Shown here: in pieces, positions 1-64,000 of the stretch | Position numbering within the stretch: the first letter of the stretch is position 1 | How the letters are laid out: the number at the start of each line of letters is the position of its first letter | From: Candidatus Hydrothermarchaeum profundi | Lineage (GTDB): Archaea; Hydrothermarchaeota; Hydrothermarchaeia; Hydrothermarchaeales; Hydrothermarchaeaceae | Direction of reading: 5' to 3' | Length of the DNA stretch: 64,000 nucleotides | NCBI GenBank assembly: GCA_002011125.2 | Contig: MTMF02000009.1 | Location: forward strand, 1,580,989-1,644,988 | The notes under the pieces: model-generated | What the model was told of the DNA's origin: nothing | What the model saw: the letters and a program-made list of their open reading frames with translations, nothing else | The model's database searches: none | Translations under genes and position numbers: made by a program

Positions 1-418
1 CCTCAGATATCTCATGAGGGTACTTATCCTTAAAATTGTCTACACCTATTATCTTCATCCATTTATCTCCTACTCTCCTCACTTCATCTTTAGGAAGCCC
101 CTTATTTTCTAATCCAAAGTAAATATTTTCCTGAGCAGTCATCCATGGCAGGAGACGAATATCTTGATAAATAACAGATCTTCGCCAGTCACAATTTTTA
201 AATACTTTTTCCCCATTAAATAAAACTTCTCCCTCCTGGTAATCTTCAAGACCCGCCGCGATTCTGAGAAATGTGGTCTTACCGCACCCAGAAGGGCCTA
301 TTATCGATACGAACTCTCCATCATAAATCTCTAAACTCACTCTATCAAGGGCCCATATATCCGGGGGGTATACCTTTGTTAAATTCGTTGCTTTTAAAAT
401 CACCTTGGAATTATTCAT
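1..418 (-). CDS. ABC transporter ATP-binding protein, partial (runs off window start)
   Basis: Reading the minus strand from the ATG at 418 gives 139 codons before the window edge, so the C-terminal half (signature, Walker B, H-loop) lies outside. The visible part is an ABC nucleotide-binding domain with Walker A GPSGCGKTT at residues 41-49 and Q-loop glutamine about residue 85, closest in style to nitrate/sulfonate/taurine importer ATPases (SsuB/TauB). Its ATG overlaps the stop of the preceding ATPase gene as ATGA, so the two are probably translationally coupled. It would be the second ATPase of the importer encoded at 415-3140. The substrate cannot be read from this domain. Confidence 0.9.
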   Translation of the reverse strand, partial: MNNSKVILKATNLTKVYPPDIWALDRVSLEIYDGEFVSIIGPSGCGKTTFLRIAAGLEDYQEGEVLFNGEKVFKNCDWRRSVIYQDIRLLPWMTAQENIYFGLENKGLPKDEVRRVGDKWMKIIGVDNFKDKYPHEISE

Positions 419-1197
419 GCTTCTACCTCATGCGGACTTTTAGTAAACGCTTCTTCGAATTTGCTTCTAACTGTCTCAACATAATGGGCGCATTCCTTGC
501 TAAATCTCAGATTTGGAACTTCCCATCTCTTCTCGGGCAAATTAATATCAATTTTATCATAGATCGTACCTGGCAGGGAAGACATGACATAAACCTTCTG
601 TGAAAGATAGACTGCTTCTTCTAATAAATGGGTCACATATACCACTGTACACCCTTTTTCATGCATTAGCTTTAAAAAGTCATCTGCTATATTACTCCGG
701 GTCACAAGATCTAACCCGCCTAGTAGCTCATCGCATAATAGAATTGAAGGATTATTAACCATGATCATCGCAATAGTGGCTCTCCTCTGCATACCTCCAG
801 AAAGCTCATACGGCCATTTTTCAGCAAACTTATCTATACCTAAAGTGGAAAGCCATTGTAGAGCATCTTCCCTAGCTTTTTTCTTATCTACGCCTTTAGA
901 AATTGGCCCAAAAGTAACGTTATCTATTATCTTCATCCATGGAAAGAGAACAGTTTCTTGGAAAACCATCCCAATTTCAGGACTAGTACCTCTGACTTCT
1001 TTTTCCAGTACTTTGATACTCCCCTCTGAAGGGGTCTCTAGACCTGCGATTAGCCTAAGTAGAGTACTTTTACCGTTAGCCTGAGGCCCAACTATAGAGA
1101 TAAATTCGCCACTATTTACTTCTAGATTTACATTTTTCAAGATATATTCTCCATTCACCGTCTTTTTCCCTAATCCCTTAACTTCGATTGCTTTCAT
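415..1197 (-). CDS. ABC transporter ATP-binding protein (SsuB/TauB-like)
   Basis: This 260-residue protein is a full ABC ATPase that should energise import by the two permeases upstream. Walker A is GPQANGKST (37-45), Q-loop Q80, signature LSGGMQ (132-137), Walker B ILLCDE (152-157) and H-loop H190. Two positions are unusual: alanine replaces the usual fourth glycine of Walker A, and the D-loop region reads ELLGGLD instead of EPFGALD. Both nucleotide-contact residues (K43, E157) are kept, so it is probably active. A shifted Shine-Dalgarno AGGGG precedes the ATG by about 9 nt. It lies 13 nt after the permease gene and overlaps the next ATPase by 4 nt, so all four genes form one operon. Confidence 0.93.
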   Translation of the reverse strand: MKAIEVKGLGKKTVNGEYILKNVNLEVNSGEFISIVGPQANGKSTLLRLIAGLETPSEGSIKVLEKEVRGTSPEIGMVFQETVLFPWMKIIDNVTFGPISKGVDKKKAREDALQWLSTLGIDKFAEKWPYELSGGMQRRATIAMIMVNNPSILLCDELLGGLDLVTRSNIADDFLKLMHEKGCTVVYVTHLLEEAVYLSQKVYVMSSLPGTIYDKIDINLPEKRWEVPNLRFSKECAHYVETVRSKFEEAFTKSPHEVEA

Positions 1198-1210
1198 GCC
1201 AAATCCCCTT

Positions 1211-2173
1211 TTAAATCCTCCTCATCCACCTTAGGAGCCTTGCTTGAACCATATCAAAACCGAATGTAATCCAGAAAAAGACCCAGAAGGATATCAGTAG
1301 TATAGCGGCTACCACTTTATCAAAATATCCAATATCAGTATGATACATCAAATAGAATCCAAGTCCTGTATGTGCCCCAACCATTTCTCCAGCCGTTAAC
1401 AGCACAAATGCCAAAACGAGGCCAATCAAACACCCAGCAAGAATAGTCGGCATAGCGCTAGGAATAATGATCCTTCTTAATATCCTTTTCTCACTTGCTC
1501 CTAATATTTTTGCAAATTCGATGTACCTTCGGTCTACATTGTAGACTCCAAACAAAGTATTGATGAAAATAGGCCAAAACGCCCCTATATACACCATGAA
1601 AATTATCGCATGGCTTATAGAAGGAAATACAGCAATAGCATATGGCAAATAGACCACCGGAGGCACATGCGCAGTAACTTTCGCAAGAGGGTAAGCCACC
1701 TCAAATCTTCTCATTGTCCTACCAAACCATATACCCCCTGGAATACCTGTAATTAAAGCCAGAAAATATCCGGCAAAAGCTCTAAAAATTGAATCCCTTG
1801 AACTCTTATAAGTTAAGAAGTAAAAATCTGAATAAAAGACATCAAAAACAGTGTTTGGAGAAGGAAAACTGTGAGTATTAAGCTTCCCTATCTTGCCGAC
1901 CACTACAAGCCACAGAAAGAAAAATACTCCAAAGACCAACGCAGCATTCATTACTGTTATCACTCGCGCTTTCGGTTGCTTTTTTAATAAAATTCCGAAT
2001 ACGAGATAAGACAAGAGGATCAAAGTAAAGATCATTATTATAGAATTAAATACCTCTTTAGGCTGATTTGGTCTATTAGCGGCATCTGGCAATGTCACGT
2101 TTAACAAGATTAGGAAAGGCCAAATTAGCAAACCTGCTAATGCTATCACAGCCTCACTCTTAGTTAGTCTCAT
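1211..2173 (-). CDS. ABC transporter permease (SsuC/TauC family)
   Basis: The 320-residue membrane protein has two N-terminal hydrophobic segments, a third near residue 90, and a C-terminal BPD-type permease core with the cytoplasmic EAA coupling loop (EFAKILGASEKRILRRI, about residues 218-234) that docks onto the ATPase. The N-terminal extension of about 100 residues with three membrane spans is longer than in bacterial SsuC (about 260 residues). A GAGGAGGG ribosome-binding site lies inside the end of the upstream gene, and the gap is 4 nt. It is a diverged paralogue of the permease at 2178-3140 (both contain the phrase PDAANRPNQPK), so the pair probably forms a heterodimeric channel. Confidence 0.92.
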   Translation of the reverse strand: MRLTKSEAVIALAGLLIWPFLILLNVTLPDAANRPNQPKEVFNSIIMIFTLILLSYLVFGILLKKQPKARVITVMNAALVFGVFFFLWLVVVGKIGKLNTHSFPSPNTVFDVFYSDFYFLTYKSSRDSIFRAFAGYFLALITGIPGGIWFGRTMRRFEVAYPLAKVTAHVPPVVYLPYAIAVFPSISHAIIFMVYIGAFWPIFINTLFGVYNVDRRYIEFAKILGASEKRILRRIIIPSAMPTILAGCLIGLVLAFVLLTAGEMVGAHTGLGFYLMYHTDIGYFDKVVAAILLISFWVFFWITFGFDMVQARLLRWMRRI

Positions 2174-2177
2174 AATC

Positions 2178-3140
2178 TCACTCTACCCTCCTCTGCCATT
2201 TCAATAACCTACTTTGAATTCTATCTGATATACCTGTCCACACTACTACCACAAACGCAATCAAGAAAATAGCAGCGACTATTTTATCATATTCAAATAG
2301 ATCAGCATAATACAGGACATACCATCCTAGTCCTGGTTCAGAGTGAGATCCGCCAATACCCTCTGCCACAGCCAGTACTATGAATGCAAGGACTAACCCA
2401 ATAAATAATCCAGCATAAATAGAAGGTAAAGCTCCGGGGAAAAGTACTTTAGTATACAATCTTTTCTCACTAACACCGAGAGTTCGCGCTGCTTCTATAT
2501 ACTTCACGTCTAGCGTTCTCACACCGTAGATTGTATTAACTATTATCGGCCAAAAGGCACCAATAAAGATGATAAAGAGTACAGCCTGATCAATTTTTGG
2601 GAAAAGTTCTATCGCATAAGGTACAAGTATTATTGGAGGAATCGGAGCAACAACTTTAGCAACAGGATAGTATAATCTATCATGAAGATTTGGATATCTT
2701 CCAACTATTAAGCCCAAGGGAATTGCAAATATAATTGCCACAAAATAGCCAATCGCTAAACGCTTTACAGTAGCTAAAGTACTCTTGACAACTAATAAAT
2801 CAAAGTCCGCTAAATAGTAGTAGAAAACCTGGTTCGGTGATGGCCAACGAAGAGGATCCAAAAATCCTAACTTACCGATTGTGACCAGCCATAAGAAAAA
2901 AATACTCCCAAAAATTAGGGATATATCCATTATGGTCCTAACCCGTGTAGGAGATTGTCTTTTCATAAAGTGCCCATAAACAAGGAAAAACAAGGCAAAT
3001 AAAAAAAATGTAAACATCATGCCGTTAAAAACTAATTTTGGTTGATTGGGCCTATTTGCTGCATCCGGAATAAGATAATTTAATATAATAATCAACAGAA
3101 ATATGGACGTTATCGCCGTATATTTTAAACCTCTTGACAT
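2178..3140 (-). CDS. ABC transporter permease (SsuC/TauC family), first gene of importer operon
   Basis: This 320-residue permease has the same layout as its neighbour: an N-terminal three-span extension, then a BPD-type core with EAA loop (EAARTLGVSEKRLYTKV, about residues 219-235). Gene order permease-permease-ATPase-ATPase is typical of SsuABC/TauABC or aromatic/sulfonate importers, but no solute-binding gene sits in the operon. The Tat lipoprotein at 8959 is the natural candidate receptor. GAGGTG lies just before the ATG at 3140, and a TATA box lies about 30 nt upstream, giving a very short leader. The duplication of both permease and ATPase suggests a heteromeric transporter. The substrate is unknown. 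Confidence 0.92.
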   Translation of the reverse strand: MSRGLKYTAITSIFLLIIILNYLIPDAANRPNQPKLVFNGMMFTFFLFALFFLVYGHFMKRQSPTRVRTIMDISLIFGSIFFLWLVTIGKLGFLDPLRWPSPNQVFYYYLADFDLLVVKSTLATVKRLAIGYFVAIIFAIPLGLIVGRYPNLHDRLYYPVAKVVAPIPPIILVPYAIELFPKIDQAVLFIIFIGAFWPIIVNTIYGVRTLDVKYIEAARTLGVSEKRLYTKVLFPGALPSIYAGLFIGLVLAFIVLAVAEGIGGSHSEPGLGWYVLYYADLFEYDKIVAAIFLIAFVVVVWTGISDRIQSRLLKWQRRVE

Positions 3141-3170
3141 ACACCTCGTTCTTACAAAAAGATATTAGCA

Positions 3171-3188
3171 TATATAAATTTTTCGATA
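3171..3188 (-). promoter_or_regulatory. TATA box with BRE for the ABC importer operon
   Basis: On the minus strand the sequence reads TATCGAAAAATTTATATA. This is a purine-rich BRE (CGAAAAA) joined to a TATA box whose centre is about 35 nt from the ATG at 3140. The same CGAAAAA-TTWAATATA arrangement recurs at the divergent promoters near 8820 and 8910. A second TTTTTCGATA copy at 3200-3209, 21 bp away, sits upstream of the opposite-strand promoter. Confidence 0.65.
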
Positions 3189-3223
3189 TTAATAACGGTT
3201 TTTTCGATAAAACTAAGAAAGAT

Positions 3224-3232
3224 TTATAAATA
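3224..3232 (+). promoter_or_regulatory. TATA box for the uspA-methyltransferase-MFS transcript
   Basis: TTATAAATA lies about 50 nt before the ATG at 3275, predicting a start near 3253 and a leader of about 22 nt. The leader contains the strong ribosome-binding site GGAGGT at 3263-3268. It is divergent from the importer promoter, with only about 45 bp between the two TATA boxes, so the two transcripts could share a regulator. Confidence 0.6.
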
Positions 3233-3274
3233 ACTTTCCTCCTAAAATTTAAGAAATTATACGGAGGTACACGT

Positions 3275-3745
3275 ATGTGGGAAAAGATACTTGTAGCATT
3301 TGATGGCTCATTACAGGCGGAACGGGCAGTTACTATAGCTGGAGACCTCGCGCAAAAATATGGGTCAGAACTGACGATTATAAATGTTTATGACGAAAGG
3401 ATATACGAAGAAATTAATAGGAAGCTTCCAAAAATTGCCTATGAATCAAATGTAGAAAAAAGCTCAATGAGACCTATAGATGAATTTATACGGGATGCTG
3501 AAAAAATCGCAGAAAGTGGTGCAGAGATACTAAAGAACATGAAAGTAGATGTCAAGGTCAACACGGTCGGCAGATTAGGCGACCCCGCTAAGGAGATAGT
3601 TGAGTATGCAAAAGAGGGAAATTTCCAATTAATCATCGTTGGCTATAGAGGAATAACTGGGGTAAAAAGATACCTTATGGGCAGTGTTTCAAGAAAAGTA
3701 GTGGAGCATTCACCGTGCTGTACCCTAGTAACAAAGGTGAAATAA
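3275..3745 (+). CDS. Universal stress protein UspA family
   Basis: This 156-residue single-domain Usp protein starts with the family pattern ILVAFDGS and ends with the ATP-binding motif G-2X-G-9X-G-S (GYRG, nine residues, GS) at about residues 124-139, so it belongs to the nucleotide-binding branch (MJ0577-like). Usp proteins are cytoplasmic dimers linked to stress or to regulation of neighbouring transporters and enzymes. It is the first gene of a transcript with a methyltransferase, a QueG-like protein and an MFS transporter. Its TAA abuts the ATG of the next gene, which suggests coupled expression with methyl-compound metabolism. Its exact role here is not known. Confidence 0.92.
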   Translation: MWEKILVAFDGSLQAERAVTIAGDLAQKYGSELTIINVYDERIYEEINRKLPKIAYESNVEKSSMRPIDEFIRDAEKIAESGAEILKNMKVDVKVNTVGRLGDPAKEIVEYAKEGNFQLIIVGYRGITGVKRYLMGSVSRKVVEHSPCCTLVTKVK

Positions 3746-4783
3746 ATGGCTACTATATCAATGAAAGAACGATTTGAACATGCCTTAACATTGCAGGAAG
3801 TAGACCGCGTTCCAGTAATAGTTCCACTAAATACAGGCATACAAGACTTAATGAAAGCATCAAATTGTTATTGGCCAGATGCCCAACGAGAAAGCGGCAA
3901 AATGATTAAACTAGCGTTAGCGGCTCATGAAATAGCCGGGATCGAGAACGTGACTGTACCCTTTGATAATTTTCTTGAGGTCGAGGCGATGGGATGTAAA
4001 CTAGAAGGGTGGTCAGAAAAAAGCCAACCGAAACCAGTTCCACTAATCGACAATCCGCCTGATTTTAAAAAAATTAGGATACCAAACCCAGAAACAGATG
4101 GAAGGATGCCTATAGTGCTAGAATCGATCCAAAAACTTTCAGGCAATATAGGCGATAAACTTCCTATAATCGCCTATATTTCAGCGCCTTTTGAAATCGT
4201 GTCAACAATTTGGAATCCCAACACTTTGATTAACTATATAGAATATGATACAACGCCTCTTAAGGTTTTATTAGATAAAGTAACATCATTCGTTATTACA
4301 TACGGTAAAGCTCTCGTCAACAGCGGAGCAACAACATTAACGCTAGTTGACGGAAATTCCCAGAATCTTTTTGGTATTGATATGGGTATGGAGTACGCAT
4401 TCGATGGAGTCGAGCCAGAATACTATGAAGAATTTTCATATAAATACGTTAAAAAAGTGATAAAAGCATTGAAAGTTCCTGTGATATACCATGTATGCGG
4501 TGATACTACACCCATACTTGATCACATGGCTGAAACAGGAGCTATGGGCTTGAGTGTTGACCGTGTAGAGATACGTACATGTAAAGAAATAGTTGGAGAT
4601 AATGCGGCGGTTATTGGTAATATTTCGGTCGAAACACTTTGGAAAGGCGCACAAACCGAAATAGAAAAAGAGGCCAAAAGAGCTATTGAACAAGGCGTAG
4701 ATATTCTTGCCCCGGGTTGCAATCTAGTTCCGACAACTCCCCTAGAAAACGTAAGGGCTATGGTCAACACGGTGCTTAAATAA
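3746..4783 (+). CDS. UroD-family corrinoid methyltransferase (MtaA/MtbA/MtoB-like) 1
   Basis: The 345-residue protein has the UroD-type TIM barrel of corrinoid methyltransferases. The zinc ligands expected for thiol/methyl-transfer members are present: H249 and C251 in HVCGD and C325 in PGCN, the pattern of MtaA/MtbA. Family members move methyl groups between a substrate (methanol-, methylamine- or methoxyarene-derived, or CoM) and a corrinoid protein. It follows uspA without a gap and precedes a QueG-like gene by 9 nt. No corrinoid protein gene is in this operon, so it must share one encoded nearby (7016 or 16079). The substrate cannot be deduced. True uroporphyrinogen decarboxylase is unlikely because it lacks these cysteines. 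Confidence 0.88.
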   Translation: MATISMKERFEHALTLQEVDRVPVIVPLNTGIQDLMKASNCYWPDAQRESGKMIKLALAAHEIAGIENVTVPFDNFLEVEAMGCKLEGWSEKSQPKPVPLIDNPPDFKKIRIPNPETDGRMPIVLESIQKLSGNIGDKLPIIAYISAPFEIVSTIWNPNTLINYIEYDTTPLKVLLDKVTSFVITYGKALVNSGATTLTLVDGNSQNLFGIDMGMEYAFDGVEPEYYEEFSYKYVKKVIKALKVPVIYHVCGDTTPILDHMAETGAMGLSVDRVEIRTCKEIVGDNAAVIGNISVETLWKGAQTEIEKEAKRAIEQGVDILAPGCNLVPTTPLENVRAMVNTVLK

Positions 4784-4792
4784 TTTATATTT

Positions 4793-5485
4793 ATGACAAA
4801 AAACATAGCAGACCAGATAAAAGATTATGCACTTAAAAATGGGGCAAAACTAGTAGGTATAGCAGATTCAAGATTACTGGATAAAAAAGCCCCACGGGGG
4901 CATAGGCCACAGGACATCTTAAGTGATGCAAAATCTGTAATTGTGGTTGCAGTTCCACAACCTAGGGGGATTATAAGTGATTCATTGCCAACCGAATATA
5001 CTAGGTGCATATACACTGCCGAAATAAAATTAGAACTACTGACATTCGATATATCGAATATAATAGACGAAAAAGGTTACAAATCAATTCCTATACCTGT
5101 TAAAATGGAATATAGCATGGATGTTGAAAAATTAATGGGGGATATATCGCATAAACATGCTGCAGTATATGCTGGACTTGGGCAAATTGGAAAAAATTCT
5201 CTTTTAATAACACCAGAATACGGAAATAGGGTGTACTTGGCATCCATAGTAACCAATGCTCCCATGAGCTACGATATTCCATTTAAGAAACAATTTTGCG
5301 ATAAGGAATGCCAAAAATGTATAGAAGCTTGTCCAGTAAGGGCTATTCCAAAAGATGGAAGTGCCCTAATAGACAAAATGAAATGCTATCTGTATTGTAA
5401 AACTCAAAAGGAGCGCTATCCAATTACGAAGGGCCTATACTCCTGCAGAGAGTGCAGGAGGGTCTGCCCATTTTCAAAAGTTTAG
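4793..5485 (+). CDS. Short QueG-like double [4Fe-4S] protein
   Basis: This 230-residue protein resembles epoxyqueuosine reductase (QueG, COG1600): an N-terminal domain of about 150 residues followed by two ferredoxin-type cluster motifs. These are CDKECQKCIEACP near residues 168-180, and C-x3-C plus CRECRRVCP at the C-terminus. QueG binds cobalamin in the N-terminal domain and reduces it through the clusters, but this protein is much shorter than QueG (300-380 residues) and lacks its C-terminal HEAT repeats. Its position between a corrinoid methyltransferase and an MFS transporter suggests that it handles a corrinoid or reactivates an inactive Co(II) protein rather than modifying tRNA. That role is inference. 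Confidence 0.75.
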   Translation: MTKNIADQIKDYALKNGAKLVGIADSRLLDKKAPRGHRPQDILSDAKSVIVVAVPQPRGIISDSLPTEYTRCIYTAEIKLELLTFDISNIIDEKGYKSIPIPVKMEYSMDVEKLMGDISHKHAAVYAGLGQIGKNSLLITPEYGNRVYLASIVTNAPMSYDIPFKKQFCDKECQKCIEACPVRAIPKDGSALIDKMKCYLYCKTQKERYPITKGLYSCRECRRVCPFSKV

Positions 5486-5511
5486 CCCGGTATGCAACAT
5501 GATTCCTTATC

Positions 5512-6777
5512 ATGAAACTTGATCTAAAAGCAAAGCTAGCAGATCCGAAGAATAGAATCTTATTTTTATGTTGCAGTGGCATAGCATTCTCTTGGATTCC
5601 TTGGTTTAATTATTCCGCTGTGCTACCTATATTGAAGGAGGAGTTTAGTTTAACGAGCGCAGAAGCGGGAAAAATCATGGGAGGATTTCAATTAGGCTAC
5701 GTTTTAACTGTATTGATTACAGGAGTAATAGCTGACAAAATAGGAAAAAAACCAATCCTCGTGATTTCATCACTAATTACTGGGGTCGCTTCAATAGCTT
5801 TCGCCTTATTTGCTAAAGACTATTTCTCAGCTTTGATTTTGAGAGTTTTAATAGGTATGGGATGCGGAGGTGTATATGCTCCAGGGTTAGCGCTTCTTTC
5901 AAGTTGGTTTTCACCACGAGCTAGAGGAATGGCTTTCGGTGCATACACCGGGTCTTCTGTCTTTTCCTATGCTCTTGGATACTTCCTAACTGCACCTATT
6001 GCAGCTGTAGGGGGATGGCAGAAGGGCATATTATTTACATCCTATCCCGTTTTCATTGCTGTGTTATTTTTTGGTTTAGTAAAAGAACCGCTTACGTCAG
6101 ATTCTAGTCGAATAGAGGACTCACCACTCATGTCTGTTAAGAATATACAATTAGTCCCTCTAATCTTGATTACAATTGCTTACATGGCACACATGTGGGA
6201 ACAATTTGCTTTTTGGGGATGGGTAGGCCCTTATCTCTCAGCAGCAGGGGTTACCCATGGGATGGGCAAAGAGGAAGCCTTAACAATAGGCGGATTAATA
6301 GCTTCTATTACTATAATGATGGGTGTGTTTTCTCCATTTATAGGAGGTAAAATATCTGATAAATTAGGTCGAACTTTTACTGCGGCTTTTTTTTCTATAT
6401 TAAGCGCGATCTGTTCTTTTATTTTTGGCTGGCTAATTATAAAACCGTTTAATACAATCGTTGTCGCTAGCCTGATTTATGGATTTTTCGTAGTAGCGGA
6501 TTCTGCAATCTATAAAGCCGGTTTATCTGAAATGGTTCCTTCAACTTTTTTAACGAGCGCTCTAGCAATTCAATCAGCTGCCGGATTTGGAGCCGCAATA
6601 ATTTCTCCAGGTATATTTGGAATCATCCTAGATTTTACCAACACATCCTCAAGCATTCAAATCCCGTGGGGATGGGCGTTTGTGAGTTTAGGAATAGGTT
6701 CACTAATCAGCCCAATATGCCTAAGTATTCTGAGGTCTCACCCCCATAGTACTGCTATGACATCTGGAAAAAGATAG
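5512..6777 (+). CDS. Major facilitator superfamily transporter
   Basis: This 421-residue protein has about 12 hydrophobic spans in two halves. The MFS loop motif is visible between spans 2 and 3 (GVIADKIGKKP, about residues 75-85) and repeated in the second half (GGKISDKLGR). Such carriers move small organic solutes by H+ symport or uniport. It ends the uspA-methyltransferase-QueG-like operon, so it is a candidate importer for the methylated substrate or exporter of the demethylated product. MFS genes accompany demethoxylation genes in some archaea, which supports this context only loosely. No substrate motif can be read. Confidence 0.9.
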   Translation: MKLDLKAKLADPKNRILFLCCSGIAFSWIPWFNYSAVLPILKEEFSLTSAEAGKIMGGFQLGYVLTVLITGVIADKIGKKPILVISSLITGVASIAFALFAKDYFSALILRVLIGMGCGGVYAPGLALLSSWFSPRARGMAFGAYTGSSVFSYALGYFLTAPIAAVGGWQKGILFTSYPVFIAVLFFGLVKEPLTSDSSRIEDSPLMSVKNIQLVPLILITIAYMAHMWEQFAFWGWVGPYLSAAGVTHGMGKEEALTIGGLIASITIMMGVFSPFIGGKISDKLGRTFTAAFFSILSAICSFIFGWLIIKPFNTIVVASLIYGFFVVADSAIYKAGLSEMVPSTFLTSALAIQSAAGFGAAIISPGIFGIILDFTNTSSSIQIPWGWAFVSLGIGSLISPICLSILRSHPHSTAMTSGKR

Positions 6778-6815
6778 AGAATTGAGCGAATATTAGGGAG
6801 GAGAAAAAAGAGAAA

Positions 6816-6986
6816 TTATACTTTTTTGACTATCCTCCCTTCCTTTTCTTTATCCTCGCTTAACAAACACTTTTTTAGTTCCACGTCCCATATGTCTCTC
6901 GGCCTAATATCATAGTCTCTTACAATCTCAGGGGGTATCACAAAAACAAGATAATTCCCCCACATCCTAACACGCATCGCCGTCAT
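6816..6986 (-). CDS. Small AbrB/SpoVT-like DNA-binding protein
   Basis: A 56-codon minus-strand ORF starts at the ATG at 6986. Its first 38 residues follow the AbrB/MazE swapped-hairpin pattern: MRVRMWGNYLVFVIPPEIV, then a DIRPRD turn and an IWDVELKK strand. The tail is charged (SEDKEKEG). It lies 30 nt downstream of the corrinoid-protein gene on the same strand, so it is probably the last gene of the methyltransferase-corrinoid transcript. No toxin partner is visible. AbrB-fold proteins bind DNA as dimers as antitoxins or regulators, so it may regulate this operon. A second in-frame ATG at 6977 is an alternative start. Confidence 0.7.
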   Translation of the reverse strand: MTAMRVRMWGNYLVFVIPPEIVRDYDIRPRDIWDVELKKCLLSEDKEKEGRIVKKV

Positions 6987-7015
6987 AGGGCCTAAAACCT
7001 TTATAATAAAATCTA

Positions 7016-7687
7016 CTAATTTTTCTTTCCTTCTTCGATTCCCATTAACCTTTTAGCTACTATAACCGCATCAAAAGCATCCTCACCGTATCCATCTGCT
7101 CCAATCCTATCTGCATACTCTTGAGAGAGAGGGGCGCCGCCGATAAGTACTTTATATTTATCTCTCAGGCCTTTTTGTTTTAATAGTTCAATTAAATTCT
7201 TTGTTTGGTCCATTGTAGTGGTTAGCAGAGCACATGCTGCAATAATGTCAGCGTTTACTTTTTCAGCTTCTTCGATGAATTTTTCTAATGGAACATCAAT
7301 GCCTAAATCGTAAACCTCAAACCCCGCTGCCGTTAGAGCACTTTCTACCATATTCTTCCCAATATCATGGATATCATTTTGAACTGTACCAAAAACAATT
7401 CTTCCTAGCTTTTCACCTTTACCAAATTCTTTTGCAGCTTTCTCCTCGAGCTTAGGTTTCAGTACCTCAAACCCCGCCTTAAAAGCATGAGCACTTAAAA
7501 GCATTTCGGTGATAAAATATTCTCCTTTATTAAATTTCTCGCCTACGACTTGCATAGCATCGCTCATAGTTTTAACAATGACGTCCACGTCAATATTATC
7601 CTCTAGAGCTTTTTTAACCACGTCAGGTACTTCCGCTCTTTTACCTGCAATTACCAGCTCAGATAATTGTTTCAAAATTTCACTCAT
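7016..7687 (-). CDS. Corrinoid (B12-binding) methyl-carrier protein 1 (MtaC/MtbC/MtoC-like)
   Basis: This 223-residue protein has the two-domain layout of methyl-carrier corrinoid proteins: an N-terminal helical B12-binding cap (about 1-85), then a Rossmann-like B12 domain with DIHDIG (H107 is the lower cobalt ligand), then the TTT and GGAPLS loops that hold the nucleotide tail. It carries the methyl group between a substrate-specific methyltransferase and an acceptor methyltransferase. Its ATG lies inside the end of the upstream methyltransferase gene (8-nt overlap ATGAGTGA), which strongly suggests coupled synthesis and a functional pair. It is a paralogue of the protein at 16079. Confidence 0.94.
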   Translation of the reverse strand: MSEILKQLSELVIAGKRAEVPDVVKKALEDNIDVDVIVKTMSDAMQVVGEKFNKGEYFITEMLLSAHAFKAGFEVLKPKLEEKAAKEFGKGEKLGRIVFGTVQNDIHDIGKNMVESALTAAGFEVYDLGIDVPLEKFIEEAEKVNADIIAACALLTTTMDQTKNLIELLKQKGLRDKYKVLIGGAPLSQEYADRIGADGYGEDAFDAVIVAKRLMGIEEGKKN

Positions 7688-8771
7688 TAAGTATCACCTC
7701 ACCATCATCCTTGTATTTAGTGGATTTACCAATCTTGATTAAAGTCTGAATGTTTTCAAACGGTACTGTTGGAGGAACATCACACCCCGCAGAAAGTACG
7801 TAGCCTCCTCCTTTTGCCGCCTGTTCAATGCATTTTCTAGCATTTTTAGCTACATCTTCTGGAGTACCTGCATTTAATACATTAATCTGGTCAACATTTC
7901 CTCCAAGACATATTTTATCTCCGATTTCTCTCTTTGCCAAGCCTAAATTAAATTTTGGATCAACTAGGAAAAACTCTGCACCAGTTTCAGGTAATAGCTC
8001 ATACCTATTGTCTGGTTCCCAATTATTGCACATATGCAACCAAATAACAGAGCCTTCGGAATGATAATGGTCGACTAGTTTTTTCTGATATGGCAAAGCA
8101 AATTTTTGATAATTTAGTTTGGAGATTAAACCCGGAGCCGCCATTGGGTCTGTTATAACAACCATTTGCTCTTTTAAGACACCATCTTCAATAAGAGGGC
8201 GATAATATTCCATATGAAACTTAGTTGAAAACTCAAGGAGTTTATGAACTAACTCAGGATTTTCAGCTAAATTCATCATCAAATTTTCTATCCCCATGAA
8301 TTGTCCAGAATATGTAAAAGGGCCAAAAGCTGTCATACATACTAACACTTCATCTCCAACTCTATCTACGACTAACCGGGTAGCATCCCTAATCGCAGTA
8401 ACGATTCTGTCCTCATCTAGCGCGCCTGATTCTAGCTTTGCATAAAGCTGATTAATATCTTCCTCATTTTTTACCATAAACGGCGGAGCAATATCTGGTG
8501 GCGCACTTACTCCCATATATTTTAAATTTCCACCTAATGCAGCAACTGGAAAATTATTCATGCCTGAGCCGCAAAAAATAATATCCGATTGCACTTTCTC
8601 ATTAATTGAAATATATGTGTTTGCCATTTTTTCAGCACTTTCAGGCCATTTCTCCCATGAATCATTAGTGTTGTATACTATCCACATCCCCCCTCCAAAC
8701 CAGGGAGTAACCGGTAATCTTTCCGGAACGCCTAATTTAAAGGCTTCCAATACAACTTCTTTGGAATTCAT
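7680..8771 (-). CDS. UroD-family corrinoid methyltransferase 2
   Basis: The 363-residue reading from the ATG at 8771 is preferred to longer ones because an AGGAGGGA ribosome-binding site lies 6 nt upstream and the protein then begins MNSKEVVLEAF, as expected for the family. Zinc-site residues are H246 and C248 (HMC) and C330 (AGCD). The active-site entrance reads WFGGGMW near the N-terminus. It probably demethylates a small substrate and loads the corrinoid protein encoded by the overlapping next gene. It is the most diverged of the four UroD-family proteins here, so it may use a different substrate. The TATA/BRE at 8814-8830 drives it. Confidence 0.88.
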   Translation of the reverse strand: MNSKEVVLEAFKLGVPERLPVTPWFGGGMWIVYNTNDSWEKWPESAEKMANTYISINEKVQSDIIFCGSGMNNFPVAALGGNLKYMGVSAPPDIAPPFMVKNEEDINQLYAKLESGALDEDRIVTAIRDATRLVVDRVGDEVLVCMTAFGPFTYSGQFMGIENLMMNLAENPELVHKLLEFSTKFHMEYYRPLIEDGVLKEQMVVITDPMAAPGLISKLNYQKFALPYQKKLVDHYHSEGSVIWLHMCNNWEPDNRYELLPETGAEFFLVDPKFNLGLAKREIGDKICLGGNVDQINVLNAGTPEDVAKNARKCIEQAAKGGGYVLSAGCDVPPTVPFENIQTLIKIGKSTKYKDDGEVILNE

Positions 8772-8813
8772 ATTATTTCCCTCCTGTTTTTTAAAGTGTT
8801 TAAAAAACTTCGG

Positions 8814-8830
8814 TATATTTAAGTTTTTCG
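8814..8830 (-). promoter_or_regulatory. TATA box with BRE for methyltransferase 2/corrinoid operon
   Basis: The minus strand reads CGAAAAACTTAAATATA, about 45 nt before the ATG at 8771, placing the start near 8790 and the AGGAGGGA site inside a leader of about 19 nt. It is divergent from the promoter at 8904-8920, and both share the CGAAAAA element. Confidence 0.6.
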
Positions 8831-8903
8831 CAGTTTTTATCAATCAAAAAAAGCTTCAGTCCCGGTATACGATGATCATCTTTCAAAAAAACAGAATTGT
8901 CAT

Positions 8904-8920
8904 TCGAAAAATTTAAATAT
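8904..8920 (+). promoter_or_regulatory. TATA box with BRE for the solute-receptor operon
   Basis: TCGAAAAATTTAAATAT is nearly identical to the minus-strand importer promoter at 3171-3188. The predicted start is near 8940, about 19 nt before the GTG at 8959. TTCGAAAAA here forms part of a short palindrome (TTCGAA) that could also be an operator half-site. Confidence 0.6.
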
Positions 8921-8958
8921 TTGGTCCAAAAAAAAATAAAAAAACATTCCACTGGGGG

Positions 8959-10278
8959 GTGACAAAAATTAAGAAGGTGAAACCAAAAGGGAAAACTCTA
9001 AAGGATGAAGAGATATATAAAGAATGGATTGAAGCCGATGACGACTCTATGGAAATTTCAAGAAGAGAATTTATAAAAAGTGTCGGATTTCTCGGAGGAA
9101 CCGTCTTTTTAGGCAGTTTTCTTTCCGGCTGTGTGACGGGTACTAAAGAAGCCGCTCCAGCTCCCGAAACTCAAGCTCCTGCTGCCGAAGAAACCCCTGC
9201 CGCTGAAAGGGCAATGGAATACAAAATTCGAGTAGGTTACCTGCCGGCTACCCACGATTCACTATTCTTTAGCGCAATGGAAGCAGGCTACTTTAAAGAA
9301 CTTGGCTTAGAAGTAGAGCCATATATATTTTATTCTGGGGGGAAGATGGGGGAAGCTACAGCAGCCGGAAAACTTGATGCGTTCATAGTTGGAAGCACAG
9401 CCCCGATGTACTATATAGCAAAAGGTGCTCCTATCAGCATCGTTGGAGGAGACGCATTTTATGGCTCAGGAATAGTTACTAAACCAGAGAATGTTAATAA
9501 GCTAAATAAAAAAGATATCAACATATTTAGAGGTAAAACCATAGCTACGGTAAGATTAGGTACTGCCGATGGGATATGGCGAGGATATCTGTGGGACGCA
9601 GGCATCCGAAGTTGGGATGGATCAGATATGGTTAACGGTATGAGGACTTTGGATCTTGGAAGTCCTGGAGACGTCGTAGCTGCAGTAAGGGGTAATAAAG
9701 CATTAGGTGGTCTTGTATGGGAGCCCTATGTCAGTCTAGCAGATTTAGAAGGATATCCTCCTTCTTTTTGGATCAAGTGGCTAGACCCTCATTCCTGCTG
9801 TAGAACTAGTATGAATGACGACTTTCTTAAAGCGAATCCAGAAGCAGCAGTAAGGTTCCAACAAGGGATAATGATGGCTGAAAGGGATTACTATCTAAAT
9901 CCAGAAAATTGGGACGAGTTTATTGAGCAATCTGACGTATGGCTGAGGATAGGCTACGACTCGCTTTATAGAGGATTATTCTACAGAGAGCCCGCATTAG
10001 ATGGAGACTTTAGACTTAGGCTTGGTAGTGGATTAGCAAAGCCGAATACGGATAGATTTGCAGATATAATCTACAAGTGGCTAGGATGGGACCAAACCAT
10101 AGTGTCAACAATAAAATCAAAGGTGAATCCACAGATCAATTTAGAAGCTGCCAAAAGACTAGGCCACTCTGAAGAGGAAGCGAAAAGGCTAACTAACTTG
10201 AACCCAGATACTAAGGCCTATATGAAAGCTGTCGGAATATCGGACGATGTCATAGAGAAGAGCTTTTTCGTTACATAA
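8959..10278 (+). CDS. Tat-exported lipoprotein, ABC solute-binding protein (NMT1/SsuA-like)
   Basis: This 439-residue protein has a twin-arginine motif SRREFIK at residues 34-40, a hydrophobic stretch and a lipobox LSGC at about 55-58. A Pro/Ala/Glu linker follows, then a periplasmic-binding fold (from about residue 77, IRVGYLPATHDSLFF) like receptors for sulfonates, nitrate or thiamine precursors. It is folded before export and lipid-anchored, where it would feed the importer at 1-3140. The start is a GTG at 8959 with only a G-run as ribosome-binding site. The n-region is unusually long (33 residues), and a downstream ATG at 9049 is the alternative. Ligand unknown. Confidence 0.87.
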   Translation: MTKIKKVKPKGKTLKDEEIYKEWIEADDDSMEISRREFIKSVGFLGGTVFLGSFLSGCVTGTKEAAPAPETQAPAAEETPAAERAMEYKIRVGYLPATHDSLFFSAMEAGYFKELGLEVEPYIFYSGGKMGEATAAGKLDAFIVGSTAPMYYIAKGAPISIVGGDAFYGSGIVTKPENVNKLNKKDINIFRGKTIATVRLGTADGIWRGYLWDAGIRSWDGSDMVNGMRTLDLGSPGDVVAAVRGNKALGGLVWEPYVSLADLEGYPPSFWIKWLDPHSCCRTSMNDDFLKANPEAAVRFQQGIMMAERDYYLNPENWDEFIEQSDVWLRIGYDSLYRGLFYREPALDGDFRLRLGSGLAKPNTDRFADIIYKWLGWDQTIVSTIKSKVNPQINLEAAKRLGHSEEEAKRLTNLNPDTKAYMKAVGISDDVIEKSFFVT

Positions 10279-10312
10279 ACTGGCTAACTAAAAGCCCGAA
10301 GAGGTGAAAGAT

Positions 10313-11101
10313 ATGAGAAAATTCTGGCTCAGTATTTTTTTAGTAGTAATTGCCGCTGTAGGCATATATGTAAGCGAAGTTCAAGCGCCGGAGCCAGTTA
10401 CACCTATGCCAATGATCAAACCTACAGGAGCTGTTAAAGAAATACCGTTACAAGTTAATATTCGAGGATTTTTCCCTCAGAATCCCTCTACATGGTTTGT
10501 AACTGAGGGGGATACTGTAAGGATTTTAGTGACATCTGTTGATGACAGCTATGCTAAAGGGGTCTCAGAGGGAGCCCATGAACACACATTCAACATAGAC
10601 GAATACAATATTCATCTTACTATTCCACCTGGGGAAACACGGATGGCAGAGTTTATGGTAGATGATAGAGCAGAAAGAGTGGCATTTTATTGTAGTTTAC
10701 CAGGACACAGATACCAAGAAAATGGAGTAATTGAAATAAGAAAGCAAGCAGTAGAACCTACTGGCTTTATTAGAGTAATTCCGCTCTCAGTCAATATTAA
10801 GGGCTTTACATTACCGAGCTACTATGCTTACCATGCAACCAGTAACACAATTAAAGTCAATCTAGGTGACACAGTCCGGCTTATTGTGACATCTGTTGAT
10901 GACAGCTATGCTAAAGGGGTCTCAGAGGGAGCCCATGAACACACATTCAACATAGACGAATACAATATTCATAGAGTGGTCCCTGCAGGTGAAAGTATAT
11001 ATGTAGAATTTTTAGCAGATAAGCCTGGACATTTCACATACTACTGCGATAAACCCGGACATAGATATCAAGAACAAGGAACTCTATTAGTAGGATTTTA
11101 A
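10313..11101 (+). CDS. Secreted tandem cupredoxin-domain protein
   Basis: The ATG at 10313 is chosen because GAGGTG precedes it by 6 nt. The 262-residue product has a signal peptide (about 1-22) and two cupredoxin domains of about 115 residues each. Each has an upstream HEHTF histidine and a C-terminal loop C-x4-H (FYCSLPGHRYQE and YYCDKPGHRYQE), the type 1 copper spacing of azurin (CSFPGH). Where azurin has its axial methionine, both domains have Gln-Glu, so a weaker or altered copper site is likely. It probably transfers electrons outside the membrane. It lies between the solute receptor and an MtrH gene, an unusual neighbourhood. Copper binding itself is inferred. Confidence 0.8.
   Translation: MRKFWLSIFLVVIAAVGIYVSEVQAPEPVTPMPMIKPTGAVKEIPLQVNIRGFFPQNPSTWFVTEGDTVRILVTSVDDSYAKGVSEGAHEHTFNIDEYNIHLTIPPGETRMAEFMVDDRAERVAFYCSLPGHRYQENGVIEIRKQAVEPTGFIRVIPLSVNIKGFTLPSYYAYHATSNTIKVNLGDTVRLIVTSVDDSYAKGVSEGAHEHTFNIDEYNIHRVVPAGESIYVEFLADKPGHFTYYCDKPGHRYQEQGTLLVGF
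10529..10615 (+). repeat. 87-bp exact direct repeat, copy 1 (in cupredoxin gene)
   Basis: This stretch is identical to 10886-10972, 357 bp (119 codons) downstream. It encodes the segment from VTSVDDSYAKG to the DEYNIH histidine region of each cupredoxin domain. The flanking domain sequences differ, so the identity points to recent gene conversion or strong constraint on this block. Confidence 0.9.
10886..10972 (+). repeat. 87-bp exact direct repeat, copy 2 (in cupredoxin gene)
   Basis: This is the second copy of the repeat at 10529-10615, in the same reading frame within the second cupredoxin domain. Synonymous positions are also identical, unlike the rest of the two domains. Confidence 0.9.
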
Positions 11102-11111
11102 AAACAAAGTC

Positions 11112-11136
11112 GGGATGGAGAATTCTTCTCCATCCC
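11112..11136 (+). terminator. Hairpin terminator-like element after cupredoxin gene
   Basis: An 11-bp perfect stem (GGGATGGAGAA / TTCTCCATCCC) with a 3-nt TTC loop begins 11 nt after the cupredoxin stop and is followed by AAATAATATTTTT. It could end the upstream transcript or set the relative level of the MtrH gene 36 nt further on. Confidence 0.6.
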
Positions 11137-11172
11137 AAATAATATTTTTAAGTAACTTGGAGAGAGATGAGT

Positions 11173-12087
11173 ATGCTGAGATTCGAAAGAGAACAAAGTA
11201 TTTTTAACATTGAGGGAATAAAGATAGGGGGGCAGCCAGGGGAAAATCCTGTTGTCCTAATTGGATCGATTTTTTACTCAGGACATAAAATTGTCAAAGA
11301 TCAAAAAAGAGGAGTATTTGATAAAGAGAAAGCCGAAGAGTTAATTCAACAGCAAGCAGAGATATCAGAGATAACAGGGGTGCCCTACATATTTGATGTT
11401 GTTGCTGAAAACCCAGAAGCAATGGAAAAATATGTGGATTTTATATCAGATACTACATCTGCCCCATTTATATTAGACGGGATCGATCCAGATACCAGGA
11501 TGAAAGCTTTAAACCATATAGTAGAAATTGGTGTAACCTCGAGGACTATCTACGGACAAATCAGTCCTACAACAAAACCAGATGAACTACAATCTATAAA
11601 AGACTCAGGGATAAAGAGTTCAATAGTATTCGCTTTCAGCTCATATGATCCTACAGCTGAAGGTAAAGTTGCATTATTAGAGAGTATAGACGGGAAAAAA
11701 GGATTATTGGAGATAGCTAAAGATGCGGGTATAAGTCAACCTTTGATTGACACAGCAGTTTTAGATATTTCTAGCGTTGCTGTAGCATCAGACGCGATAC
11801 AGATAGTTAAGCAGAAATATGGTCTTCCTTCTGGTTGCGCCCCAGCTAACGGTGTATCGATGTGGAAGAAATCAAAAATTTCTAAAGAATTTTATAGATC
11901 GTGTGAAGCCTCAGCTATGGTATTCACAAGATCTAGAGGAGCGGATTTCATTTTATATGGCCCTATAGAAGCAGCTAAGACTGTTTTTCCATCTATTGCA
12001 ACATACGAGGCTTTACTTGCATATACGTTGAAATGGGCGTATGGATTTATACCCAATAAAGACCATCCATTTTTCAAAATGTTTTGA
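11173..12087 (+). CDS. MtrH-family methyltransferase 1 (methyl-corrinoid:tetrahydropterin)
   Basis: This 304-residue protein opens with the MtrH signature (RFEREQ, then GGQPGENP and a VLIGSIFYSGHKIV-type block) and keeps the GCAPANG loop late in the barrel. MtrH, a subunit of the methanogen Mtr complex, transfers methyl groups between methyl-tetrahydromethanopterin and a corrinoid. Stand-alone homologues (MtoA/MtvA-like) do this with soluble corrinoid proteins. No other Mtr subunit is nearby, so the soluble role is likely. GGAGAG at 11159-11164 is 8 nt from the ATG at 11173, which favours that start over 11167. It differs clearly from the copy at 13170, suggesting a separate corrinoid partner. 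Confidence 0.87.
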   Translation: MLRFEREQSIFNIEGIKIGGQPGENPVVLIGSIFYSGHKIVKDQKRGVFDKEKAEELIQQQAEISEITGVPYIFDVVAENPEAMEKYVDFISDTTSAPFILDGIDPDTRMKALNHIVEIGVTSRTIYGQISPTTKPDELQSIKDSGIKSSIVFAFSSYDPTAEGKVALLESIDGKKGLLEIAKDAGISQPLIDTAVLDISSVAVASDAIQIVKQKYGLPSGCAPANGVSMWKKSKISKEFYRSCEASAMVFTRSRGADFILYGPIEAAKTVFPSIATYEALLAYTLKWAYGFIPNKDHPFFKMF

Positions 12088-12119
12088 AAAGAATGGGTGG
12101 GATTATCTTTCTTTTTTAT

Positions 12120-13064
12120 TTAGGTATTTGGTTTAGACCTAAGGAAATCCCAGAAGTCCTTGAGAATAGGAGACCTTTTGCAAAGACCTCTATTACAAAC
12201 CGCGTAAAATTTTCTAGTTGTATCGCCAACACCAGAAATTTTTAATAGTTTAATTTTACGGCCCTCCCGCATAGCTTTTTCAACAGGCAACGAACATATG
12301 ATTCCTATTCCAAGCCCGTTCTCTATTGCCGTGAGAATGGTTCCAGGCCAATCTAAATGAGCTACAACATTAAAATCAGAGTAATCATATCCTCCCCTCT
12401 CCAAGAATCTCCCAACATCCATATATAATTCAGAGTAAGGCTGTGGTGATAAAAATGGATAGTGTCTAATATCTTCCAGCGATACTCTTGACCTATCTGA
12501 AAGTTCATGATCCGAGGGGACTGCAAGTACAAGTTCATCCTGACCAATTACCATTTTTTTACATTTTTGTTTAATAAAATCGTTATTTAGCTTCGCCTTA
12601 GTAAGGCATATTATATCATATTCATCCTTCTTTAATTTTTCAATTAGAGATTTCATTTCCTCGATTTTCAATTCAATTTTTTTTACAGACGCATTGTCCC
12701 TATATTTTTCTAAATAGTTTGGAAGTATATAAAGCCCTGGAACAACGGGAGCCCCGATATGTAGTTCTTGCAGTTGATCATCATGCATTCTATTAACTTT
12801 TTGTAGTGAATCATTATATATATCCAAAAGCGATTTTGCGGTTTCAAGAATTATTTTACCCCCCTCAGTTAATTCAACTCCTTTTTGAGTTCTTTTAAAA
12901 GCTTTTACGCCATATGCCTCCTCTAAGGCTGCTATCCTCATGCTCACAGTACTTTGAGCTAAGTTAAGCTCTTTAGCTGCCTCTAATATTCCTTTTTTAT
13001 TAGAAACAAGTATAAAAGTTTCAAAATATTCTAATTTTAAATTTTTCATTATTTTCGATATCAT
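12120..13064 (-). CDS. LysR-family transcriptional regulator
   Basis: This 314-residue protein has an N-terminal winged helix (about 6-65, with AAKELNLAQSTVSMRIAALEE as the recognition region) and a C-terminal periplasmic-binding-like effector domain. LysR proteins are tetramers that respond to a small ligand, often an aromatic or pathway intermediate. It is convergent with the upstream MtrH gene and lies downstream of the methyltransferase operon, so it is the natural regulator of the island. The start may be 13064 or the ATG at 13049, since neither has a ribosome-binding site and the mRNA may be nearly leaderless. Two TCGAAAAT repeats overlap this start region and could mediate autoregulation. 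Confidence 0.9.
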   Translation of the reverse strand: MISKIMKNLKLEYFETFILVSNKKGILEAAKELNLAQSTVSMRIAALEEAYGVKAFKRTQKGVELTEGGKIILETAKSLLDIYNDSLQKVNRMHDDQLQELHIGAPVVPGLYILPNYLEKYRDNASVKKIELKIEEMKSLIEKLKKDEYDIICLTKAKLNNDFIKQKCKKMVIGQDELVLAVPSDHELSDRSRVSLEDIRHYPFLSPQPYSELYMDVGRFLERGGYDYSDFNVVAHLDWPGTILTAIENGLGIGIICSLPVEKAMREGRKIKLLKISGVGDTTRKFYAVCNRGLCKRSPILKDFWDFLRSKPNT

Positions 13065-13068
13065 TTTC
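13046..13068 (-). promoter_or_regulatory. Tandem TCGAAAAT boxes at the LysR gene start
   Basis: The minus strand reads TTCGAAAATGATATCGAAAATAATG, two copies of TCGAAAAT about 13 bp apart, covering both candidate start codons. A TATA box (TTATATATAA) lies at about 13089-13099. The same core appears at the importer and receptor promoters, so this may be a shared operator. The position is approximate. Confidence 0.4.
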
Positions 13069-13108
13069 GAATAATTTAAATTTTTTTGTATGTTATATAT
13101 AAAGAATC

Positions 13109-13131
13109 GGGGGCTTCATTATGAAGCCCCC
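13109..13131 (-). terminator. Hairpin downstream of the methyltransferase operon
   Basis: A 10-bp perfect stem GGGGGCTTCA / TGAAGCCCCC with a 3-nt loop lies 39 nt after the stop of the second MtrH gene and just upstream of the LysR TATA box. A strong stem with only a modest U-tract (CGATTCTTT on the minus strand) fits a transcript end or an insulating structure. Confidence 0.55.
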
Positions 13132-13133
13132 AT

Positions 13134-13166
13134 TTTCCCCGAAATGTTTTGCCCTATTTCCCCGAA
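13134..13166. repeat. Pair of TTTCCCCGAA direct repeats
   Basis: TTTCCCCGAA occurs at 13134-13143 and again at 13157-13166, 23 bp apart, between the MtrH stop and the hairpin. The spacing is about two helical turns, as for a protein-binding site. Function unknown. Confidence 0.5.
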
Positions 13167-13169
13167 GCT

Positions 13170-14117
13170 TTACCGTTTTTTCAGCGCATCCACAAAATCG
13201 GAGTAAAGCTTATTTATTGGATGCGAAGGATCTTCAGGTAAAAACTCTGTTTCTTCGAACACAAAAGTTGAGAGCATTGAGTTTGCTGTTGCTATAGCCG
13301 GGAACATCCACTTAGAACTCTCAATAGGCCCATATAGGAGGAAGTCATTCCAGAAAATCGCAGATATCGCGTGTGCAGCTGAGTCTACCCCTGCAAAGCC
13401 CAGTTTACCCCACATGCCCTCTTGAGTCTTCTTGACAAGATCTGTACCATTAGATGGGGCGCATCCTACTGGAAATCCGAAGGTTTCCTTAACTAATTTA
13501 CTCCCTAGTAGCGAGAAAGGAGTTGACGGAATTGTCATAACGGAAGTATCCGCCAAGAAGTTCTTGAACCCTGCCTCCTTCGCCCAAGGTAAAAGCTTAT
13601 CTCGAATTAGTTCTATTCTGCCTTGAGGAGTTGGATTTTCCTGGTTGAATGCTACCATAAGAACATTTTTAAGACCAATATTCTTTAACTCAGATATTTC
13701 TCTTTCGGGATCTTTACTCCACGGCGCTATGCTGTTATATAGATGCCGATCTTGCAACCCCATCTCAGCTATAATCTTAGCAGCTCCAATTTTTGGTTCT
13801 ACCGTCCAAATATCCGTAGTAAAAGGCATGTCACTTACACTCGTAACGAACTCTATATACCGCCTTGCTTCCTCAGCACTATTAGCAACTAGATCAACCA
13901 TACATGGAAGCCCGGTTTGGTCTGAGAGTTCCTCCTGTTTGTTTATAAGCTCTTCTGCTTTTTTCTTGTCGAATTTTCCTTCTTTTCTACTTTCCAGTAT
14001 TTTATGCCCGTTGTAAAACATCGTTCCAATGAGCACCAAAGGATTTTCCCCTGGCTGCCCACCGATTTTAACATTTCCTATTTTGCATACTTTTTGCTCT
14101 TTTTCAAATCTAAACAT
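13170..14117 (-). CDS. MtrH-family methyltransferase 2 (MtoA/MtvA-like)
   Basis: This 315-residue MtrH homologue starts MFRFEKEQ, continues with GGQPGENPLVLIG, and has the GCAPSNG loop about residue 220. It should take the methyl group from the corrinoid protein encoded at 16079 and pass it to tetrahydromethanopterin. It ends a four-gene operon (methyltransferase, corrinoid protein, activase, MtrH) and follows the activase by 6 nt. In Mto/Mtv demethylation systems, as I recall them, the second methyltransferase has this role. It has a longer C-terminal tail (DPSHPINKLYSDF) than copy 1. Confidence 0.88.
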   Translation of the reverse strand: MFRFEKEQKVCKIGNVKIGGQPGENPLVLIGTMFYNGHKILESRKEGKFDKKKAEELINKQEELSDQTGLPCMVDLVANSAEEARRYIEFVTSVSDMPFTTDIWTVEPKIGAAKIIAEMGLQDRHLYNSIAPWSKDPEREISELKNIGLKNVLMVAFNQENPTPQGRIELIRDKLLPWAKEAGFKNFLADTSVMTIPSTPFSLLGSKLVKETFGFPVGCAPSNGTDLVKKTQEGMWGKLGFAGVDSAAHAISAIFWNDFLLYGPIESSKWMFPAIATANSMLSTFVFEETEFLPEDPSHPINKLYSDFVDALKKR

Positions 14118-14123
14118 GTAAAA

Positions 14124-16076
14124 TCACCTTGGTATCTTATCTAGGATATCTTGGATATGCGGGAATTTATCTTTCATATGCGGAAAGTGCATCGCCATCA
14201 TAAACTCTGTCTGGAAATCAGGATCTACTGTAAGCTCTATATATCTAATTCTTCTCGCTATTTTATCAGCTTCCTTTCTCTTTTGTTTATTTAATAGTGC
14301 TATCCTAGCACCGTCTCCCGCTGCATTCCCGATTGCCTTTACTTTTTTAAGATCACAATCTGGGAACATGCCTATTACCATACTAGCTTCTTTATCTATG
14401 TAACTTCCAAAGGCACCGGCTAATAAAACTCTGTCTACTTCATTTACTCCGTATCTCTTCATTAGAATCTTGCTACCTGTGTAAAGTGCTGCTTTTGCTA
14501 ACTGCATTGCTCTAACGTCGCCTAAGGTAACAGTGATATCTTTATTGATAGAAGTCTCTTCTTTCCAAGCAAGTACGTATTCTGGCTCCCCTTTTTCATT
14601 CTTCCGTATTCTCTTGGTTTTCTCTTGCAAATCCATGTTAAACGTGCCGTTCTTCTTTATTATGCCGGCTTTGAACATCTCAGCTATAACTTCTATTATA
14701 CCAGAGCCGCATATACCTCTCGCATCTATTTTCTCAATATGGGTATGCCAGTCTGCTTTTCCAATTACCTTGTACTTAGGCTCTAATGTCTCGGGATCTA
14801 TTCTAACTCTTTCTATTGCTCCTGGAGCAGCTCTCATACCAAATTTTATCTGTGCTCCCTCAAATGCGGGTCCAGTAGCGCATGATGTAGAAAATAGTTT
14901 TTCTTTGTTTCCTAGAACTATCTCACCATTTGTACCTATATCTATTATAAGTTGAAGAATATCCTTTTTATGAGGCTCTGTTGCAACTACGACACCCATG
15001 TTGTCAGCGCCTACGAAACCGGCCTCGTTAGGCAGTACATGTGCGTATGCCCCTGGAGCTGCCTTTAGACCCATATCCCTCGCCTTTACGTCTACTGAAT
15101 GATGAGTCGCAGGCGGGAATGGAGCAAGTCCTACATATTCAGGATTAATATCTAAGAATATATGGTGCATGCAAGTGTTTCCTACCAACACAAGCTCAAG
15201 GATGTCTTCAGGAGTAAGCCCAACTTCCTTAGTAACGTTTTGTATGATTTTGTTTAATCCCTTCTTGATTGCCTCGTTCATCTTTTTTAGTCCGTCTTCG
15301 TGAGTCATCGCATAAGTAATCCTAGCCATTACGTCCTCTCCATACGGTACTTGAGGATTCATCATAGAATCTACTGCAAGGACCTTGCCGGTATCTAAAT
15401 CTGTTAGATAGCCTACCACAGTAGTTGTACCCACATCTATAGCTAACCCAACTCTCTGCTCATGATATCCTGGTCGGATATTTACGATCTCCTTATCATA
15501 TCTTACATCTACTGTAACTTTCCACTCTCCTTCTCTGAGAACATCAGGCAGTCTCTTTAACACCATGTAATCAATAGTCAAATTCTTTAAATTGTGGATA
15601 TCGCTAAGTCCTGCCATCAGCCTCTCTAAGTCGCCCACCGGATCTTCAAGTGTTGGAGGGTTTAGTTCAAGATAATATTTTTTGATAACTGGATCTAGTC
15701 TTATTTTTATATCGGCAGCAGTCTTTCTGACAATCTGCCCTCCACCCCGGCTTTCCTCCGGTACAAAGACTAATAAGTCGCCATGAATCGTAGTATTACA
15801 GGATAGTCTATAGCCAGATTCGATTTCTTCTTTTGTGAGTTTTTTCTTTTCTTGTTCTAACAGAGGCGATGTATGTTTCATGCTGGATTCAATACCGAAT
15901 TTCTCGAAGAATCCCTCGTGAATCTGCACCTTGCATTTCCCACAAGTTAATTTACCACCGCATACCGACTCGATGTCAACTCCTAATTCTTGAGCGGCCT
16001 CTCTTATCGTTTTTCCGTCTTCTACCTCTCCGCGTCTGCCAGATGGTTGGAAAATGACCTTATGCATCTCCACCAT
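14124..16076 (-). CDS. Corrinoid activation protein: [2Fe-2S] ferredoxin fused to ASKHA ATPase (RACo/MtoD-like)
   Basis: This 650-residue protein begins with a plant-type [2Fe-2S] domain with C39, C45, C48 (CGGKLTCGKC) and a fourth cysteine near residue 92. A linker follows, then an actin-like ATPase core starting LAIDVGTTTVVG (about 210) with later DIGTNGE and AGAFG motifs. This is the architecture of bacterial-type reductive activators of corrinoid proteins (RACo, MtvD/MtoD-like), which use ATP and a low-potential electron to return Co(II) to Co(I). Archaeal RamA instead carries two [4Fe-4S] clusters, so this is the bacterial-type solution. It sits between the corrinoid protein gene and MtrH. 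GGAGAG precedes the ATG at 16076. Confidence 0.92.
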   Translation of the reverse strand: MVEMHKVIFQPSGRRGEVEDGKTIREAAQELGVDIESVCGGKLTCGKCKVQIHEGFFEKFGIESSMKHTSPLLEQEKKKLTKEEIESGYRLSCNTTIHGDLLVFVPEESRGGGQIVRKTAADIKIRLDPVIKKYYLELNPPTLEDPVGDLERLMAGLSDIHNLKNLTIDYMVLKRLPDVLREGEWKVTVDVRYDKEIVNIRPGYHEQRVGLAIDVGTTTVVGYLTDLDTGKVLAVDSMMNPQVPYGEDVMARITYAMTHEDGLKKMNEAIKKGLNKIIQNVTKEVGLTPEDILELVLVGNTCMHHIFLDINPEYVGLAPFPPATHHSVDVKARDMGLKAAPGAYAHVLPNEAGFVGADNMGVVVATEPHKKDILQLIIDIGTNGEIVLGNKEKLFSTSCATGPAFEGAQIKFGMRAAPGAIERVRIDPETLEPKYKVIGKADWHTHIEKIDARGICGSGIIEVIAEMFKAGIIKKNGTFNMDLQEKTKRIRKNEKGEPEYVLAWKEETSINKDITVTLGDVRAMQLAKAALYTGSKILMKRYGVNEVDRVLLAGAFGSYIDKEASMVIGMFPDCDLKKVKAIGNAAGDGARIALLNKQKRKEADKIARRIRYIELTVDPDFQTEFMMAMHFPHMKDKFPHIQDILDKIPR

Positions 16077-16078
16077 AC

Positions 16079-16762
16079 TTAGATCTCTCCTTTCTTTTTC
16101 ATTTCTCTCAAGGTTGATACCATCCTTAGGGCTTCTGAAAGAGCATTGCTGGCATCTGGAGCATATCCGTCTGCACCATACTTTTTGGCTATATCCTCGG
16201 ACAAGGGGGCTCCGCCAAGAAGGATCAAGACGTTTGGGTTCTTTTCTTTGATTTTTTCTACTACTTTTTTCATTCCAACCATAGTGGTTGTCATCATAGC
16301 AGACAGAGCGACAATATCAGAATCAGTTCTCATCTGCTCTTCTACGAATTTCTCTAATGGAACATCCTTTCCAAGGTCGTGGACTGTAAATCCAGCAGTT
16401 TCAAACATGAGCTTTACTATGTTCTTTCCTATGTCATGCACGTCTCCTTCTACCGTACCAATGACTACTTCTCCTTTTAACCTCTCTTTACTTTCGTCGA
16501 TCTTGACATGGGGTCTAAGTATATCCAATCCAGCGTAAAGGGCATCTGCGCACATTAGAACTTCTGGAACAAAGTACTCATTTTTCTCAAAGAGATCACC
16601 TACAACTTCCATTCCTGCAGCAAGTCCTTCGAAAATTCCTTCGTTGGCGTCAAACCCGTTTTTTATCCACTCTTCTGCGGCCTTTTTAACCCTCTCTTCA
16701 TCATAATTAATTACCCCCTCCTTGAGTTCCTCTAAAAGCTCCTTCTTTTTATCTTCACTCAT
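16079..16762 (-). CDS. Corrinoid methyl-carrier protein 2 (MtoC/MtvC-like)
   Basis: This 227-residue protein has an N-terminal helical cap followed by the B12 domain with DVHDIG (H109 ligates cobalt), the TTTMVGM loop and GGAPLS. It carries the methyl group from the upstream UroD-family enzyme to the MtrH protein of the same operon and is reactivated by the ASKHA protein encoded 3 nt downstream. It is a paralogue of the protein at 7016 and shares the GGAPLS and DVPLEKF blocks. Its placement inside a full operon makes it the best candidate hub for all UroD-family enzymes in the window. Confidence 0.94.
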   Translation of the reverse strand: MSEDKKKELLEELKEGVINYDEERVKKAAEEWIKNGFDANEGIFEGLAAGMEVVGDLFEKNEYFVPEVLMCADALYAGLDILRPHVKIDESKERLKGEVVIGTVEGDVHDIGKNIVKLMFETAGFTVHDLGKDVPLEKFVEEQMRTDSDIVALSAMMTTTMVGMKKVVEKIKEKNPNVLILLGGAPLSEDIAKKYGADGYAPDASNALSEALRMVSTLREMKKKGEI

Positions 16763-16774
16763 TTTACATCACTC

Positions 16775-17797
16775 CTATGAAAGTTTTCCATATTTTTCAG
16801 TAGCTTCAACAAGTGCTTTCATATTTTCTGGTGGAACGTCTGGCCAGATGTCACATCCAGGCCATATGCCGTTAACGCCTTTTTCAATCACATCTTTAAC
16901 CGCATTTTCTACATCTTGTACTGTGCCCTGGACTAGTACATTATAAGGATCTAAGTTACCTAACAATATCGTATCATCCCCTATCTTCTGTCTCGTTTGA
17001 ACTAAATCATTCTTTTGGTCAACACTTATTGCATCTGCGCCACATTCATTCATTAGCTCAACTATTGGATTTGTATTTCCACATATGTGAAGGATCCTTG
17101 GCGCTTCAATTCCTTCTATGGTCTTAATTAAATGAGGCTGAACTAGTGTTTTAAACATTCTGGGACTAATAACATCCGAAGGTGCTCCCATTTCTCTGAT
17201 CGTAATATAATCGGCACCTGCTTCTTTTTCTAGTTTGGCGACTCTGGTAGCAACGTCTACTAATCCAGTTAAAATCCTGTTTACATCATCTGGCCTTTTG
17301 AAAGATATTTTTAGAAGCTCATTAAGATCCATTATCTGCCCGGCTAGAGTGAATGGTCCAAGAACATATGATCCAATTGGAACTTCATCCCCAATATCAT
17401 CTTTAAGCAACCCTATGACCTCTTTAATCATTGGGAGTCTTCCTCTTTCTTCAAGATCATCAGGGATATTAACTTCATCTCCCGCTTTCACCAGCTTTGT
17501 TTTTATAGTTGGATAAAGTATATTGTCCTCAACATGAGCATACCAGTTGATTTCAGATCCCAAAGCCTCTGCTTCTAGACATAAGTCGAATGGCACTACT
17601 GCGCACTCGTACCCATATAGCTTATAAGTTGATGCCGCGAGCTTTGCCATATCTTCCGCGTTTTTATGCACTTCTGCAAACTTTATGTTGTACTTTTTCA
17701 TTCCCTCTACCGTGACGTTCCCCATTCCACTAAAACACGGTACCCGGTCTATTTTTTCCTTTTTAAGTAATCCTAAAACTCTTTCTTTTGGTGTCAT
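16775..17797 (-). CDS. UroD-family corrinoid methyltransferase 3, first structural gene of the four-part system
   Basis: The ATG at 17797 is chosen because GGGAGAG lies 8 nt upstream and the protein then begins MTPKERVLGLL, like the paralogue at 18548. The 340-residue product has zinc residues H237 and C239 (HICGN) and C315 (PGCD). It should demethylate the substrate and methylate the corrinoid protein encoded next, 12 nt downstream. Operon order methyltransferase-corrinoid-activase-MtrH parallels Mto/Mtv demethylation systems. An upstream ORF of 28 codons ends in ATGA overlap with this start, so translation may depend on it. Methoxylated aromatics are a plausible substrate, not a demonstrated one. 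Confidence 0.88.
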   Translation of the reverse strand: MTPKERVLGLLKKEKIDRVPCFSGMGNVTVEGMKKYNIKFAEVHKNAEDMAKLAASTYKLYGYECAVVPFDLCLEAEALGSEINWYAHVEDNILYPTIKTKLVKAGDEVNIPDDLEERGRLPMIKEVIGLLKDDIGDEVPIGSYVLGPFTLAGQIMDLNELLKISFKRPDDVNRILTGLVDVATRVAKLEKEAGADYITIREMGAPSDVISPRMFKTLVQPHLIKTIEGIEAPRILHICGNTNPIVELMNECGADAISVDQKNDLVQTRQKIGDDTILLGNLDPYNVLVQGTVQDVENAVKDVIEKGVNGIWPGCDIWPDVPPENMKALVEATEKYGKLS

Positions 17798-17880
17798 CTT
17801 ATTTCTCTCCCGATATTCAAAATTTTTCTTCTGCACCATGTGGAACATTTTTTCTTGCTATAGAATATAGAATTCCACAT
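17794..17880 (-). CDS. Possible 28-codon leader peptide upstream of methyltransferase operon
   Basis: An ORF from the ATG at 17880 has an excellent ribosome-binding site (AAGGAGGA, 6 nt away) and encodes 28 residues rich in Lys, Arg and aromatic residues, with two cysteines. Its TGA overlaps the methyltransferase ATG as ATGA. Its start codon lies inside one arm of an 11-bp inverted repeat. This arrangement fits a translated leader that controls downstream translation, though it may equally be a short real protein or a chance ORF. Confidence 0.5.
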   Translation of the reverse strand: MWNSIFYSKKKCSTWCRRKILNIGREIR

Positions 17881-17883
17881 GGT
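17835..17883 (-). promoter_or_regulatory. 11-bp inverted repeat in the operon leader
   Basis: ACCATGTGGAA (17835-17845) is the exact inverse of TTCCACATGGT (17873-17883), with a 27-nt spacer that holds a smaller CTATA-GAA-TATAG stem. In the mRNA the hairpin would sequester the leader-ORF start codon. As DNA it could be an operator. Candidate TATA boxes lie at 17911-17922 and 17931-17940. Confidence 0.6.
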
Positions 17884-18031
17884 CTTCCTCCTTACCCTCT
17901 CTTAAACTGATATTTAAATTTTACTGATAATTTTAAATACTATTTACAAATAATCACTTATTGGTTGAACAAAAATACATATAAATTGGTATTAAAATTT
18001 ATAAAAATTAGACAAATTCCAAGGGAAGAAT

Positions 18032-18541
18032 ATGTTAAAGATAGATGAAAAAGATATAAAAATTTTAAGATGCATTGACGAAGTAGGAAACTCAAATATC
18101 GATGAAATTGCTAAGATGACCAATATCTCCCGCTCCACTATTCACTACAGACTGAAGAAATACCAAGAGTCAGGTATAATTAAGGGAACATTAGTGGATT
18201 TAGACCCTATAGAACTTGGATTAGATATAACCGCGATAATCCTCGTAAATGCCGTTTATGAGAAGATATATGCAGAAGAACTTGGAGAAAAGCTATCAAA
18301 AATACCGGGTGTTATATCTGTATATTATGTTCTTGGTGGAGTAGACTTTATACTTATTTGCAAAGCTATGGACCGAGAAGACCTCAAAAGAGTTTTAAGA
18401 GACATCAACTCAACGGAAGGTGTAATAAGGACAGGGACCCACTTTGTCGCTGCAACTATCAAAGAAGAGAAAAGGATCTTAGTTAATTACCCAGAAGAAA
18501 TGCTTAAAAAACTTTTTTATTCTAAGTTGAACAGGAAGTGA
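18032..18541 (+). CDS. Lrp/AsnC-family transcriptional regulator
   Basis: This 169-residue protein has an N-terminal winged helix (about 5-60, ISRSTIHYRLKKYQESGII as the recognition region) and a C-terminal RAM ligand-binding/oligomerisation domain (from about 70). It is divergent from the leader of the four-part operon and 6 nt upstream of methyltransferase 4, so it probably controls both directions. A TATA-like CATATAAAT lies about 50 nt upstream, and AAGGGA precedes the ATG. Lrp-type regulators usually sense amino acids or small metabolites. The ligand here is unknown. Confidence 0.9.
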   Translation: MLKIDEKDIKILRCIDEVGNSNIDEIAKMTNISRSTIHYRLKKYQESGIIKGTLVDLDPIELGLDITAIILVNAVYEKIYAEELGEKLSKIPGVISVYYVLGGVDFILICKAMDREDLKRVLRDINSTEGVIRTGTHFVAATIKEEKRILVNYPEEMLKKLFYSKLNRK

Positions 18542-18547
18542 ATTCTT

Positions 18548-19549
18548 ATGACACCCAAAGAGAGATTTATGAAGGCTCTGAACCTTCAAAAAGTTGACAG
18601 GCCACCTGTCACCTGCGCTAATCAAACCGCCACCCTTGATCAAATGGAGAAAATAGGGATTTACTGGCCAGAGGCGCACAAAGACCCTTTCAAAATGGCT
18701 AGATTAGCTGCGGCTGCGTGGGAACAATTAGGACTAGAAGGCGCTGGAGTCCCCTTTTGTCAAACAGTTGAAGCAGAAATTTTTGGATGCGAGATAAAAT
18801 GGGGCAGAAAGAAGACAGATATTCCTCAGGCACCCTCTAAGGGATACAAATCCCCTGATGGAGTAAAGGTTCCAGAAAACATTTTAGAGAAAGGCAGAAT
18901 CCCGGTTGTCCTGAAAGCTATTGAGCTACTTAGCGATAAATATGGAGGAGAAATCCCCATATATGGGCATGTGATAGGCCCTTTCTCCCTAGCAGCACAT
19001 TTAGCAGGAATGGAAAAGATCATGGTAACCGCATTCAAGAACCCAGATGTTGTTAACGAGTTCACTCATCTCGGGGTTGATACTATAGCTGAATACGGGA
19101 ATGCGATGTTTGATCATGGAGCAGATGTAGTAGTAATAGAGAATATGTTTGCTTCTGTAGATATAATGGGGCCCCAAGGGTATGCTAGAGTGGCTGCTCC
19201 ATATGATAAGGAATTGATAAACAAGTTGAAGGGACCTACAGTACTCCATGTATGTGGAAATGGGACTTTGATCATAGAAGACATGATAAAGACGGGTGCA
19301 ACATGTATAAGCATCGATAGTAGAACCGATGCTAAAAAATCGGTTATTGCTGCAAAGAGGAAGGCTGCAATAATGGGGAATGTGGATACCATGAAGGTTC
19401 TCACGTATGGAACACCTGAGGGAGTGAAAACTGATACTATGAGGGCAATCGAAGCAGGTATCGACATAGTTGCTCCGGGTTGCGCTATTTCTCCTTTAAC
19501 TCCTAACAAGAATCTAAAGGCGATGGTGGATACCGTTAAGATGTTATAA
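18548..19549 (+). CDS. UroD-family corrinoid methyltransferase 4
   Basis: This 333-residue protein, with zinc residues H234 and C236 (HVCGN) and C312 (PGCA), is closest in start and length to the enzyme at 16775 (both begin MTPKER). It follows the Lrp gene by 6 nt, and an AGGAAG site lies inside that gene's end. No corrinoid protein gene accompanies it, so it must use a shared one. Together with three paralogues it suggests that several methylated substrates feed common carriers, or that one copy passes methyl groups on to a thiol acceptor as MtaA does. Confidence 0.88.
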   Translation: MTPKERFMKALNLQKVDRPPVTCANQTATLDQMEKIGIYWPEAHKDPFKMARLAAAAWEQLGLEGAGVPFCQTVEAEIFGCEIKWGRKKTDIPQAPSKGYKSPDGVKVPENILEKGRIPVVLKAIELLSDKYGGEIPIYGHVIGPFSLAAHLAGMEKIMVTAFKNPDVVNEFTHLGVDTIAEYGNAMFDHGADVVVIENMFASVDIMGPQGYARVAAPYDKELINKLKGPTVLHVCGNGTLIIEDMIKTGATCISIDSRTDAKKSVIAAKRKAAIMGNVDTMKVLTYGTPEGVKTDTMRAIEAGIDIVAPGCAISPLTPNKNLKAMVDTVKML

Positions 19550-19617
19550 AAACCATTTCGCTACTTTTTTATATTAAACTCTCAATTAACCACAAGTAAG
19601 TTGACGTAGTGATAAAA

Positions 19618-21336
19618 ATGGCAAGAGTCAGAATTACCGATACTACCTTTAGAGATTCTCATCAATCCCTCCTCGCTACTAGAATGAGGATGAGGGATAT
19701 GATCCCCATCATCGAAAAAATGGACGAGGTAGGATTCTTCTCCTTGGAAGTGTGGGGTGGTGCAACTTTTGATTCATGTATACGATATCTGAATGAGGAT
19801 CCCTGGGAAAGGATAAGAACTTTCAAAAAATATATGAAAAAGACTCCTACCCAAATGCTCTTACGAGGACAGAATCTTGTGGGTTATAGACATTATCCTG
19901 ATGATATCGTAGAAAAATTTGTCGTAAAATCTGCAGAAAACGGAGTGGATATATTTAGGATTTTTGATGCACTCAACGATATAAGAAACATGGAATTTTC
20001 AATAAAGATAGCGAAAAGAGAAGAAGCACATGTTCAAGGAGCAATTTGTTATACAATTAGCCCTGTTCATACTATTGAGTCCTTTGTGGATATGGCGAGG
20101 AAGTTAGAAGAACTGGAATGCGACTCTCTGTGCATAAAAGATATGGCAGGATTGATCTCCCCAAAGGCATCTTACGATCTCATTAAAGCCTTAAAAAAAG
20201 AAATAAGTATACCTATAGACCTTCATTCCCATTGCACCTCTGGTATGGCTCCAATAAGCTATTATTCCGCATGCCAAGCCGGGGTGGATATACTAGATAC
20301 TGCTCTTTCACCTCTCGCTTGGGGGACCTCACAGCCTCCAACAGAGAGTATAATCGCCTCGCTCAAGGGGACTCCATATGACACCGGGCTTGATTTAGGT
20401 GCTTTAGAGGAGGCAACTGCTTATTTCAAGGAGATTCGGCAAAAATATTCTAGCTTAATAGATCCAATATCGGAACTCGTGGATATAAACGTCCTTCTTT
20501 ATCAGATTCCTGGAGGAATGTTATCTAACCTTATATCACAATTAAAAGAACAGAATGCTTTAGATAAATATGATGAGGTTTTGGAAGAAACGCCGAGAGT
20601 TAGAGCAGACCTCGGATACCCTCCCCTTGTCACTCCGAGTAGTCAGATAGTTGGTATTCAGGCTGTGATGAATGTAATACTTGGAGAGAGATACAAGGCG
20701 ATCACTAAAGAAGTTAAAGATTATGTGAAGGGTTTATACGGTAAACCTCCCGGGCAGATAAATGACAGTTTAAAGGCAAAGATCCTCGGAGATGAGGAAC
20801 CCATTGAGGTAAGGCCTGCTGACCTACTTGAGCCTCAGTATGAATTAATGAAGAGAGAGGCTGAAAAACTTGGTATTGTAAAGAAAGAGGAAGATATACT
20901 AACCTACGCATTATTTCCATCTATTGCCCCTAAGTTCTTAAAAGGGGAAATCCGAGAAGAACCGTTGAAACCTCCAGCAGAACAGGCTGCCTCTGAACAA
21001 GGAATACCCACAGAATTTAGAGTCGAAGTAGATGGAGAATCTTATTCAGTGAAAGTGGAGCCTATTGGAGGTTTTATGGATATCGCAGAAATTGAGAAAA
21101 AAAAGGTACCATCAAAGCCCTCAGAAGGAGCCGTAATTGCTCCAATGCAGGGCCTAGTTTTGAAGTTAAAGGTTAAAGTAGGTCAAACTGTTAAAAAAGG
21201 GGATGTCGTAGCTGTATTAGAAGCAATGAAGATGCAAAATGATGTCCATGCTCATAAGAGTGGTATCGTAGAAGAAATATTCGTTACAGAAGGATCGACG
21301 ATACCAGCTGGAACCGCGCTTATGGTGATAAAATAA
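19618..21336 (+). CDS. pycB: Pyruvate/oxaloacetate carboxylase subunit B (carboxyltransferase + biotin carrier)
   Basis: This 572-residue protein begins with the carboxyltransferase barrel (RITDTTFRDSHQSLLATRMR, with DxH-type metal ligands HSH later). It then has a PycB conserved region and ends with a biotinyl domain whose lysine lies in EAMKM, about 40 residues from the end. Together with PycA (21886) it makes the alpha4beta4 archaeal pyruvate carboxylase that converts pyruvate to oxaloacetate for biosynthesis. A Na+-pumping decarboxylase role would need membrane subunits, which are absent. The ATG at 19618 gives the family's usual N-terminus; a GTG nine bases earlier is less likely. Confidence 0.93.
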   Translation: MARVRITDTTFRDSHQSLLATRMRMRDMIPIIEKMDEVGFFSLEVWGGATFDSCIRYLNEDPWERIRTFKKYMKKTPTQMLLRGQNLVGYRHYPDDIVEKFVVKSAENGVDIFRIFDALNDIRNMEFSIKIAKREEAHVQGAICYTISPVHTIESFVDMARKLEELECDSLCIKDMAGLISPKASYDLIKALKKEISIPIDLHSHCTSGMAPISYYSACQAGVDILDTALSPLAWGTSQPPTESIIASLKGTPYDTGLDLGALEEATAYFKEIRQKYSSLIDPISELVDINVLLYQIPGGMLSNLISQLKEQNALDKYDEVLEETPRVRADLGYPPLVTPSSQIVGIQAVMNVILGERYKAITKEVKDYVKGLYGKPPGQINDSLKAKILGDEEPIEVRPADLLEPQYELMKREAEKLGIVKKEEDILTYALFPSIAPKFLKGEIREEPLKPPAEQAASEQGIPTEFRVEVDGESYSVKVEPIGGFMDIAEIEKKKVPSKPSEGAVIAPMQGLVLKLKVKVGQTVKKGDVVAVLEAMKMQNDVHAHKSGIVEEIFVTEGSTIPAGTALMVIK

Positions 21337-21367
21337 ATTCTAAAATATTTAGTGGGAGGTGGAAGCC

Positions 21368-21829
21368 ATGGTATTCCAAAAATTGCTGTCAGGTAAAGAT
21401 ACTGTCAAGTTTGTTGAGAATATAATTTATGAAAAAAAGCAGATCCAAGATGTAGGAGTTGATCTTACTGTAAATTCTATAAGCATACTTCAAGGTCCGG
21501 GTTCCGTCGACTTTGGCGGGAGTGAATTCAAGAGAGGTGAATTGAAAAAGTATCCTTTCTGGAAGCCTGAAGGAGAAAAGTATGGTTGGTGGCATCTTGG
21601 AGCTGGGCAATACATTGTGACATATAATGAAAAAATAAATATCCCTAAAGGATGGATAGGAGTACTCCAACCTCTAGACCGTATTATTGAGAACGAATGC
21701 TTCCATCCTACTTTAGTTATCTCTGGTACTAAGCACCCGCTTAATACTGTACTTAGCGTTGGAGCAGCAGGTATAAATATAAAACAAAACGCTAGGATTT
21801 CGAGGTTACTGCTTTTCAAAGTGGAATAA
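21368..21829 (+). CDS. dCTP deaminase/dUTPase-fold protein
   Basis: This 153-residue protein (ATG at 21368, preceded by GGGAGGTGG) resembles the trimeric dCTP deaminase/dUTPase family: a QDVGVDLTV strand, the [14 protein letters not shown] strand and a C-terminal [14 protein letters not shown] segment. The usual serine-rich nucleotide motif and the family's C-terminal tail are not recognisable, so it may be a diverged or non-catalytic member. It lies between the two pyruvate carboxylase genes on the same strand (31 nt after pycB, 56 nt before pycA), an odd place for a nucleotide enzyme. Confidence 0.6.
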
Positions 21830-21885
21830 TCCGAAGACTGAAAAAGAAATCTTTTTTTATATATGAACTAATTAAAAAAAATACT

Positions 21886-23379
21886 ATGTTTGATAAGGTT
21901 CTAGTAGCTAACAGAGGGGAAATAGCTATTCGTATAATGAGAGCATGCAGAGAGCTCGATATTAAAACAGTGGGAGTTTTCTCGGAAGCAGATAAATATT
22001 CTCTTCACGCTAAGTATGCAGACGAGGCGTATTTCATAGGCCCTTCCCCACCTAGCCAAAGCTATCTTAATATTGATACGATAATAGATGTAGCCCTTAA
22101 ATCAGGAGCTGAGGCAATCCATCCGGGATACGGCTTTCTCGCAGAAAACTGGAAGTTCGCTAAGGCATGTGAAGACGCTGGGATTAAGTTTATTGGCCCT
22201 AGCAGCACTGCAATAAAAAAAATGGGAGATAAAATTGAGGCAAGAAAAATAATGAAAAAGGCAGGCGTACCTATAGTTCCCGGATCAGATGACAAAATTG
22301 AAAATGCTGATGAAGTCTTAGAGATTGTTGAAGAAATTGGATTCCCCATCGTGTTAAAAGCTTCTGCAGGTGGAGGGGGAATTGGGATGAAAATAGTTAA
22401 AAGAGAGGAGGATCTTCAGCGGATTATTGATTCCACTAAATCTGTTTCGAAATCCGCGTTTGGGGATGGCACGCTCTTCGTAGAAAAATACCTACAAGAT
22501 CCCAGGCATATTGAATTTCAGATCCTTGCAGATGACAAAGGTAATACGATTCATATAAATGAGAGGGAGTGCACTATCCAGCGACGGCATCAAAAGCTTA
22601 TTGAAGAAACGCCGTCGCCAATCATGACCGAAGATTTAAGAAACGAGATTGGTGCATTAGCTGTTAAGGCGGCAAAATCTATCAACTACGAAAATGCAGG
22701 TACTGTTGAATTCATATACTCGGAGGGCAACTTTTATTTTTTAGAGATGAACACCCGGTTACAAGTTGAACATCCAATAACAGAGCATACAACAGGAATA
22801 GACCTCGTTAAAGAGCAGCTAAGGATAGCTGCCGGGGAAGGAATGAGTCAAACTCAAGATGAAGTGGTAATGCGGGGCCACGCAATGGAGTGCCGAATAA
22901 ACGCAGAGGATCCCTTAAATGACTTTACACCTTCCCCAGGAAAAATTACTAAATATCGATCTCCTGGTGGACCCGGTGTGAGAGTTGATTCTGGTGTTAG
23001 GATGGGATATACTATTTCACCTCACTATGACCCTATGATCTCCAAGCTCACAGTCTGGGGTAGGAATAGAGAGGAAGTCATAGCAAGGATGAAAAGGGCT
23101 TTAAGTGAATATATTATTGCAGGTGTAACAACTAATATACCATTTCATAAAGCTGTAATGGACAATGAGGCCTTCAGAAGAGGGAAAATAACAACTAACT
23201 TTATCGAAGAGCAGAATATAATAAAAGAGATACCTAAAGTAATAGAGGCCGATAGAGTCAGAGAAGCACGATTAGCTGATTTCTTCAGAGAAGATAGACG
23301 AGTAGTAGCAATATCTACTGCAGTAAGTTCCTATATGGAGATGGCCAAAAGAAAGCAACAGCCCAAAGGTGAAGGATAA
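21886..23379 (+). CDS. pycA: Pyruvate carboxylase subunit A (biotin carboxylase)
   Basis: This 497-residue biotin carboxylase shows the expected order: N-terminal domain ([20 protein letters not shown]), ATP-grasp with the glycine-rich loop [12 protein letters not shown] (about 160-171), the RRHQKLIEE block and the catalytic [10 protein letters not shown] signature about residue 288, then the C-terminal domain. It carboxylates the biotin on PycB with ATP and bicarbonate. Its C-terminal tail beyond residue 455 extends slightly past stand-alone AccC. Its genomic pairing with pycB makes pyruvate rather than acetyl-CoA the likely final acceptor. Confidence 0.94.
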
Positions 23380-23406
23380 GATTCTAAATATTTCTAAGTG
23401 TTTACT

Positions 23407-25104
23407 CTACTCGCATTTAAGGGTTCTTAACCTGTTTATCGCGGCTGCAATTTCATATTTCCGGGGACATGCATAATCCCCCGAAGGCATGCTTAATACT
23501 GAGGATAACCCCTCGTTAGAGATTTTATTATCAATTATATCAAGAGCCTCACTCAAAGTTTTGCCATTAAAAAGGTTCTTACCCATATACCACATTATAT
23601 CGCCTATGCTCTTTATTTGAGGTAGCTCTACGATCTGATGTATTTTTGAAAGATCTATAGTTTGATAACCGAATTGGATTGCATTAGTAGACGCTCTTAT
23701 TTTTACCTTGCCTGATCTTTTAGGATCTATGCTACTTTTAAGAGGCTTTCTAGGTTTTATACTTCCAAATTTCTCCCCTCCTTCCAGTATCCTATCAACC
23801 CTATACCGTTGAGCAATCTCTTTAGCCTTTTTTGTGACATCTCGTGGAATATAATTATCCATCATTATCACAGTGTCCGCTACATCAAAGTAATCTCCAG
23901 AACCTCCCATTACTAGTATCGTAGAAACTCCCCTTTCCAGGTATAACGTACGTATCTTATCAATTAGCGGCGTTATTGGCTCTTTTTCTTTCGATACCAA
24001 TTCTTGCATTCTTTTATCTCTGATCATAAAATTTGTTGCAGAGGTATCTTCATCTATTAACAACAATTTAGCGCCTATTTCGAGAGCTTCAATAATATTA
24101 GCCGCCTGTGAGGTGCTTCCTGAAGCGTCTGAAGTACTAAAAGATTTTGTATCTACATTCGACGGTAGATTGGATATGAATGGAGAAATATCTACATTCT
24201 CAACATATCGCCCATCCTCAGCTCTAATTAAAACCGCATCATATATGGTTATAACAAACTCTCTTCCATCTCCAGGCAGGTGATTATAAACTCCCTTAGA
24301 TATCGCATCTAGAAGTGTGGATTTACCATGGTATCCCCCACCTACAATCAAAGTTATCCCCTCAGGAATACCTAATCCCTTAATTTTCCTGGAATTTGGA
24401 GTTTCAAATTCTACCTCAAGTTCCGGCGGAGATCTAAAATATACCACACCACTTTTCTTAGGAGTATCAACTACCCCACTCTGCCTTGGCAAAATAGATC
24501 CATTAGCAATAAAGGCTACAAGTCTGTACTCCTTAAGCTGGGATCGAATATAAGATGCATCCTCGACTATTTCAATATGGTTTTTAAGCTCGCTTTCAGG
24601 TAGATTTTTATAAAAAAGTGAACGATTAACTATACTCGGGATTTCATTGAAAAACATCTCAACCGCCTCTCTGCCTAGGATTTTCCTACCCTCAGCTGGC
24701 AGTCCGATGAAGAAGGAGGCCTCTGTATACTCTCTGTTAACCTCCACCGATGTCCTCTCTAATACTGCCTGACCACACTTAACTATCTCGATTACACCGC
24801 TTCTCCCAGTACCCCTTCGGCCTTTAGAAATCTTTAGTATAGAATCCGCAAATCTCCTTGTTAGATAATCTTCAATCGCAATTTTTCGCACTTTATTTTG
24901 GTAAAGTTCAATAGGAAATTTCCCTAACTCCTGGTAAACCCTAGCTCGTATCCTGCTGGGAGATGCAAAAGGGTCTCCTTGAACATGATCAATGAATATA
25001 AGAAAATCCCCGTAGTCATAGGCGCCTCTTATATTCTTATAGGCTTTATATCCCCTACCATCTATCTTCATTAATATCTCTCTCAACTTTTTGGCACTTC
25101 GCAA
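23407..25104 (-). CDS. Predicted ATPase of the ABC class (PF09818 family)
   Basis: This 565-residue protein matches the ABC-class ATPase family typified by an N-terminal RGYKAYKNIRGAY region and FIDHVQGDPFASPSR block. A single ABC nucleotide-binding domain follows with Walker A GGGYHGKST (about 252-260), a signature-like region SGSTSQAAN and Walker B LLIDEDTSATNFM. It has no membrane segment. Relatives in other organisms have been linked to RNA processing, but the role in archaea is not established. The TTG start at 25104 is supported by AGGTGA 6 nt upstream. It is convergent with pycA. Confidence 0.8.
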   Translation of the reverse strand: MRSAKKLREILMKIDGRGYKAYKNIRGAYDYGDFLIFIDHVQGDPFASPSRIRARVYQELGKFPIELYQNKVRKIAIEDYLTRRFADSILKISKGRRGTGRSGVIEIVKCGQAVLERTSVEVNREYTEASFFIGLPAEGRKILGREAVEMFFNEIPSIVNRSLFYKNLPESELKNHIEIVEDASYIRSQLKEYRLVAFIANGSILPRQSGVVDTPKKSGVVYFRSPPELEVEFETPNSRKIKGLGIPEGITLIVGGGYHGKSTLLDAISKGVYNHLPGDGREFVITIYDAVLIRAEDGRYVENVDISPFISNLPSNVDTKSFSTSDASGSTSQAANIIEALEIGAKLLLIDEDTSATNFMIRDKRMQELVSKEKEPITPLIDKIRTLYLERGVSTILVMGGSGDYFDVADTVIMMDNYIPRDVTKKAKEIAQRYRVDRILEGGEKFGSIKPRKPLKSSIDPKRSGKVKIRASTNAIQFGYQTIDLSKIHQIVELPQIKSIGDIMWYMGKNLFNGKTLSEALDIIDNKISNEGLSSVLSMPSGDYACPRKYEIAAAINRLRTLKCE

Positions 25105-25241
25105 TCTGATTCACCTGTTACTTCAAGTCTTAACCGCACTTGGATCTATAACGCTTTAAGTTTATTGCTTTCCAGTTTTAAAATAGAATATCAGACTTAT
25201 TACAATTATATTTTAAAACGAAAAATATAACAATTAAAGTT

Positions 25242-25682
25242 ATGCTAGGTCAACTGCCTATTCAACCAATGAGGAACACTTATATAACACTATTTGGGGG
25301 GAGGAGTAGCGAGCTAGATTCAAATCAAGCAGGAATAAATAAATATAATTTAAGAAAGACAAATCTCTCCCCACACGTAGACAAAGTTTCAATAAAAAAA
25401 CTTGAAGGAGAAAAGATAGTTCCCCTTTTTGAAAGAAGATGGTTTGAAATCGTTCCTCTAGATAGAACAAGACCCAATGCCTTCTCTAAGTCTCCTCACG
25501 GCGAGATAGTTTTACCAGAGGATATAAATCTTCTCAAAAGACATAATTACTATTATATACGGGAGGGCGAACCGCTCATATTAAACAATGTCCTAAGCAA
25601 AGTTTTAAATGACCCTGAAGAGTGGAGTAAACTGCTTTTAGCAAACTTTTTGTTAAAAAAGAAGAGTCAATTTAGGTTTTAA
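25242..25682 (+). CDS. Hypothetical protein (146 aa)
   Basis: I do not recognise this family. The product is basic, soluble and without obvious repeats or metal motifs. Its middle (ERRWFEIVPLDRTRPNAF) and a downstream LPEDINLLKRHNYYYIREG block suggest a small alpha/beta domain. The ATG is preceded by TAACAATTAAAGTT without a ribosome-binding site, and a TATA-like TATTTTAAAA lies about 35 nt upstream, so the mRNA may be almost leaderless. It is divergent from the ABC-class ATPase with a 137-nt gap. It is coded at normal composition for the window, so it is probably a real gene. Confidence 0.55.
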   Translation: MLGQLPIQPMRNTYITLFGGRSSELDSNQAGINKYNLRKTNLSPHVDKVSIKKLEGEKIVPLFERRWFEIVPLDRTRPNAFSKSPHGEIVLPEDINLLKRHNYYYIREGEPLILNNVLSKVLNDPEEWSKLLLANFLLKKKSQFRF

Positions 25683-25713
25683 AGTAAAATCATTCGATGT
25701 CAAGGAATTAAAT

Positions 25714-26052
25714 CTACCACTCTAACGTAGGCGGCATGTTGACTGAAAAATAGACAGCCTTTTCTTTCCCTGGATTCCTTATCCTGTGAGGAAGTTCAGA
25801 TTTATGCCACATTACATCTCCCTCCCTAAGGATGTATTTTTCTCCGCCTGTGTCTACCTCTATCTCGCCCTTGAGTACTATCCTTATTTCTTCACCGCCA
25901 TGCGAATATGTTTTCGGAATCTCACTATTTGGAGGCATTTCGACTATCATGCTTTCAAGTTTTTCTGTCCTTGCCAATAGGTATATAGGTACTTTACCTA
26001 TTTTTATTGACTTTTCACTTTCTCCCCTACGGCGAATAACCACGTCTTCCAT
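25714..26052 (-). CDS. Small cupin-domain protein
   Basis: This 112-residue protein is a single cupin beta-barrel. Motif 1 carries the metal ligands as HGGEE followed by IVLKGEIEV, and motif 2 reads GDVMWHKSELPHRIRN with a conserved histidine. Small stand-alone cupins bind a metal and act as isomerases, dioxygenase-like enzymes or sugar/ligand-binding proteins, so no specific reaction can be assigned. It is convergent with the hypothetical gene at 25242 and stands alone on its strand. Confidence 0.85.
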   Translation of the reverse strand: MEDVVIRRRGESEKSIKIGKVPIYLLARTEKLESMIVEMPPNSEIPKTYSHGGEEIRIVLKGEIEVDTGGEKYILREGDVMWHKSELPHRIRNPGKEKAVYFSVNMPPTLEW

Positions 26053-26213
26053 ATATAGATTTACAACAATACTATTATAATATAAATTGTTCTATGAAGG
26101 GTTGGGATAATAGTTGTTCTATAAGGCATGAGGCTAAAATAAAAAAATGCAACCATAAATTTTAAATACAATTCCGGTGTAATTCCATGGCTGATTTAGA
26201 GGAGATATCCCTT

Positions 26214-26915
26214 ATGTACAAGTTAATGCTATTAATGTTTTCAACGCTGGGCATAATGTTGGTCGCGACGGCTGTCTGGGCGCAGACAGAGGATATTACC
26301 GAATCACCATATTGGCCGTGTGATACCTGTCATCCTCACGAATATGAAATATCAGATAAGTTACCTATACGGGCCCATAAAGAACAGTCCGACCTTAAAG
26401 TCCATGATATACTCGGAAAAGAAAGAAATGCTTGTAGGGTTTGCCACTTAGGCGACGAAAACCCTGCAAAACTCAAGCTACTGAACGGAGAAACTGTAAG
26501 TATTGTTGACGGTGTACCAGAGCTTTGCCATGGATGCCATCAAGAGCGATATAATATGTGGAAAGAAGGAATACATGGAGACTATAGAGAATGGAAAGAA
26601 GGGAAACTCAGCAATCCTCCTAAATGCACTACGGTAGGATGTCACAATCCACATAACCCGACAATGACTGTAGATGTAGCTGAAGAAAGAGTGAAAGCGA
26701 TCTTTACTAAAGCACTCACTCAAAGTATCATAGAAAAAAGAGTACCTAACGATCTAGAATTGCCATGGCCTCCAGCTCCGTATCAAGACTATAAGTATTA
26801 CCCCATACCTCCCAAGCCACACTTTCCTCTCGTGAATACTCTCATTGCGTTGGGGACTCTCGCAGTACTTGCATTGCTTATTATCCCTGCCCTTATTAGG
26901 AGGAAGAGTGAATGA
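26214..26915 (+). CDS. Membrane-anchored tetraheme cytochrome c
   Basis: The ATG at 26214 is chosen: a GAGGAG site lies 9 nt upstream and the TATA box at 26161-26168 would start the mRNA near 26188, after the other in-frame ATG at 26187. The 233-residue product has a signal peptide (about 1-24), three CXXCH sites (CDTCH, CRVCH, CHGCH), one CX4CH site (CTTVGCH) and a C-terminal membrane anchor ending RRKSE. It faces outside the membrane and would pass electrons to or from the ferredoxin-NrfD module that follows (ATGA overlap). NapC/NrfH-like function is possible, but the sequence is not clearly of that family. Confidence 0.88.
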   Translation: MYKLMLLMFSTLGIMLVATAVWAQTEDITESPYWPCDTCHPHEYEISDKLPIRAHKEQSDLKVHDILGKERNACRVCHLGDENPAKLKLLNGETVSIVDGVPELCHGCHQERYNMWKEGIHGDYREWKEGKLSNPPKCTTVGCHNPHNPTMTVDVAEERVKAIFTKALTQSIIEKRVPNDLELPWPPAPYQDYKYYPIPPKPHFPLVNTLIALGTLAVLALLIIPALIRRKSE

Positions 26916-27721
26916 CTTCAAAGATAACTCGAAGGCAGTTCCTTAAAATGCTTGGGATAGGTGGAGCAAGTTTAATCGGAGGAAGCTATGCTACTCAGCT
27001 TAGAGTACGAGCCTTCGAAGAAGTGTATAAAGTAGGTAAAGAAAGTGTAGCTAGAGGACCTCATAAATATGCTCCAGAACCAATACCGGGTACTAAGTGG
27101 GGTATGGTGATTGATGTAAAAGCATGTATCGGTTGTAGAACCTGTAGAGAAGCCTGTTTCAGGGAAAACAACATTGATAGAGATGCTAGCTTTAGATACA
27201 TAAAAGTTCTACAAATGGAAAAAGGTAAAATAGAATTTGAGCATGCCGATACGGATTATACGGAAATTAATAAAGAAGAGTACTGGTATATCCCAATACA
27301 GTGCATGCAATGTGAAAATCCTCCTTGCGTTCAAGGATGCCCAGTCACTGCGACATGGAAAGAAGTAGATGGGATAGTTGTAATAGATTATTGGAAATGT
27401 ATCGGATGTAGGTATTGTATCATAAATTGTCCATATTGGGCCAGACATTTTAATTGGAAAGAACCAAGAGTCCCACCAGAAGAAGTGAATCCTGAGGTAC
27501 CAATACGACCAAAGGGTGTCGTAGAAAAGTGCACATTTTGCATTCATAGGACAAGAAAAGGCAGGGAACCTGCTTGCGTTGAATCATGTCCAGTAAGAGC
27601 TCGCCACTTTGGAGACCTTAATGACCCTGAGAGTCCTGTCTCAAAGATTTTGAAAGAAAGAGTACCTTTTAGGCTAAAAGAAGAACTCGGAACTAATCCC
27701 AAAATATGGTACGTAGGGTGA
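26912..27721 (+). CDS. Four-cluster ferredoxin subunit (NrfC/DmsB-like), Tat-exported
   Basis: This 269-residue protein has a Tat signal (TRRQFLKMLG at residues 5-14) and four [4Fe-4S] motifs: CIGCRTCREAC, CMQCENPPCVQGC, CIGCRYCIINC and CTFCIHRTRKGREPACVESC. In the complex iron-sulfur molybdoenzyme and Nrf/Psr-type complexes this subunit wires a catalytic or cytochrome partner to the NrfD membrane protein. It overlaps the cytochrome gene by 4 nt and precedes nrfD by 4 nt, so the three proteins form one complex. No molybdopterin subunit is present here, so electrons probably go directly to the cytochrome. Confidence 0.94.
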   Translation: MTSKITRRQFLKMLGIGGASLIGGSYATQLRVRAFEEVYKVGKESVARGPHKYAPEPIPGTKWGMVIDVKACIGCRTCREACFRENNIDRDASFRYIKVLQMEKGKIEFEHADTDYTEINKEEYWYIPIQCMQCENPPCVQGCPVTATWKEVDGIVVIDYWKCIGCRYCIINCPYWARHFNWKEPRVPPEEVNPEVPIRPKGVVEKCTFCIHRTRKGREPACVESCPVRARHFGDLNDPESPVSKILKERVPFRLKEELGTNPKIWYVG

Positions 27722-27725
27722 TAAG

Positions 27726-28883
27726 ATGCGTATACTTGGAGTTGAATTAAGGTTCAATGAACTTAAAAACGCAGGACTAAGGTACTGGTGTTTTGTTCTT
27801 GCACTTTTAATTATTATAGGTGTAGGGGTGTATTCTTACTATCTCCAGCTTAAATATGGGTTAATAATTACTGGAATGCGCGACATCTTCACATGGGGAT
27901 TTTATATCCAAAACTTCTGGTTATTTGTCGGTCTAGCCGCAGGCGGATTAATAATATATTCTGGGGTAAATCTCTTTGGAGCAAAACAATTCATGCCTAC
28001 AAATAAGATAGCAGTGCTACAAGCTGCCGTGTGTGTACTTTTGGCTATGCTTTTCATACCTATAGACTTAGGTAACCCCCAACGAGTGTATTATTTCCTT
28101 TTGACACCGAATTTTGATTCAATTTTTGTTTTCGATGCCGCAGTATTGAACCTCTATTTTATTCTGTGTATTATCGATCTTTTTGTACTTCTTAGCGGGA
28201 GAGCAACTCATAACCTTGAACTGGGATTGACAATAGTCTCCCTTCCAACTGCTATAGGGATTCACTCAATAACTGCTTGGACGATAGGTCTTGCTAAGGC
28301 CCGAGAGATGTGGCATACTGCATTGATGGCGCCTATATTTATCTCCTCTGCTGTTGCCTCTGGATTAGCTCTTCTGATTATTATGCTGCTTATCATTCGG
28401 AAGTATACTGATGAGTATAAATTCGAAGACGAAATGTTTCATAGCGCTGGAAAACTACTTGCGACTGTGCTCTTAGTAGATCTATTTTTCCTATTAAGCG
28501 AGATACTGACCACATATTGGCCATATTCTGAAACACCAGGCCACTCTATGCGCTTAGAAATCTTAACTTCAGGGCGATATAGCCCCTTTTTCTTATCTGA
28601 GATATTTATTTTCGGTATTCTTCCTTTCTTGCTTCTGTGGTACCCTAAAACACGAAAAAATATTACAGTTTTGACTGTATCTTCTATTTTTGTCTTAATT
28701 GGTGTCTTCCTGAAAAGATTCGCCTTTTTAGGACTAGGTTTCGGCATTAATCCATTGGGCCACACCGGAGTTTACGTTCCAACACTACCAGAACTTGCAA
28801 TAACAATGGCTGTATGGGCTATCGGAATACTCATTGTTACTATATCTATAAAACTCTTCGATATGAAAACAGAGCCCCATTAA
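27726..28883 (+). CDS. NrfD/PsrC-family membrane quinone-interacting subunit
   Basis: This 385-residue integral membrane protein has about 9-10 hydrophobic spans and the NrfD-type pattern in its first half (TWGFYIQNFWLFVGLAAGG, then LGNPQRVYYFLL). NrfD proteins exchange electrons between a membrane quinone pool and the exported ferredoxin subunit, without cofactors of their own. With the cytochrome and ferredoxin genes it would oxidise or reduce a quinol and connect it to extracytoplasmic cytochromes. It implies a membrane quinone (or methanophenazine-like) carrier in this archaeon. Confidence 0.92.
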   Translation: MRILGVELRFNELKNAGLRYWCFVLALLIIIGVGVYSYYLQLKYGLIITGMRDIFTWGFYIQNFWLFVGLAAGGLIIYSGVNLFGAKQFMPTNKIAVLQAAVCVLLAMLFIPIDLGNPQRVYYFLLTPNFDSIFVFDAAVLNLYFILCIIDLFVLLSGRATHNLELGLTIVSLPTAIGIHSITAWTIGLAKAREMWHTALMAPIFISSAVASGLALLIIMLLIIRKYTDEYKFEDEMFHSAGKLLATVLLVDLFFLLSEILTTYWPYSETPGHSMRLEILTSGRYSPFFLSEIFIFGILPFLLLWYPKTRKNITVLTVSSIFVLIGVFLKRFAFLGLGFGINPLGHTGVYVPTLPELAITMAVWAIGILIVTISIKLFDMKTEPH

Positions 28884-28892
28884 TTACCAATT

Positions 28893-30557
28893 ATGGCTTC
28901 TAAGAAAACATTAGAATGTTTATCGCACTATATAACCAATTTTGTAGATAGATCAGATGAAACTAAACAATTAAAGAAAGCAATACTAGAAGAAGACAAG
29001 AACGCTGTAATCTTTGGCTCACACGGTATGGGTAAATCTTCATTAGCCGCTAAATTTGCTTTTTGTGAACATGAAAGTTTTGAAGATATTCTCTTCTTAG
29101 AGTTGCACTCTTACCTTAAGCTTGAAGAGGTTCTAAGAGCATGTAACTTTTTCTTAGGAGACTCGGGGATAGTAGAATTTGACTATATATTAAGATCCCC
29201 TATTAAGATGACCGATAAGTTTGAAGCACTAACGAGTTTTTTGAATGAGAAAAGATTTTTAATAATATTTGACGATTACACGAGCTTTGGAGAAGAACTT
29301 CTAAATAAGCTTATAGAATTTGTAGAAAAAGTTGATAAAACAAAATTCATATTCACCGGCAAGCATGACATTAACTTAAATGATTCACTGCACTTAGAAT
29401 TACAGGGGCTCTCAGAGAATGACGCACTAAAGCTAATAGGATTATCTAACAGAAAAATTTCATATGATCTGAAAAAACGAATAAAAGAGATTTCTAAAGG
29501 GAGGCCGTATTACCTGATTGTCTTCTCAAAGTCTCCTAGAATAATTGACAAATCTGAAAATCACACTCCAGAAAAAATACTAGAGAGGATATATGAGAAT
29601 CTAGAAAATGCTGCTAAAGAACTTCTAAAAACTGCTTCAATTTTTGAAGGACCTGTTCCTCTAGAGATATTAGATGATAATTTCTCCGAGAATGCCGTAA
29701 ATGAGCTTTTAGAAAAAGGTTTGCTATTTAAGAAGGATTGCTATTATATTCCAAATATAGTTAAAAAACTTATTAGAACTAAAATCGTCAATCAACGAAG
29801 ATTATCGGCAAGAATAGGCGAATATTATGATAAGTTAGTAGAGAGTAAGAAAGATTTATGGGATCACCTCAGAGCACGGGAGTATTACATGGCCTCAGGT
29901 GAGTATGTGAAAGCATATAAGATAGTTGAATCTGCTTATATTGCCTTGCTTGAAAGAGGATATGTGGAACTCGCAGTAAAGTTGTTAGAGGAATCGGTAG
30001 AAACATTAGAGGGAGACAAAAAGTTTTTAGCGGCGAGCAATCTAGCTTCAGTTTACCAGAGGATTGGGAGAGAAAGCGAAGCGATTAAGATTTATGAGGA
30101 AGTAAAGGAGTTTTATTATAACAAAAAAGATAGAAGAAATCTATCTGCGGTACTACAAAATTTAGGAGCTATATACCTCCAGGAAGGCTTATTAGAAGAC
30201 GCTAAAAATGCATTTAAAGAGAGCTTGGAGATATCAAAGGGAATTAGGGACAAGGAAGGCATGGGGATTTCCTATCATAACCTAGGGTCTGTTTTTCATG
30301 CGCTGAAAGAATATACCCTTGCAAAGGAGATGTATCAGAGGAGTATAGAGATCTCATCGGAGGCGGGAGATAAAATGGGTTTTGCTCAAAGTCTTTATCA
30401 GCTGGGGGCTGTATTAGAGGATCTTGGAGAATATGAAGAAGCTGTGCAAAAGTATTCTATCTCAGCTGCCGCCTTTAATAATTTAAATCATCCTAATGCT
30501 GAATTGGCTAGGAACTCTATAGAAAAACTAAAAAATAGATTAGAGAGAGATAAGTAG
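28893..30557 (+). CDS. STAND-type ATPase with C-terminal TPR repeats
   Basis: This 554-residue protein has Walker A GSHGMGKSS (42-50), Walker B ending LIIFDDY (about 125-131), a winged-helix-like region (about 235-300) and at least four tetratricopeptide repeats from about 365 to 545 (for example AIKIYEEVKEFYYNKKDRRNLSA-type units). This is the signal-transduction ATPase layout of MalT/AP-ATPase proteins: ligand or partner binding by TPRs drives ATP-dependent oligomerisation. It has no DNA-binding domain. It follows nrfD by 9 nt, so it may be cotranscribed with the respiratory module and scaffold or regulate it. Confidence 0.82.
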   Translation: MASKKTLECLSHYITNFVDRSDETKQLKKAILEEDKNAVIFGSHGMGKSSLAAKFAFCEHESFEDILFLELHSYLKLEEVLRACNFFLGDSGIVEFDYILRSPIKMTDKFEALTSFLNEKRFLIIFDDYTSFGEELLNKLIEFVEKVDKTKFIFTGKHDINLNDSLHLELQGLSENDALKLIGLSNRKISYDLKKRIKEISKGRPYYLIVFSKSPRIIDKSENHTPEKILERIYENLENAAKELLKTASIFEGPVPLEILDDNFSENAVNELLEKGLLFKKDCYYIPNIVKKLIRTKIVNQRRLSARIGEYYDKLVESKKDLWDHLRAREYYMASGEYVKAYKIVESAYIALLERGYVELAVKLLEESVETLEGDKKFLAASNLASVYQRIGRESEAIKIYEEVKEFYYNKKDRRNLSAVLQNLGAIYLQEGLLEDAKNAFKESLEISKGIRDKEGMGISYHNLGSVFHALKEYTLAKEMYQRSIEISSEAGDKMGFAQSLYQLGAVLEDLGEYEEAVQKYSISAAAFNNLNHPNAELARNSIEKLKNRLERDK

Positions 30558-30561
30558 TCCT

Positions 30562-31206
30562 ATGAAGATCATCTGTACCTCAGATATCCATGGAAAATCT
30601 GAGAAGATAAATAAGCTAGCTGACGTGCAAGCTGACTTGATAATCGTTGCTGGGGATTTAACTAATTTCGGGCATAAAAATAAAGCGATGGAAATTTTAA
30701 AGAGTTTACAGCAAATAGGGAAAGTTCTTGCTGTACATGGTAATTGCGATTATGCCGATGTCGAGGAAACTCTAAGTGAAATTGGTGTTAACTTGCATTC
30801 AAAAGGTGTGGAGATTGGGGGAATAGGATTTTTTGGGGTAGGTGGTTCTAGTTTAACGCCTTTTAATACTCCTCAAGAATATTCGGAGGAGGAAATAAAA
30901 AAAGCCTTACTAAAGGGGTATGAGATGGTAGCAGACCTCGAGGTTAAGGTATTAGTCTCTCATTCTCCGCCCGTTAACACTACAGTAGATAAAACGTCTA
31001 GTGGATTCAATGCGGGAAGTGAGGCGGTAAGAAAATTCATAGAAGAATACCAGCCTAACTTAGTTATCTGTGGACATATTCATGAGGCGAAAGGAAAGGA
31101 TATGATTGGACGTACTCTTGTGGTTAATCCAGGTCCCTTACATCACGGCTTTGCCCTTGCACATATAGATGATGGTAGTATAGATATAGAATTTCACAAG
31201 CTATAA
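30562..31206 (+). CDS. Calcineurin-like metallophosphoesterase
   Basis: This 214-residue protein carries the metal-binding blocks of the calcineurin-like fold in order: SDIHGK near the N-terminus, VAGDLTNFG, VHGNCDY, SHSPPVN and CGHIHEAKG. It is like small archaeal phosphodiesterases (MJ0936/YfcE-type). It hydrolyses phosphodiester or phosphomonoester bonds, with natural substrates usually unknown. It lies 4 nt after the STAND gene and overlaps the opposite-strand CYTH gene by 6 nt at their 3' ends. Confidence 0.9.
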   Translation: MKIICTSDIHGKSEKINKLADVQADLIIVAGDLTNFGHKNKAMEILKSLQQIGKVLAVHGNCDYADVEETLSEIGVNLHSKGVEIGGIGFFGVGGSSLTPFNTPQEYSEEEIKKALLKGYEMVADLEVKVLVSHSPPVNTTVDKTSSGFNAGSEAVRKFIEEYQPNLVICGHIHEAKGKDMIGRTLVVNPGPLHHGFALAHIDDGSIDIEFHKL

Positions 31207-31716
31207 CCTTAGAAGTAGCTCGAGGTAGGATCTTCGTTCTATGTTCTCTATAGGAACTCTTAATTCCTCTACAATTTCCAATAGTTCTTCAGGTTTATAG
31301 GTTTCCTCAAGCTTTTCGATTTCTATAAATTTTCCTAATCCCTCTACATCGTCCAGAAATATATTAAACTTTTCAGAGCGGTATGTTATTCGTTCTTTTT
31401 TTACACAACCTACCTCTTTAAATCCAAGGCGATTAAGTATCGTTCCCATTTTCTTAGCATCACTTATTGAGATTTCAATCTCTTCTCTCGTCTTAGTAAC
31501 TTTGTCTAATTTAGGACCCTTATAGGTAAGCCTGAAATTTCCATTTACTTCTCTTACCCGTAAGGCTTCATCTGTCTGTGAAAAATCACGGTTGGGATGG
31601 GAATAGTAATAATCCGTCTGTCTCTCTTTTTTAAAAAATTTGAATCCTAGTTCTCTTATCCTCTTTTGGGTGATGGTTGGATTATCCAGTTTAACCTTTA
31701 CTTCTACCTCTATCAT
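31201..31716 (-). CDS. CYTH-domain protein (class IV adenylate cyclase CyaB/ThTPase-like)
   Basis: The ATG at 31716 gives the family start MIEVEVKVKL (the ExExK motif that binds triphosphate), so the longer reading from 31758 is rejected. The 171-residue protein has the ordered acidic/basic strands of the CYTH tunnel (LRVREVNGNFRLTYKGP, EIEISISD, FIEIEKL). Members hydrolyse tripolyphosphate or thiamine triphosphate, or cyclise ATP. Archaeal ones are mostly uncharacterised. It is divergent from the methyltransferase gene at 31769 and convergent with the phosphoesterase. Confidence 0.88.
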   Translation of the reverse strand: MIEVEVKVKLDNPTITQKRIRELGFKFFKKERQTDYYYSHPNRDFSQTDEALRVREVNGNFRLTYKGPKLDKVTKTREEIEISISDAKKMGTILNRLGFKEVGCVKKERITYRSEKFNIFLDDVEGLGKFIEIEKLEETYKPEELLEIVEELRVPIENIERRSYLELLLRL

Positions 31717-31768
31717 TTCTACCACTTCGAAGAAAGGTTTTCTATTAGATAGCCGCAAGTATTCAACT

Positions 31769-32659
31769 ATGTTCTCAGAGTTCTTGTTAAATAAGTATCG
31801 TTTATTATTTGATAATGATACTATTCGCGGTTTGACCGCGCCATTATCGCCTTCAATCCGAGCGAATACTCTGCGTATAAATGAAAGAACACTTGTAAGA
31901 AGACTTACAGAGAAAGGGATTGAGTTAGAAAAAATCTCCTGGGTGAAGCACGGCTATCTAGTTAAAGATTCTCCATTTTCATTAGGTGCTACTACGGAAT
32001 ATCTAATGGGTTATTATCAACTGCAAGACCCTGCTTCGATGTATTCCTGCGAAGTACTTGAACCCAAAAAAGGTGAGGTAATCCTTGATATGGCTGCCGC
32101 TCCAGGAGGAAAAACCACATATATTTCACAACTAATGATGAACAAAGGAACTATAGTATCCTTAGAATTGAATAGGGATCGTATGCGTTCTTTAAGATCT
32201 ACTATAACCCGTATGGGAGCAGAGAATGTAATAGCTATTAGAATGGACGCCAGAAACTCGGGTGAACTTGGAATAATATTTGATAGGATCCTCCTTGATG
32301 CCCCATGCACAGGTACGGGTACTGTTTTTAAGAATCCTGAAGCTGGTAAAAAGGGCCATAGTGACGTGGAAACGTGCTGTACTTTGCAGGCCTCTTTAAT
32401 TAAGACCGCTCATGGCATCCTTAAAAAGAAAGGTATTCTGGTTTATAGTACCTGCAGTATATTACCAGAGGAAAACGAATTAATAATAAAGGACGCCCTA
32501 AACTCTGGATTTAAATTACTGAATGTACCCTATGGTGTCGAGGCATTTACCCAAGTATATGGCATGCATTTAGGTAATAAGATGAAGTTTGCAAAAAGAT
32601 TTTACCCTCATACACATGGGACACAGGGATTTTTCATCGCTAAACTGCAGAAGATTTAA
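31769..32659 (+). CDS. NOL1/NOP2/Sun family RNA m5C methyltransferase
   Basis: The ATG at 31769 is the likely start, since upstream in-frame residues overlap the divergent CYTH gene and look non-native. The 296-residue protein has an N-terminal RNA-recognition region, the SAM-binding block DMAAAPGGKTTYI, and both catalytic cysteines of the RsmB/Trm4 family: LDAPCTGTG (motif IV) and VYSTCSILPEEN (motif VI). It would methylate cytosine-5 in tRNA or rRNA. It is on its own transcript. Confidence 0.9.
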   Translation: MFSEFLLNKYRLLFDNDTIRGLTAPLSPSIRANTLRINERTLVRRLTEKGIELEKISWVKHGYLVKDSPFSLGATTEYLMGYYQLQDPASMYSCEVLEPKKGEVILDMAAAPGGKTTYISQLMMNKGTIVSLELNRDRMRSLRSTITRMGAENVIAIRMDARNSGELGIIFDRILLDAPCTGTGTVFKNPEAGKKGHSDVETCCTLQASLIKTAHGILKKKGILVYSTCSILPEENELIIKDALNSGFKLLNVPYGVEAFTQVYGMHLGNKMKFAKRFYPHTHGTQGFFIAKLQKI

Positions 32660-32703
32660 AATTCTAAATTAAATATGAGCAACACCGGCTAAAAAGAGTT
32701 TGT

Positions 32704-33024
32704 TTATAGATAATTTCTTAATTTCTCTATGAAATAAGATTTTGGAACCGCGCCAATAATCCTCTCAACAGGCTTCCCATCTTTAAATATTAGTACAGTA
32801 GGAACGCTCATAATCTGATATTTAAGTGCAACACTCGGATTTTCATCGACATTGATTTTAGCACAGACTAGCTTGCTGTCATATTCTTTCGCTAATTCTT
32901 CTATTACGGGAGCCACCATTTTACAGGGATAGCACCAATCTGCCCAGAAATCCACCAAAATTAGAGGGTATTTATTAACCTTTTCATTAAAATCGTCATC
33001 CTTTAGAGTGATTATCTCGCCCAT
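32704..33024 (-). CDS. Thioredoxin
   Basis: The ATG at 33024 is preceded by GGAAGG at a normal distance. The 106-residue protein has the thioredoxin fold with active site WCYPCK about residue 30 and the cis-proline SVPTVLIF about residue 73. The CYPC dipeptide is less common than CGPC and should shift the redox potential. It is cytoplasmic (no signal peptide). It lies 30 nt downstream of the flavin-reductase-like gene on the same strand, so the two may be cotranscribed. Confidence 0.93.
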   Translation of the reverse strand: MGEIITLKDDDFNEKVNKYPLILVDFWADWCYPCKMVAPVIEELAKEYDSKLVCAKINVDENPSVALKYQIMSVPTVLIFKDGKPVERIIGAVPKSYFIEKLRNYL

Positions 33025-33063
33025 TTTAACCAACCTTCCATTAATAGTGGTGCTTTATATACT

Positions 33064-33606
33064 TTATGCCCTTTCGAACTTGGAGACCGTTAGAGGCGTA
33101 GAAAAATATTCACCACTAATATGACAGAGAGGTTTTGCTTTTTCAAGGAGGACTACTTTGTCGAAAACCTCGCTCTTGACCTCAGCTTCTATTATCTCTC
33201 CAGCTATAAGCACGTGATCCCCTAATACTGCGGAGTGGATCATTTTACACTCAAGCCAAGCGAAGGCTTCCTTTATTCTGGGCGGCCTAATTTTTCTAGA
33301 AGGTTCTTCAGTTAAATTCGCTTCTTTAATCTCGCTGACACCATATGGATAGTCCTTTTCTAAAATCTTCATCAAAGGCCCGAATTCTTCGCCAATAATG
33401 TTAACCACGAATTCTTTGTTTTCTTTTATATTTCGCCATGTATCATGTTTTGGATTTGAAAATATTGCTATTATCGGAGGCGAGAAGCTTACTGGAGAAT
33501 TAAAACTAAATGGCGCGGCATTTGACACGCCCTCTTTCGAAATAGTTGAAACTACGATCACCGGCCTAATTAAAAGTTTCATAAAATCTTTAGGCTTTAA
33601 CCTCAT
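33064..33606 (-). CDS. Flavin reductase-like FMN-binding protein
   Basis: This 180-residue protein has the split-barrel FMN-binding fold of the flavin reductase/DIM6-NTAB group: a VVSTISKEGVSNAAPFSFNSPVSFSPPIIAIF strand pair near the N-terminus and an AFAWLECKM region later. Archaeal members bind FMN and mediate electron transfer or act on unknown flavin substrates. It overlaps the membrane-protein gene by 4 nt (33603-33606) and probably shares a transcript with it and with thioredoxin. Confidence 0.88.
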   Translation of the reverse strand: MRLKPKDFMKLLIRPVIVVSTISKEGVSNAAPFSFNSPVSFSPPIIAIFSNPKHDTWRNIKENKEFVVNIIGEEFGPLMKILEKDYPYGVSEIKEANLTEEPSRKIRPPRIKEAFAWLECKMIHSAVLGDHVLIAGEIIEAEVKSEVFDKVVLLEKAKPLCHISGEYFSTPLTVSKFERA

Positions 33607-34436
33607 TGCCTATCACCCTCCAGCATCATATAGGTTTTAACTATTTCTAAGTATGGTGCAATAAATAAACCAATTATTATAATTGCAATGTTTTGAAATC
33701 CCCGTAGTAAAAAAAATAATAATTCGTTAACATGCGCGAAGAATAGTGCTGGCAATGAAAAAAGAAGGGATAAAAAACTTGTAAGTAAGGTGGTGCCCAA
33801 TACAAGTAATATGTAAAGCATGACCTCTATCTTGTATACTCTTACGAATTTTATGCTTTCTATGAAACCATCTATAATTCCGGCCTTCTTAACTGCTATC
33901 GCCTGGGGAGTAAAAAATGTTAGAAAATAAATCAATACCATTAATATGCCGAAAAATAGAAGCAGAAATATTGAAATTGTAATATCCCCAAATACTAAAG
34001 GAATAACGGCTGTTGAGAGAATCGCTATGGAAAAAGTTCCGATAATCAACATATATAATAGGATATCCAATCCATATTTTTTTATCCCCTCAAGTCCATC
34101 AGAGAGGGAAACTCTCTTTCCTTCATAACCAGTTATCGCCATCTCTATAATAGCCGCTCTTGCAAATGCGTTAAAGACTAAGAATATCAAAACCATTGAA
34201 AAAACGCTGAATAAAAAGAACGCAAAAAGATAAAAAGGCGTACTACTTTGAATAAAAGTCACCATAGACCCTATATCAAAGGGCTGAAGCGAGATCCCCA
34301 CAATTATAACTAAAAGTATGGCGAAAAATATTAGAACGAAAATGTCAGCGAGATATTCAAGTACATGCGGGACTACAAATTTAAGATTTTTCTTATAAAG
34401 GGAAAAAGATGAAGAGAGGATGCCCCGCATATCCAT
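33603..34436 (-). CDS. Archaeal membrane protein, six predicted spans
   Basis: This 277-residue protein has about six hydrophobic segments arranged as three pairs and an amphipathic N-terminus (SSSFSLYKKNLKFVVP) typical of the archaeal DUF4013/DUF7847-like group. Function is unknown for the family. It starts directly after the eL13 gene stop (34437) and overlaps the flavin-reductase gene, so it is part of an eL13-membrane protein-flavoprotein-thioredoxin run. Confidence 0.7.
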   Translation of the reverse strand: MDMRGILSSSFSLYKKNLKFVVPHVLEYLADIFVLIFFAILLVIIVGISLQPFDIGSMVTFIQSSTPFYLFAFFLFSVFSMVLIFLVFNAFARAAIIEMAITGYEGKRVSLSDGLEGIKKYGLDILLYMLIIGTFSIAILSTAVIPLVFGDITISIFLLLFFGILMVLIYFLTFFTPQAIAVKKAGIIDGFIESIKFVRVYKIEVMLYILLVLGTTLLTSFLSLLFSLPALFFAHVNELLFFLLRGFQNIAIIIIGLFIAPYLEIVKTYMMLEGDRQ

Positions 34437-34838
34437 TTAAATCACTTTTTTTGCCTCGGATATATACCTCTCAACGATTTTTTTGGAAAGTCCGGTTTTC
34501 TTTGAAATCTTTTCTGGGTCTTCATCTACTAAAGCATTAGCGGAGGTTATACCCGCCTTTTCTAATTTTTTAATAGTTTTCTGACCTATACCTTTAACCT
34601 CTATAAGAGGCACTAATTTCTTCGGGGGTTTCTTTTTTTCCTTAGCTTTTTCGGTTATATGCCATTTCTTCAATTCTTCGAGTTCTTTAACATTAGATTC
34701 ATGCAAGCTCTTTCTCCTCCTGTCAATCCTGAAACCCATCGATCTAGCTTCTTCGATCGTAAGACCTGCCTCCAACACCTCACGGATGCTGTATCCTCTT
34801 CCTTTTCTAAAGCCTCCTTTCTTTTTTACTCTGACCAT
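34437..34838 (-). CDS. rpl13e: Ribosomal protein eL13 fused to a helix-hairpin-helix domain
   Basis: Residues 1-65 match archaeal eL13: a basic start (VRVKKKGGFRKGRGYS), then REVLEAGLTIEEARSMGFRIDRRRKSLHESNVKEL. After a lysine/proline linker, residues 80-133 form a helix-hairpin-helix domain (IEVKGIGQKTIKKLEKAGI, then a second GLSKKIVERYI hairpin). Crenarchaeal eL13 ends near 75-80 residues, so the C-terminal domain is an addition that may contact rRNA. eL13 is usually lacking in Euryarchaeota, so this gene is a useful lineage marker. Confidence 0.85.
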   Translation of the reverse strand: MVRVKKKGGFRKGRGYSIREVLEAGLTIEEARSMGFRIDRRRKSLHESNVKELEELKKWHITEKAKEKKKPPKKLVPLIEVKGIGQKTIKKLEKAGITSANALVDEDPEKISKKTGLSKKIVERYISEAKKVI

Positions 34839-34947
34839 TACAACTCACCACTTCGACTTATATTGTATGAATTTAAATTCTTTATGCTACAGCTTAGGGC
34901 ATACATAAGGCGAAAATTTTAAAAAGAATTATTTACATTCTGAATTC

Positions 34948-35145
34948 ATGGTCCCAAATAATCTCAGCTCAGATCACACATATATTTTAAGATTACTTGA
35001 ACATGGCGCTATGGATGCTGGAACTCTCAGAAGAGCAAGCTTTGCACCGAAGTCAAAAGTCCAAAAGATCCTCGAAGATCTTGTTAAAATGAATCTAATT
35101 GAGAGACAGTGGGACGGTAAAAGCTTTACCTATAGAAAAATCTAA
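34948..35145 (+). CDS. Small winged-helix protein
   Basis: This 65-residue protein is a single winged helix: LRLLEHGAMDAGTLRRASFAPKSKVQKILEDLVKMNLIERQ resembles MarR/ArsR-type recognition, ending in a short wing (GKSFTYRKI). It has no effector domain. A TATA-like AATTTTAAAA at 34916-34925, about 28 nt before the ATG, and no ribosome-binding site suggest a leaderless mRNA. It is divergent from eL13 and convergent with purM. Confidence 0.75.
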   Translation: MVPNNLSSDHTYILRLLEHGAMDAGTLRRASFAPKSKVQKILEDLVKMNLIERQWDGKSFTYRKI

Positions 35146-35148
35146 GCT

Positions 35149-36180
35149 TCAATATTTTAATATAAAGTCTTTACCCTTTATTCTAACACCAGGACCCTCG
35201 TCCACAGAACCTATTTTATAGGCTCTAGTGCCATATTTCTCGCAAATACCAATCACTTCATCTACATCATCAGTAGAAGTTACAATACAGAACCCTACGC
35301 CCATATTAAAGGTTCTGTACATCTCCTTATCTGTTACATTTCCAATCTTTTGAATAATCCTGAAAACTTTAGGAGGCTGTGGAAGAGAATCCAAAAAAAA
35401 ACCATACTTAGTCAATCTAGTAAGATTTCCAAGCCCCCCACCTGTTATGTTCGCTAAACCTTTTACGTTTACTATTTTTATTGCTTCTAATACTTCCTTC
35501 ACATATATCTTAGTCGGCTCTAATAGCTCTTCACCAACTGTTCTATCCCCAAGCCGATCATCTATATCATATTTACTTAACAAAACTTTTCTCGCCAACG
35601 TTAACCCATTGCTATGGATGCCAGAGCTTTCTAAACCGATAACAACATCTCCAGGACAGATATTTTCGCCATTGATAACCTTATCTGTTTCCACCAAACC
35701 TATTATGAATCCTCCTAAGTCGAGGCCTGTTATTATTTCTGGAAGCGTAGCTAACTCTCCTCCAGAGATGGAGATGCCTGCCTTCTTAGCGCCGAGAGCT
35801 AATCCTTTCGCGATTTCAGTAGCAATCTCTGGCTCTGGCCTTTCCATCGCGAGGTAATCAACAAGCGTTAGCGGCTCTGCACCAAGGCAGATTACATCAT
35901 TTGCGTTCATAGCGATTAAGTCAATACCGATCGTATCATATTTCTTAAGCATCTGTGCTACAAGGATTTTAGATCCTACGCCGTCGGCACTGATAGCAAG
36001 CGCTTGCGTGTTATTTATTTTAATTAAACCGGCAAAATGACCTTCAATGGGTATACTTTCCCCGATTTTTCCCTTCCTAATCCGCGTGGTCTCTTTAAGC
36101 TTTGAAACTATAGCCTTAATAGCTAAATTCTCAAGATCTATGTCCACCCCTGCCTTCGAATACGTCATTCCAGCATCCAT
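35149..36180 (-). CDS. purM: Phosphoribosylformylglycinamidine cyclo-ligase
   Basis: This 343-residue PurM catalyses the fifth step of purine synthesis, closing FGAM to AIR with ATP. Family blocks are TYSKAGVDIDLEN at the start, then the ISADGVGSKILVAQ metal/ATP region, MNANDVICLGAEPLTLVDYLA, GGELATLPE and ITGGGLGNLTRL. A TATA box (36207-36216) lies about 27 nt from the ATG at 36180 with no room for a leader, so the mRNA is probably leaderless. An internal ATG four codons later gives the shorter canonical start. Confidence 0.95.
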   Translation of the reverse strand: MDAGMTYSKAGVDIDLENLAIKAIVSKLKETTRIRKGKIGESIPIEGHFAGLIKINNTQALAISADGVGSKILVAQMLKKYDTIGIDLIAMNANDVICLGAEPLTLVDYLAMERPEPEIATEIAKGLALGAKKAGISISGGELATLPEIITGLDLGGFIIGLVETDKVINGENICPGDVVIGLESSGIHSNGLTLARKVLLSKYDIDDRLGDRTVGEELLEPTKIYVKEVLEAIKIVNVKGLANITGGGLGNLTRLTKYGFFLDSLPQPPKVFRIIQKIGNVTDKEMYRTFNMGVGFCIVTSTDDVDEVIGICEKYGTRAYKIGSVDEGPGVRIKGKDFILKY

Positions 36181-36206
36181 GAAACATTAATTGCTAGAAT
36201 GCTTAT

Positions 36207-36216
36207 ATAAATCCTT
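36207..36216 (-). promoter_or_regulatory. TATA box of leaderless purM
   Basis: The minus strand reads TTTATATAAG centred about 31 nt before the purM ATG, with a purine-rich stretch (AAAAAGGA) just upstream as BRE. The predicted start coincides with the ATG. Confidence 0.55.
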
Positions 36217-36222
36217 TTTGAA

Positions 36223-38136
36223 TTACTTAACCCGGATAACATCAAGATTCCTAGGCGCTCTACTCTCTGCCTTGAAGATCCTGTGAAAAGCAGATGCAAG
36301 CTCTGTACACTTTGATTCTTCTCCATGACAGGTGATTATTCTTTCAGGCTTCGGATTTATCCGCCTTATATAACTTATAAGTTGACCCCTATCACTATGC
36401 CCAGAAAAACCTTCAATAGTGTGTACATCCATATTTATGTTAACCACCTTAGTCTTACCGTCTTCATTCATGCGTATTTCTTTCCATCCCTTTTGTATTC
36501 TTCGACCCATACTCCCCTCTGCTTGGTATCCCACGAAAATCAGGCTATTTTTCTCATCCTCAGCTAAACTTTTGAAATACTCTATTACGGGCCCACCCGC
36601 CAACATACCTGATGTTGAGATAACTATACTTGGGTCGCCATCTATTACCTCTTTTCTCATCGCAGGCCCATTTACTTTTTTAAAATATTCGGCCAAAAAA
36701 GGATTCTTTCCTCTATGGAATATCTGGTTTCTTAATTCTTTATTTAGATACTCAGGATAAGTAGTATGTATACCCGTGGCTTCCCAAATCATGCCATCAA
36801 GATATACCGGTGCTTCAGTTACTGCTCCTTTGCTCATATAGTCCTCTAGAGCTACCATAAGTTCCTGCGCTCTTCCCACCGAGAACGCTGGAACCAGTAC
36901 CTTGCCCCCTCTTTTTAGGGTTTCGTCGATAACTTTCATTAATTCTTTTTCTGCGCTCTTCCTTGAAGGTTGAGTATCTTTTTTGCTTCCATAAGTGCTT
37001 TCCACTATAAGGGTTTCAAGTCTGGGGAACCTTGGATTCGCAGGCTCTAAAAGCCGTGACCTCTCAAACTTTAAATCACCGGTATACGCTAGGTTATACA
37101 ATCCGTCCCCTATATGAAAATGCGCTATCGATGAGCCTAAGATATGACCTGCGTTATGAAGGGTTAATTTTATATCAGGCGAAATATCAGTTACCTCACC
37201 ATACTCTAGGGGTATAACGTATTTAACCATCTCTTTAATGAATTTTCTAGGGTAAGGGAGATCTTTTCCTTCTCTTTCAACCACATCTAAATAATCCCAA
37301 TGAAGTAAAAACATTAAATCCCGGGTGGGGGGGGTACAGTATACAGGCCCCTTATACCCCATATAGTATAGATAAGGCACAAAACCGCAATGATCCAAGT
37401 GCGCATGAGTTACTATAACTGCATCAAGCTCCTGTAAATTAAATTCCGGTACGCTCAAGAAAGGGAATGCACTTCCATTATCGCTGGCAGCGACATTAAC
37501 ACCGCAATCAATCAGCACTCTGCTCTCCTGCGTTTGAAGAAAAATTGATGTCCTGCCTACTTCCCTAAATCCCCCGAGAGCCCCGAGCCTAATCCACTGA
37601 ACCCCCCTATCTAGAGGCGTTCTATGGATTCTTTTACCCATACTTCTGAGGATTTCCTTGCGCTCATCACTTGATTTAAGCAAGAGGTGCCTAATGCTTT
37701 TAACTATCTTAGAGGGTATGGGGGGTGTTCTCCTAACACTTGGCGTCCAGCCGACCGCCATTTTAATTTCATTAAGTGTTACTCCTCCTTTCCCTATAAC
37801 TAACCCGGGCTTTACTGCCTCAATTAGTGCTTCACCAAAATTAGGGTCAAACTCTATATTCGTTATGCCTGCATCTTCCGGCACTATACTTTTGATCTTT
37901 TCAATAGCTTTTTCAGGTTCCTCTAACACGGACGGATCTGGTCTAATGACTATCCTCTTTCTTATTACCCTAGCAAGCTCTTTAACTATTTCTCCATTTT
38001 CTGCTAACACGGAAGGATTTTTTGAATAAAGTACAATCTCCGGACCCTCAAAGTCGACCTTGGTCATTAACGAAGCCGGGGGTACCGTATCCTTTATTAC
38101 CTTTTTTATTTCATTGAGACTTTCTTCAACTGCCAT
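36223..38136 (-). CDS. aCPSF1/FttA transcription-termination ribonuclease
   Basis: The ATG at 38136 has AGGGG 8 nt upstream, while the longer TTG reading is rejected. The 637-residue protein has two N-terminal KH domains (about 1-145), a metallo-beta-lactamase core with HAHLDHCG (zinc ligands) and a beta-CASP domain ending in the SGHSDRGQL and CHGEE motifs. This universal archaeal protein cleaves RNA at U-rich sites and terminates transcription, travelling with RNA polymerase. It is the first gene of its own transcript, 17 nt after the proteasome gene on the same strand. Confidence 0.95.
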   Translation of the reverse strand: MAVEESLNEIKKVIKDTVPPASLMTKVDFEGPEIVLYSKNPSVLAENGEIVKELARVIRKRIVIRPDPSVLEEPEKAIEKIKSIVPEDAGITNIEFDPNFGEALIEAVKPGLVIGKGGVTLNEIKMAVGWTPSVRRTPPIPSKIVKSIRHLLLKSSDERKEILRSMGKRIHRTPLDRGVQWIRLGALGGFREVGRTSIFLQTQESRVLIDCGVNVAASDNGSAFPFLSVPEFNLQELDAVIVTHAHLDHCGFVPYLYYMGYKGPVYCTPPTRDLMFLLHWDYLDVVEREGKDLPYPRKFIKEMVKYVIPLEYGEVTDISPDIKLTLHNAGHILGSSIAHFHIGDGLYNLAYTGDLKFERSRLLEPANPRFPRLETLIVESTYGSKKDTQPSRKSAEKELMKVIDETLKRGGKVLVPAFSVGRAQELMVALEDYMSKGAVTEAPVYLDGMIWEATGIHTTYPEYLNKELRNQIFHRGKNPFLAEYFKKVNGPAMRKEVIDGDPSIVISTSGMLAGGPVIEYFKSLAEDEKNSLIFVGYQAEGSMGRRIQKGWKEIRMNEDGKTKVVNINMDVHTIEGFSGHSDRGQLISYIRRINPKPERIITCHGEESKCTELASAFHRIFKAESRAPRNLDVIRVK

Positions 38137-38168
38137 CTGTGGGCCCCTCAAAAACTAGTAAAAGGGGA

Positions 38169-38807
38169 TTAAAGAGTCTTAATTAGCTCCTCTACTTCTT
38201 TTTCAGATAGTTTTTCAAAACCTTTCTTTGTAATTTTAACCACGTCAATCCCATTACCTGTCATTACATCCCTTTCCGTAGCAACTTTTATGGCTCTAAC
38301 TGCCAGCTTAATTCCTTCATCGACAGAGAGATCCTCTTTAAAGCTATCTTCTAGCAATCCCAGAGCCATCGGCGATCCAGAACCAGTAGCGAACATCTTG
38401 TCTTTAATAGCGCTTCCCAGGGGGTCAATCGAATAAAGACTAGCGCCTTCCTTATCATAACCGCCTAATATGAGTTGTACAATCATAGGGAAATACCTAT
38501 TTGAAAAAAGTATATTTCCTAGGAGCGTAGCTGCGGCTTTTACACTCATTTCCTCTCCCTTCCTCATTCTGAAAAGTTTAGCCTCAGCTTGCATCCATCT
38601 AATTAGAGCTTGGGCGTCAGCTACAGATCCAGCAACTGTTGCGCCTATATGCTTGTCTACCATGAAGCTCTTATGAACTATCTTATGGGCTACTAGTGTC
38701 CCCATTGTTGCCCTCTTATCCGAAGCAAACACAACTCCGTCTTTGCAAACGAGTCCTACTGTTGTTGTTCCTTTCATGTATTCTTTTACTTTTTCAAGAG
38801 TTTCCAT
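38169..38807 (-). CDS. psmB: Proteasome beta subunit
   Basis: This 212-residue beta subunit has a 13-residue propeptide ending MKG, to be cleaved before T14 (the catalytic N-terminal threonine, TTTVGLVCKDGVVFASDKRATMG-type start). The catalytic lysine lies in DKRATMG, and the GSGSPMA loop follows. It forms the inner rings of the 20S core that degrades proteins in the cytoplasm. GGAGG precedes the ATG by about 9 nt. The alpha subunit is not in this window. Confidence 0.95.
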   Translation of the reverse strand: METLEKVKEYMKGTTTVGLVCKDGVVFASDKRATMGTLVAHKIVHKSFMVDKHIGATVAGSVADAQALIRWMQAEAKLFRMRKGEEMSVKAAATLLGNILFSNRYFPMIVQLILGGYDKEGASLYSIDPLGSAIKDKMFATGSGSPMALGLLEDSFKEDLSVDEGIKLAVRAIKVATERDVMTGNGIDVVKITKKGFEKLSEKEVEELIKTL

Positions 38808-38891
38808 TTCCTAACGCCTCCGAAAAAGAGTAAAATTAGTTGGAAGTCTCTTTCCCTACTCCTATATATAAAGGTTTTGCCATGTAAAAGC

Positions 38892-39662
38892 TTATTTAGA
38901 ACTAAGATACGGAGGGATGACTGCTTTCTTAATTTTATCGCATATAGTGTCAGCGAGGGGCTTTAGATTAATCACATCGTATTGGTTATATCTCACAAGT
39001 AAGTCAAGGGAATCTCTATCCCTATATTTCTCCCATCTTTTCCATAAACGGACTGCCTCATATCCGTCTATTGTACATATATCCTCTTCTCTAGAAATTC
39101 CAAGATCTCTCTCTATCTTTTTTAATCCGCCCTTTAAACCTACTCTCCTACCTGCGAAACATAGATCAAGATGCGGTATACCGAATTTAATAGAAGGAAA
39201 AGATCTGGATATAAAGGGGAGGTCAAAGGCAGAGCCATAAAAGGTTATAACCATAAGATACTTTGAAAGTTCTCTTTTCAAATTTTCTTCTGTTAAATTA
39301 ATCCCGTTAACAAAGGTCTTGGTATTCTTTCCATTATAGATACTGAGGACAGTTATTTTATGGTCTTTTCCTAAACCTGTAGTTTCTATATCAAGAAAAC
39401 AAGCCTTTCGTCCTAATTCATCGTATAACCTCCAATGCTCACTGCGAGGAAGCCTATAGCAAAAATAGTGGGGAATCTCTTTTTCTAAATGAAATAACGC
39501 CAATTCCAGCTCCTTATCATGTTTCTTTTTAACATCAACAGAAAGCCCATCTATCCTGTTCTGTGAAATAAAGTCGTCCCAAGTAAAGATTCCCTGACCC
39601 CATATCTTCCTTTCTTTTAAATATCCAACATTATCTAGAAGGATAAAACTATTTTTAATCAT
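38892..39662 (-). CDS. RNase H-like 3'-5' exonuclease domain protein (YprB-type)
   Basis: The 256-residue reading from the ATG at 39662 has the DEDD exonuclease motifs in order: FLDIETTGLG (Exo I), FYGSAFDLPF (Exo II) and RYNQYDVINL (Exo III). It matches YprB-like ribonuclease-H proteins. The conserved catalytic acids suggest an active nuclease on DNA or RNA ends, with unknown natural target. A TTG start 15 nt upstream is possible. It stands alone, upstream of the proteasome gene by 84 nt. Confidence 0.85.
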   Translation of the reverse strand: MIKNSFILLDNVGYLKERKIWGQGIFTWDDFISQNRIDGLSVDVKKKHDKELELALFHLEKEIPHYFCYRLPRSEHWRLYDELGRKACFLDIETTGLGKDHKITVLSIYNGKNTKTFVNGINLTEENLKRELSKYLMVITFYGSAFDLPFISRSFPSIKFGIPHLDLCFAGRRVGLKGGLKKIERDLGISREEDICTIDGYEAVRLWKRWEKYRDRDSLDLLVRYNQYDVINLKPLADTICDKIKKAVIPPYLSSK

Positions 39663-39819
39663 TCTATTTCTACTCAATGGTTTTTTCTAATTACCTTAGA
39701 GATAGGGAATAAGAAGTTGGTATTTATAGTTAGACAATAATTCGACTTACTCATACATAACTAGGAAGAAGCCTTTCACATTTTTATTTTAAGTGGTAGA
39801 GCTCCGAAAAAGTGGAAAA

Positions 39820-39829
39820 TATTTATAGG
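39820..39829 (+). promoter_or_regulatory. TATA box of the small heat shock gene
   Basis: ATATTTATAG with an upstream purine-rich BRE-like GTGGAAAA precedes the hsp20 gene by about 40 nt, predicting a start near 39848 and a short leader with GGAGGG. Confidence 0.5.
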
Positions 39830-39864
39830 GCCTTAAATTCAAATAAAGTAGGAGGGTGGTCATT

Positions 39865-40320
39865 ATGCCATGGTGGGATCCATACGATGAAATAAAGGAG
39901 TTAGAGAGGAGGATGAATAGAATTTTTCGGGAATTTTGGAGTAAAGGTCCTAAAATGCTAGCTCCTAGCGGAGCTATTGAACCATACATGGAAGGTGTAG
40001 CTGAACCTCTCACCGATATACGGGAAACGGATAAAGAAGTAATAATAAAAGCCGATATCCCAGGAGTGGATAAAGCAGATATCAATATAAATGCTACCGA
40101 GGACAGTATAGAGATAAGCGCCGAGGCACAGAAGGAGATCGAGGAAGAAAAAGAAGGATACCATAGGAAAGAAAGGCGGTATAAAAAATTCTATAGGAGT
40201 TTCTCTCTTCCAGCCCCTGTAAATCCAGAAAAAGCTAAAGCTAAGTATAAGAACGGCGTACTCGAGATAAGACTTCCAAAAATTGAAACGAAAAAAGGCA
40301 AGAAAATACAGATCGAATGA
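39865..40320 (+). CDS. hsp20: Small heat shock protein Hsp20
   Basis: The ATG at 39865 follows GGAGGG by about 8 nt, so the GTG nine bases earlier is rejected. The 151-residue protein has a variable N-terminus with PWWDPYDEIKELERRMNRIF and an alpha-crystallin domain (about 50-135, with IKADIPGVDKADI and the GVLEIRLPK signature) plus a C-terminal IEI-like tail. It forms oligomers that hold unfolding proteins. It is divergent from the nuclease gene. Confidence 0.95.
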   Translation: MPWWDPYDEIKELERRMNRIFREFWSKGPKMLAPSGAIEPYMEGVAEPLTDIRETDKEVIIKADIPGVDKADININATEDSIEISAEAQKEIEEEKEGYHRKERRYKKFYRSFSLPAPVNPEKAKAKYKNGVLEIRLPKIETKKGKKIQIE

Positions 40321-40352
40321 GCTTAATAAAAGCTTTTCACCATCTACGAATG

Positions 40353-40361
40353 CTTTAAATA
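40353..40361 (+). promoter_or_regulatory. TATA box of leaderless hisC
   Basis: CTTTAAATA lies about 27 nt before the hisC ATG with no ribosome-binding site between, so transcription should begin at or next to the start codon. Confidence 0.55.
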
Positions 40362-40383
40362 CACTTTACAGCAATCTGCATTC

Positions 40384-41481
40384 ATGCCCTATAAGATTAA
40401 TCCTAGCGTAAAGGAAATTCCCAGGTATATACCCGGTAAAAGTAAAGAAGAGATAGCCGAAGAATATGGGCTCAAAATCGAAGATATAATAAAGCTAGCT
40501 TCTAATGAGAATCCACTAGGCCCCCCTCCTCTAGCCATTAAAGCTTTAACAGAAAGCATTTGGGAAGTAGCTACTTACCCTGAAGAGGATGCTGGAGAGC
40601 TAAGATCAGAGATAGCAAGATACCTAGGACTTAAAAAGGAGAATATAATAGCAGGCAATGGCTCAGATGAAATCTTAGACTTGGTAACTAAAATCTTTTT
40701 AGAAAAAGGAGATCAAGCTATTATCCCAGTCCCTACTTTCTCTATGTACGCTAGTCTTGTGAAGATATATTCGGGACAGCCCATTTTCGTTCAATTAGAT
40801 AAGAACTTTAACTTCAATACTGAGAAAATAGTAGAAAGCATCTCTGAAAAGACAAAGCTGATTTTTATATGCTCACCGAATAACCCGACTGGCACTAAGA
40901 TACCAGATGAGGGATTACTCAGGATTTTAGAGGAGGATGTGATCGTTATACTTGACGAGGCATATGTAGAGTTTTCTGACATCTCGAATATTGATAAGAT
41001 AAAGGAATATGAAAACCTTATAGTATGCAGGACATTCTCGAAGGCTTTTGGATTAGCAGGATTAAGGGTGGGATATGGAGTAGCTCCTAAGCAGATTATA
41101 GATTTGATGCTGAGGATTAAGACTCCTTTTAGTGTCAATCTTTTAGCTCAGAAGGCAGCGATAGCCTCACTAAAGGATAAAAAACATCTCGAAAATACAA
41201 TTAGGTTAATAAAGGAACAGAGAAAGTTCCTAATATCTAACCTATCCAAAATTCCAAAAATAAAAGTTTATCCCTCATATGGAAACTTTGTTTTAGTGGA
41301 CGTTAAAGAAACAGGTAAAAACTCTAAAAAGGTAGCCGATGCATTACTTAAGAGAGGGATTATTATAAGGGACTGTTCTTCTTTCTACGGCATGGATGAC
41401 CACCATATTAGGGTGAGCATAGGAAAGCCAGAGGAGAATAAGAAGTTCTTAGAGGCCTTGAAGGAGGTTATAAGCACATAA
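40384..41481 (+). CDS. hisC: Histidinol-phosphate aminotransferase
   Basis: This 365-residue fold-type I PLP enzyme shows LASNENPLGPPP at the start, GNGSDEILDL, SPNNPTGT and ILDEAYVEF for the cofactor site, and the Schiff-base lysine in RTFSKAFGLAGLRVGYG about residue 223. It transaminates imidazole acetol phosphate to histidinol phosphate, and related enzymes also act on aromatic amino acids. No other his gene is near. The mRNA is probably leaderless. Confidence 0.93.
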   Translation: MPYKINPSVKEIPRYIPGKSKEEIAEEYGLKIEDIIKLASNENPLGPPPLAIKALTESIWEVATYPEEDAGELRSEIARYLGLKKENIIAGNGSDEILDLVTKIFLEKGDQAIIPVPTFSMYASLVKIYSGQPIFVQLDKNFNFNTEKIVESISEKTKLIFICSPNNPTGTKIPDEGLLRILEEDVIVILDEAYVEFSDISNIDKIKEYENLIVCRTFSKAFGLAGLRVGYGVAPKQIIDLMLRIKTPFSVNLLAQKAAIASLKDKKHLENTIRLIKEQRKFLISNLSKIPKIKVYPSYGNFVLVDVKETGKNSKKVADALLKRGIIIRDCSSFYGMDDHHIRVSIGKPEENKKFLEALKEVIST

Positions 41482-41496
41482 GATAGTCACAAACTT

Positions 41497-43092
41497 CTAG
41501 GGTTTCCATTCCATATTTTTTTCAACAAAACTCTTATAGTCTTCTATTTCCTCTCTCATACGCTGAGTATCCCATCCCAAAAGCCCTGCCATGTGCTCTG
41601 CAATTCGAGTGGCTATTTGAATATCGCATCCCCTGAAATAAAATCCAAGCCGCCTAACAATGACATCAGAAAGCCTCCGTGCAAACTCCAATTCTACAGC
41701 AAGATTAACTTCCGCCCATATGTATGGGTGCCTTGGAGAAATCCTATCCTTTAACTTTGGGTTTTCTCTTATGAGTTCGCCAATTTTTACAATCTCTTCC
41801 TTATCATATATCTTAAGTAGATGCTTTTTGATATCATCTTCAAGTTCAAGCGGAACTTGCGAGATTTGTTCTTTAAGCTTAATAGACTCTGTGGCACACC
41901 TTTCACTAGTTAAAATATCCACCACATCCTTAGCCATAACTCTATATGTCGTAAGCTTCCCTCCAGTTAAAGTGATCACTCCTTCCGGTTCTTCAATAAT
42001 CCTATGTTCCCTTGAAACCTCTGAAACAGAAGTTTTCTCATCAACTAGGGGTCTTACTCCCGAATAAGTGGCTATAATATCCTTGTACATAATATTGGCG
42101 TTAGGGAAATAACGATTCACTACCTCTATCAAGTAATTCACCTCTTCTAAACTGACTACCGCATTGTCAGGCGAGGATTGATGTTCTATTTCCGTAGTAC
42201 CCACTATTACGAGGTCATCCCAAGGTATAGCAAAAGTGAGTCTGCCATCAATAGCTTCCATAACTATAGCATTCCTTATCTGAATTTTCTCTCGGGATAA
42301 AACAATATGGGAACCCTTACTAGGCTTAAGCATTTTACTCTGTATACCCATCTTTGCTCTTATTATATCAGCCCAAGGGCCAGCAGTAATCACGATCTTT
42401 TTAGAAAAAATCTTAGATTCGCTTCCATCGATTCTGTCAACAATTGTAGCTCCAACGATTTTATTCCCCTCCTTTATGAACTCTTTAACGTATGCGTAAT
42501 TTAAACATCTCGCACCATTTTCTCGGGCTTTCTTTAATACATTCAACGTCAACTTAAAATCCAGCCCAAATGCGTCCCAATAAACTGCGCCTCCGCTTAA
42601 GCCATTAGGATTCAGACCGGGTTCTATTTTGAGAATTTCCTGCTTGCTCAGGATCTTATGTGGTTTAATTTTACGTTTACCTGCAAGTAAGTCGTATGCA
42701 AGCACAGATAAGCGGAGGGCTAGAGGGGCTTTTAATAGCTCCATAATTGTATACCCCTCCGGATCAACGACCCATTTGAATAGCCTACCGATATGTTTAA
42801 GCTGCTTATTATAAACAGGAACCAAAAACGGGAGCGGCTCTACTATCCCGGGAGCTAAATTCAGGAGAAGTCCTCTTTCATGCAGTGCCTCAAAAACTAG
42901 CTTAAAGTCCCTATTTTTGAGATATCTAAATCCACCATGTATAAGTTTGGATGACGCACTGCTCGTTCCACTCGCAAAATCGTCTTTTTCAACAAGTATT
43001 ACCTTTAAACCTCTGGAAGCGGCATCTAAAGCTACCCCCGCTCCACTTATCCCCCCTCCGATTACCAGTAAATCTGTATTTTCTTCAATCAA
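41497..43092 (-). CDS. glpA: FAD-dependent glycerol-3-phosphate dehydrogenase (GlpD/GlpA)
   Basis: This 531-residue protein has the FAD-binding start LLVIGGGISGAGVALDAASRG and the family blocks DFASGTSSASSKLIHGGFRYL, GAVYWDAF and EVSREHRI. It oxidises glycerol-3-phosphate to dihydroxyacetone phosphate with electrons to the membrane. Archaeal lipids use the other isomer, so this fits catabolism of glycerol or of bacterial or eukaryotic lipids. The start is TTG at 43092 with GAGGGA upstream. A neighbouring glpB/glpC pair is missing, so the electron acceptor is unclear. It is divergent from a HAD phosphatase that may use sugar phosphates. Confidence 0.9.
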   Translation of the reverse strand: MIEENTDLLVIGGGISGAGVALDAASRGLKVILVEKDDFASGTSSASSKLIHGGFRYLKNRDFKLVFEALHERGLLLNLAPGIVEPLPFLVPVYNKQLKHIGRLFKWVVDPEGYTIMELLKAPLALRLSVLAYDLLAGKRKIKPHKILSKQEILKIEPGLNPNGLSGGAVYWDAFGLDFKLTLNVLKKARENGARCLNYAYVKEFIKEGNKIVGATIVDRIDGSESKIFSKKIVITAGPWADIIRAKMGIQSKMLKPSKGSHIVLSREKIQIRNAIVMEAIDGRLTFAIPWDDLVIVGTTEIEHQSSPDNAVVSLEEVNYLIEVVNRYFPNANIMYKDIIATYSGVRPLVDEKTSVSEVSREHRIIEEPEGVITLTGGKLTTYRVMAKDVVDILTSERCATESIKLKEQISQVPLELEDDIKKHLLKIYDKEEIVKIGELIRENPKLKDRISPRHPYIWAEVNLAVELEFARRLSDVIVRRLGFYFRGCDIQIATRIAEHMAGLLGWDTQRMREEIEDYKSFVEKNMEWKP

Positions 43093-43209
43093 TTTTCACA
43101 CTTCCCTCACTGCTTACGGACTCTTTTCGGAAACCTTTATAAGACGGTATAAAATCCCAACATAAATTGCTGAACAATATTTAGAATTACTCTTACTAAG
43201 GGATGATAA

Positions 43210-43983
43210 ATGAAAGAATATAAAGGTTACATTTTTGATATGGACGGCGTGATCTACACGGGGAAAAAGCTTATTCCTGGAGCGATCGAGGCGTTAGAAT
43301 TTCTTAAAAACAGAGAGAAAAAAATTGTATTTGTAAGTAATAATTCAACCCGATCCCGCGAGGATTACGCTGAAAGAATTGCTGATATGGGACTCCCTAT
43401 TAAATTAGAGGAAATCATCCCGGCTACATATGCTACAGCCCAATATCTGGCTGAAAATCATTCTGAGAAGAGAATCTTTGTCATTGGGTCACTTGGACTA
43501 ATAAAAGAACTTCTCAAAGTGGATCTTAGAATCGAAGAAACCGCAGAAAAAGCAGATATTCTAGTGACCGGCTCGGATTTAAATATTAGCTATCAAAAAC
43601 TAAGCTATGGTACCTCTCTTTTACTAAGAGATGCGCTTTGGGTTACCACAAATACCGATAAACTTTATCCATCCGAATCAGGCATGATCCCGGGAACTGG
43701 CGCTGTGGTAGGTGCCCTACAATATGTAACTGGGAGAACTCCTGATGTAATAATAGGTAAGCCCTCAAAGCCTATTATGGAACAGGCTTTAAAGGCATTG
43801 GGGTTAGATAAGAATGACTGCCTTATGGTAGGGGACATAATCGAAAGTGATGTACTAGCCGGTAGAAATATTGGGATGGATACTGCACTAGTCTTAACGG
43901 GAGTAACAAGCTTAAAAGACGTAGAAAAAACAAATACAAAACCTGACTATATTTTAGAGAGTATAAAGGATCTGGTGAGTTAA
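43210..43983 (+). CDS. HAD-superfamily sugar phosphatase (NagD/phosphoglycolate-type)
   Basis: This 257-residue HAD hydrolase has the NagD-subclass motifs: FDMDGVIYTG (nucleophile aspartate), VSNNSTRSREDY, the IGKPSKPIM lysine and GDIIESDVLAGRNIGMD. Such enzymes dephosphorylate phosphoglycolate, glycerol-3-phosphate or aromatic phosphates. Being divergent from glycerol-3-phosphate dehydrogenase makes a glycerol-phosphate role attractive, but this is inference. Its stop is 2 nt from the start of the DHH nuclease gene, so the two are coupled. Confidence 0.92.
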   Translation: MKEYKGYIFDMDGVIYTGKKLIPGAIEALEFLKNREKKIVFVSNNSTRSREDYAERIADMGLPIKLEEIIPATYATAQYLAENHSEKRIFVIGSLGLIKELLKVDLRIEETAEKADILVTGSDLNISYQKLSYGTSLLLRDALWVTTNTDKLYPSESGMIPGTGAVVGALQYVTGRTPDVIIGKPSKPIMEQALKALGLDKNDCLMVGDIIESDVLAGRNIGMDTALVLTGVTSLKDVEKTNTKPDYILESIKDLVS

Positions 43984-43985
43984 AA

Positions 43986-45215
43986 ATGTTAGAGGAATTT
44001 TTAGAAGATCGGTTTTCAAGAACCTTAGAAACGGCTAAAAAGATAGTCTCATCAAATAAATACGATAATGTAAAAATAGTGCACCATAATGATGCTGACG
44101 GGCTCTGTGCTGCGGCTATTTTGTATAAAACCTTCTCCCATATTAACATAGAGCCCAAGATGTTCTGTATTGAAAGATTCCACCCAGCGGTTACTAAAAA
44201 AGTTCATGCGGAAGGAAATTCGCTGATTATCTACACCGACTTAGGAGCCATGGTCGGAGATATAATCAAAGAAACAGACAATGAAAGGAATTTAGTGCTT
44301 ATTTTAGACCATCACCCAGCTAGGGAAGTCCAAGGAAAGAAAATAATGGCGATAAACCCTGAACTCGCTGGTATAAGTGGCGACATGTTTATTTCAGCGT
44401 CAACGATCTGCTATTTATTTAGCCGATATTATTTGGATACAGAAATAGAGGGTACTGCCTCTCTTTCTGTAATAGGCTCTGTAGGAGACTACCATGATAG
44501 ATCGGGTGGAGTTCTCGGCTATGACCGTTATATCTTAGAGTTAGCAGCAAGGAATAATGAGGCTAAAATAAAGATTATGGGAGGGAAAGAAAAATACTTC
44601 ATGACTAAATTCAATGAATATGCTGATGTTATCGCAGACTGCCTCACAACCCTTGGATCAGTAGGATATTATAATGGGGATTTTAAACTGGGACTTGACA
44701 CAGCTTTGAATGGAGTAACGGACAAAGTAATAAATCGCGTGGAAGAACTTAAAAAGCTTAGGAGAAAAAAGTTCGAGAAAACCATAAAAAAACTCAAGGA
44801 TAACGGATTGAGAAAAGAAAGATATGTACAGTGGTTTCATGTAGGTAGAAGTTTTATGCCTATGGGGGTTAAGGTTATCGGGCTTTTCTGTCATACGATC
44901 AAAGACATGAGCTTTATCGATGAAGATAAGTTTGTAGCCGGCTTCCAAGAATTTGTTCCCGAACTTCCCGGAATAGGCAGAATAGATTGGGAAGGCGCAA
45001 AAGTGAGCTTTAGAGCACCCGCGCCCTTAGAGAGGAAAGTACTCTCTGGAAAAGTTCCCGGGTTAGATGTTACCCTTCCTATAGCGACAGACCGAGTCGG
45101 CGGCATCGCAGATGCCAGCCATAGGATTGCCGCAGCTTCTCTGGTAAAAAAGAACACAGAAGAAAAACTTATACAAGAATGGGAAGCCGTTACGGATGAA
45201 TTAAGCCAAAATTAA
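43986..45215 (+). CDS. DHH-family RecJ-like phosphoesterase/exonuclease
   Basis: This 409-residue protein has HHNDADGLCAAA and the DHHPA signature of DHH phosphoesterases, and a C-terminal DHHA1-like region with GGIADASHRIAAASL. It matches archaeal RecJ/GAN-like proteins that digest single-stranded DNA or RNA 5'-ends or associate with the CMG helicase. One DHH motif cluster appears intact, so activity is likely. It follows the HAD gene directly. Confidence 0.87.
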   Translation: MLEEFLEDRFSRTLETAKKIVSSNKYDNVKIVHHNDADGLCAAAILYKTFSHINIEPKMFCIERFHPAVTKKVHAEGNSLIIYTDLGAMVGDIIKETDNERNLVLILDHHPAREVQGKKIMAINPELAGISGDMFISASTICYLFSRYYLDTEIEGTASLSVIGSVGDYHDRSGGVLGYDRYILELAARNNEAKIKIMGGKEKYFMTKFNEYADVIADCLTTLGSVGYYNGDFKLGLDTALNGVTDKVINRVEELKKLRRKKFEKTIKKLKDNGLRKERYVQWFHVGRSFMPMGVKVIGLFCHTIKDMSFIDEDKFVAGFQEFVPELPGIGRIDWEGAKVSFRAPAPLERKVLSGKVPGLDVTLPIATDRVGGIADASHRIAAASLVKKNTEEKLIQEWEAVTDELSQN

Positions 45216-45432
45216 GTTGTTCCTATTTACCTTCCGCTAGTTTTTTATCCTCCTCTCGCTGGCTCATACTTCCTTAAAGTCTGGCTGTTTATCGCTCCAC
45301 CTATAACCTTCTCTCCCGGCTTCTTACGAGTACAACATCCCCTGATCTGAGTGCGGATACAGAAACGTATTTAAAAGAGCTGAGAAGAGCTACGGGAATC
45401 GAACCTAAGTAAAGAGCAAATGCGGTCGCGTC
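45216..45432. other. 217-nt gap with remnants
   Basis: There is no gene with a start and ribosome-binding site here. A plus-strand reading ending at 45412 translates as a 40-odd-residue open stretch (ending KELRRATGIEPK) without a start. It may be the tail of a decayed gene related to the mobile-element remnant beyond it. Confidence 0.4.
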
Positions 45433-45945
45433 TTAATCGGTGGTGGACGCGCCGACTACCACAATCTCCTGTCGTTCAAATAACAATACGGTCCAAAGCT
45501 GCGCTCCCCACCACTCCTTACCCTGGTCAAAGTAACTGCTCCAGTTCGTGTCCCAGGAATATATCACAAATCTTTCTTTAAAGTCATGAAAAACCTCATG
45601 AAAGATCTGCAGGAACAGTTTATTCTTCTCTTCTTCGGTCATCTCAAGCGGGTATGGCGGCTGTGCGAAGGCTTGCGCATAGCCCTTTACCGGGATCATA
45701 TCAACACGGACTAATGTTTTCTTTTTGTGGTCAAAACCTGGTCCGAGAAACTCATCCAGAGATATCCCTCTCCCTGAAAACGTTTCCTTATACGTCTCAA
45801 ATTCACGCAACGCTTCTCGTACAGCCTCCTTACACAAATCGGCAGGACTTTTATCAAAAACAGAAAATGAAAATAAAAAATGGTCAAGATGCCAGACCTT
45901 TTTAAGCAGTTTCTCGACTCTGGGAGAAAATTCTTTTTTGTTCAT
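45433..45945 (-). CDS. Hypothetical protein, foreign-looking region
   Basis: I do not recognise this family. The 170-residue reading from the ATG at 45945 has an AGGA site at a sensible distance; an ATG at 45978 is less well placed. The product is acidic-basic mixed with many aromatic residues (WHLDHFLF, YSWDTNWSSYFDQ) and one HEVFH stretch that resembles a zinc-protease motif but has no other support. Codon use is more GC-rich than the neighbours, and it lies in a segment with a decayed integrase next to a tRNA, so it may have arrived with the mobile element. Confidence 0.5.
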   Translation of the reverse strand: MNKKEFSPRVEKLLKKVWHLDHFLFSFSVFDKSPADLCKEAVREALREFETYKETFSGRGISLDEFLGPGFDHKKKTLVRVDMIPVKGYAQAFAQPPYPLEMTEEEKNKLFLQIFHEVFHDFKERFVIYSWDTNWSSYFDQGKEWWGAQLWTVLLFERQEIVVVGASTTD

Positions 45946-46019
45946 TTGATATTTCCTGTTTATCTGGATATTACTCACATGTAAGAGCCTTTTTTAATAA
46001 GGTTTACGGTTTAAATCCT

Positions 46020-46452
46020 ACTGCGTGCTGGGCTTTTCTAAGTCTGCCGCTATGAGCCACGAGGACGCTGGCTGCCCCTGGCTTTCTTGTCCCCTGAAAA
46101 AGGAATATCCGCGGGGCTCTTTCCTCGTGGGCACTAGCTCCTTGCGCAGGGAGGGCGTGTCATCAGCGCCTCGTATCTTGATTTTCACTTTGGTGTCTTT
46201 TGTGATTATGCAGCAGCTAGGAGCGTACAGCCTTCAACGTGCTCCTAATGTAGCTCCCAGCATGCCCCTGCCTCTCGCTCCAGCTCCCGAAGTCCATGAA
46301 GAGGTTGGAGATTTCTTTGTCGCTGAGGGAGAGTAGCCTCCAAGCCTCCTAAAGTAGACATCGGCGGTAACCCTGGAACCCCTGGCAAGGTTATCATACC
46401 ACCTTTTAACGTCAGGGTCCTCAAGCAGCATGGCGTATCTTCGACGAAGCAT
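46020..46452 (-). pseudogene. Decayed tyrosine recombinase (integrase), N-terminal half
   Basis: Reading the minus strand from 46452, the first frame gives an archaeal integrase N-terminus (YAMLLEDPDVKRWYDNLARG, RVTADVYFRRLG). The product then continues in a second frame (LLSLSDKEISNLFMDF, HAGSYIRSTLKAVRS, then a stop), and a third (TKVKIKIRGADDTPSLRKELVPT), with further stops and shifts before 46020. The catalytic C-terminal half (R-H-R-Y) is absent. At least two frameshifts and internal stops make it non-functional. It lies 50 bp from tRNA-Arg, the usual target of such elements. Confidence 0.8.
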
Positions 46453-46502
46453 AATAGAAAATTATTATAACAAGTATAAAAAGTTTCGAACCAAAAATGG
46501 TA

Positions 46503-46577
46503 CGGGCCCGGCGGGATTCGAACCCGCGGTCTACAGCTTAGGAGGCTGTCGCCCTATCCTGGCTAGGCTACGAGCCC
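46503..46577 (-). tRNA. tRNA-Arg (anticodon CCU)
   Basis: The 75-nt minus-strand sequence folds as a cloverleaf: acceptor GGGCTCG / CGGGCCC with discriminator G, D arm GCCT...GGGC, anticodon stem ACAGC/GCTGT with loop CTCCTAA (anticodon CCT, reading AGG) and T arm GCGGG-TTCGAAT-CCCGC. CCA is not encoded and no intron is seen. A TATA-like TTTTATATG lies about 22 nt upstream. The integrase remnant lies beyond its 3' end. Confidence 0.93.
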
Positions 46578-46623
46578 AAAAATACTTATAGTATTTTCAT
46601 ATAAAAGTAACGTGGGGAGGACC

Positions 46624-46776
46624 ATGAGGGTAGTTGATAAATACCTAAAATGGTTGTTTGGGGAAAAGAAATTGGAAAAAGGCCTGAAAATTAGCGAGAT
46701 GGCCTTAGCACCTCTGTTTACACCCTTTGCTCTTGCACAGGATTTAATGTCTAAGAGAAAGAAAGCTAAGAGCTAG
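46624..46776 (+). CDS. Small hypothetical protein (50 aa)
   Basis: A 50-codon ORF from the ATG at 46624 has an excellent ribosome-binding site (GGGGAGG, 3 nt upstream) and a TATA-like ACTTATAG about 35 nt upstream. The product is a basic peptide with a hydrophobic middle (MALAPLFTPFALAQDLM) between lysine-rich ends, suggesting one membrane-associated helix. It is divergent from tRNA-Arg, and its TAG overlaps the end of the convergent radical SAM gene. The family is unknown. Confidence 0.55.
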   Translation: MRVVDKYLKWLFGEKKLEKGLKISEMALAPLFTPFALAQDLMSKRKKAKS

Positions 46777-47825
46777 AGAGGTATAGCCTCTGTTTGAAGC
46801 CTGTCGTAGGTAGGATATTCTTCCACAAGATAATAGCGCAGGTTTTTCCTCCTGTGCACCTCGGAGAGACCACCGACTATTTCCATTGAGGTTTCAATCC
46901 TCATTTTCTCTTTATCTACAGCTATGAGGGACTCTGGGATATCATATTTCTTAATAAGCTCTTTCCTGAGTCGGATAAGCTTACTTATATTTGGGTTATC
47001 AATTTCTATGACTCCTTTCAATAAGAGACCATCGCTACTCACTTCCTCGTAGTCTTTTGCAATATTCTTAGCTGTTCTGATCAACCTCTTCCTTAATTGT
47101 ACCGAGTCCTTGTATCTCGAAGAACAGAAATGTATATTCATATCCTTTGTCTCAAGTATTTGCAACGCAGTCTCTTCACTTTCCTTAGCCGCATAAGAAG
47201 TGTCGTCTTTCAACTCATAGCCCTTCTCTAAGAGTGCTCTAGCATTATTATCAGAAAACTCAAGCTCGTTAAGAATCAGAAAGTCTCCGCCGAGGATTTT
47301 TAGCTTATCAGCGATTCTAGATATCTTCTCACATTCTCCCGGTATAGCAGGGATCTCTATACCAGTTCTTATTCCTAGCGAGATAGCATTTTTAATGCTC
47401 TTCCATAATTTGCCATTTATATGAAATCTCAACTCATCTAATCCTGCTTTTTTTAAAGACTTCAATTCTTGAAGTGATAGCACGCTAGCTGTATACATGT
47501 GAATATGAAAATCTCCAAAGTTTTCTTTTAGAAGCTCAATATAACCGAGAGTTCTTTTAAGTTTCATAGCGGGATCACCTCCCGTAAGCCCCGCGCCTAA
47601 TGCCTTCATTCTATAAGCTTCGTCCAGAATGTCCTGGATCCTTCTTACAGGAACCTCATTTGCCCATACTAGGTCCTTTCCCATTCGCTTTTCTGATAAT
47701 GGGCAGTAATAACAATCTTTGTCGCAGAGCCCTGTGACAAATAAAACTAACTTGGCTCCCTTCATGCAGAGCTTGCATCCATCAGGTAGTTCACCACTAT
47801 ACCTATTAGAGTAGATCTTTTTCAT
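46773..47825 (-). CDS. Radical SAM protein
   Basis: This 350-residue protein has the radical-SAM cluster motif C-x3-C-x2-C in LCDKDCYYCPLS (about residues 33-44). A preceding pair of cysteines (CKLC, near residue 20) is unusual and could hold a second cluster. A GGDPAMKLKRTLGYI block fits the GGE-like SAM region. The reaction is not known. It resembles archaeal radical SAM proteins of the MoaA/PflA-like group with an extra N-terminal zinc or iron-sulfur site. Confidence 0.85.
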   Translation of the reverse strand: MKKIYSNRYSGELPDGCKLCMKGAKLVLFVTGLCDKDCYYCPLSEKRMGKDLVWANEVPVRRIQDILDEAYRMKALGAGLTGGDPAMKLKRTLGYIELLKENFGDFHIHMYTASVLSLQELKSLKKAGLDELRFHINGKLWKSIKNAISLGIRTGIEIPAIPGECEKISRIADKLKILGGDFLILNELEFSDNNARALLEKGYELKDDTSYAAKESEETALQILETKDMNIHFCSSRYKDSVQLRKRLIRTAKNIAKDYEEVSSDGLLLKGVIEIDNPNISKLIRLRKELIKKYDIPESLIAVDKEKMRIETSMEIVGGLSEVHRRKNLRYYLVEEYPTYDRLQTEAIPL

Positions 47826-47898
47826 GCTGAATACAATTAATACTTCTAACGATTAATAGGAATTTAAATGCTTTAATTTCAAAAAATAAAGTAGCTCT

Positions 47899-48330
47899 CT
47901 ATTCCTGGAGGATTTTCATGGGATCAAAATGTACATGCTCTGCTTCACAAACCTCTTTTACCTCTAGACCCATTTCATTGAAAGTTTCTAAAATCTTAGG
48001 AGTATCCCGGTCTGCATCGTTTGTAATTGCATCCATGATTATTGTGTTACTTAGTAAACCAGATCTAAGTTCCAGTACAAATGGCATCTCCTTCAGCTTA
48101 TCAATAATCTCTGCTTTATTAACTAATGGCGCTGAAAGTATGAAAGTGAGCCTACGGACTCCGAAATGTTTTGTATCAGGCACGCAATAAATTTTGAGTA
48201 TACCCTTATTCAACATGCCTAATATTTTCTGTCTAACGGTTTCCGGGGATATATTAAGATCTTTAGCAAGCTCAACATATGATGCCCGGGGATTCATTAT
48301 TAACCGTCTTATAATCTCTTTTTCTTTCAT
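47899..48330 (-). CDS. Lrp/AsnC-family transcriptional regulator (small)
   Basis: This 143-residue protein has an N-terminal winged helix (about 2-55, NPRASYVELAKDLNISPETVRQKILGMLNKG) and a C-terminal RAM-like domain. It is shorter and more diverged than the regulator at 18032. It stands alone next to a radical SAM gene transcribed in the same direction (74-nt gap), which it may control. Confidence 0.82.
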   Translation of the reverse strand: MKEKEIIRRLIMNPRASYVELAKDLNISPETVRQKILGMLNKGILKIYCVPDTKHFGVRRLTFILSAPLVNKAEIIDKLKEMPFVLELRSGLLSNTIIMDAITNDADRDTPKILETFNEMGLEVKEVCEAEHVHFDPMKILQE

Positions 48331-48488
48331 TCAATCTTCATAATCTGATTTCTACTATATTAATTTTGTTTTCATTAAAAATATCTGAGAAAAATAATGA
48401 AAAAAATTGCAATTGCAATTTCCAGTGGAAATATACCCATAAATTTATATATTTTCCTAAGGAATACTAAAGAACACAGGTGGGGAAA
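48331..48488. other. AT-rich gap with promoters
   Basis: The 158 nt between the Lrp gene and the small ORF hold a plus-strand TATA (AAATTTATATAT, about 48438-48449) that fits the 38-aa gene, and no other gene I can support. Confidence 0.5.
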
Positions 48489-48605
48489 ATGGGCGAACAT
48501 TTTGAAAAAAGGCGGAGGGCGCTTATAGAGAAGTTTGTCAAAGAAAGAGGCTGGTTCGTTCCATCCCTCCATGAAAAATACATAGCCAAAATGGAACAGA
48601 AATAA
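48489..48605 (+). CDS. Small hypothetical protein (38 aa)
   Basis: The ATG at 48489 has an AGGTGGGG ribosome-binding site and a TATA box about 45 nt upstream. The 38-residue product is highly charged, amphipathic and basic at its start (HFEKRRRALIEKFVKERG), a likely single-helix or nucleic-acid/protein-binding peptide. No homologue is recognised. The strong initiation signals are the main evidence that it is real. Confidence 0.5.
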   Translation: MGEHFEKRRRALIEKFVKERGWFVPSLHEKYIAKMEQK

Positions 48606-48714
48606 AATATATAGGGGGAGAGGGCCTTCCGCTTATAAATGAATGAAGTGCTTTGGTAGATGAGAAACTTTTTTTACGATTGATCTCCAAGAATAATTTC
48701 CTGGAGGTATTCAA

Positions 48715-49368
48715 ATGGAGATTTTAGGCATAAATGGAAGCCCAAAGAAAAAAGGTAACACAGCAAGTGCACTTACATTCCTATTAAATGAATGTGAGAA
48801 AAAAATAGATACCAAAACTCGTATTTTTCATGTATATGAGATGGAAATTAACTTCTGCGATGGATGCTTCACTTGCCTTGAAAAAGGTACAAAGATAAGG
48901 CCCTGCCCTAGACATATCGATGATATGAATGAGATATATTCTAGATTAGAAGAAGCTACTGCTATAGTAATGGCGAGCCCAGTATTCTACGGTTGCGTAT
49001 CCTCAAAATTGAAGGCCTTTATGGAAAGATGCCTCCCTGCCTACGACTACCCTGCATCAAAGTGTGAATTAAAAGGAGCCCTTAGAGAAAAACTAGGGCT
49101 TGCAATCGCCGTTGGCGGGGCACGAAATGACGGAATAGAAGCAGTTCTCTCTCAACTTAGAAACTTTTTCTTTTCAAATAATATGCGCCCAATAGGTACC
49201 GCTGGTGGGATAGGGCCAAACGGGCTACCTTACCTATCAAGTAATTTGGGTGTAGGAATTGTCTCAAACGAAGAAGGAAATGCGCTAGAAAGGGATGTAT
49301 TGGCAAAAGAGTCTCTTAAATGGGCGGCTCAAAAACTGATAGACGAAGTTACTTCTGATGTGAGATAA
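48715..49368 (+). CDS. Iron-sulfur flavoprotein (NADPH-dependent FMN reductase-like)
   Basis: This 217-residue protein has a flavodoxin-like FMN-binding start (LGINGSPKKKGNTASAL) and a cluster-binding cysteine group CDGCFTCLEKGTKIRPCP (about residues 50-67), the hallmark of iron-sulfur flavoproteins (ISF). A second FMN block (MASPVFYGCVSSKLK) follows. ISF passes electrons between ferredoxin and oxidised acceptors or oxygen. CTGGAGG precedes the ATG. It converges with the glycosyltransferase gene, overlapping it by 20 nt. Confidence 0.9.
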   Translation: MEILGINGSPKKKGNTASALTFLLNECEKKIDTKTRIFHVYEMEINFCDGCFTCLEKGTKIRPCPRHIDDMNEIYSRLEEATAIVMASPVFYGCVSSKLKAFMERCLPAYDYPASKCELKGALREKLGLAIAVGGARNDGIEAVLSQLRNFFFSNNMRPIGTAGGIGPNGLPYLSSNLGVGIVSNEEGNALERDVLAKESLKWAAQKLIDEVTSDVR

Positions 49369-50749
49369 GTCTAGATCTGCCGTTGAACTCGGTTTCTTTA
49401 ACATTCACCGTAAGCGGCAGTTCCTTTAAACGCTCAAAATCTCCCCCTACAACACACTCAAAAATCTCTGGGTATATCTTGGCTCTTTCATCCCAGTCGT
49501 AGTATCTAACTACAAATTCTCTTGCATTCTTGCCCATTTCTTCTATCTTCTCAGGATTACTTAAAAGATACTCTATTTTAGCTGCAATATCCTTCGGATC
49601 AAAAGGATTACATTGCAGAGCAGTAACATCATTAATCATACGCTCCATAAAACCTCCAGTTCCATTTATACAAGGGACTCCGCAAGCTCCCGCCTCCAAG
49701 TCAAACTGCCCATGAGGTTCGTACTTACTCGGTGCTAGTGCTATTTTGGCCCTAGATATTTCTACTGCCTTCTCTTCATTAGGTACCCATCGCGTAGTAA
49801 CAAATATATTATCCTCGAGTCTTTCTTTTTTTATCCTTTCATAAACCTCCGCTTCAAGCTCTCCGCCCCCTATCATTCTTACCTTAATCTCAGGATATTT
49901 TGGTAATAGAATCTTTATTGCATCGATTAGTTCCATAACTCCCTTTACATGCGCGAACCTAGCTATGAAAATTATATCATAACGTTTATCCACATTCATA
50001 GGCCTATAAACATCCGTATCAACACCATGGTGTATGGGATAAGTTTTCTCCCGTATCACATCCGTAGGGATACCGTGCATAGAACCCACTTTAACTACTT
50101 CTTCTACCATATTCAAGCCTACTGTGAAAACAACATCACTTTTCTTTATACCAATCGCTTCTATGTCCCGTATAGTCCTAGAACCAGAATAGTATCCGCC
50201 ATAAGAGATTTCTTTAGGGCCTTCAAAAGTATGAACTATGCCTCCAACCCTGCCAGACTCTAGAGAATGGAGAAATGAAATCAAAGGCACATGATATTTA
50301 ACGGATTTTTCGAAACTCCCTAATATCGCCATCCAATCGTGGGCAACTATTAAGTCCGGGTCTATACTTGTTCTAATGTAGGGGATAGCTAAACTATAGT
50401 CAGATATGAATGGTATTAAAGGAAGCTCTGAACTATGTTGACCACTAAACTCTATCCCCGCCATGTTAAATAGCTCTTGACATTTTTTTATTGTTTCATC
50501 AGGATATAACCCGAATAACGGCCTCACAACCCTATATCCATCTATCTCCTCATAGATAGGTAGATCCTTCCCTCTCAGTCTCCGCATCCCCACGCCTAGG
50601 ATATTTACTCTCCCTGAAATTCTAGAGAGAACTTCATCAGATACTACCCCCAGCCCCCCAACTATACCGTATTTCTTTTTCTCCTTGTATTCTGGAAACC
50701 CATATGAAGGCAATTCGTAGCTATTCCATTCAATGTTTAACTTTCCCAC
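49349..50749 (-). CDS. Glycosyltransferase (GT4/GT5-like, GT-B fold)
   Basis: This 466-residue protein has an N-terminal donor-domain start like glycogen/starch synthases (YGIVGGLGVVSDEV) and a C-terminal GT1 domain with DIIFIARFAHVKGV, IGGGE and the nucleotide-sugar loop APSKYEPHGQFDLEAGACGVP. It probably transfers glucose or another hexose from a nucleotide sugar to a glycan or lipid. The acceptor is unknown. It is separate from the cytochrome island, divergent from the cytochrome gene at 50889. Confidence 0.88.
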   Translation of the reverse strand: MGKLNIEWNSYELPSYGFPEYKEKKKYGIVGGLGVVSDEVLSRISGRVNILGVGMRRLRGKDLPIYEEIDGYRVVRPLFGLYPDETIKKCQELFNMAGIEFSGQHSSELPLIPFISDYSLAIPYIRTSIDPDLIVAHDWMAILGSFEKSVKYHVPLISFLHSLESGRVGGIVHTFEGPKEISYGGYYSGSRTIRDIEAIGIKKSDVVFTVGLNMVEEVVKVGSMHGIPTDVIREKTYPIHHGVDTDVYRPMNVDKRYDIIFIARFAHVKGVMELIDAIKILLPKYPEIKVRMIGGGELEAEVYERIKKERLEDNIFVTTRWVPNEEKAVEISRAKIALAPSKYEPHGQFDLEAGACGVPCINGTGGFMERMINDVTALQCNPFDPKDIAAKIEYLLSNPEKIEEMGKNAREFVVRYYDWDERAKIYPEIFECVVGGDFERLKELPLTVNVKETEFNGRSRLISHQK

Positions 50750-50888
50750 ACATCACCAAACTGCTACAATGCATATAAATATTTTGAAAAAATTATTGCT
50801 TCAAATAGCTCTGAGAAATGTTAAAAAATAATTTTTATATGCGCTTACCTAATTCCATAGACTTCTCGTTAATATTAAAAAGGGGAAA

Positions 50889-52394
50889 TTGTTAAGACTT
50901 ACTCCTATGCGGATTGCAATCCTAGTTTTTATAATGACCGTAGCAACCGCTTATGCTTATAGTCCCCACGAAGACCCATCAAAACATCCTGGAGCTTACT
51001 GTATAAACTGCCACAAGAGATTTATCGTAGATAACCCTACCGTGGTAGAGATGTTTCCATGTAATAAACAGCCATGTCATAGTTTAGGTGAGGAGGAAAG
51101 GGCCGCTATCCATCTAAAAGAATACATGTGCGAGGACTGCCATGCAGCAATGTCAAAAGGCTTCGACATCCACAACATCCACAGAGGAAAAGTCAACTGC
51201 AAGATATGCCACCTCAGCCCCAGAGGATGGAACTCATCCATAGCAACAATACCAGAGCCAACAAAAAAAATAGAATCAGAAGGCTACACCATCTACATAC
51301 CCGGAGACACCAAATGCCCATACTGCCACAAAACAGCAGAAAAACCAAAAAAACTACACCAAGTACACCAGCCAGTAATCAACACATCCTGCAAGACATG
51401 CCACGGAAGTCTACATAAAGGGGATATCTGCATTAATTGCCATGTGAAATATTCCATCAAAAAGAATTCGGGCTGCATAACTGCATGTCATAGTTTAGGT
51501 GAGGAGGAAAGGGCCGCTATCCATCTAAAAGAATACATGTGCGAGGACTGCCATGCAGCAATGTCAAAAGGCTTCGACATCCACAACATCCACAGAGGAA
51601 AAGTCAACTGCAAGATATGCCACCTCAGCCCCAGAGGATGGAACTCATCCATAGCAACAATACCAGAGCCAACAAAAAAAATAGAATCAGAAGGCTACAC
51701 CATCTACATACCCGGAGACACCAAATGCCCATACTGCCACAAAACAGCAGAAAAACCAAAAAAACTACACCAAGTACACCAGCCAGTAATCAACACATCC
51801 TGCAAGACATGCCACGGAAAAATGAAGCCCTCTATTCTAAAACTATGGGGAATAGAAGCTAAAAAAATTAAGAAAGAGGGTTTATTAGAATCATTAAATA
51901 AAAAAATCTCTAGCATTTTCCAAGCAAAAGTAGATATGAGCTGTAATTTATGCCATGAAGAACTAGTATCAAGTTTCTATACAAGCCCTGTTACTAAAAA
52001 AATCTCTAAAGTACATATGTGGGCTAGCCAAGCAGACATCTTTTTCGGGCCTAACGGAGAACTGAAATATGAAATGGAGTTTACAATTAATAATGAGAGT
52101 ACTGCCTGCCTATTATGTCACAAGATAGAAACAGTTAACGTTTATACAGGGAGCCATAAGATATACTGGAGAAAATGTACTAATGAAAGCTGTCATGGAG
52201 ATATAGCCTCAAATGGTACACGAATCTTCGTGGATGCAGGTAGCTTTAACTTGCCTGCATCAGCTAGAAATAGTCACGGATTATGGATTCAAAAAATAGA
52301 AAAAAAAGGATGGACTCAGGGATTTAGAGAAATCTGCGGTTGTCATCAGATACATCCTACCTACTCAAGAAGCTTAATAACCTCTGTTTTATAA
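50889..52394 (+). CDS. Large multiheme cytochrome c with duplicated heme cassette
   Basis: This 501-residue protein has a signal peptide ending near TAYAYSP, then 15 clear heme sites (CXXCH: 11; variants CX4CH: CNKQPCH and CTNESCH; CX3CH: CITACH; one further CXXCH) plus a CGCH at the end. A cassette of 112 codons with four hemes (CEDCH, CKICH, CPYCH, CKTCH) is repeated with identical DNA, 137 residues apart. It is exported and would form a heme wire between the membrane and an external donor or acceptor. The TTG at 50889 follows AAGGGGA, with an ATG at 50907 as alternative. It is related to the cytochrome at 56305. Confidence 0.87.
   Translation: MLRLTPMRIAILVFIMTVATAYAYSPHEDPSKHPGAYCINCHKRFIVDNPTVVEMFPCNKQPCHSLGEEERAAIHLKEYMCEDCHAAMSKGFDIHNIHRGKVNCKICHLSPRGWNSSIATIPEPTKKIESEGYTIYIPGDTKCPYCHKTAEKPKKLHQVHQPVINTSCKTCHGSLHKGDICINCHVKYSIKKNSGCITACHSLGEEERAAIHLKEYMCEDCHAAMSKGFDIHNIHRGKVNCKICHLSPRGWNSSIATIPEPTKKIESEGYTIYIPGDTKCPYCHKTAEKPKKLHQVHQPVINTSCKTCHGKMKPSILKLWGIEAKKIKKEGLLESLNKKISSIFQAKVDMSCNLCHEELVSSFYTSPVTKKISKVHMWASQADIFFGPNGELKYEMEFTINNESTACLLCHKIETVNVYTGSHKIYWRKCTNESCHGDIASNGTRIFVDAGSFNLPASARNSHGLWIQKIEKKGWTQGFREICGCHQIHPTYSRSLITSVL
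51073..51408 (+). repeat. 336-bp exact direct repeat, copy 1 (heme cassette)
   Basis: This stretch is identical to 51484-51819 (411 bp downstream). It covers 112 codons with four heme-binding motifs. Third positions are strongly A/C-rich with almost no T, unlike the flanking gene sequence. Confidence 0.9.
51484..51819 (+). repeat. 336-bp exact direct repeat, copy 2 (heme cassette)
   Basis: This is the second identical copy of the cassette at 51073-51408. The 75-bp linker between the two copies differs from the cassette and has ordinary codon use, so the repeats arose by copying of a defined module. Confidence 0.9.
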
Positions 52395-54100
52395 GTATCA
52401 AGCATATTTTTGATCTCTATCTCGTTTAATTTTCCTTGTGAACTTTCAGTTTCAAAGAATCTTTTTGGAATCCTAATCGCATCTAAATTAAAGCCTTCTC
52501 TTGTCTTAAACTTATATTTTATCTTGAAAATTTCCTTACCTATACCTAAAAATTCCTCTACCTCCTTCTGGATTCCTAAAGAGTTAAGAGCTTTTTCTAT
52601 TCGCTCTGGGGTATAAACCTCCCTTGCGAATAAGCATATCACGAGGGAATTAGCAAAACACCGCCAATAGTCTTCTCTCAATAAATTACTTACAATTTCG
52701 GTCTCTCTTAATTTACCTTTCAATAATTTTTGATCCAAGCTGTATCCCGCATTATCCAGGTGCCCATGTCTCGGACCGGCTATGTGCCCTATAAGATTCG
52801 CCCTGCCCGTATGATAACCAGCCATACCGAGCCCCCCTAACGATAAAGCATATTCCTCTCCACCAAACTTTTGTGCAGCCGCCGTTTCACCTTTAGCTAA
52901 GGCCTTATAAAAATCATTGGGCATCTTAACAATATACTGGACGGCCTTTTTATAGGCCTCCACATTACCAAAAGCCAGATCTATGCCAAGAGTATCATGT
53001 TTAGATATGAGATGGTTTTCATAGGCCTCCGTTGCCCAAGAGAGAGTCGTCCCAGTAGACATTGCATCTAGCCCCAAATGATCCACAGACTCTATTAAAC
53101 TTAGAACTTGCTCTGCCAGAGGTATCCCTAACAAGCTACCTAGCGCGAATATAGGCTCATAATCATAAGGGATCCTTTTGGTCTCGAATTCGAATCCCCT
53201 GGCAAAAGGAATCTGCATTGTAGCTATATGAATACATCCAACCGGACAAGCAGTACATGCAATGTGCTTCGCCATATAATTCTCAGCAAGATGCTCCCCT
53301 GAGATATACTCGGCATACTCAAAAGTAGAAGATTTAAGATTCCTAGTCGGCAAGCCCCTAATCTGATTCAAGGGATTGACATTAATAGCAGTACCATAAT
53401 CATGGTATTTGTTAAGACTATCAGTATTCACAATAACATCATACAACTCTTTATATGCCTTCAAATATCCTTTTTTATCCTCCATAGGTAGGTCTTTTGA
53501 ACCAGAAATCGCAATGGCTTTAAGATTCTTGCTCCCAAATACCGCTCCTAAGCCAAGCCTACCAAAATGTCTGTATGTGTCAACATTTACATTTGCATAT
53601 CTTACTAAGTTCTCTCCTGCGGGACCGATCCTTATTATACTCCTTCTACCTGGAGCGGGTTCTACATCCCTTAAAATCTTTCCCACAGTATACGCTGAAG
53701 ATATACCCCATATCGATCTCGCATCCTTAAAGTAAACTTTTTCATTTTGGATGGATAGATAAACCGGGCGATCACTTTTTCCTTTTATAACAATAGCCAT
53801 GTTTCCAGAGAAACGCATAGCGGCACCTAGCCTACCACCAGCATAGCTCTCGCCTAATTCGTTTGTCAAAGGAGATTTAAAAAGAGCAACCGCCTTAGTA
53901 CATGTAGGAAATGCCCCAGTTAAAGGTCCGGTAGATAGGATTATTGGATTCTCAGGGCTGAGAGGGTCTACGCCTTTGGGACAGTTCTCCATAAGGAGGC
54001 TTATACCTACCCCTACCCCCCCAATATATTTCTCAAAAAGGTCTTTTCTTTCCTCCTGATACACTTCTCTATTTCCAAGGTTAATGTAAAGTACATTCAT
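52361..54100 (-). CDS. aor: Tungsten-containing aldehyde:ferredoxin oxidoreductase
   Basis: This 579-residue protein has the AOR N-terminal barrel (IGGVGVGISLL, SYAGGRLGAAMRFSG) that binds the tungstopterin, and the [4Fe-4S] cysteines C282, C285, C289 (CTACPVGC) and C481 (YWRCF), matching the spacing of Pyrococcus AOR. It oxidises aldehydes to acids with reduced ferredoxin, in the cytoplasm. It is coupled to a ferredoxin gene (4-nt overlap). Its 3' end overlaps the convergent cytochrome gene by 34 nt, which is unusual. The aldehyde substrate is not known. Confidence 0.92.
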   Translation of the reverse strand: MNVLYINLGNREVYQEERKDLFEKYIGGVGVGISLLMENCPKGVDPLSPENPIILSTGPLTGAFPTCTKAVALFKSPLTNELGESYAGGRLGAAMRFSGNMAIVIKGKSDRPVYLSIQNEKVYFKDARSIWGISSAYTVGKILRDVEPAPGRRSIIRIGPAGENLVRYANVNVDTYRHFGRLGLGAVFGSKNLKAIAISGSKDLPMEDKKGYLKAYKELYDVIVNTDSLNKYHDYGTAINVNPLNQIRGLPTRNLKSSTFEYAEYISGEHLAENYMAKHIACTACPVGCIHIATMQIPFARGFEFETKRIPYDYEPIFALGSLLGIPLAEQVLSLIESVDHLGLDAMSTGTTLSWATEAYENHLISKHDTLGIDLAFGNVEAYKKAVQYIVKMPNDFYKALAKGETAAAQKFGGEEYALSLGGLGMAGYHTGRANLIGHIAGPRHGHLDNAGYSLDQKLLKGKLRETEIVSNLLREDYWRCFANSLVICLFAREVYTPERIEKALNSLGIQKEVEEFLGIGKEIFKIKYKFKTREGFNLDAIRIPKRFFETESSQGKLNEIEIKNMLDTYKTEVIKLLE

Positions 54101-54501
54101 AGTACTTCAAACCTCTCAAGTTCAAGAATATCATGGGGGCAAAATTTAGCACAAGCTCCGCATTGAATACATATTAGCGGCTGATTTAGTTCTTCATCAA
54201 ACTCGATGGCCCCGAGAAGGCAAGCTTCAACGCATTTTTTACAACCAGTACACTTTTCTTTTATAAAATAAAGGCTATCTCTAACTTCAATAGCATACTC
54301 AGGACATGAAGCTACACATGGAGGGTCTTCACACATCCTACATGCAACAATTGCAAATTCACTTTCTATTCCGCCTGTAGTTTTAACATGTATAGCGCTC
54401 CTATCCGTAGAAATAACCCCATATCTCGTTCTAGCACATGCAAAAACGCAACTCATACAGCCGATACACCGCTCTGGATTCTTTACTTTTATCCTCTTCA
54501 T
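54097..54501 (-). CDS. Polyferredoxin (four [4Fe-4S] motifs), partner of AOR
   Basis: This 134-residue protein holds four cysteine groups: CIGCMSCVFAC, CRMCEDPPCVASC, CTGCKKCVEAC and CIQCGACAKFC. It is the same layout as electron-transfer subunits of DMSO reductase/AOR-type complexes (HycB/DmsB-like), without signal peptide. It overlaps the AOR start by 4 nt, so it should accept electrons from AOR in the cytoplasm. It is divergent from a cytochrome c gene. Confidence 0.93.
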   Translation of the reverse strand: MKRIKVKNPERCIGCMSCVFACARTRYGVISTDRSAIHVKTTGGIESEFAIVACRMCEDPPCVASCPEYAIEVRDSLYFIKEKCTGCKKCVEACLLGAIEFDEELNQPLICIQCGACAKFCPHDILELERFEVL

Positions 54502-54572
54502 ATCATCTCCCCTAATACTCCACTCCTCGAGTATTTTCTACCTCTGCAGATAAATATTTTATGCGGAAAAAC

Positions 54573-54580
54573 TTTATTAT
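54573..54580 (+). promoter_or_regulatory. TATA box of leaderless cytochrome gene
   Basis: TTTATTAT with an upstream GGAAAAAC element sits about 26 nt before the ATG at 54601, so the transcript should start at the ATG. Confidence 0.45.
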
Positions 54581-54600
54581 CTAAAGACTGACTTAACATC

Positions 54601-55233
54601 ATGAGATTTAGTTCAATTCTTATAGTGATCCTCGTTATAACTGGAGTTTACCTACTTCCATCCGTGCTGGCAAAGTTTGCAGGAACTCACACCGTAGAAG
54701 TTAATCAAACAGGAGGCGTACAACAACTTAGATGCATCGAGTGCCATGAATACGCATTTGATGAATTAAACTCTACAGTTGCACAATCGGTGCTTAAAAA
54801 ACACAAAAATGCTGCAGGAAATTCTACTTACACTTTAAGCTGGCTCCAACGTAGCTTGAACAATCAAACCGACGAAGGAATTTGCATTCTATGCCATGGA
54901 GTAATAAAAGCTTACGAGAATTTGAGTCATACAGGAGTAGTAATGAGAGTATGCACGGATATAAATTGCCATGGAAACAATGAAACTACAAACAACACAA
55001 TGTACAGCGCGGGAAATGTTGGACCAGTTCTTGGAAATACTAACGCCCATGAAGAGTGGTTTGATGATATGGGTTCTTACTTGACTAGACATCAAAATGA
55101 GTCTGGCGCTAACTTAACTCGTGATTATTACACTTGCTTAGGTTGTCATACTTATACTGAAGTGGACATCAGTATTAGCAGAGCTAACTATGATCATTCA
55201 GACCCCTCATACAGCAAAAATAGGTATATTTAA
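54601..55233 (+). CDS. Small tetraheme cytochrome c
   Basis: This 210-residue exported protein has a signal peptide (about 1-22) and four heme sites: CIECH, CILCH, CX4CH (CTDINCH) and CLGCH. It shares its layout and phrases (KFAGTHTVE, CTDxxCHG, CLGCHT) with the cytochrome at 55428, so they are paralogues. No heme-ligand pattern for a known enzyme is visible, so electron carriage is assumed. The leader is absent (TATA 26 nt upstream). Its stop at 55233 is followed by an AT-rich gap. Confidence 0.85.
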   Translation: MRFSSILIVILVITGVYLLPSVLAKFAGTHTVEVNQTGGVQQLRCIECHEYAFDELNSTVAQSVLKKHKNAAGNSTYTLSWLQRSLNNQTDEGICILCHGVIKAYENLSHTGVVMRVCTDINCHGNNETTNNTMYSAGNVGPVLGNTNAHEEWFDDMGSYLTRHQNESGANLTRDYYTCLGCHTYTEVDISISRANYDHSDPSYSKNRYI

Positions 55234-55427
55234 TCAAACTTTGACGGAAAGTAAGAATTTTTCTAGGATTTTTAAATGAAATTTACTTTTATTTACAAAT
55301 AATAAGAATAAATAAACATCGACACTAAGTCTCTTATGGAAAAGTTTAAATATTATTTTGATTATTGTTAATCTAACACCGTCCCTCATCTGGGAGATAC
55401 TATGAGGAAGGAGACGGAGGTGAAATA
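55234..55427. other. AT-rich gap with promoter and hairpin for next cytochrome
   Basis: A BRE/TATA (GGAAAAG TTTAAATATT, about 55338-55353) predicts a start near 55373. The leader contains the hairpin listed at 55379-55417. No gene is supported here. Confidence 0.5.
55379..55417 (+). promoter_or_regulatory. Leader hairpin at the ribosome-binding site
   Basis: CCGTC (55379-55383) pairs with GACGG (55413-55417), and CCTCAT (55384-55389) with ATGAGG (55402-55407), leaving a 12-nt loop and an AAGGA bulge. The last GG of the stem is the beginning of the GGAGGTG ribosome-binding site, so folding could limit translation of the next gene. Confidence 0.5.
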
Positions 55428-56204
55428 TTGAATACGAAATTGTTGATGCTGATGGGAACAATCGTGTTGGGTATATATGTGCTCCCGAGCGTAACAGCAA
55501 AATTTGCAGGGTCCCACACTATGGAGGCTAATACTACGGGAGGCGTTACTGAAGTGCAGTGCGGTAATTGTCATCAGTACATTCAAGACGAGTTGAACTT
55601 ATCGGATGGTAGTCTATCAGATGACGTAGTTACTGCCCATATAACTGCTCTTCAAGATACTAATTATGCCAATGCCAGTAACCAAAGTGCCCCGCTAAAG
55701 ATGGATGCTATTACAGATGCTGATATTACTACTGTGTGTCATCTCTGCCACAAAGTTCAATCAGGAGTTAGTGGAGGACACACCCAAGTAACCATTAGAG
55801 CCTGTACAGATTCAGCGTGCCATGGCTATAACTCAAGCGCAAGCCCATTATATTCGAGTAAACTGAATATAACTGAGAAGCTAGGTTCACCCTATGATGC
55901 CCACAATGTTTGGTATAATGCTATGACAAGCGCATCACCGTATAAAGCAGATGATGTAGATGGATGGGCTGGAGACTTAGTAAACCAAACTGCTGTGAGC
56001 GGTGGGAACTATACGATAGCATTTTATACCTGCTTAGGATGCCATACTCACGTGGGAATCGAATTCTCGCCAATAAACAGGTGGAACGCCTATAGTATCA
56101 ATGTATCTTTCAATAATCAGGGAGCTGCTACTGTAGAGTTTATAAATATGACTAGCACAAATACGACTTACGCCTCTAAGTCCCACGGCTCCGTCTGGAG
56201 ATAA
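55428..56204 (+). CDS. Tetraheme cytochrome c, TTG start
   Basis: A TTG at 55428 follows GGAGGTG by 5 nt, a clear start. The 258-residue product has a signal peptide (about 1-24), then four heme sites: CGNCH, CHLCH, CX4CH (CTDSACH) and CLGCH. It is a paralogue of the protein at 54601 with a longer C-terminus lacking hemes. Its leader carries a hairpin overlapping the ribosome-binding site. It would carry electrons outside the membrane next to its paralogues. Confidence 0.85.
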   Translation: MNTKLLMLMGTIVLGIYVLPSVTAKFAGSHTMEANTTGGVTEVQCGNCHQYIQDELNLSDGSLSDDVVTAHITALQDTNYANASNQSAPLKMDAITDADITTVCHLCHKVQSGVSGGHTQVTIRACTDSACHGYNSSASPLYSSKLNITEKLGSPYDAHNVWYNAMTSASPYKADDVDGWAGDLVNQTAVSGGNYTIAFYTCLGCHTHVGIEFSPINRWNAYSINVSFNNQGAATVEFINMTSTNTTYASKSHGSVWR

Positions 56205-56227
56205 GATTCCTAATAACTCAACAATCT

Positions 56228-56251
56228 CCCGGGTGAATATGAACACCCGGG
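56228..56251 (+). terminator. Hairpin terminator after cytochrome gene
   Basis: CCCGGGTG and CACCCGGG form an 8-bp stem with an 8-nt loop. TAAAACTTTTTTATTTTTT follows, giving a strong U-rich tail, and the stem begins 24 nt after the stop at 56204. Confidence 0.75.
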
Positions 56252-56304
56252 TAAAACTTTTTTATTTTTTAAAAGCTAGGTTAATCTATAATTACTGAAA
56301 CAAT

Positions 56305-57015
56305 ATGCGGCTGACTAATATGTATAGGGAGTATACAAAGTACTTAGCGTTTGTAATCGCTATTACAGCGGCCTTCGAGTTGGTATACGCATATAATCCC
56401 TACGAAAACCCTAAGACTCACCTAGGAGCAATTTGTATTGACTGCCATAAGCGGTTTAAAGATGTTATCGATAATCCAACTGTATCTTCTTTCAGACCAT
56501 GTTATAAAGATGACTGTCATTTATCTGCAGATAAATGGGGAGGCAAGTCGAAGAGGGAAAGCCTACATCTCTCACGAGAAATCTGCAAAAATTGCCATAC
56601 TGAGATTCACACCACCCATAGAGATCGAGTAAATTGCAGAGTATGCCACATGAGTCCTAGGGGATGGAACTCCTCAAAAGTAAGGATACCTGTATCCAAG
56701 GAACAGAGGGTTTTTGAGGAGATGACCATTACTATACCTGGTAGCGCAGAATGTTCCTATTGCCACTTTAAAATTCCTAGTGCAAAAAACATACACGAGG
56801 TACATTCTCCAGAACTAAAGAATAACCAAACATGCTTAAAATGCCATGGGAAAGTAATCGAGAAGCGGCCTGACCTTATAGCTAAGATGAGTGGTGAAAA
56901 GATTGAAGAAAAGAAAAGAGGTTTAATGAACTCTCGGCCAATAGTTGAATTTATTAGGTTTTATAACCTAATAACGATGCAGCTGATAGAGCTATTTACA
57001 TCAAAGGTGAGATAA
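56305..57015 (+). CDS. Hexaheme cytochrome c
   Basis: This 236-residue protein has a signal peptide or signal anchor (about 1-35) and six heme sites: CIDCH, CX4CH (CYKDDCH), CKNCH, CRVCH, CSYCH and CLKCH. Its middle (CRVCHMSPRGWNSS and then CSYCH, CLKCHGK) aligns with the four-heme cassette of the cytochrome at 50889, so that cassette is a shared module. A hydrophobic C-terminus (IVEFIRFYNLITMQLIELF) may anchor it in the membrane. It ends directly before the signal peptidase gene, with AGGTGA as the latter's ribosome-binding site. Confidence 0.85.
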   Translation: MRLTNMYREYTKYLAFVIAITAAFELVYAYNPYENPKTHLGAICIDCHKRFKDVIDNPTVSSFRPCYKDDCHLSADKWGGKSKRESLHLSREICKNCHTEIHTTHRDRVNCRVCHMSPRGWNSSKVRIPVSKEQRVFEEMTITIPGSAECSYCHFKIPSAKNIHEVHSPELKNNQTCLKCHGKVIEKRPDLIAKMSGEKIEEKKRGLMNSRPIVEFIRFYNLITMQLIELFTSKVR

Positions 57016-57852
57016 GTGGTTTTTCAACATCAATATCAATATCAGTATCAATATCAAACACAACTAGGATTTCAATATCAGTCTTTTGACCAGCTTATCC
57101 ACGAGCTTCCATTAACGGTTATTGTCCTTTCAATTTTTATAGCTTTGAGCCCTTTTTTTATATATTTACTTCATAGAAGAGGCGTTATTCCATCCGTCAT
57201 GAAACCTATTTTTAAGGCAGGATTACTTGTAAAAACAAAGTTAAGAGATAGAAGCATAAAATCTAGGATAACCGATGAATATACTAGTCTCAGAGATAAG
57301 AGAATAGAGTTCGGTTCGGTCGTATCCTTGGGTTTTTACTTGGCAAACGTCGTATTATTTTTATTGGTAGCTACAAAGATGATATTTTTTGGATTAGTGG
57401 TTTCTCAATCTATGCTTCCTACTCTAGCGCCTGCCGACTTAGTACTTTGTGAAGCTATCTCGATAAATAGTATAGAAAAAGGCGATATAGTTGTATTCTC
57501 GCCTCCAAACGGTGGCCCTATGACAATTCACAGGGTAGTAAGAGTGGGCCCGGATGGAATTAGAACCCGCGGGGATAACGTGGGGACAATGGACCCATGG
57601 ACGCTGAAGAAAGAGGATATCGTAGGTAAAGCGGTCATGGTTAATGGTAAACCCGTTATTCTAAAGAACTTTGGAACATATTTTATGCCTCGAAGAACTT
57701 ATATTCCAGGATCTGATCCCGCGTATGATTTTGTTAGAGGCATGATAAACGCCGTACATAGGTTTGGTCCGATATTTATTATATCTCTTGCTCTCTTAGC
57801 CCTAGTGTTCAGTTTTGGGGGAAAAAAGAAAAGGTATCTAACATATTCTTAA
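57016..57852 (+). CDS. Signal peptidase I (SEC11/S26-like) with N-terminal Gln-Tyr repeat
   Basis: This 278-residue protein begins with a Gln/Tyr repeat (HQYQYQYQYQTQ) coded by tandem CAATAT units. Two transmembrane segments follow (about 33-52 and 101-129) and then the catalytic serine S132 in SQSMLPT. The IHRVV histidine and the RGDNVGTMDPW acid region follow, as in the archaeal/ER type. A C-terminal span lies at about 250-268. It removes signal peptides from exported proteins, which include the neighbouring cytochromes. The GTG start abuts the cytochrome stop; AGGTGA provides the ribosome-binding site. Confidence 0.88.
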   Translation: MVFQHQYQYQYQYQTQLGFQYQSFDQLIHELPLTVIVLSIFIALSPFFIYLLHRRGVIPSVMKPIFKAGLLVKTKLRDRSIKSRITDEYTSLRDKRIEFGSVVSLGFYLANVVLFLLVATKMIFFGLVVSQSMLPTLAPADLVLCEAISINSIEKGDIVVFSPPNGGPMTIHRVVRVGPDGIRTRGDNVGTMDPWTLKKEDIVGKAVMVNGKPVILKNFGTYFMPRRTYIPGSDPAYDFVRGMINAVHRFGPIFIISLALLALVFSFGGKKKRYLTYS

Positions 57853-57882
57853 AAAATAATAGAAAATTAAAAGGCACTAAAT

Positions 57883-58851
57883 ATGAAGCCACAAGAACCG
57901 CCAAAAATTGGGGAGCTGCCTCCAGAGGAACATGCTATTGGAATTTACGCTGGATTAGCTCTGGGAGGGCTTATTCTTGGAACTGGAGCCTCAGTATTAT
58001 TTAGAGACATACTCATGACGTTTACTACAGAGGGTTTGACTTTTAATCTTATCATGATATTCAGGATCTTCCTATTCTTTTTTTCAGCTTACGCGTCTCT
58101 AGCATGCTTTTTCGGGCTATTCAGAATGATAGGGTTACAACGTATGTTAGTGCGGGAAGTTGATAAGGAATTTAAAGACTTTGTGATGTATGCTAGACCT
58201 CTGATAGAAGAGATAATTAAGCAGAGAATCGTGGGTGAAACAATCGCGGAAAAACTTGATAATCTCATACGTTCAACGACAACGGTAGAGGATAAAAGAC
58301 GGTTTGAATATGGCAGACCACTAGACATTAGAGTACCTAAGTGGGGAGAGTTTCTATTGTTCGTCGCACTTTTGGCTAACATAAGTATTGGGCTTTTTAT
58401 TTTTTTAGAGAGGCATCCTTGGGAGCTCGTACCTTATAGTATCATCCTGTTGGCGATTGGCTGGTGGGTAGTGATAGCAAAATACTTCGGTCTTTTATAT
58501 GAGATACGTTCTCAGTATTTTCCAGCATTTTTTATACTTCTCATGCCAACATTATCTATACTCCTTAGAGCTTATCTAGAACTTTATCAGACCCTTTACT
58601 TAGTTTTTATATTTTTATTCCTCTATGTCATTTCAATGTACTTTTACTTCAAATACCTCGCAACTGGAGAGATTCCGCTATTTATAATAAAGAGCTTCTC
58701 GAGAGTAGGCATAGATTTAGAGAAGAGCAAGGAACTACCCTTTCACTTAAAAAAGTATATGCCCCCAGAGAAACCTGAAAAGAAAGAAAAGTTTATTACC
58801 ATAAAAATGAGTGAGAAACTAAAAACGATTTTAAAGAAGTTTAAAAGATAA
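57883..58851 (+). CDS. Membrane protein of unknown function (322 aa)
   Basis: I do not recognise this family. Two spans lie in the first third (about 20-42 and 53-80), a soluble region (about 85-150) follows, then four more spans (about 158-178, 182-200, 210-226, 234-255) and a basic, proline-rich C-terminal tail (PPEKPEKKEK) in the cytoplasm. It lies 30 nt after the signal peptidase gene and 5 nt before an AAA+ ATPase gene. The three genes 57883-60255 form one operon, so it may be the membrane partner of that ATPase in assembling or positioning the cytochromes. Confidence 0.6.
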   Translation: MKPQEPPKIGELPPEEHAIGIYAGLALGGLILGTGASVLFRDILMTFTTEGLTFNLIMIFRIFLFFFSAYASLACFFGLFRMIGLQRMLVREVDKEFKDFVMYARPLIEEIIKQRIVGETIAEKLDNLIRSTTTVEDKRRFEYGRPLDIRVPKWGEFLLFVALLANISIGLFIFLERHPWELVPYSIILLAIGWWVVIAKYFGLLYEIRSQYFPAFFILLMPTLSILLRAYLELYQTLYLVFIFLFLYVISMYFYFKYLATGEIPLFIIKSFSRVGIDLEKSKELPFHLKKYMPPEKPEKKEKFITIKMSEKLKTILKKFKR

Positions 58852-58856
58852 AAAAA

Positions 58857-59789
58857 ATGACCGCTAAAATATTTTTAAAACTCTTAAATCAATATACTGA
58901 AGCTATTAGAAACTACTGTGAAGCATTAGGTTGGGACTACGAGAAATTTAAGACTAGTATTAGTGATGAAGGAATCAGTCACCCCGAGTTATATTTGGAG
59001 GATCCAAATGAGGGGATACTTGACAGGATAAGCCAGTTCTTGGAGCCCAGCAATCAGAGCTCAGTTTTAATTATCTGGGATGATGTGGGGATGGGTAAGA
59101 GTTCGATTAGAGATTTTGTTTCGAAATCCTTAGATGAAGTAGGGAGCTATCATACGGTCGTTATAACTGACCCCAGACTTACTCCATTACAACTTCTTCG
59201 TGCAATCGCGGACCAGCTAGATGCTAAGGCGGATGTTTGGAACGATCGGGGGAAAGTTAAAGAAGCCCTTTGGAAGAGGATGTTGGAAGTTACTGGGCTT
59301 GGGATAAACATAGTTATATGGGTTGATGAAGCAGAAAAGGTGGATAAAAATATAATATCCGAACTAAGAGCTTTAAGCGATATTAAAAGAGAAGACGGCT
59401 CTAAGCTTTGTAAGATTATTCTCTCAGGGACCCCTCGGTTAAAAGAGAAACTAGAGGATTACATCGAGAGCCGCTCAAGCGACGTACTCGCCTTTGACGA
59501 TAGGGCAAGTTTAAATACTCTTCGGCTTAATAAGTGGAAACCAGGAGATATCTATAACTATTGGAATCTTCTAGCTGAATATTGTGGAGGTATTAATCCC
59601 TTCAGTAAAGAAGCCGCTGAAACCGTATGGGAAATAAGTGATGGTAAACCGAGGACAATTGCTCAGATTACTAAGCTTGTTATAAACCAAAAGGCAATGG
59701 ATTATTATAAGAGAGGTGGAGCACCAGAGATAACTCCTGAGTTTATATTGGATACCATCAGAAAACACTTAGGTGAGGGAAGTGCGTAA
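58857..59789 (+). CDS. AAA+ (ExeA/Orc-like) ATPase
   Basis: This 310-residue P-loop ATPase has Walker A WDDVGMGKSS (about 74-83), Walker B IVIWVDEAEK (about 163-172) and a sensor region SGTPRLKEKL (about 204-213). A C-terminal winged-helix-like tail is possible. ExeA/TniB-like and Orc1/Cdc6-like ATPases look similar. The neighbours suggest a membrane-linked role rather than replication. It overlaps the next gene by 17 nt. Confidence 0.75.
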   Translation: MTAKIFLKLLNQYTEAIRNYCEALGWDYEKFKTSISDEGISHPELYLEDPNEGILDRISQFLEPSNQSSVLIIWDDVGMGKSSIRDFVSKSLDEVGSYHTVVITDPRLTPLQLLRAIADQLDAKADVWNDRGKVKEALWKRMLEVTGLGINIVIWVDEAEKVDKNIISELRALSDIKREDGSKLCKIILSGTPRLKEKLEDYIESRSSDVLAFDDRASLNTLRLNKWKPGDIYNYWNLLAEYCGGINPFSKEAAETVWEISDGKPRTIAQITKLVINQKAMDYYKRGGAPEITPEFILDTIRKHLGEGSA

Positions 59790-60255
59790 AAAGTTGGATC
59801 TGCGAGAGAAACTTAGGAAGTTGTCAGAGGAGAAGAGGAGAGAGACAGCATTATTAAGGGCTAAAAAGATCGTAGAAATCCCTCAAAAACCTAAACTACT
59901 TTCAATATCTGAGCTGAGTTTTCCTCAAGGGTCACCTCTTAAGCGCTCCGATATAATTACCTCGAAGACAAGATTAGAGGAGACGCTAGTGCATGAGTCG
60001 AACTCTGAGATAGAGGTAAAATGGACAGTTACTGAGGATGCATATGCTGAAGAGTTTGGCTCTGCAGTTAGAGAGGGATTTACCCAAGTTAAAACACATC
60101 CTCCTACGTATGCTTTTAGGTATAAAGAGGGAGGAATAGTTCTTTCACACTTAGGTGCATACACTTTTGTATTGGGGAGTTATACATTAGAGATTGAAAA
60201 GCTTTCTGAGCTTCTGGAGTTTGCAATCAGGGTTTTAAAGCCTAAAATCACTTAA
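59773..60255 (+). CDS. Unknown protein following the AAA+ ATPase
   Basis: This 160-residue protein starts at a GTG (59773, or 59782, whose 8-nt overlap GTGCGTAA with the ATPase stop looks like the coupled overlap at 7680). The N-terminal 40 residues are a charged helix (LDLREKLRKLSEEKRRETALL), which may be a coiled coil. The rest has alternating beta-type strands ending in an amphipathic helix. No known family is recognised. Its overlap with the ATPase implies a direct partner. Confidence 0.6.
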   Translation: MREVRKKLDLREKLRKLSEEKRRETALLRAKKIVEIPQKPKLLSISELSFPQGSPLKRSDIITSKTRLEETLVHESNSEIEVKWTVTEDAYAEEFGSAVREGFTQVKTHPPTYAFRYKEGGIVLSHLGAYTFVLGSYTLEIEKLSELLEFAIRVLKPKIT

Positions 60256-60262
60256 GAAATAA

Positions 60263-62737
60263 TTAACTTTCTTCTAAAGCTTTTTCATATTGTTTCTTAA
60301 GAGTCTTATACGCTTTCTTGGATATTTTACCCTCTTCGTATGATTTTCTAAGTTCAGCTAACGATTTCTCTAAGTATTCTCTATCTGGGTTAGATACCTG
60401 ACCGGCTGAATCCTCTGCGATCATCCTAGAGTAGCGAACTGGTGGTATCTCCAGCCTTGTCTCAATAATTATCAGAGGAAGTATCCCAACAGATAAAAGG
60501 ACTATTCCAAGCCAAAGGATGCCTACTCCTGGGATAATTTTTACAGTTAGCGGCACAATCACACTGCCTGGTCTCTGAGTTGCTAATCCCTGAAAGATGA
60601 CATAAACATCAGAGAATAACCCTCGATTGATGTAGACGTGGGTCACTTTCCCAAATTTTCTATCATCAATGGACTCTGCAAGGCCACCTCCTATGTACTT
60701 ATCGTCTTTATATACGCCTAGTTCTATGGCTGTAGCCCACCATCCATCTTGAGTAAGATAGACTTCGATATCATTTACAGCGATGGCATAACCCATTAGG
60801 ATACTTCTTTTAATTCCTTTCTCATCTGGAAAAGTAAAACTCGTAGACATCTCAGCTTCGTATACTGCGCTTATTAAAGTTCCGATGAGAATCAACGCTA
60901 ATCCCAGATGAATGAGGTAGATGCTAGCCTGTCGAAGTTTACCTTTCAGTGTTTTAGGAGAAGATATTCCATGAACTATTCTATAAATAGCTCCCATGCC
61001 GCCAAAAAGAGCCAAGGGTCCTAGAGAATTTATGTAGAGATTCGCGGTAGGTTTCACAATAATTGAAACTGCTGTAGCTATAATTACCCCGGCTGCCATC
61101 CTAGTAAGTTTATCTTTATTTATCTTACTGTAGAGAAGGCAAAATCCCATAGCAAGCATCAGCAATGCAGTAAAAGGGAGGCTCCATTTATTAAAAAACT
61201 CTACTCCTACAGAAATTTTAGCTCCAGTTCTAGCCTGTACTAGCATCGGATAAGTTATACCCCAGAAGGATACGAAAGCTAGTACAGATAAGAGTACAAC
61301 TGCTATATAGAACAGGTTTTCACGTGTTAGAAGCTCTATTTTCTCCTCTTCCTCTTTTTCTTCTAGTTGGACATTTGAATTTTTACTTTTTAAATCTTCA
61401 CCTTCATCCCACACCCTCCTTAAGATTAAGAATAATACGAATGTAAGAGCAAATATAAAGATAGCCTGCCTAAATGTAGGCAATGCACTGCCTCCTTTTT
61501 CGAGGAACTTCTTGTAGAGTGCTAATACAAACTGGGAGGAAATGAATGAGCAGATTAAATTTATAGAGTCTTTATTCACCTGTGTTATCTTACCTTCATT
61601 TCTACGGTAGAAATCTATTCCGAGTATTAATGAAACAAAAGCAATATTCACCATAAGAAATGCTAGCCATGGCCCTGTGGTCGTTTGAGCAAAAGCATGA
61701 ACGGATTCCCACAAGCCGCTTCTCGTTATAAACGTAGCGTAGACTACAAGGAGAAAGGTTATTACTGCTAAAAAGGGCGAGAATATCTTAAAGTCCCCTC
61801 GCCTCTTATACTGTACTGAAGCATGCAATAAGCCGGTCAATGTTAACCAAGGTATAAATGAAGATGTTTCAACGGGATCCCATGCCCAGTAACCGCCCCA
61901 GCCGAGTACTTTATATGACCAGAACCCTCCTACCGCTATGCCTAAAGTAAGGAAGAGCCATGCAAACCTATTCCACTGCTTGCTATATGATTCCCAGGTT
62001 GCCTCTCCCGTAGAAAGGTATACCAAAGCTCCAGATAAAGTAATAGTAACTGCAGCGTATGCGATGAATATTACTGGAGGATGCACCGCCATCCAAGGAT
62101 CTCTAAGCAACGGATTCAAGCCGTTTCCTTCTATAGATGCCACTAACTCTGGTGTGACATCAGGGTATATCTCATATAGGGTCTTAAAAGGGGTTACTAG
62201 GATGGTAAGTGTAATGAAAAAGATGCCTATAAGTAGATTTATAATCTGGGATTTTCTAATAAATGTATTCTCTAATCCGCTCTTCTCCTGTATGATCCAC
62301 GTATATACAAAAATTAACCACGCCCAGAGAAGATATGTTCCCTCCTGTCCTGCCCATACTGCGGAGAGTTTATATACCGTTGGCAGAGTCGTGCTACTAA
62401 ACTGCCATACATAGTTTATAGAGAAATCCGACTTAAGGAAGTAATATGTCAGAAGAATAACTGAAAATGTAAGAAACCCTGTGGTACATCTAATCGCCCA
62501 AGGAATAAGCTTTAGTGCTTTTTTATATCCTTTTATTTCATAAGCTAATAGCATTATTATCGAAGTAGCTGCGAGGAGCCAACTTAAGGCGAGTAAAACA
62601 TTTCCTTCTGATAGTCCTCCAAGACTATAAAGGCCAAAAGGTAATGATGAGAGATTGCTTCTAAATGGCAACAGTAAGAGAATCACAGAGGCAATGACGA
62701 TTAGTAGTGGAAGAATTGGCTTCTTATCTCCTTCCAT
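60263..62737 (-). CDS. ccmF: Cytochrome c heme lyase CcmF
   Basis: This 824-residue integral membrane protein has about 14-16 spans and the CcmF heme-handling WWD motif (WGGYWAWDPVETSSF, about residues 278-292) with flanking histidines. The last 40 residues are a soluble helical tail (LRKSYEEGKISKKAYKTLKKQY) like SHOCT-type tails, uncommon for CcmF. It attaches heme to the CXXCH sites of exported apocytochromes, which fits the multiheme cytochromes here. CcmF is longer than bacterial CcmF (about 650). It follows ccmE by 2 nt. Confidence 0.93.
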   Translation of the reverse strand: MEGDKKPILPLLIVIASVILLLLPFRSNLSSLPFGLYSLGGLSEGNVLLALSWLLAATSIIMLLAYEIKGYKKALKLIPWAIRCTTGFLTFSVILLTYYFLKSDFSINYVWQFSSTTLPTVYKLSAVWAGQEGTYLLWAWLIFVYTWIIQEKSGLENTFIRKSQIINLLIGIFFITLTILVTPFKTLYEIYPDVTPELVASIEGNGLNPLLRDPWMAVHPPVIFIAYAAVTITLSGALVYLSTGEATWESYSKQWNRFAWLFLTLGIAVGGFWSYKVLGWGGYWAWDPVETSSFIPWLTLTGLLHASVQYKRRGDFKIFSPFLAVITFLLVVYATFITRSGLWESVHAFAQTTTGPWLAFLMVNIAFVSLILGIDFYRRNEGKITQVNKDSINLICSFISSQFVLALYKKFLEKGGSALPTFRQAIFIFALTFVLFLILRRVWDEGEDLKSKNSNVQLEEKEEEEKIELLTRENLFYIAVVLLSVLAFVSFWGITYPMLVQARTGAKISVGVEFFNKWSLPFTALLMLAMGFCLLYSKINKDKLTRMAAGVIIATAVSIIVKPTANLYINSLGPLALFGGMGAIYRIVHGISSPKTLKGKLRQASIYLIHLGLALILIGTLISAVYEAEMSTSFTFPDEKGIKRSILMGYAIAVNDIEVYLTQDGWWATAIELGVYKDDKYIGGGLAESIDDRKFGKVTHVYINRGLFSDVYVIFQGLATQRPGSVIVPLTVKIIPGVGILWLGIVLLSVGILPLIIIETRLEIPPVRYSRMIAEDSAGQVSNPDREYLEKSLAELRKSYEEGKISKKAYKTLKKQYEKALEES

Positions 62738-62739
62738 CC

Positions 62740-63174
62740 TTACACCGTTTCATTTAGCTGAAGTTCATACTTAGAAGGACACTTAACAAGTATCTGTTCT
62801 GCCTTAAATTGGTTTGGTGACACAAGTGAACCTATAACCACAACATCTATTTCTGACTCGCTTCCTAGATCCTTACCTACCGGGAAATTACTAGGTAATA
62901 CGCCTTCATAGGTCACCTGTATTTGTGAAACGTCATCAGTTAATACAAAAGTCAATGTGTTTGGAACCCAGCGTACGGTTTCTTCTACCACCCGCCCTTC
63001 TAACTGTATCTGCCTATTCAGGAACTTATCTGGACTTGATACTACTTCGCTTACCGACTTATAGGGATTAACAAACCCAGATAAAGCACTGAAGCCTATC
63101 GCGACAAAAAGGATGATAATGAGTGCTCCAAAACCGACCTTTAATTTTTTGGCTGTTTTTTTATCCACCAACAT
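62740..63174 (-). CDS. ccmE: Heme chaperone CcmE, CXXXY variant
   Basis: This 144-residue protein (ATG at 63174) has an N-terminal membrane anchor (about 13-32) and an OB-fold barrel. Near the C-terminus it has CPSKY in place of the usual heme-binding HXXXY. Cysteine at this place is the mark of the System I* branch found in archaea and sulfate reducers. It accepts heme from CcmC and passes it to CcmF. The TGA of the small upstream gene overlaps its start (TGATG). Confidence 0.9.
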   Translation of the reverse strand: MLVDKKTAKKLKVGFGALIIILFVAIGFSALSGFVNPYKSVSEVVSSPDKFLNRQIQLEGRVVEETVRWVPNTLTFVLTDDVSQIQVTYEGVLPSNFPVGKDLGSESEIDVVVIGSLVSPNQFKAEQILVKCPSKYELQLNETV

Positions 63175-63281
63175 CACCTACTTTTAATCTTCCTAATCCT
63201 CCCATCTATATACACCATGTATAATATCAGTACCGTCCACAAGATGGTTGCAACAATAAATATGCTGGTGTAATTTTCCAT
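63174..63281 (-). CDS. ccmD: Small single-span protein, CcmD-like
   Basis: A 35-codon ORF (ATG at 63281, AGGAGGA 6 nt upstream) lies between ccmC and ccmE. It has one hydrophobic span (IFIVATILWTVLILYMVYI) followed by a basic tail (DGRIRKIKSR), the layout of CcmD, which helps release CcmE from the CcmABC heme complex. Gene order ccmC-ccmD-ccmE matches operons in bacteria. The short length makes a homology claim tentative. Confidence 0.75.
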   Translation of the reverse strand: MENYTSIFIVATILWTVLILYMVYIDGRIRKIKSR

Positions 63282-63294
63282 CATATTCCTCCTA

Positions 63295-63963
63295 TCAAAT
63301 TGCCTTTGTTGTTGTATCCTCTAACTCCTGAAGTTTTACTTCAAGCCAAAGGAGATATCCGTATAGTAAAAGGACACCGACAATCATAATAATTAAAACA
63401 GGCCTCATTTGGGGTGAGAGGCTAAACTCCTTCAATCTTGGATGAAGAGAAAACCACATCGTAGTGGATATATATGTTAGAGGGATGCCTGCATACCCAA
63501 ACACCCCTAAGATAGCTGAGAGTCTTGCCTTAGATTCTTTATTTACGATAGATGATCTTAAAGCAAAATAGGAAGCAAATATGAACCATAAAATAAGTGT
63601 AGTTGTTTCCCTTGGATCCCAATTCCAATAACTTCCCCAAGCAGGTTTTGCCCAGACCATTCCGGTAAATAAAGTTAATGAACAAAAAATTATCCCCAAC
63701 TTTGCAGAACTCGACGCGACTCTATCCCATTTAAGGTCTCTCGTCTTGAGATACATTAAGCTAAAGACTAATGTCACAGTAAATGCGGTATACGTAGTAG
63801 CATTTATGGGTATATGGAAGAACACATTCCTATAAAGTTCTTCCATGGGTTTTGTTCTAGACTCTATGGGTCCAAAAACCACTAATGCATTATACATGCC
63901 AAAAAGAACCATTATATATACTGTGCCAAGAAGCGCTAGTGCATAGCCTCTTTTAAATTCCAT
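63295..63963 (-). CDS. ccmC: Heme exporter/chaperone CcmC
   Basis: This 222-residue protein has six hydrophobic spans and the CcmC WWD motif (WAKPAWGSYWNWDPRETTTL, about residues 105-124) with the flanking histidines (HIPINA about 51 and a later HPRL). It loads heme on CcmE at the outer side of the membrane. A GAGGAGTGA signal upstream suggests a preceding gene ends just past the window edge; CcmB or CcmA would be expected there. Confidence 0.92.
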   Translation of the reverse strand: MEFKRGYALALLGTVYIMVLFGMYNALVVFGPIESRTKPMEELYRNVFFHIPINATTYTAFTVTLVFSLMYLKTRDLKWDRVASSSAKLGIIFCSLTLFTGMVWAKPAWGSYWNWDPRETTTLILWFIFASYFALRSSIVNKESKARLSAILGVFGYAGIPLTYISTTMWFSLHPRLKEFSLSPQMRPVLIIMIVGVLLLYGYLLWLEVKLQELEDTTTKAI

Positions 63964-64000
63964 TTAAAGTCACTCCTCAAGGGCATAGTCAAAAGTCAAA

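Follow-up and report, generated by a model that had tools for sequence, protein, structure and literature searches.

A four-gene corrinoid cluster in a deep-sea archaeon, found within a 64,000-nucleotide stretch of DNA (the window) from a genome that is 98% complete, raises the question of what kind of methyl group it handles. The earlier note had described the cluster as a self-contained operon with no mcr in view, and had proposed O-demethylation of the Mto/Mtv type. The operon itself was borne out. Its four genes are co-directional on the minus strand (13170-17848) and separated by 12, 2 and 6 bp; domain profiles identify them, in order along the operon, as follows:

16775..17848, minus strand: UroD1, UroD-family zinc methyltransferase of the MtaA/CmuA type (PF01208, E 2e-75)
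16079..16762, minus strand: CP1, methyltransferase corrinoid protein (PF02607 and PF02310)
14124..16076, minus strand: RACo-type reductive activase, N-terminal [2Fe-2S] plus ASKHA (Fer2, RACo_linker, Raco_middle, RACo_C_ter)
13170..14117, minus strand: MtrH1, methylcorrinoid:tetrahydropterin methyltransferase (PF02007, E 2.5e-68)

The likely start of UroD1 is Met18 (17797). Each of the residues named previously is present: the zinc ligands H254/C256/C332 of UroD1 (H237/C239/C315 when numbered from Met18), His109 as the cobalt ligand of CP1, and the [2Fe-2S] cysteines 39/45/48 of the activase, which also has Cys 93. The activase is of the bacterial type, as claimed, with Fer2 and three RACo domains, and is 55-64% identical to the activases of Archaeoglobi and Nitrospirota operons. 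CP1 scored 203 bits against TIGR02370, slightly below the cut-off of 215, and MtrH1 scored 377 bits against NF002142, above the cut-off. These matches support a corrinoid methyl-transfer operon with a pterin arm of the MtrH family.

The description as self-contained did not hold. Besides the operon, the window encodes three more members of the UroD family, another corrinoid protein and another MtrH, together with candidate transporters:

415..3140, minus strand: TauT/SsuT-type ABC transporter, ATPase and two permeases (best models of the ATPase of taurine/SaoA/sulfonate type, all under cut-offs)
3746..4783, plus strand: UroD_A, fourth UroD-family methyltransferase (PRK06252, 302 bits, above cut-off)
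4793..5485, plus strand: 4Fe-4S protein (PF13484), kin of a QueG/RDH-like protein of the Nitrospirota operon (24-36%)
5512-6777: MFS gene
7016..7687, minus strand: CP2, a second corrinoid protein whose gene overlaps that of UroD_B (220 bits to its best model, MtgC-like)
7680..8843, minus strand: UroD_B, third UroD-family methyltransferase (PF01208)
8959..10278, plus strand: SsuA-like substrate-binding lipoprotein (TIGR01728, 50 bits, under cut-off)
11167..12087, plus strand: MtrH2, second MtrH-family protein (PF02007; TIGR01114, 286 bits, above cut-off)
18032..18541, plus strand: Lrp/AsnC regulator, divergent from the operon
18548..19549, plus strand: UroD2, second MtaA/MtbA-like methyltransferase (PRK06252, 369 bits)

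The HxC...C site is present in all four UroD proteins of the window. UroD2, which is divergent from the operon, adjoins it in related genomes too, and the intervening Lrp/AsnC gene is kept in JdFR-16 and Geoglobus-type genomes. The UroD_B family (clade support 100/99) supplies the first gene of the Nitrospirota operon. Two neighboring genes in JdFR-16-type genomes were considered as primary methyltransferase (MT1) and rejected: the 437-aa product encoded before UroD1 is an FrhB-like protein with iron-sulfur clusters, and that of the 518-aa gene following UroD2 is a GAF/PAS/DUF835 regulator.

The earlier note had named grouping with CoM methyltransferases as an outcome that would refute its proposal, and at clade level this is what the tree shows: UroD1 groups with the CoM methyltransferases MtaA and MtbA and with UroD2 (99/97), apart from MtoB and the type 1 mlp cluster, and within this clade it forms a subfamily of its own (100/100). 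Its scores exceed the cut-offs of the broad models TIGR01463 (266 bits) and PRK06252 (293 bits) and fall below the equivalog cut-offs for MtaA (276/400 bits) and MtbA (208/600 bits). The AF2 model (pLDDT 88.8) has MtaA (4ay8/4ay7) as its nearest solved fold, with a TM score of 0.89 and an rmsd of 1.7. The His-Cys-Cys zinc site is considered a mark of S-methyltransferases, not O-methyltransferases (PMC10418091). A. fulgidus MtoB, by comparison, is a 417-aa protein about 23% identical to UroD1 that forms a long branch of its own (100/100), has VLFEG and PGVDG in place of HxC...C, and scores 34-53 bits on MtaA-type models, versus 266-293 bits for UroD1. On tree, zinc site and model scores, membership among the Mto/Mtv systems was rejected. 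What stands of the match is the parts list: a corrinoid protein, an MtrH-type MT2 (in Mto) and a RACo-type activase are indeed shared, and the four functional parts are those of A. fulgidus MtoABCD (PMC8359953); kinship is not. Judged from its sequence, the operon looks like a system for thiol-linked methyl transfer and unlike an O-demethylase.

A type 1 mlp cluster was also rejected as the identity of the operon, because its fourth gene is MtrH1 and UroD1 lies elsewhere in the tree, outside the three Mlps sampled, which come from a single mlp cluster and have long branches. Another locus elsewhere in this genome is a better candidate for a type 1 mlp cluster.

The absence of mcr, claimed for the window, extends to the whole genome: no McrA was found, and two methanogen controls matched. 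MtrA (PF04208) likewise had no match in the genome while the controls did, which rejects the Mtr complex as a candidate. Within its order of the Hydrothermarchaeota, no genome has both MtrA and UroD1 (4 against 8 genomes), numbers too small to count. The genome search found Mch and acetyl-CoA synthase (CdhC), supporting the earlier suggestion that the host can use methyl-H4MPT. An MttB-type trimethylamine methyltransferase is encoded elsewhere in the genome.

Genes for CoM synthesis were found close by. Between 2 and 8 kb upstream of the window lie cysteate synthase (495 bits, above cut-off) and the sulfopyruvate decarboxylase ComDE (over both cut-offs), accompanied by HdrD-like and cytochrome b genes. 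The ComA route to CoM was not found. MMP16, the last CoM step, was found neither in this genome, where the matches listed were ferredoxin-domain noise, nor in the Nitrospirota tested; CoM itself is therefore not proven, and we count this against a role for CoM.

UroD1 orthologs (52-65%) accompanied by corrinoid protein, activase and MtrH occur in Nitrospirota, Archaeoglobi, Chloroflexota, Bacillota and Desulfobacterota. Of the 36 Nitrospirota loci with enough downstream DNA to judge, 31 carry cysteate synthase (474 bits against a cut-off of 325) and ComDE downstream in the same direction. Co-occurrence of the operon with cysteate synthase was also seen within the order (6/8 vs 2/15, p 0.006) and within one Archaeoglobi family (5/7 vs 3/48, p 0.0003), both tests being uncorrected for shared ancestry among the genomes. 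Cysteate synthase was absent from the tested Bacillota, Chloroflexota and Desulfobacterota genomes with UroD1 operons, suggesting that the thiol may differ there or be imported.

We consider a soluble, CoM-linked methyl exchange (thiol - corrinoid - H4MPT) operating without methyl-CoM reductase to be the best reading, with a probability of about 0.5. The SsuA-like protein and the TauT/SsuT-type transporter are counted in its favor, given that SsuA/SsuC of M. acetivorans are upregulated on CoM starvation and taken as CoM transporters (PMC12068725). The hub would be CP1, with the RACo activase maintaining its cobalt as Co(I). UroD1 would form the thiol arm, its zinc binding the sulfur of a thiolate or thioether (CoM or methyl-CoM being the likeliest), with the methyl group moving to or from CP1. 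MtrH1, as the pterin arm, would transfer methyl between CP1 and H4MPT. The net reaction, methyl-CoM <-> methyl-H4MPT, would be that of MtrA-H in methanogens, carried out membrane-free. UroD2, UroD_A, and UroD_B with CP2, may serve as further arms between corrinoid protein and thiol, loading methyl groups from donors, for instance from the MttB-type enzyme. The methyl-H4MPT formed could be fed into CODH/ACS or oxidised, and reduction of the thiol pool might fall to the HdrD-like/cytochrome b pair. Moving a methyl group from CoM to H4MPT costs about 30 kJ/mol, as established for Mtr. Nothing found here would provide ion-gradient coupling for this step, which counts against the reading, as do the equivalog cut-offs that UroD1 misses and the UroD1 operons of genomes lacking cysteate synthase.

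Corrinoid systems usually combine a single MT1, CP and MT2 with an activase, and the operon would fit this layout if UroD1 were itself the primary demethylase, acting on a methylated compound of sulfur or selenium (methanethiol, dimethyl sulfide, MMPA or methyl-selenol), with methyl passing via CP1 to MtrH1 and H4MPT and CoM having no direct part. The His-Cys-Cys zinc suits any soft S/Se substrate (PMC10418091), and the bacterial operons in genomes free of cysteate synthase agree with such a role. However, it leaves unexplained the CoM biosynthesis genes in the Nitrospirota operon and near the operon here, and UroD1 is closer to CoM methyltransferases than to the sampled type 1 mlp proteins; we regard it as rather unlikely.

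Still more doubtful is a reductive direction, in which methyl-H4MPT methylates CoM or sulfide and the methylated thiol is a product, sink or signal. Transfer from pterin to thiol is downhill, the methyl-H4MPT branch is present through CdhC and Mch, and HdrD-like and FrhB-like genes lie near the operon in relatives. Yet we know of no enzyme that uses methyl-CoM without MCR, and the Nitrospirota operon is flanked by a histidine kinase and a sigma-54-type regulator, suggesting induction by an outside substrate. O-demethylation of methoxylated aromatics is very improbable: the MFS gene of the window might favor it, as A. fulgidus mto includes MFS transporters, but beyond the differences in MtoB described above, the activase belonging to A. 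fulgidus mto is only about 37% similar, whereas other Archaeoglobi have 53-67% orthologs of the window operon.

Several known systems come close. From MtaA/MtbA of methylotrophic methanogens, with which UroD1 shares zinc site, fold, clade and a corrinoid partner, the system differs in low identity (about 33%), in being joined to MtrH and a RACo activase, and in a host without MCR. Compared with Mto (Methermicoccus, A. fulgidus) and Mtv, UroD1 is shorter. Type 1 mlp clusters share MtaA-like proteins, a corrinoid protein, a RACE activase, His-Cys-Cys and non-methanogen hosts, but have no pterin methyltransferase (Kountz and Balskus 2023; PMC10418091), unlike the window operon with MtrH1 and linked CoM biosynthesis genes. 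The Cdm chloromethane system also combines a UroD-family MTI, a corrinoid protein and a pterin MTII, with a CdmB that is related to MtoB (31%) and lacks zinc (PMC13222342); the fold matches listed for UroD1 include no CdmB structure. The proposed reaction and an MtrH homolog are shared with MtrA-H, whose membrane part would be replaced by an unrelated soluble corrinoid protein and UroD1, with no MtrA and no ion coupling.

In archaea, CoM is treated as a marker of methane or alkane metabolism. Bacterial CoM is known from alkene use (PMC12068725). What is new is the UroD1 operon in uncultured bacteria and its joining to CoM synthesis genes in Nitrospirota: CoM genes, a thiol-type corrinoid methyltransferase and MtrH form one operon in many Nitrospirota and lie close together in an mcr-free archaeon. 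Clusters of UroD, corrinoid protein, MtrH and activase should not all be annotated as demethoxylation systems, and the zinc site tells the two kinds apart. The presence of mtrH in Hydrothermarchaeota lacking mcr was remarked on by Carr et al. (2019), who raised the possibility of a different fate for methyl-CoM (PMC6775978); that question is now tied to concrete, testable genes. Tentatively, and at somewhat less than even odds, we propose that CoM carries methyl groups in an MCR-free energy metabolism, in bacteria (Nitrospirota) as well as in archaea (Hydrothermarchaeota and some Archaeoglobi), with a soluble UroD1-corrinoid-MtrH relay standing in for Mtr and tied both to a pair of archaeal-type CoM biosynthesis genes and to an HdrD/DsrM-like complex. 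The cofactor of the methane makers may thus serve a second pathway.

The four genes lie on the minus strand in the order read by the earlier note, and all four products were confirmed by Pfam, MtrH included; the pterin arm of the proposed system stands:

16775-17848, minus strand: UroD family protein (UroD1)
16079-16762, minus strand: corrinoid protein (CP1)
14124-16076, minus strand: RACo-type activase
13170-14117, minus strand: MtrH family protein (MtrH1)

The genes are separated by gaps of 12, 2 and 6 bp. The key residues previously named, including the zinc ligands, are all present in the sequence; the earlier numbering of the zinc ligands presupposes that UroD1 starts at Met18, to which the ortholog alignment also points. 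The description of the system as self-contained could not be upheld, since three more UroD-family proteins (UroD_A, UroD_B and UroD2), another corrinoid protein and an additional MtrH are encoded within the window's first 20 kb.

The mto cluster of A. fulgidus (L068) served as a yardstick for O-demethylation. Its gene order (corrinoid protein, MtoB, a gap for the MFS gene, MtrH, activase) agrees with that of AF_0006-AF_0010 (PMC8359953). A. fulgidus MtoB (417 aa) shares 23% identity with UroD1. All four UroD proteins of the window keep an HxC...C zinc site, which is missing from MtoB. MtaA-type models gave 34-53 bits for MtoB, but 266-293 bits for UroD1. On the separate MtaA and MtbA equivalog models, UroD1 falls below the cut-offs. 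In trees of 73 and 65 sequences, MtoB formed a separate long branch (support 100/100), whereas UroD1 was monophyletic (100/100) and was placed with MtaA, MtbA and UroD2 (97/100 and 99/97). The solved structure nearest to the AlphaFold2 model of UroD1 (pLDDT 88.8) was MtaA (4ay8, 4ay7; TM 0.89, rmsd 1.7), with UroD decarboxylases far behind in this comparison of a predicted fold. According to Kountz and Balskus, the His-Cys-Cys site marks S- (or Se-) methyltransferases, and O-demethylases have one or both cysteines replaced (PMC10418091). Taken together with the zinc site, the model scores, the trees and the MtaA-like fold, this rule makes sulfur or selenium, rather than a methoxy oxygen, the most likely target of UroD1. 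The earlier interpretation as a Mto/Mtv demethoxylation system was therefore abandoned, and membership of the operon in the Mto group was rejected.

In a scan that took one genome per species, UroD1 relatives were encoded at 161 places. The 80 best of them were 52-76% identical to UroD1 and came mainly from Nitrospirota, the other hosts being Hydrothermarchaeota, Archaeoglobi, Chloroflexota, Bacillota (Desulfofundulus and others) and Desulfobacterota/Syntrophaceae; in the majority of these loci, the corrinoid protein, MtrH and RACo adjoin the UroD1 relative. Related members of the order and Geoglobus-type Archaeoglobi also retain the divergent pair of Lrp and UroD2. JdFR-16-type relatives carry an FrhB-like F420/iron-sulfur protein immediately before UroD1 (L030:10709-12022, L032:3783-5090, L034:1863-3134), which is missing in the window. 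In two Chloroflexota loci (L117, L139), several divergent UroD-family proteins, each beside a CP1-like corrinoid protein, lie just ahead of the RACo-MtrH-UroD1 genes; these could be primary demethylases that feed into the same relay.

The Nitrospirota operons suggest a link to coenzyme M (CoM). Their order is UroD_B, AhpD-like protein, MtrH, UroD1, corrinoid protein, QueG/RDH-like 4Fe-4S protein, RACo, small protein, DsrM-like cytochrome b, HdrD-like CCG protein, PLP enzyme and TPP enzyme. The PLP enzyme is cysteate synthase (TIGR03844, 474 bits; cut-off 325), and the TPP enzyme is ComDE sulfopyruvate decarboxylase (alpha 174, cut-off 148; beta 219, cut-off 221.5). Both enzymes belong to the CoM pathway of the Methanosarcina type (PMC12068725). 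The two genes are present and co-directional in 31 of the 36 Nitrospirota loci in which 4.5 kb or more follow RACo. The H. profundi genome carries the same pair (cysteate synthase 495 bits; ComDE above both cut-offs) on the contig of the window (C9:1573232-1575594), some 5-8 kb ahead of the window; the interval between holds an HdrD-like CCG protein and also a cytochrome b. The operon and cysteate synthase co-occurred within the order (6/8 vs 2/15, Fisher p 0.006, shared ancestry ignored) and in one Archaeoglobi family (5/7 vs 3/48, p 0.0003, shared ancestry ignored; most Archaeoglobi homologs score under the curated cut-off). MMP16, the final CoM step, was not found in the H. profundi genome or in the Nitrospirota tested; sulfide and sulfoacetaldehyde can react non-enzymatically (PMC12068725). 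Because cysteate synthase is absent from the UroD1-bearing genomes tested in Bacillota, Chloroflexota and Desulfobacterota, the thiol partner of UroD1 may differ among lineages. We found no earlier description of this CoM-linked operon in the open-access papers searched.

The window also encodes an SsuA-like binding protein and a TauT/SsuT-type transporter, which could import CoM or another sulfonate; ssuA/ssuC are upregulated under CoM starvation in M. acetivorans (PMC12068725). Upstream of the window, an SsuA-family protein without obvious signal peptide immediately follows ComDE (L173:10316-11236), and a protein of ~300 aa occupies the same place in most relatives having cysteate synthase. 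The SsuA-family protein may take part in the missing final step of CoM synthesis, or else in the binding of a thiol or sulfonate.

The absence of mcr, earlier noted for the window, extends to the entire genome (97.65% complete): McrA was not found, and two methanogen controls were positive. MtrA was not found in this genome either; MtrA-domain proteins do occur, in long open reading frames of 303-413 aa, in four relatives of the order that do not carry UroD1 (L198-L201). For methyl-H4MPT the host has uses, since it encodes CdhC (acetyl-CoA synthase) and Mch.

Elsewhere in the genome, an MttB-family trimethylamine methyltransferase gene with one in-frame TAG (SFVAGT*ADSKIP) directly follows a pyl-type corrinoid protein (L203:10189-12400; C9 about 1898189-1900400). 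It is likely a pyrrolysine gene in a Hydrothermarchaeota genome, and no gene of this kind was found in 22 relatives. At a further locus (L047:7531-10347; C9 about 1161531-1164347), two MtaA-like proteins that group with type 1 mlp cluster proteins flank a corrinoid protein, possibly forming a methyl-selenium/sulfur cluster.

Among the remaining window features, pyruvate carboxylase-like subunits (OadA-like with biotin domain; biotin carboxylase) immediately follow UroD2 (19609-23379). ORFs read by eye outline a respiratory island (26187-28883, 50889-57015, 60263-63963) of multiheme proteins, an NrfC/NrfD-like pair and cytochrome c biogenesis proteins. In the multiheme protein at 50889-52394, a stretch of ~100 residues (GEEERAAIHLKEYMCEDCH...CKTCHG) is present twice, identical letter for letter by eye; the repeat is a recent internal duplication.

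The most fitting description of the operon is that of a corrinoid methyl-transfer system of the thiol type: a variant among the soluble CoM methyltransferases, associated with CoM biosynthesis in organisms that lack MCR. CP1 would be the methyl-transfer hub, restored by RACo following accidental oxidation. MtrH1 would swap the methyl group between CP1 and H4MPT, and UroD1 between CP1 and a zinc-bound thiol, for which CoM is the most likely candidate. Transfer from thiol to pterin is uphill and would require a pull by oxidation; transfer from pterin to thiol is downhill, and we know of no fate for methyl-CoM in this host if it runs in that direction. The MttB-family protein next to the pyl-type corrinoid protein is a possible feeder, and UroD2, UroD_A and UroD_B could serve such feeders as CoM-type second methyltransferases. 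The net reaction would interconvert methyl-CoM and methyl-H4MPT with no need for the Mtr membrane complex.

Follow-up and report, generated by a model that had tools for sequence, protein, structure and literature searches.

Intragenic gene conversion and the concerted evolution of repeated units are known from many gene families. Among archaea, the accessible parts of two reports describe intermolecular gene conversion between the chromosome copies of haloarchaea (PMC8223754, PMC11276520). Multiheme cytochromes diverge fast and are difficult to classify, as stated in the available portion of one paper (PMC12977616), and those of Hydrothermarchaeota are reported, in extracts of two papers, to carry up to 67 heme motifs, of the CXXCH and CXXXCH types, and have been proposed to function in extracellular electron transfer (PMC6759336, PMC6775978). 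The latter papers count heme motifs, and their extracts describe neither a 6+6+4 layout nor the conversion of heme modules. A search of the open-access literature found no paper on gene conversion or concerted evolution of multiheme cytochromes and nothing on intragenic recombination of heme domains.

The 501-aa cytochrome analyzed here stems from the same lineage as the published multiheme cytochromes of Hydrothermarchaeota. The process that we propose for its gene resembles known gene conversion in the non-reciprocal copying between homologous stretches, which leaves a sharp-edged tract of identity, but differs from it in that the stretches are two heme modules of one archaeal gene and that the case is read from one genome. 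The gene lies in a stretch of 64,000 nucleotides (the window, to whose positions all unprefixed coordinates refer), which belongs to a contig of 1.92 Mb; the genome measures 2.19 Mb. The gene and its domains are as follows:

50889-52394, plus strand: predicted exported multiheme c-type cytochrome gene, layout 6+6+4 hemes (501 aa; Pfam)
50997-51407, plus strand: hexaheme unit 1 (unit alignments)
51426-51818, plus strand: hexaheme unit 2, putative donor of the conversion (unit alignments, spacer marker)
51939-52391, plus strand: C-terminal tetraheme domain, homologous to the stand-alone tetraheme genes of the locus (sequence match)

The reading frame opens with TTG, and an ATG is present at 50907. 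The protein has the features of a multiheme cytochrome, with 16 heme motifs (12 CxxCH, 2 CxxxxCH, 1 CxxxCH, and 1 CxCH), matches above the Pfam cut-offs to Cytochrome_C7 and MtrC-MtrF II/IV, and a hydrophobic N-terminus that is read from the sequence only. Because it contains 17 histidines in addition to the 16 of the motifs, bis-His ligation of all 16 hemes is possible. The protein probably carries electrons outside the membrane. The profile of the hexaheme unit is similar to OmcA (4lmh_A, E 2.6e-6, OmcA residues 173-350), and Pfam PF22113 is matched as well, a weak likeness to decaheme cytochromes of the OmcA/MtrC type among sequences that are all dense in CxxCH. A search of solved structures with the whole 501-aa protein as a single sequence gave no match, and structure models of the hexaheme unit (10 rows) and the whole protein (2 rows) reached a mean pLDDT of only 45.5 and 29.6, too low for use. 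At the last heme site, the motif is a non-canonical CxCH (52335-52346), whose counterpart in the long ortholog described below is CxxCH.

The two hexaheme units share a stretch of identical DNA:

51073-51408, plus strand: exact 336-bp tract, copy 1, putative recipient (DNA identity)
51409-51483, plus strand: linker between the tracts, 51% DNA identity to the stretch preceding copy 1
51484-51819, plus strand: exact 336-bp tract, copy 2 (DNA identity)

The copies are 100% identical over 336 bp, as claimed in the preliminary description, and lie in frame within one open reading frame, at a start-to-start distance of 411 bp. Elsewhere in the genome, the only match to the tract at the DNA level is one of 72% over 89 bp in the stand-alone hexaheme gene at 56305, whose product was correctly described as containing a diverged version of this module (identity of 46% across query residues 14-175 and of 36% across the unit). 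The DNA ahead of the two tracts is 51% alike, compared with a mean of 48% and a maximum of 68% among 60 shuffles; there is no residual likeness, and the edges of the tracts are abrupt.

The age of the two-unit layout can be judged from relatives of the gene. A protein search of 150 genomes yielded seven with a match and a profile search of 394 genomes yielded eight, in both cases including the genome itself; the match in one of the latter (G006; E 9.6e-6) was read, judged to be a different multiheme protein, and excluded from all counts. The long form is present in only one relative, G007, a member of another family in the same order, whose protein aligns with query residues 10-486 at 46% identity, whereas the other five (G001, G003, G005, G010, and G012) possess a stand-alone hexaheme cytochrome. 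The long protein of G007 has both hexaheme units and the tetraheme tail in the same order, the MFPC-K-PCH start of unit 1 is matched, and the two units differ from one another over most of their length. Because the layout is the same and the units of G007 are diverged, the doubling is older than the species. The genome of G007 is 62% complete, and its long gene is the sole long ortholog known.

An alternative explanation of the identity is that a single-unit gene was recently doubled and that the doubling in G007 was independent. Exact identity is indeed expected of a new copy, and Geobacter is described as having duplicated entire multiheme cytochrome genes (PMC12977616, available portion). 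However, a tandem copy of 411 bp would have left the linkers alike, whereas their identity of 51% is that of shuffled sequence, and the full-length co-linearity with G007, from the MFPC-K-PCH start to the tetraheme tail, points to a single 6+6+4 gene in the ancestor, which makes a fresh duplication unlikely. Even less probable, and in our view very unlikely, is an artefact of assembly or polishing that conceals a single copy or two differing copies. Although repeats of 336 bp are difficult for short reads and two contigs of G007 end inside the long cytochrome gene, the contig here is 1.92 Mb long, the reading frame continues uninterrupted through the two copies, each copy has unique flanks, and the gene agrees with that of G007 in layout; moreover, a collapse would yield one copy instead of two.

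With a doubling that predates the species and an identity of recent date, the simplest interpretation is gene conversion. The features of a conversion tract are present, namely, older paralogous units, sharp-edged identity, and a spacer of the donor type in unit 1. The spacer, which extends from the second heme motif to the following His-Leu/Met, comprises 14-21 residues and includes a Trp in all seven first or sole units outside the 501-aa cytochrome (unit 1 of G007, the hexaheme cytochrome of the genome itself, and those of G001, G003, G005, G010, and G012), whereas it has 10 residues and lacks Trp in both second units of G007. Since both units of the 501-aa cytochrome have the 10-residue spacer without Trp, unit 1 apparently carries sequence of the unit 2 type, from which we infer that unit 2 was the donor. 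The reverse direction has one possible trace: unit 2 contains a non-canonical CxxxCH (51474-51491; the counterpart in G007 is CxxxxCH), and this odd motif, which adjoins the edge of the tract, could be a scar that marks unit 2 as the recipient instead.

The identical tracts contain an inner stretch with an aberrant codon usage:

51144-51407, plus strand: T-free third-position tract, copy 1, 0 T in 88 codons (change-point analysis)
51555-51830, plus strand: T-free third-position tract, copy 2, 0 T in 92 codons (change-point analysis)

The edges of the T-free tract in copy 1 lie, within 2 lnL, at 51114-51159 on the left and 51392-51407 on the right. Outside the tract, T occupies 37 of 110 third positions in the stretch tested for copy 1 and 74 of 235 in that tested for copy 2. 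The copied tract encloses the T-free one, and the right edge is common to both; the repeat starts, however, with 23 host-like codons (51075-51143), seven of which end in T. The avoidance of T claimed for the entire cassette is therefore real (no T in 88 third positions) but restricted to 51144-51407, which is shorter than the repeat. Among the 93 codons from 51129 onward, host usage predicts 33.6 that end in T, whereas only one is seen (for the 92 codons that do not end in T, log10 P is ca. -21). A genome-wide pattern scan for third positions without T was uninformative, because its 2063 forward and 1359 reverse matches were equaled by the control; ORF statistics on a sample of the genome were used in its place. 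Among the 483 mechanically called ORFs of this sample (ca. 479 kb, 22% of the genome), the cytochrome gene has the strongest internal break in third-position T (T3), with a delta lnL of 27.4, followed by genes with 16.8 and 11.8.

Two simple causes of the bias are ruled out. The tract is not an effect of high expression, because the ribosomal protein genes of the L3 cluster (T3 ca. 0.3, C3 ca. 0.1) resemble the rest of the genome. The bias is also not a trait of the whole gene family, which the preliminary description had named beforehand as a finding that would speak against it: it is absent from the stand-alone hexaheme gene at 56305 (T3 0.30) and from the relatives, and the ortholog in G007 is simply GC-rich.

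A third possibility is that the tract was made in place, without import, by a strand-biased change from T to C (partly from G to A) or by selection at the DNA or RNA level. Codons ending in a pyrimidine almost all end in C and those ending in a purine mostly in A, as a one-way change from T to C would produce, and the search for a donor of the tract was without match. By contrast, four-fold degenerate sites and Ile codons favor A over C beyond the prediction for a pure T-to-C change (an estimate from the codon table), and both the flanks and the stand-alone hexaheme gene are unaffected. We know of no mechanism that would produce such a tract in place, and this explanation is improbable.

The likeliest source of the T-free tract is the import of an allele fragment, a reading that we hold with moderate confidence and do not present as demonstrated because a donor was found neither among the 394 genomes nor among the genome contigs, viral contigs, plasmids, and phages searched. 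The tract shows codons unlike those of the host and sharp edges, as expected of an imported fragment, but lacks a matching donor lineage. When 20 relatives were sampled for codon style, four yielded no ORF, and none of the 16 with callable ORFs uses the T-free style throughout; the nearest is G001, a member of the same family. The closest named relatives are MAGs of Hydrothermarchaeota, MAGs labeled 'Euryarchaeota', and archaeon BMS3Abin16, on which we base the placement of the genome in the Hydrothermarchaeota order. Entire genes that are poor in T3 occur elsewhere in the same genome and encode a glycosyltransferase 4 (L042:13713-14711; T3 0.08), an integrase (L037:15025-16338; 0.10), and a TFB (L044:7711-8631); with 8-10% T versus a genome average of 32%, all three were probably acquired. 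Single T-poor genes with A/C-ending codons are present also in the relatives G010 (L062:16802-17362) and G003 (L087:861-3140), so that the style recurs across the order. The occurrence of whole low-T3 genes here and singly in relatives suggests that genes of such style, probably foreign, reach these archaea.

Taken together, we consider it likely that the gene inherited an ancient 6+6+4 layout, that one unit then received the T-free replacement, and that a recent conversion proceeded from unit 2 to unit 1. As judged from codon use, a homologous stretch with T-free codons would first have taken the place of about 264 bp in one of the units, probably in unit 2. Recently, non-reciprocal recombination would have overwritten the corresponding part of unit 1 with 336 bp from unit 2, made up of some 70 bp of host-like DNA plus the entire T-free tract, whereas the flanks of both units would have remained uncopied and are still unalike. 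Since host-like and odd DNA were copied together, the donor unit seems to have contained the odd tract before the conversion. The preliminary description had offered foreign origin or gene conversion as alternatives; both seem to apply, but to different parts, with the 336-bp identity resulting from conversion and the inner 264-bp T-free tract from a foreign-like source.

There are signs of a similar process in G007. In a core of 33 codons, its units 1 and 2 use identical codons at 27 of 31 sites with the same residue, whereas 15.4 are expected from genome usage (P 2e-5); the contrast with the rest of the same unit is weak (26 of 30 versus 26 of 42 codons, Met and Trp left out; Fisher p = 0.03). 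The same MAG contains a second long-cytochrome fragment on contig C65 (L058:7749-8213), which shows a frameshift as well as an insertion in the tail of unit 1 and is a candidate paralog, strain variant, or pseudogene. Compared with its counterpart on contig C66, the fragment shows short identical stretches amid unlike sequence. Both the core and these stretches fit repeated conversion of modules, without proving it.

The exchange of heme units as modules, which had been proposed from the window alone, gains support from the occurrence of hexaheme units both alone and doubled and of the tetraheme domain both alone and fused, and further from the second, shorter homogenized core in G007. The proposed wires of variable length find no such backing, because the sole comparable long ortholog likewise has 16 motif histidines in a 6+6+4 layout. 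Tentatively, the heme modules of these archaeal cytochromes might be routinely homogenized and swapped by conversion inside single genes, among paralogs, and with alleles of other lineages, which would make the long cytochromes mosaics whose modules change as units under a fixed heme count. If heme modules overwrite one another, trees of whole cytochromes mix different histories, and the foreign-looking patch of codons that is carried in the copy is an unusual natural marker of such overwriting. The mechanisms are ordinary, but as an example of protein evolution through the copying of internal parts the case is unusually clear.

Downstream of the cytochrome gene, the window contains further heme-related genes:

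54601-55233, plus strand: stand-alone tetraheme cytochrome
55428-56204, plus strand: second stand-alone tetraheme-type protein of the locus, with four heme motifs read from the sequence
56305-57015, plus strand: stand-alone hexaheme cytochrome with ordinary codon use (6 motif His, exactly 6 other His)
60263-62737, minus strand: CcmF-type cytochrome c assembly protein (Pfam)

The tetraheme tail of the 501-aa cytochrome matches a gene of G003 (2e-14) and the gene at 54601-55233 (2e-5). The presence of the CcmF-type gene makes a c-type attachment of heme to the 501-aa cytochrome plausible. The heme genes are adjoined (57016-60255) by genes for an S26-peptidase-like membrane protein, a membrane protein without a Pfam match, and an AAA ATPase, which may serve the export or processing of the cytochromes. 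The neighbors of the heme genes in relatives look similar to these, and the heme-gene neighborhood of the cytochrome is partly conserved across the order. The 3' end of the cytochrome gene overlaps tail-to-tail by 34 bp (52361-52394) with a gene for an aldehyde ferredoxin oxidoreductase on the minus strand (52361-54100).
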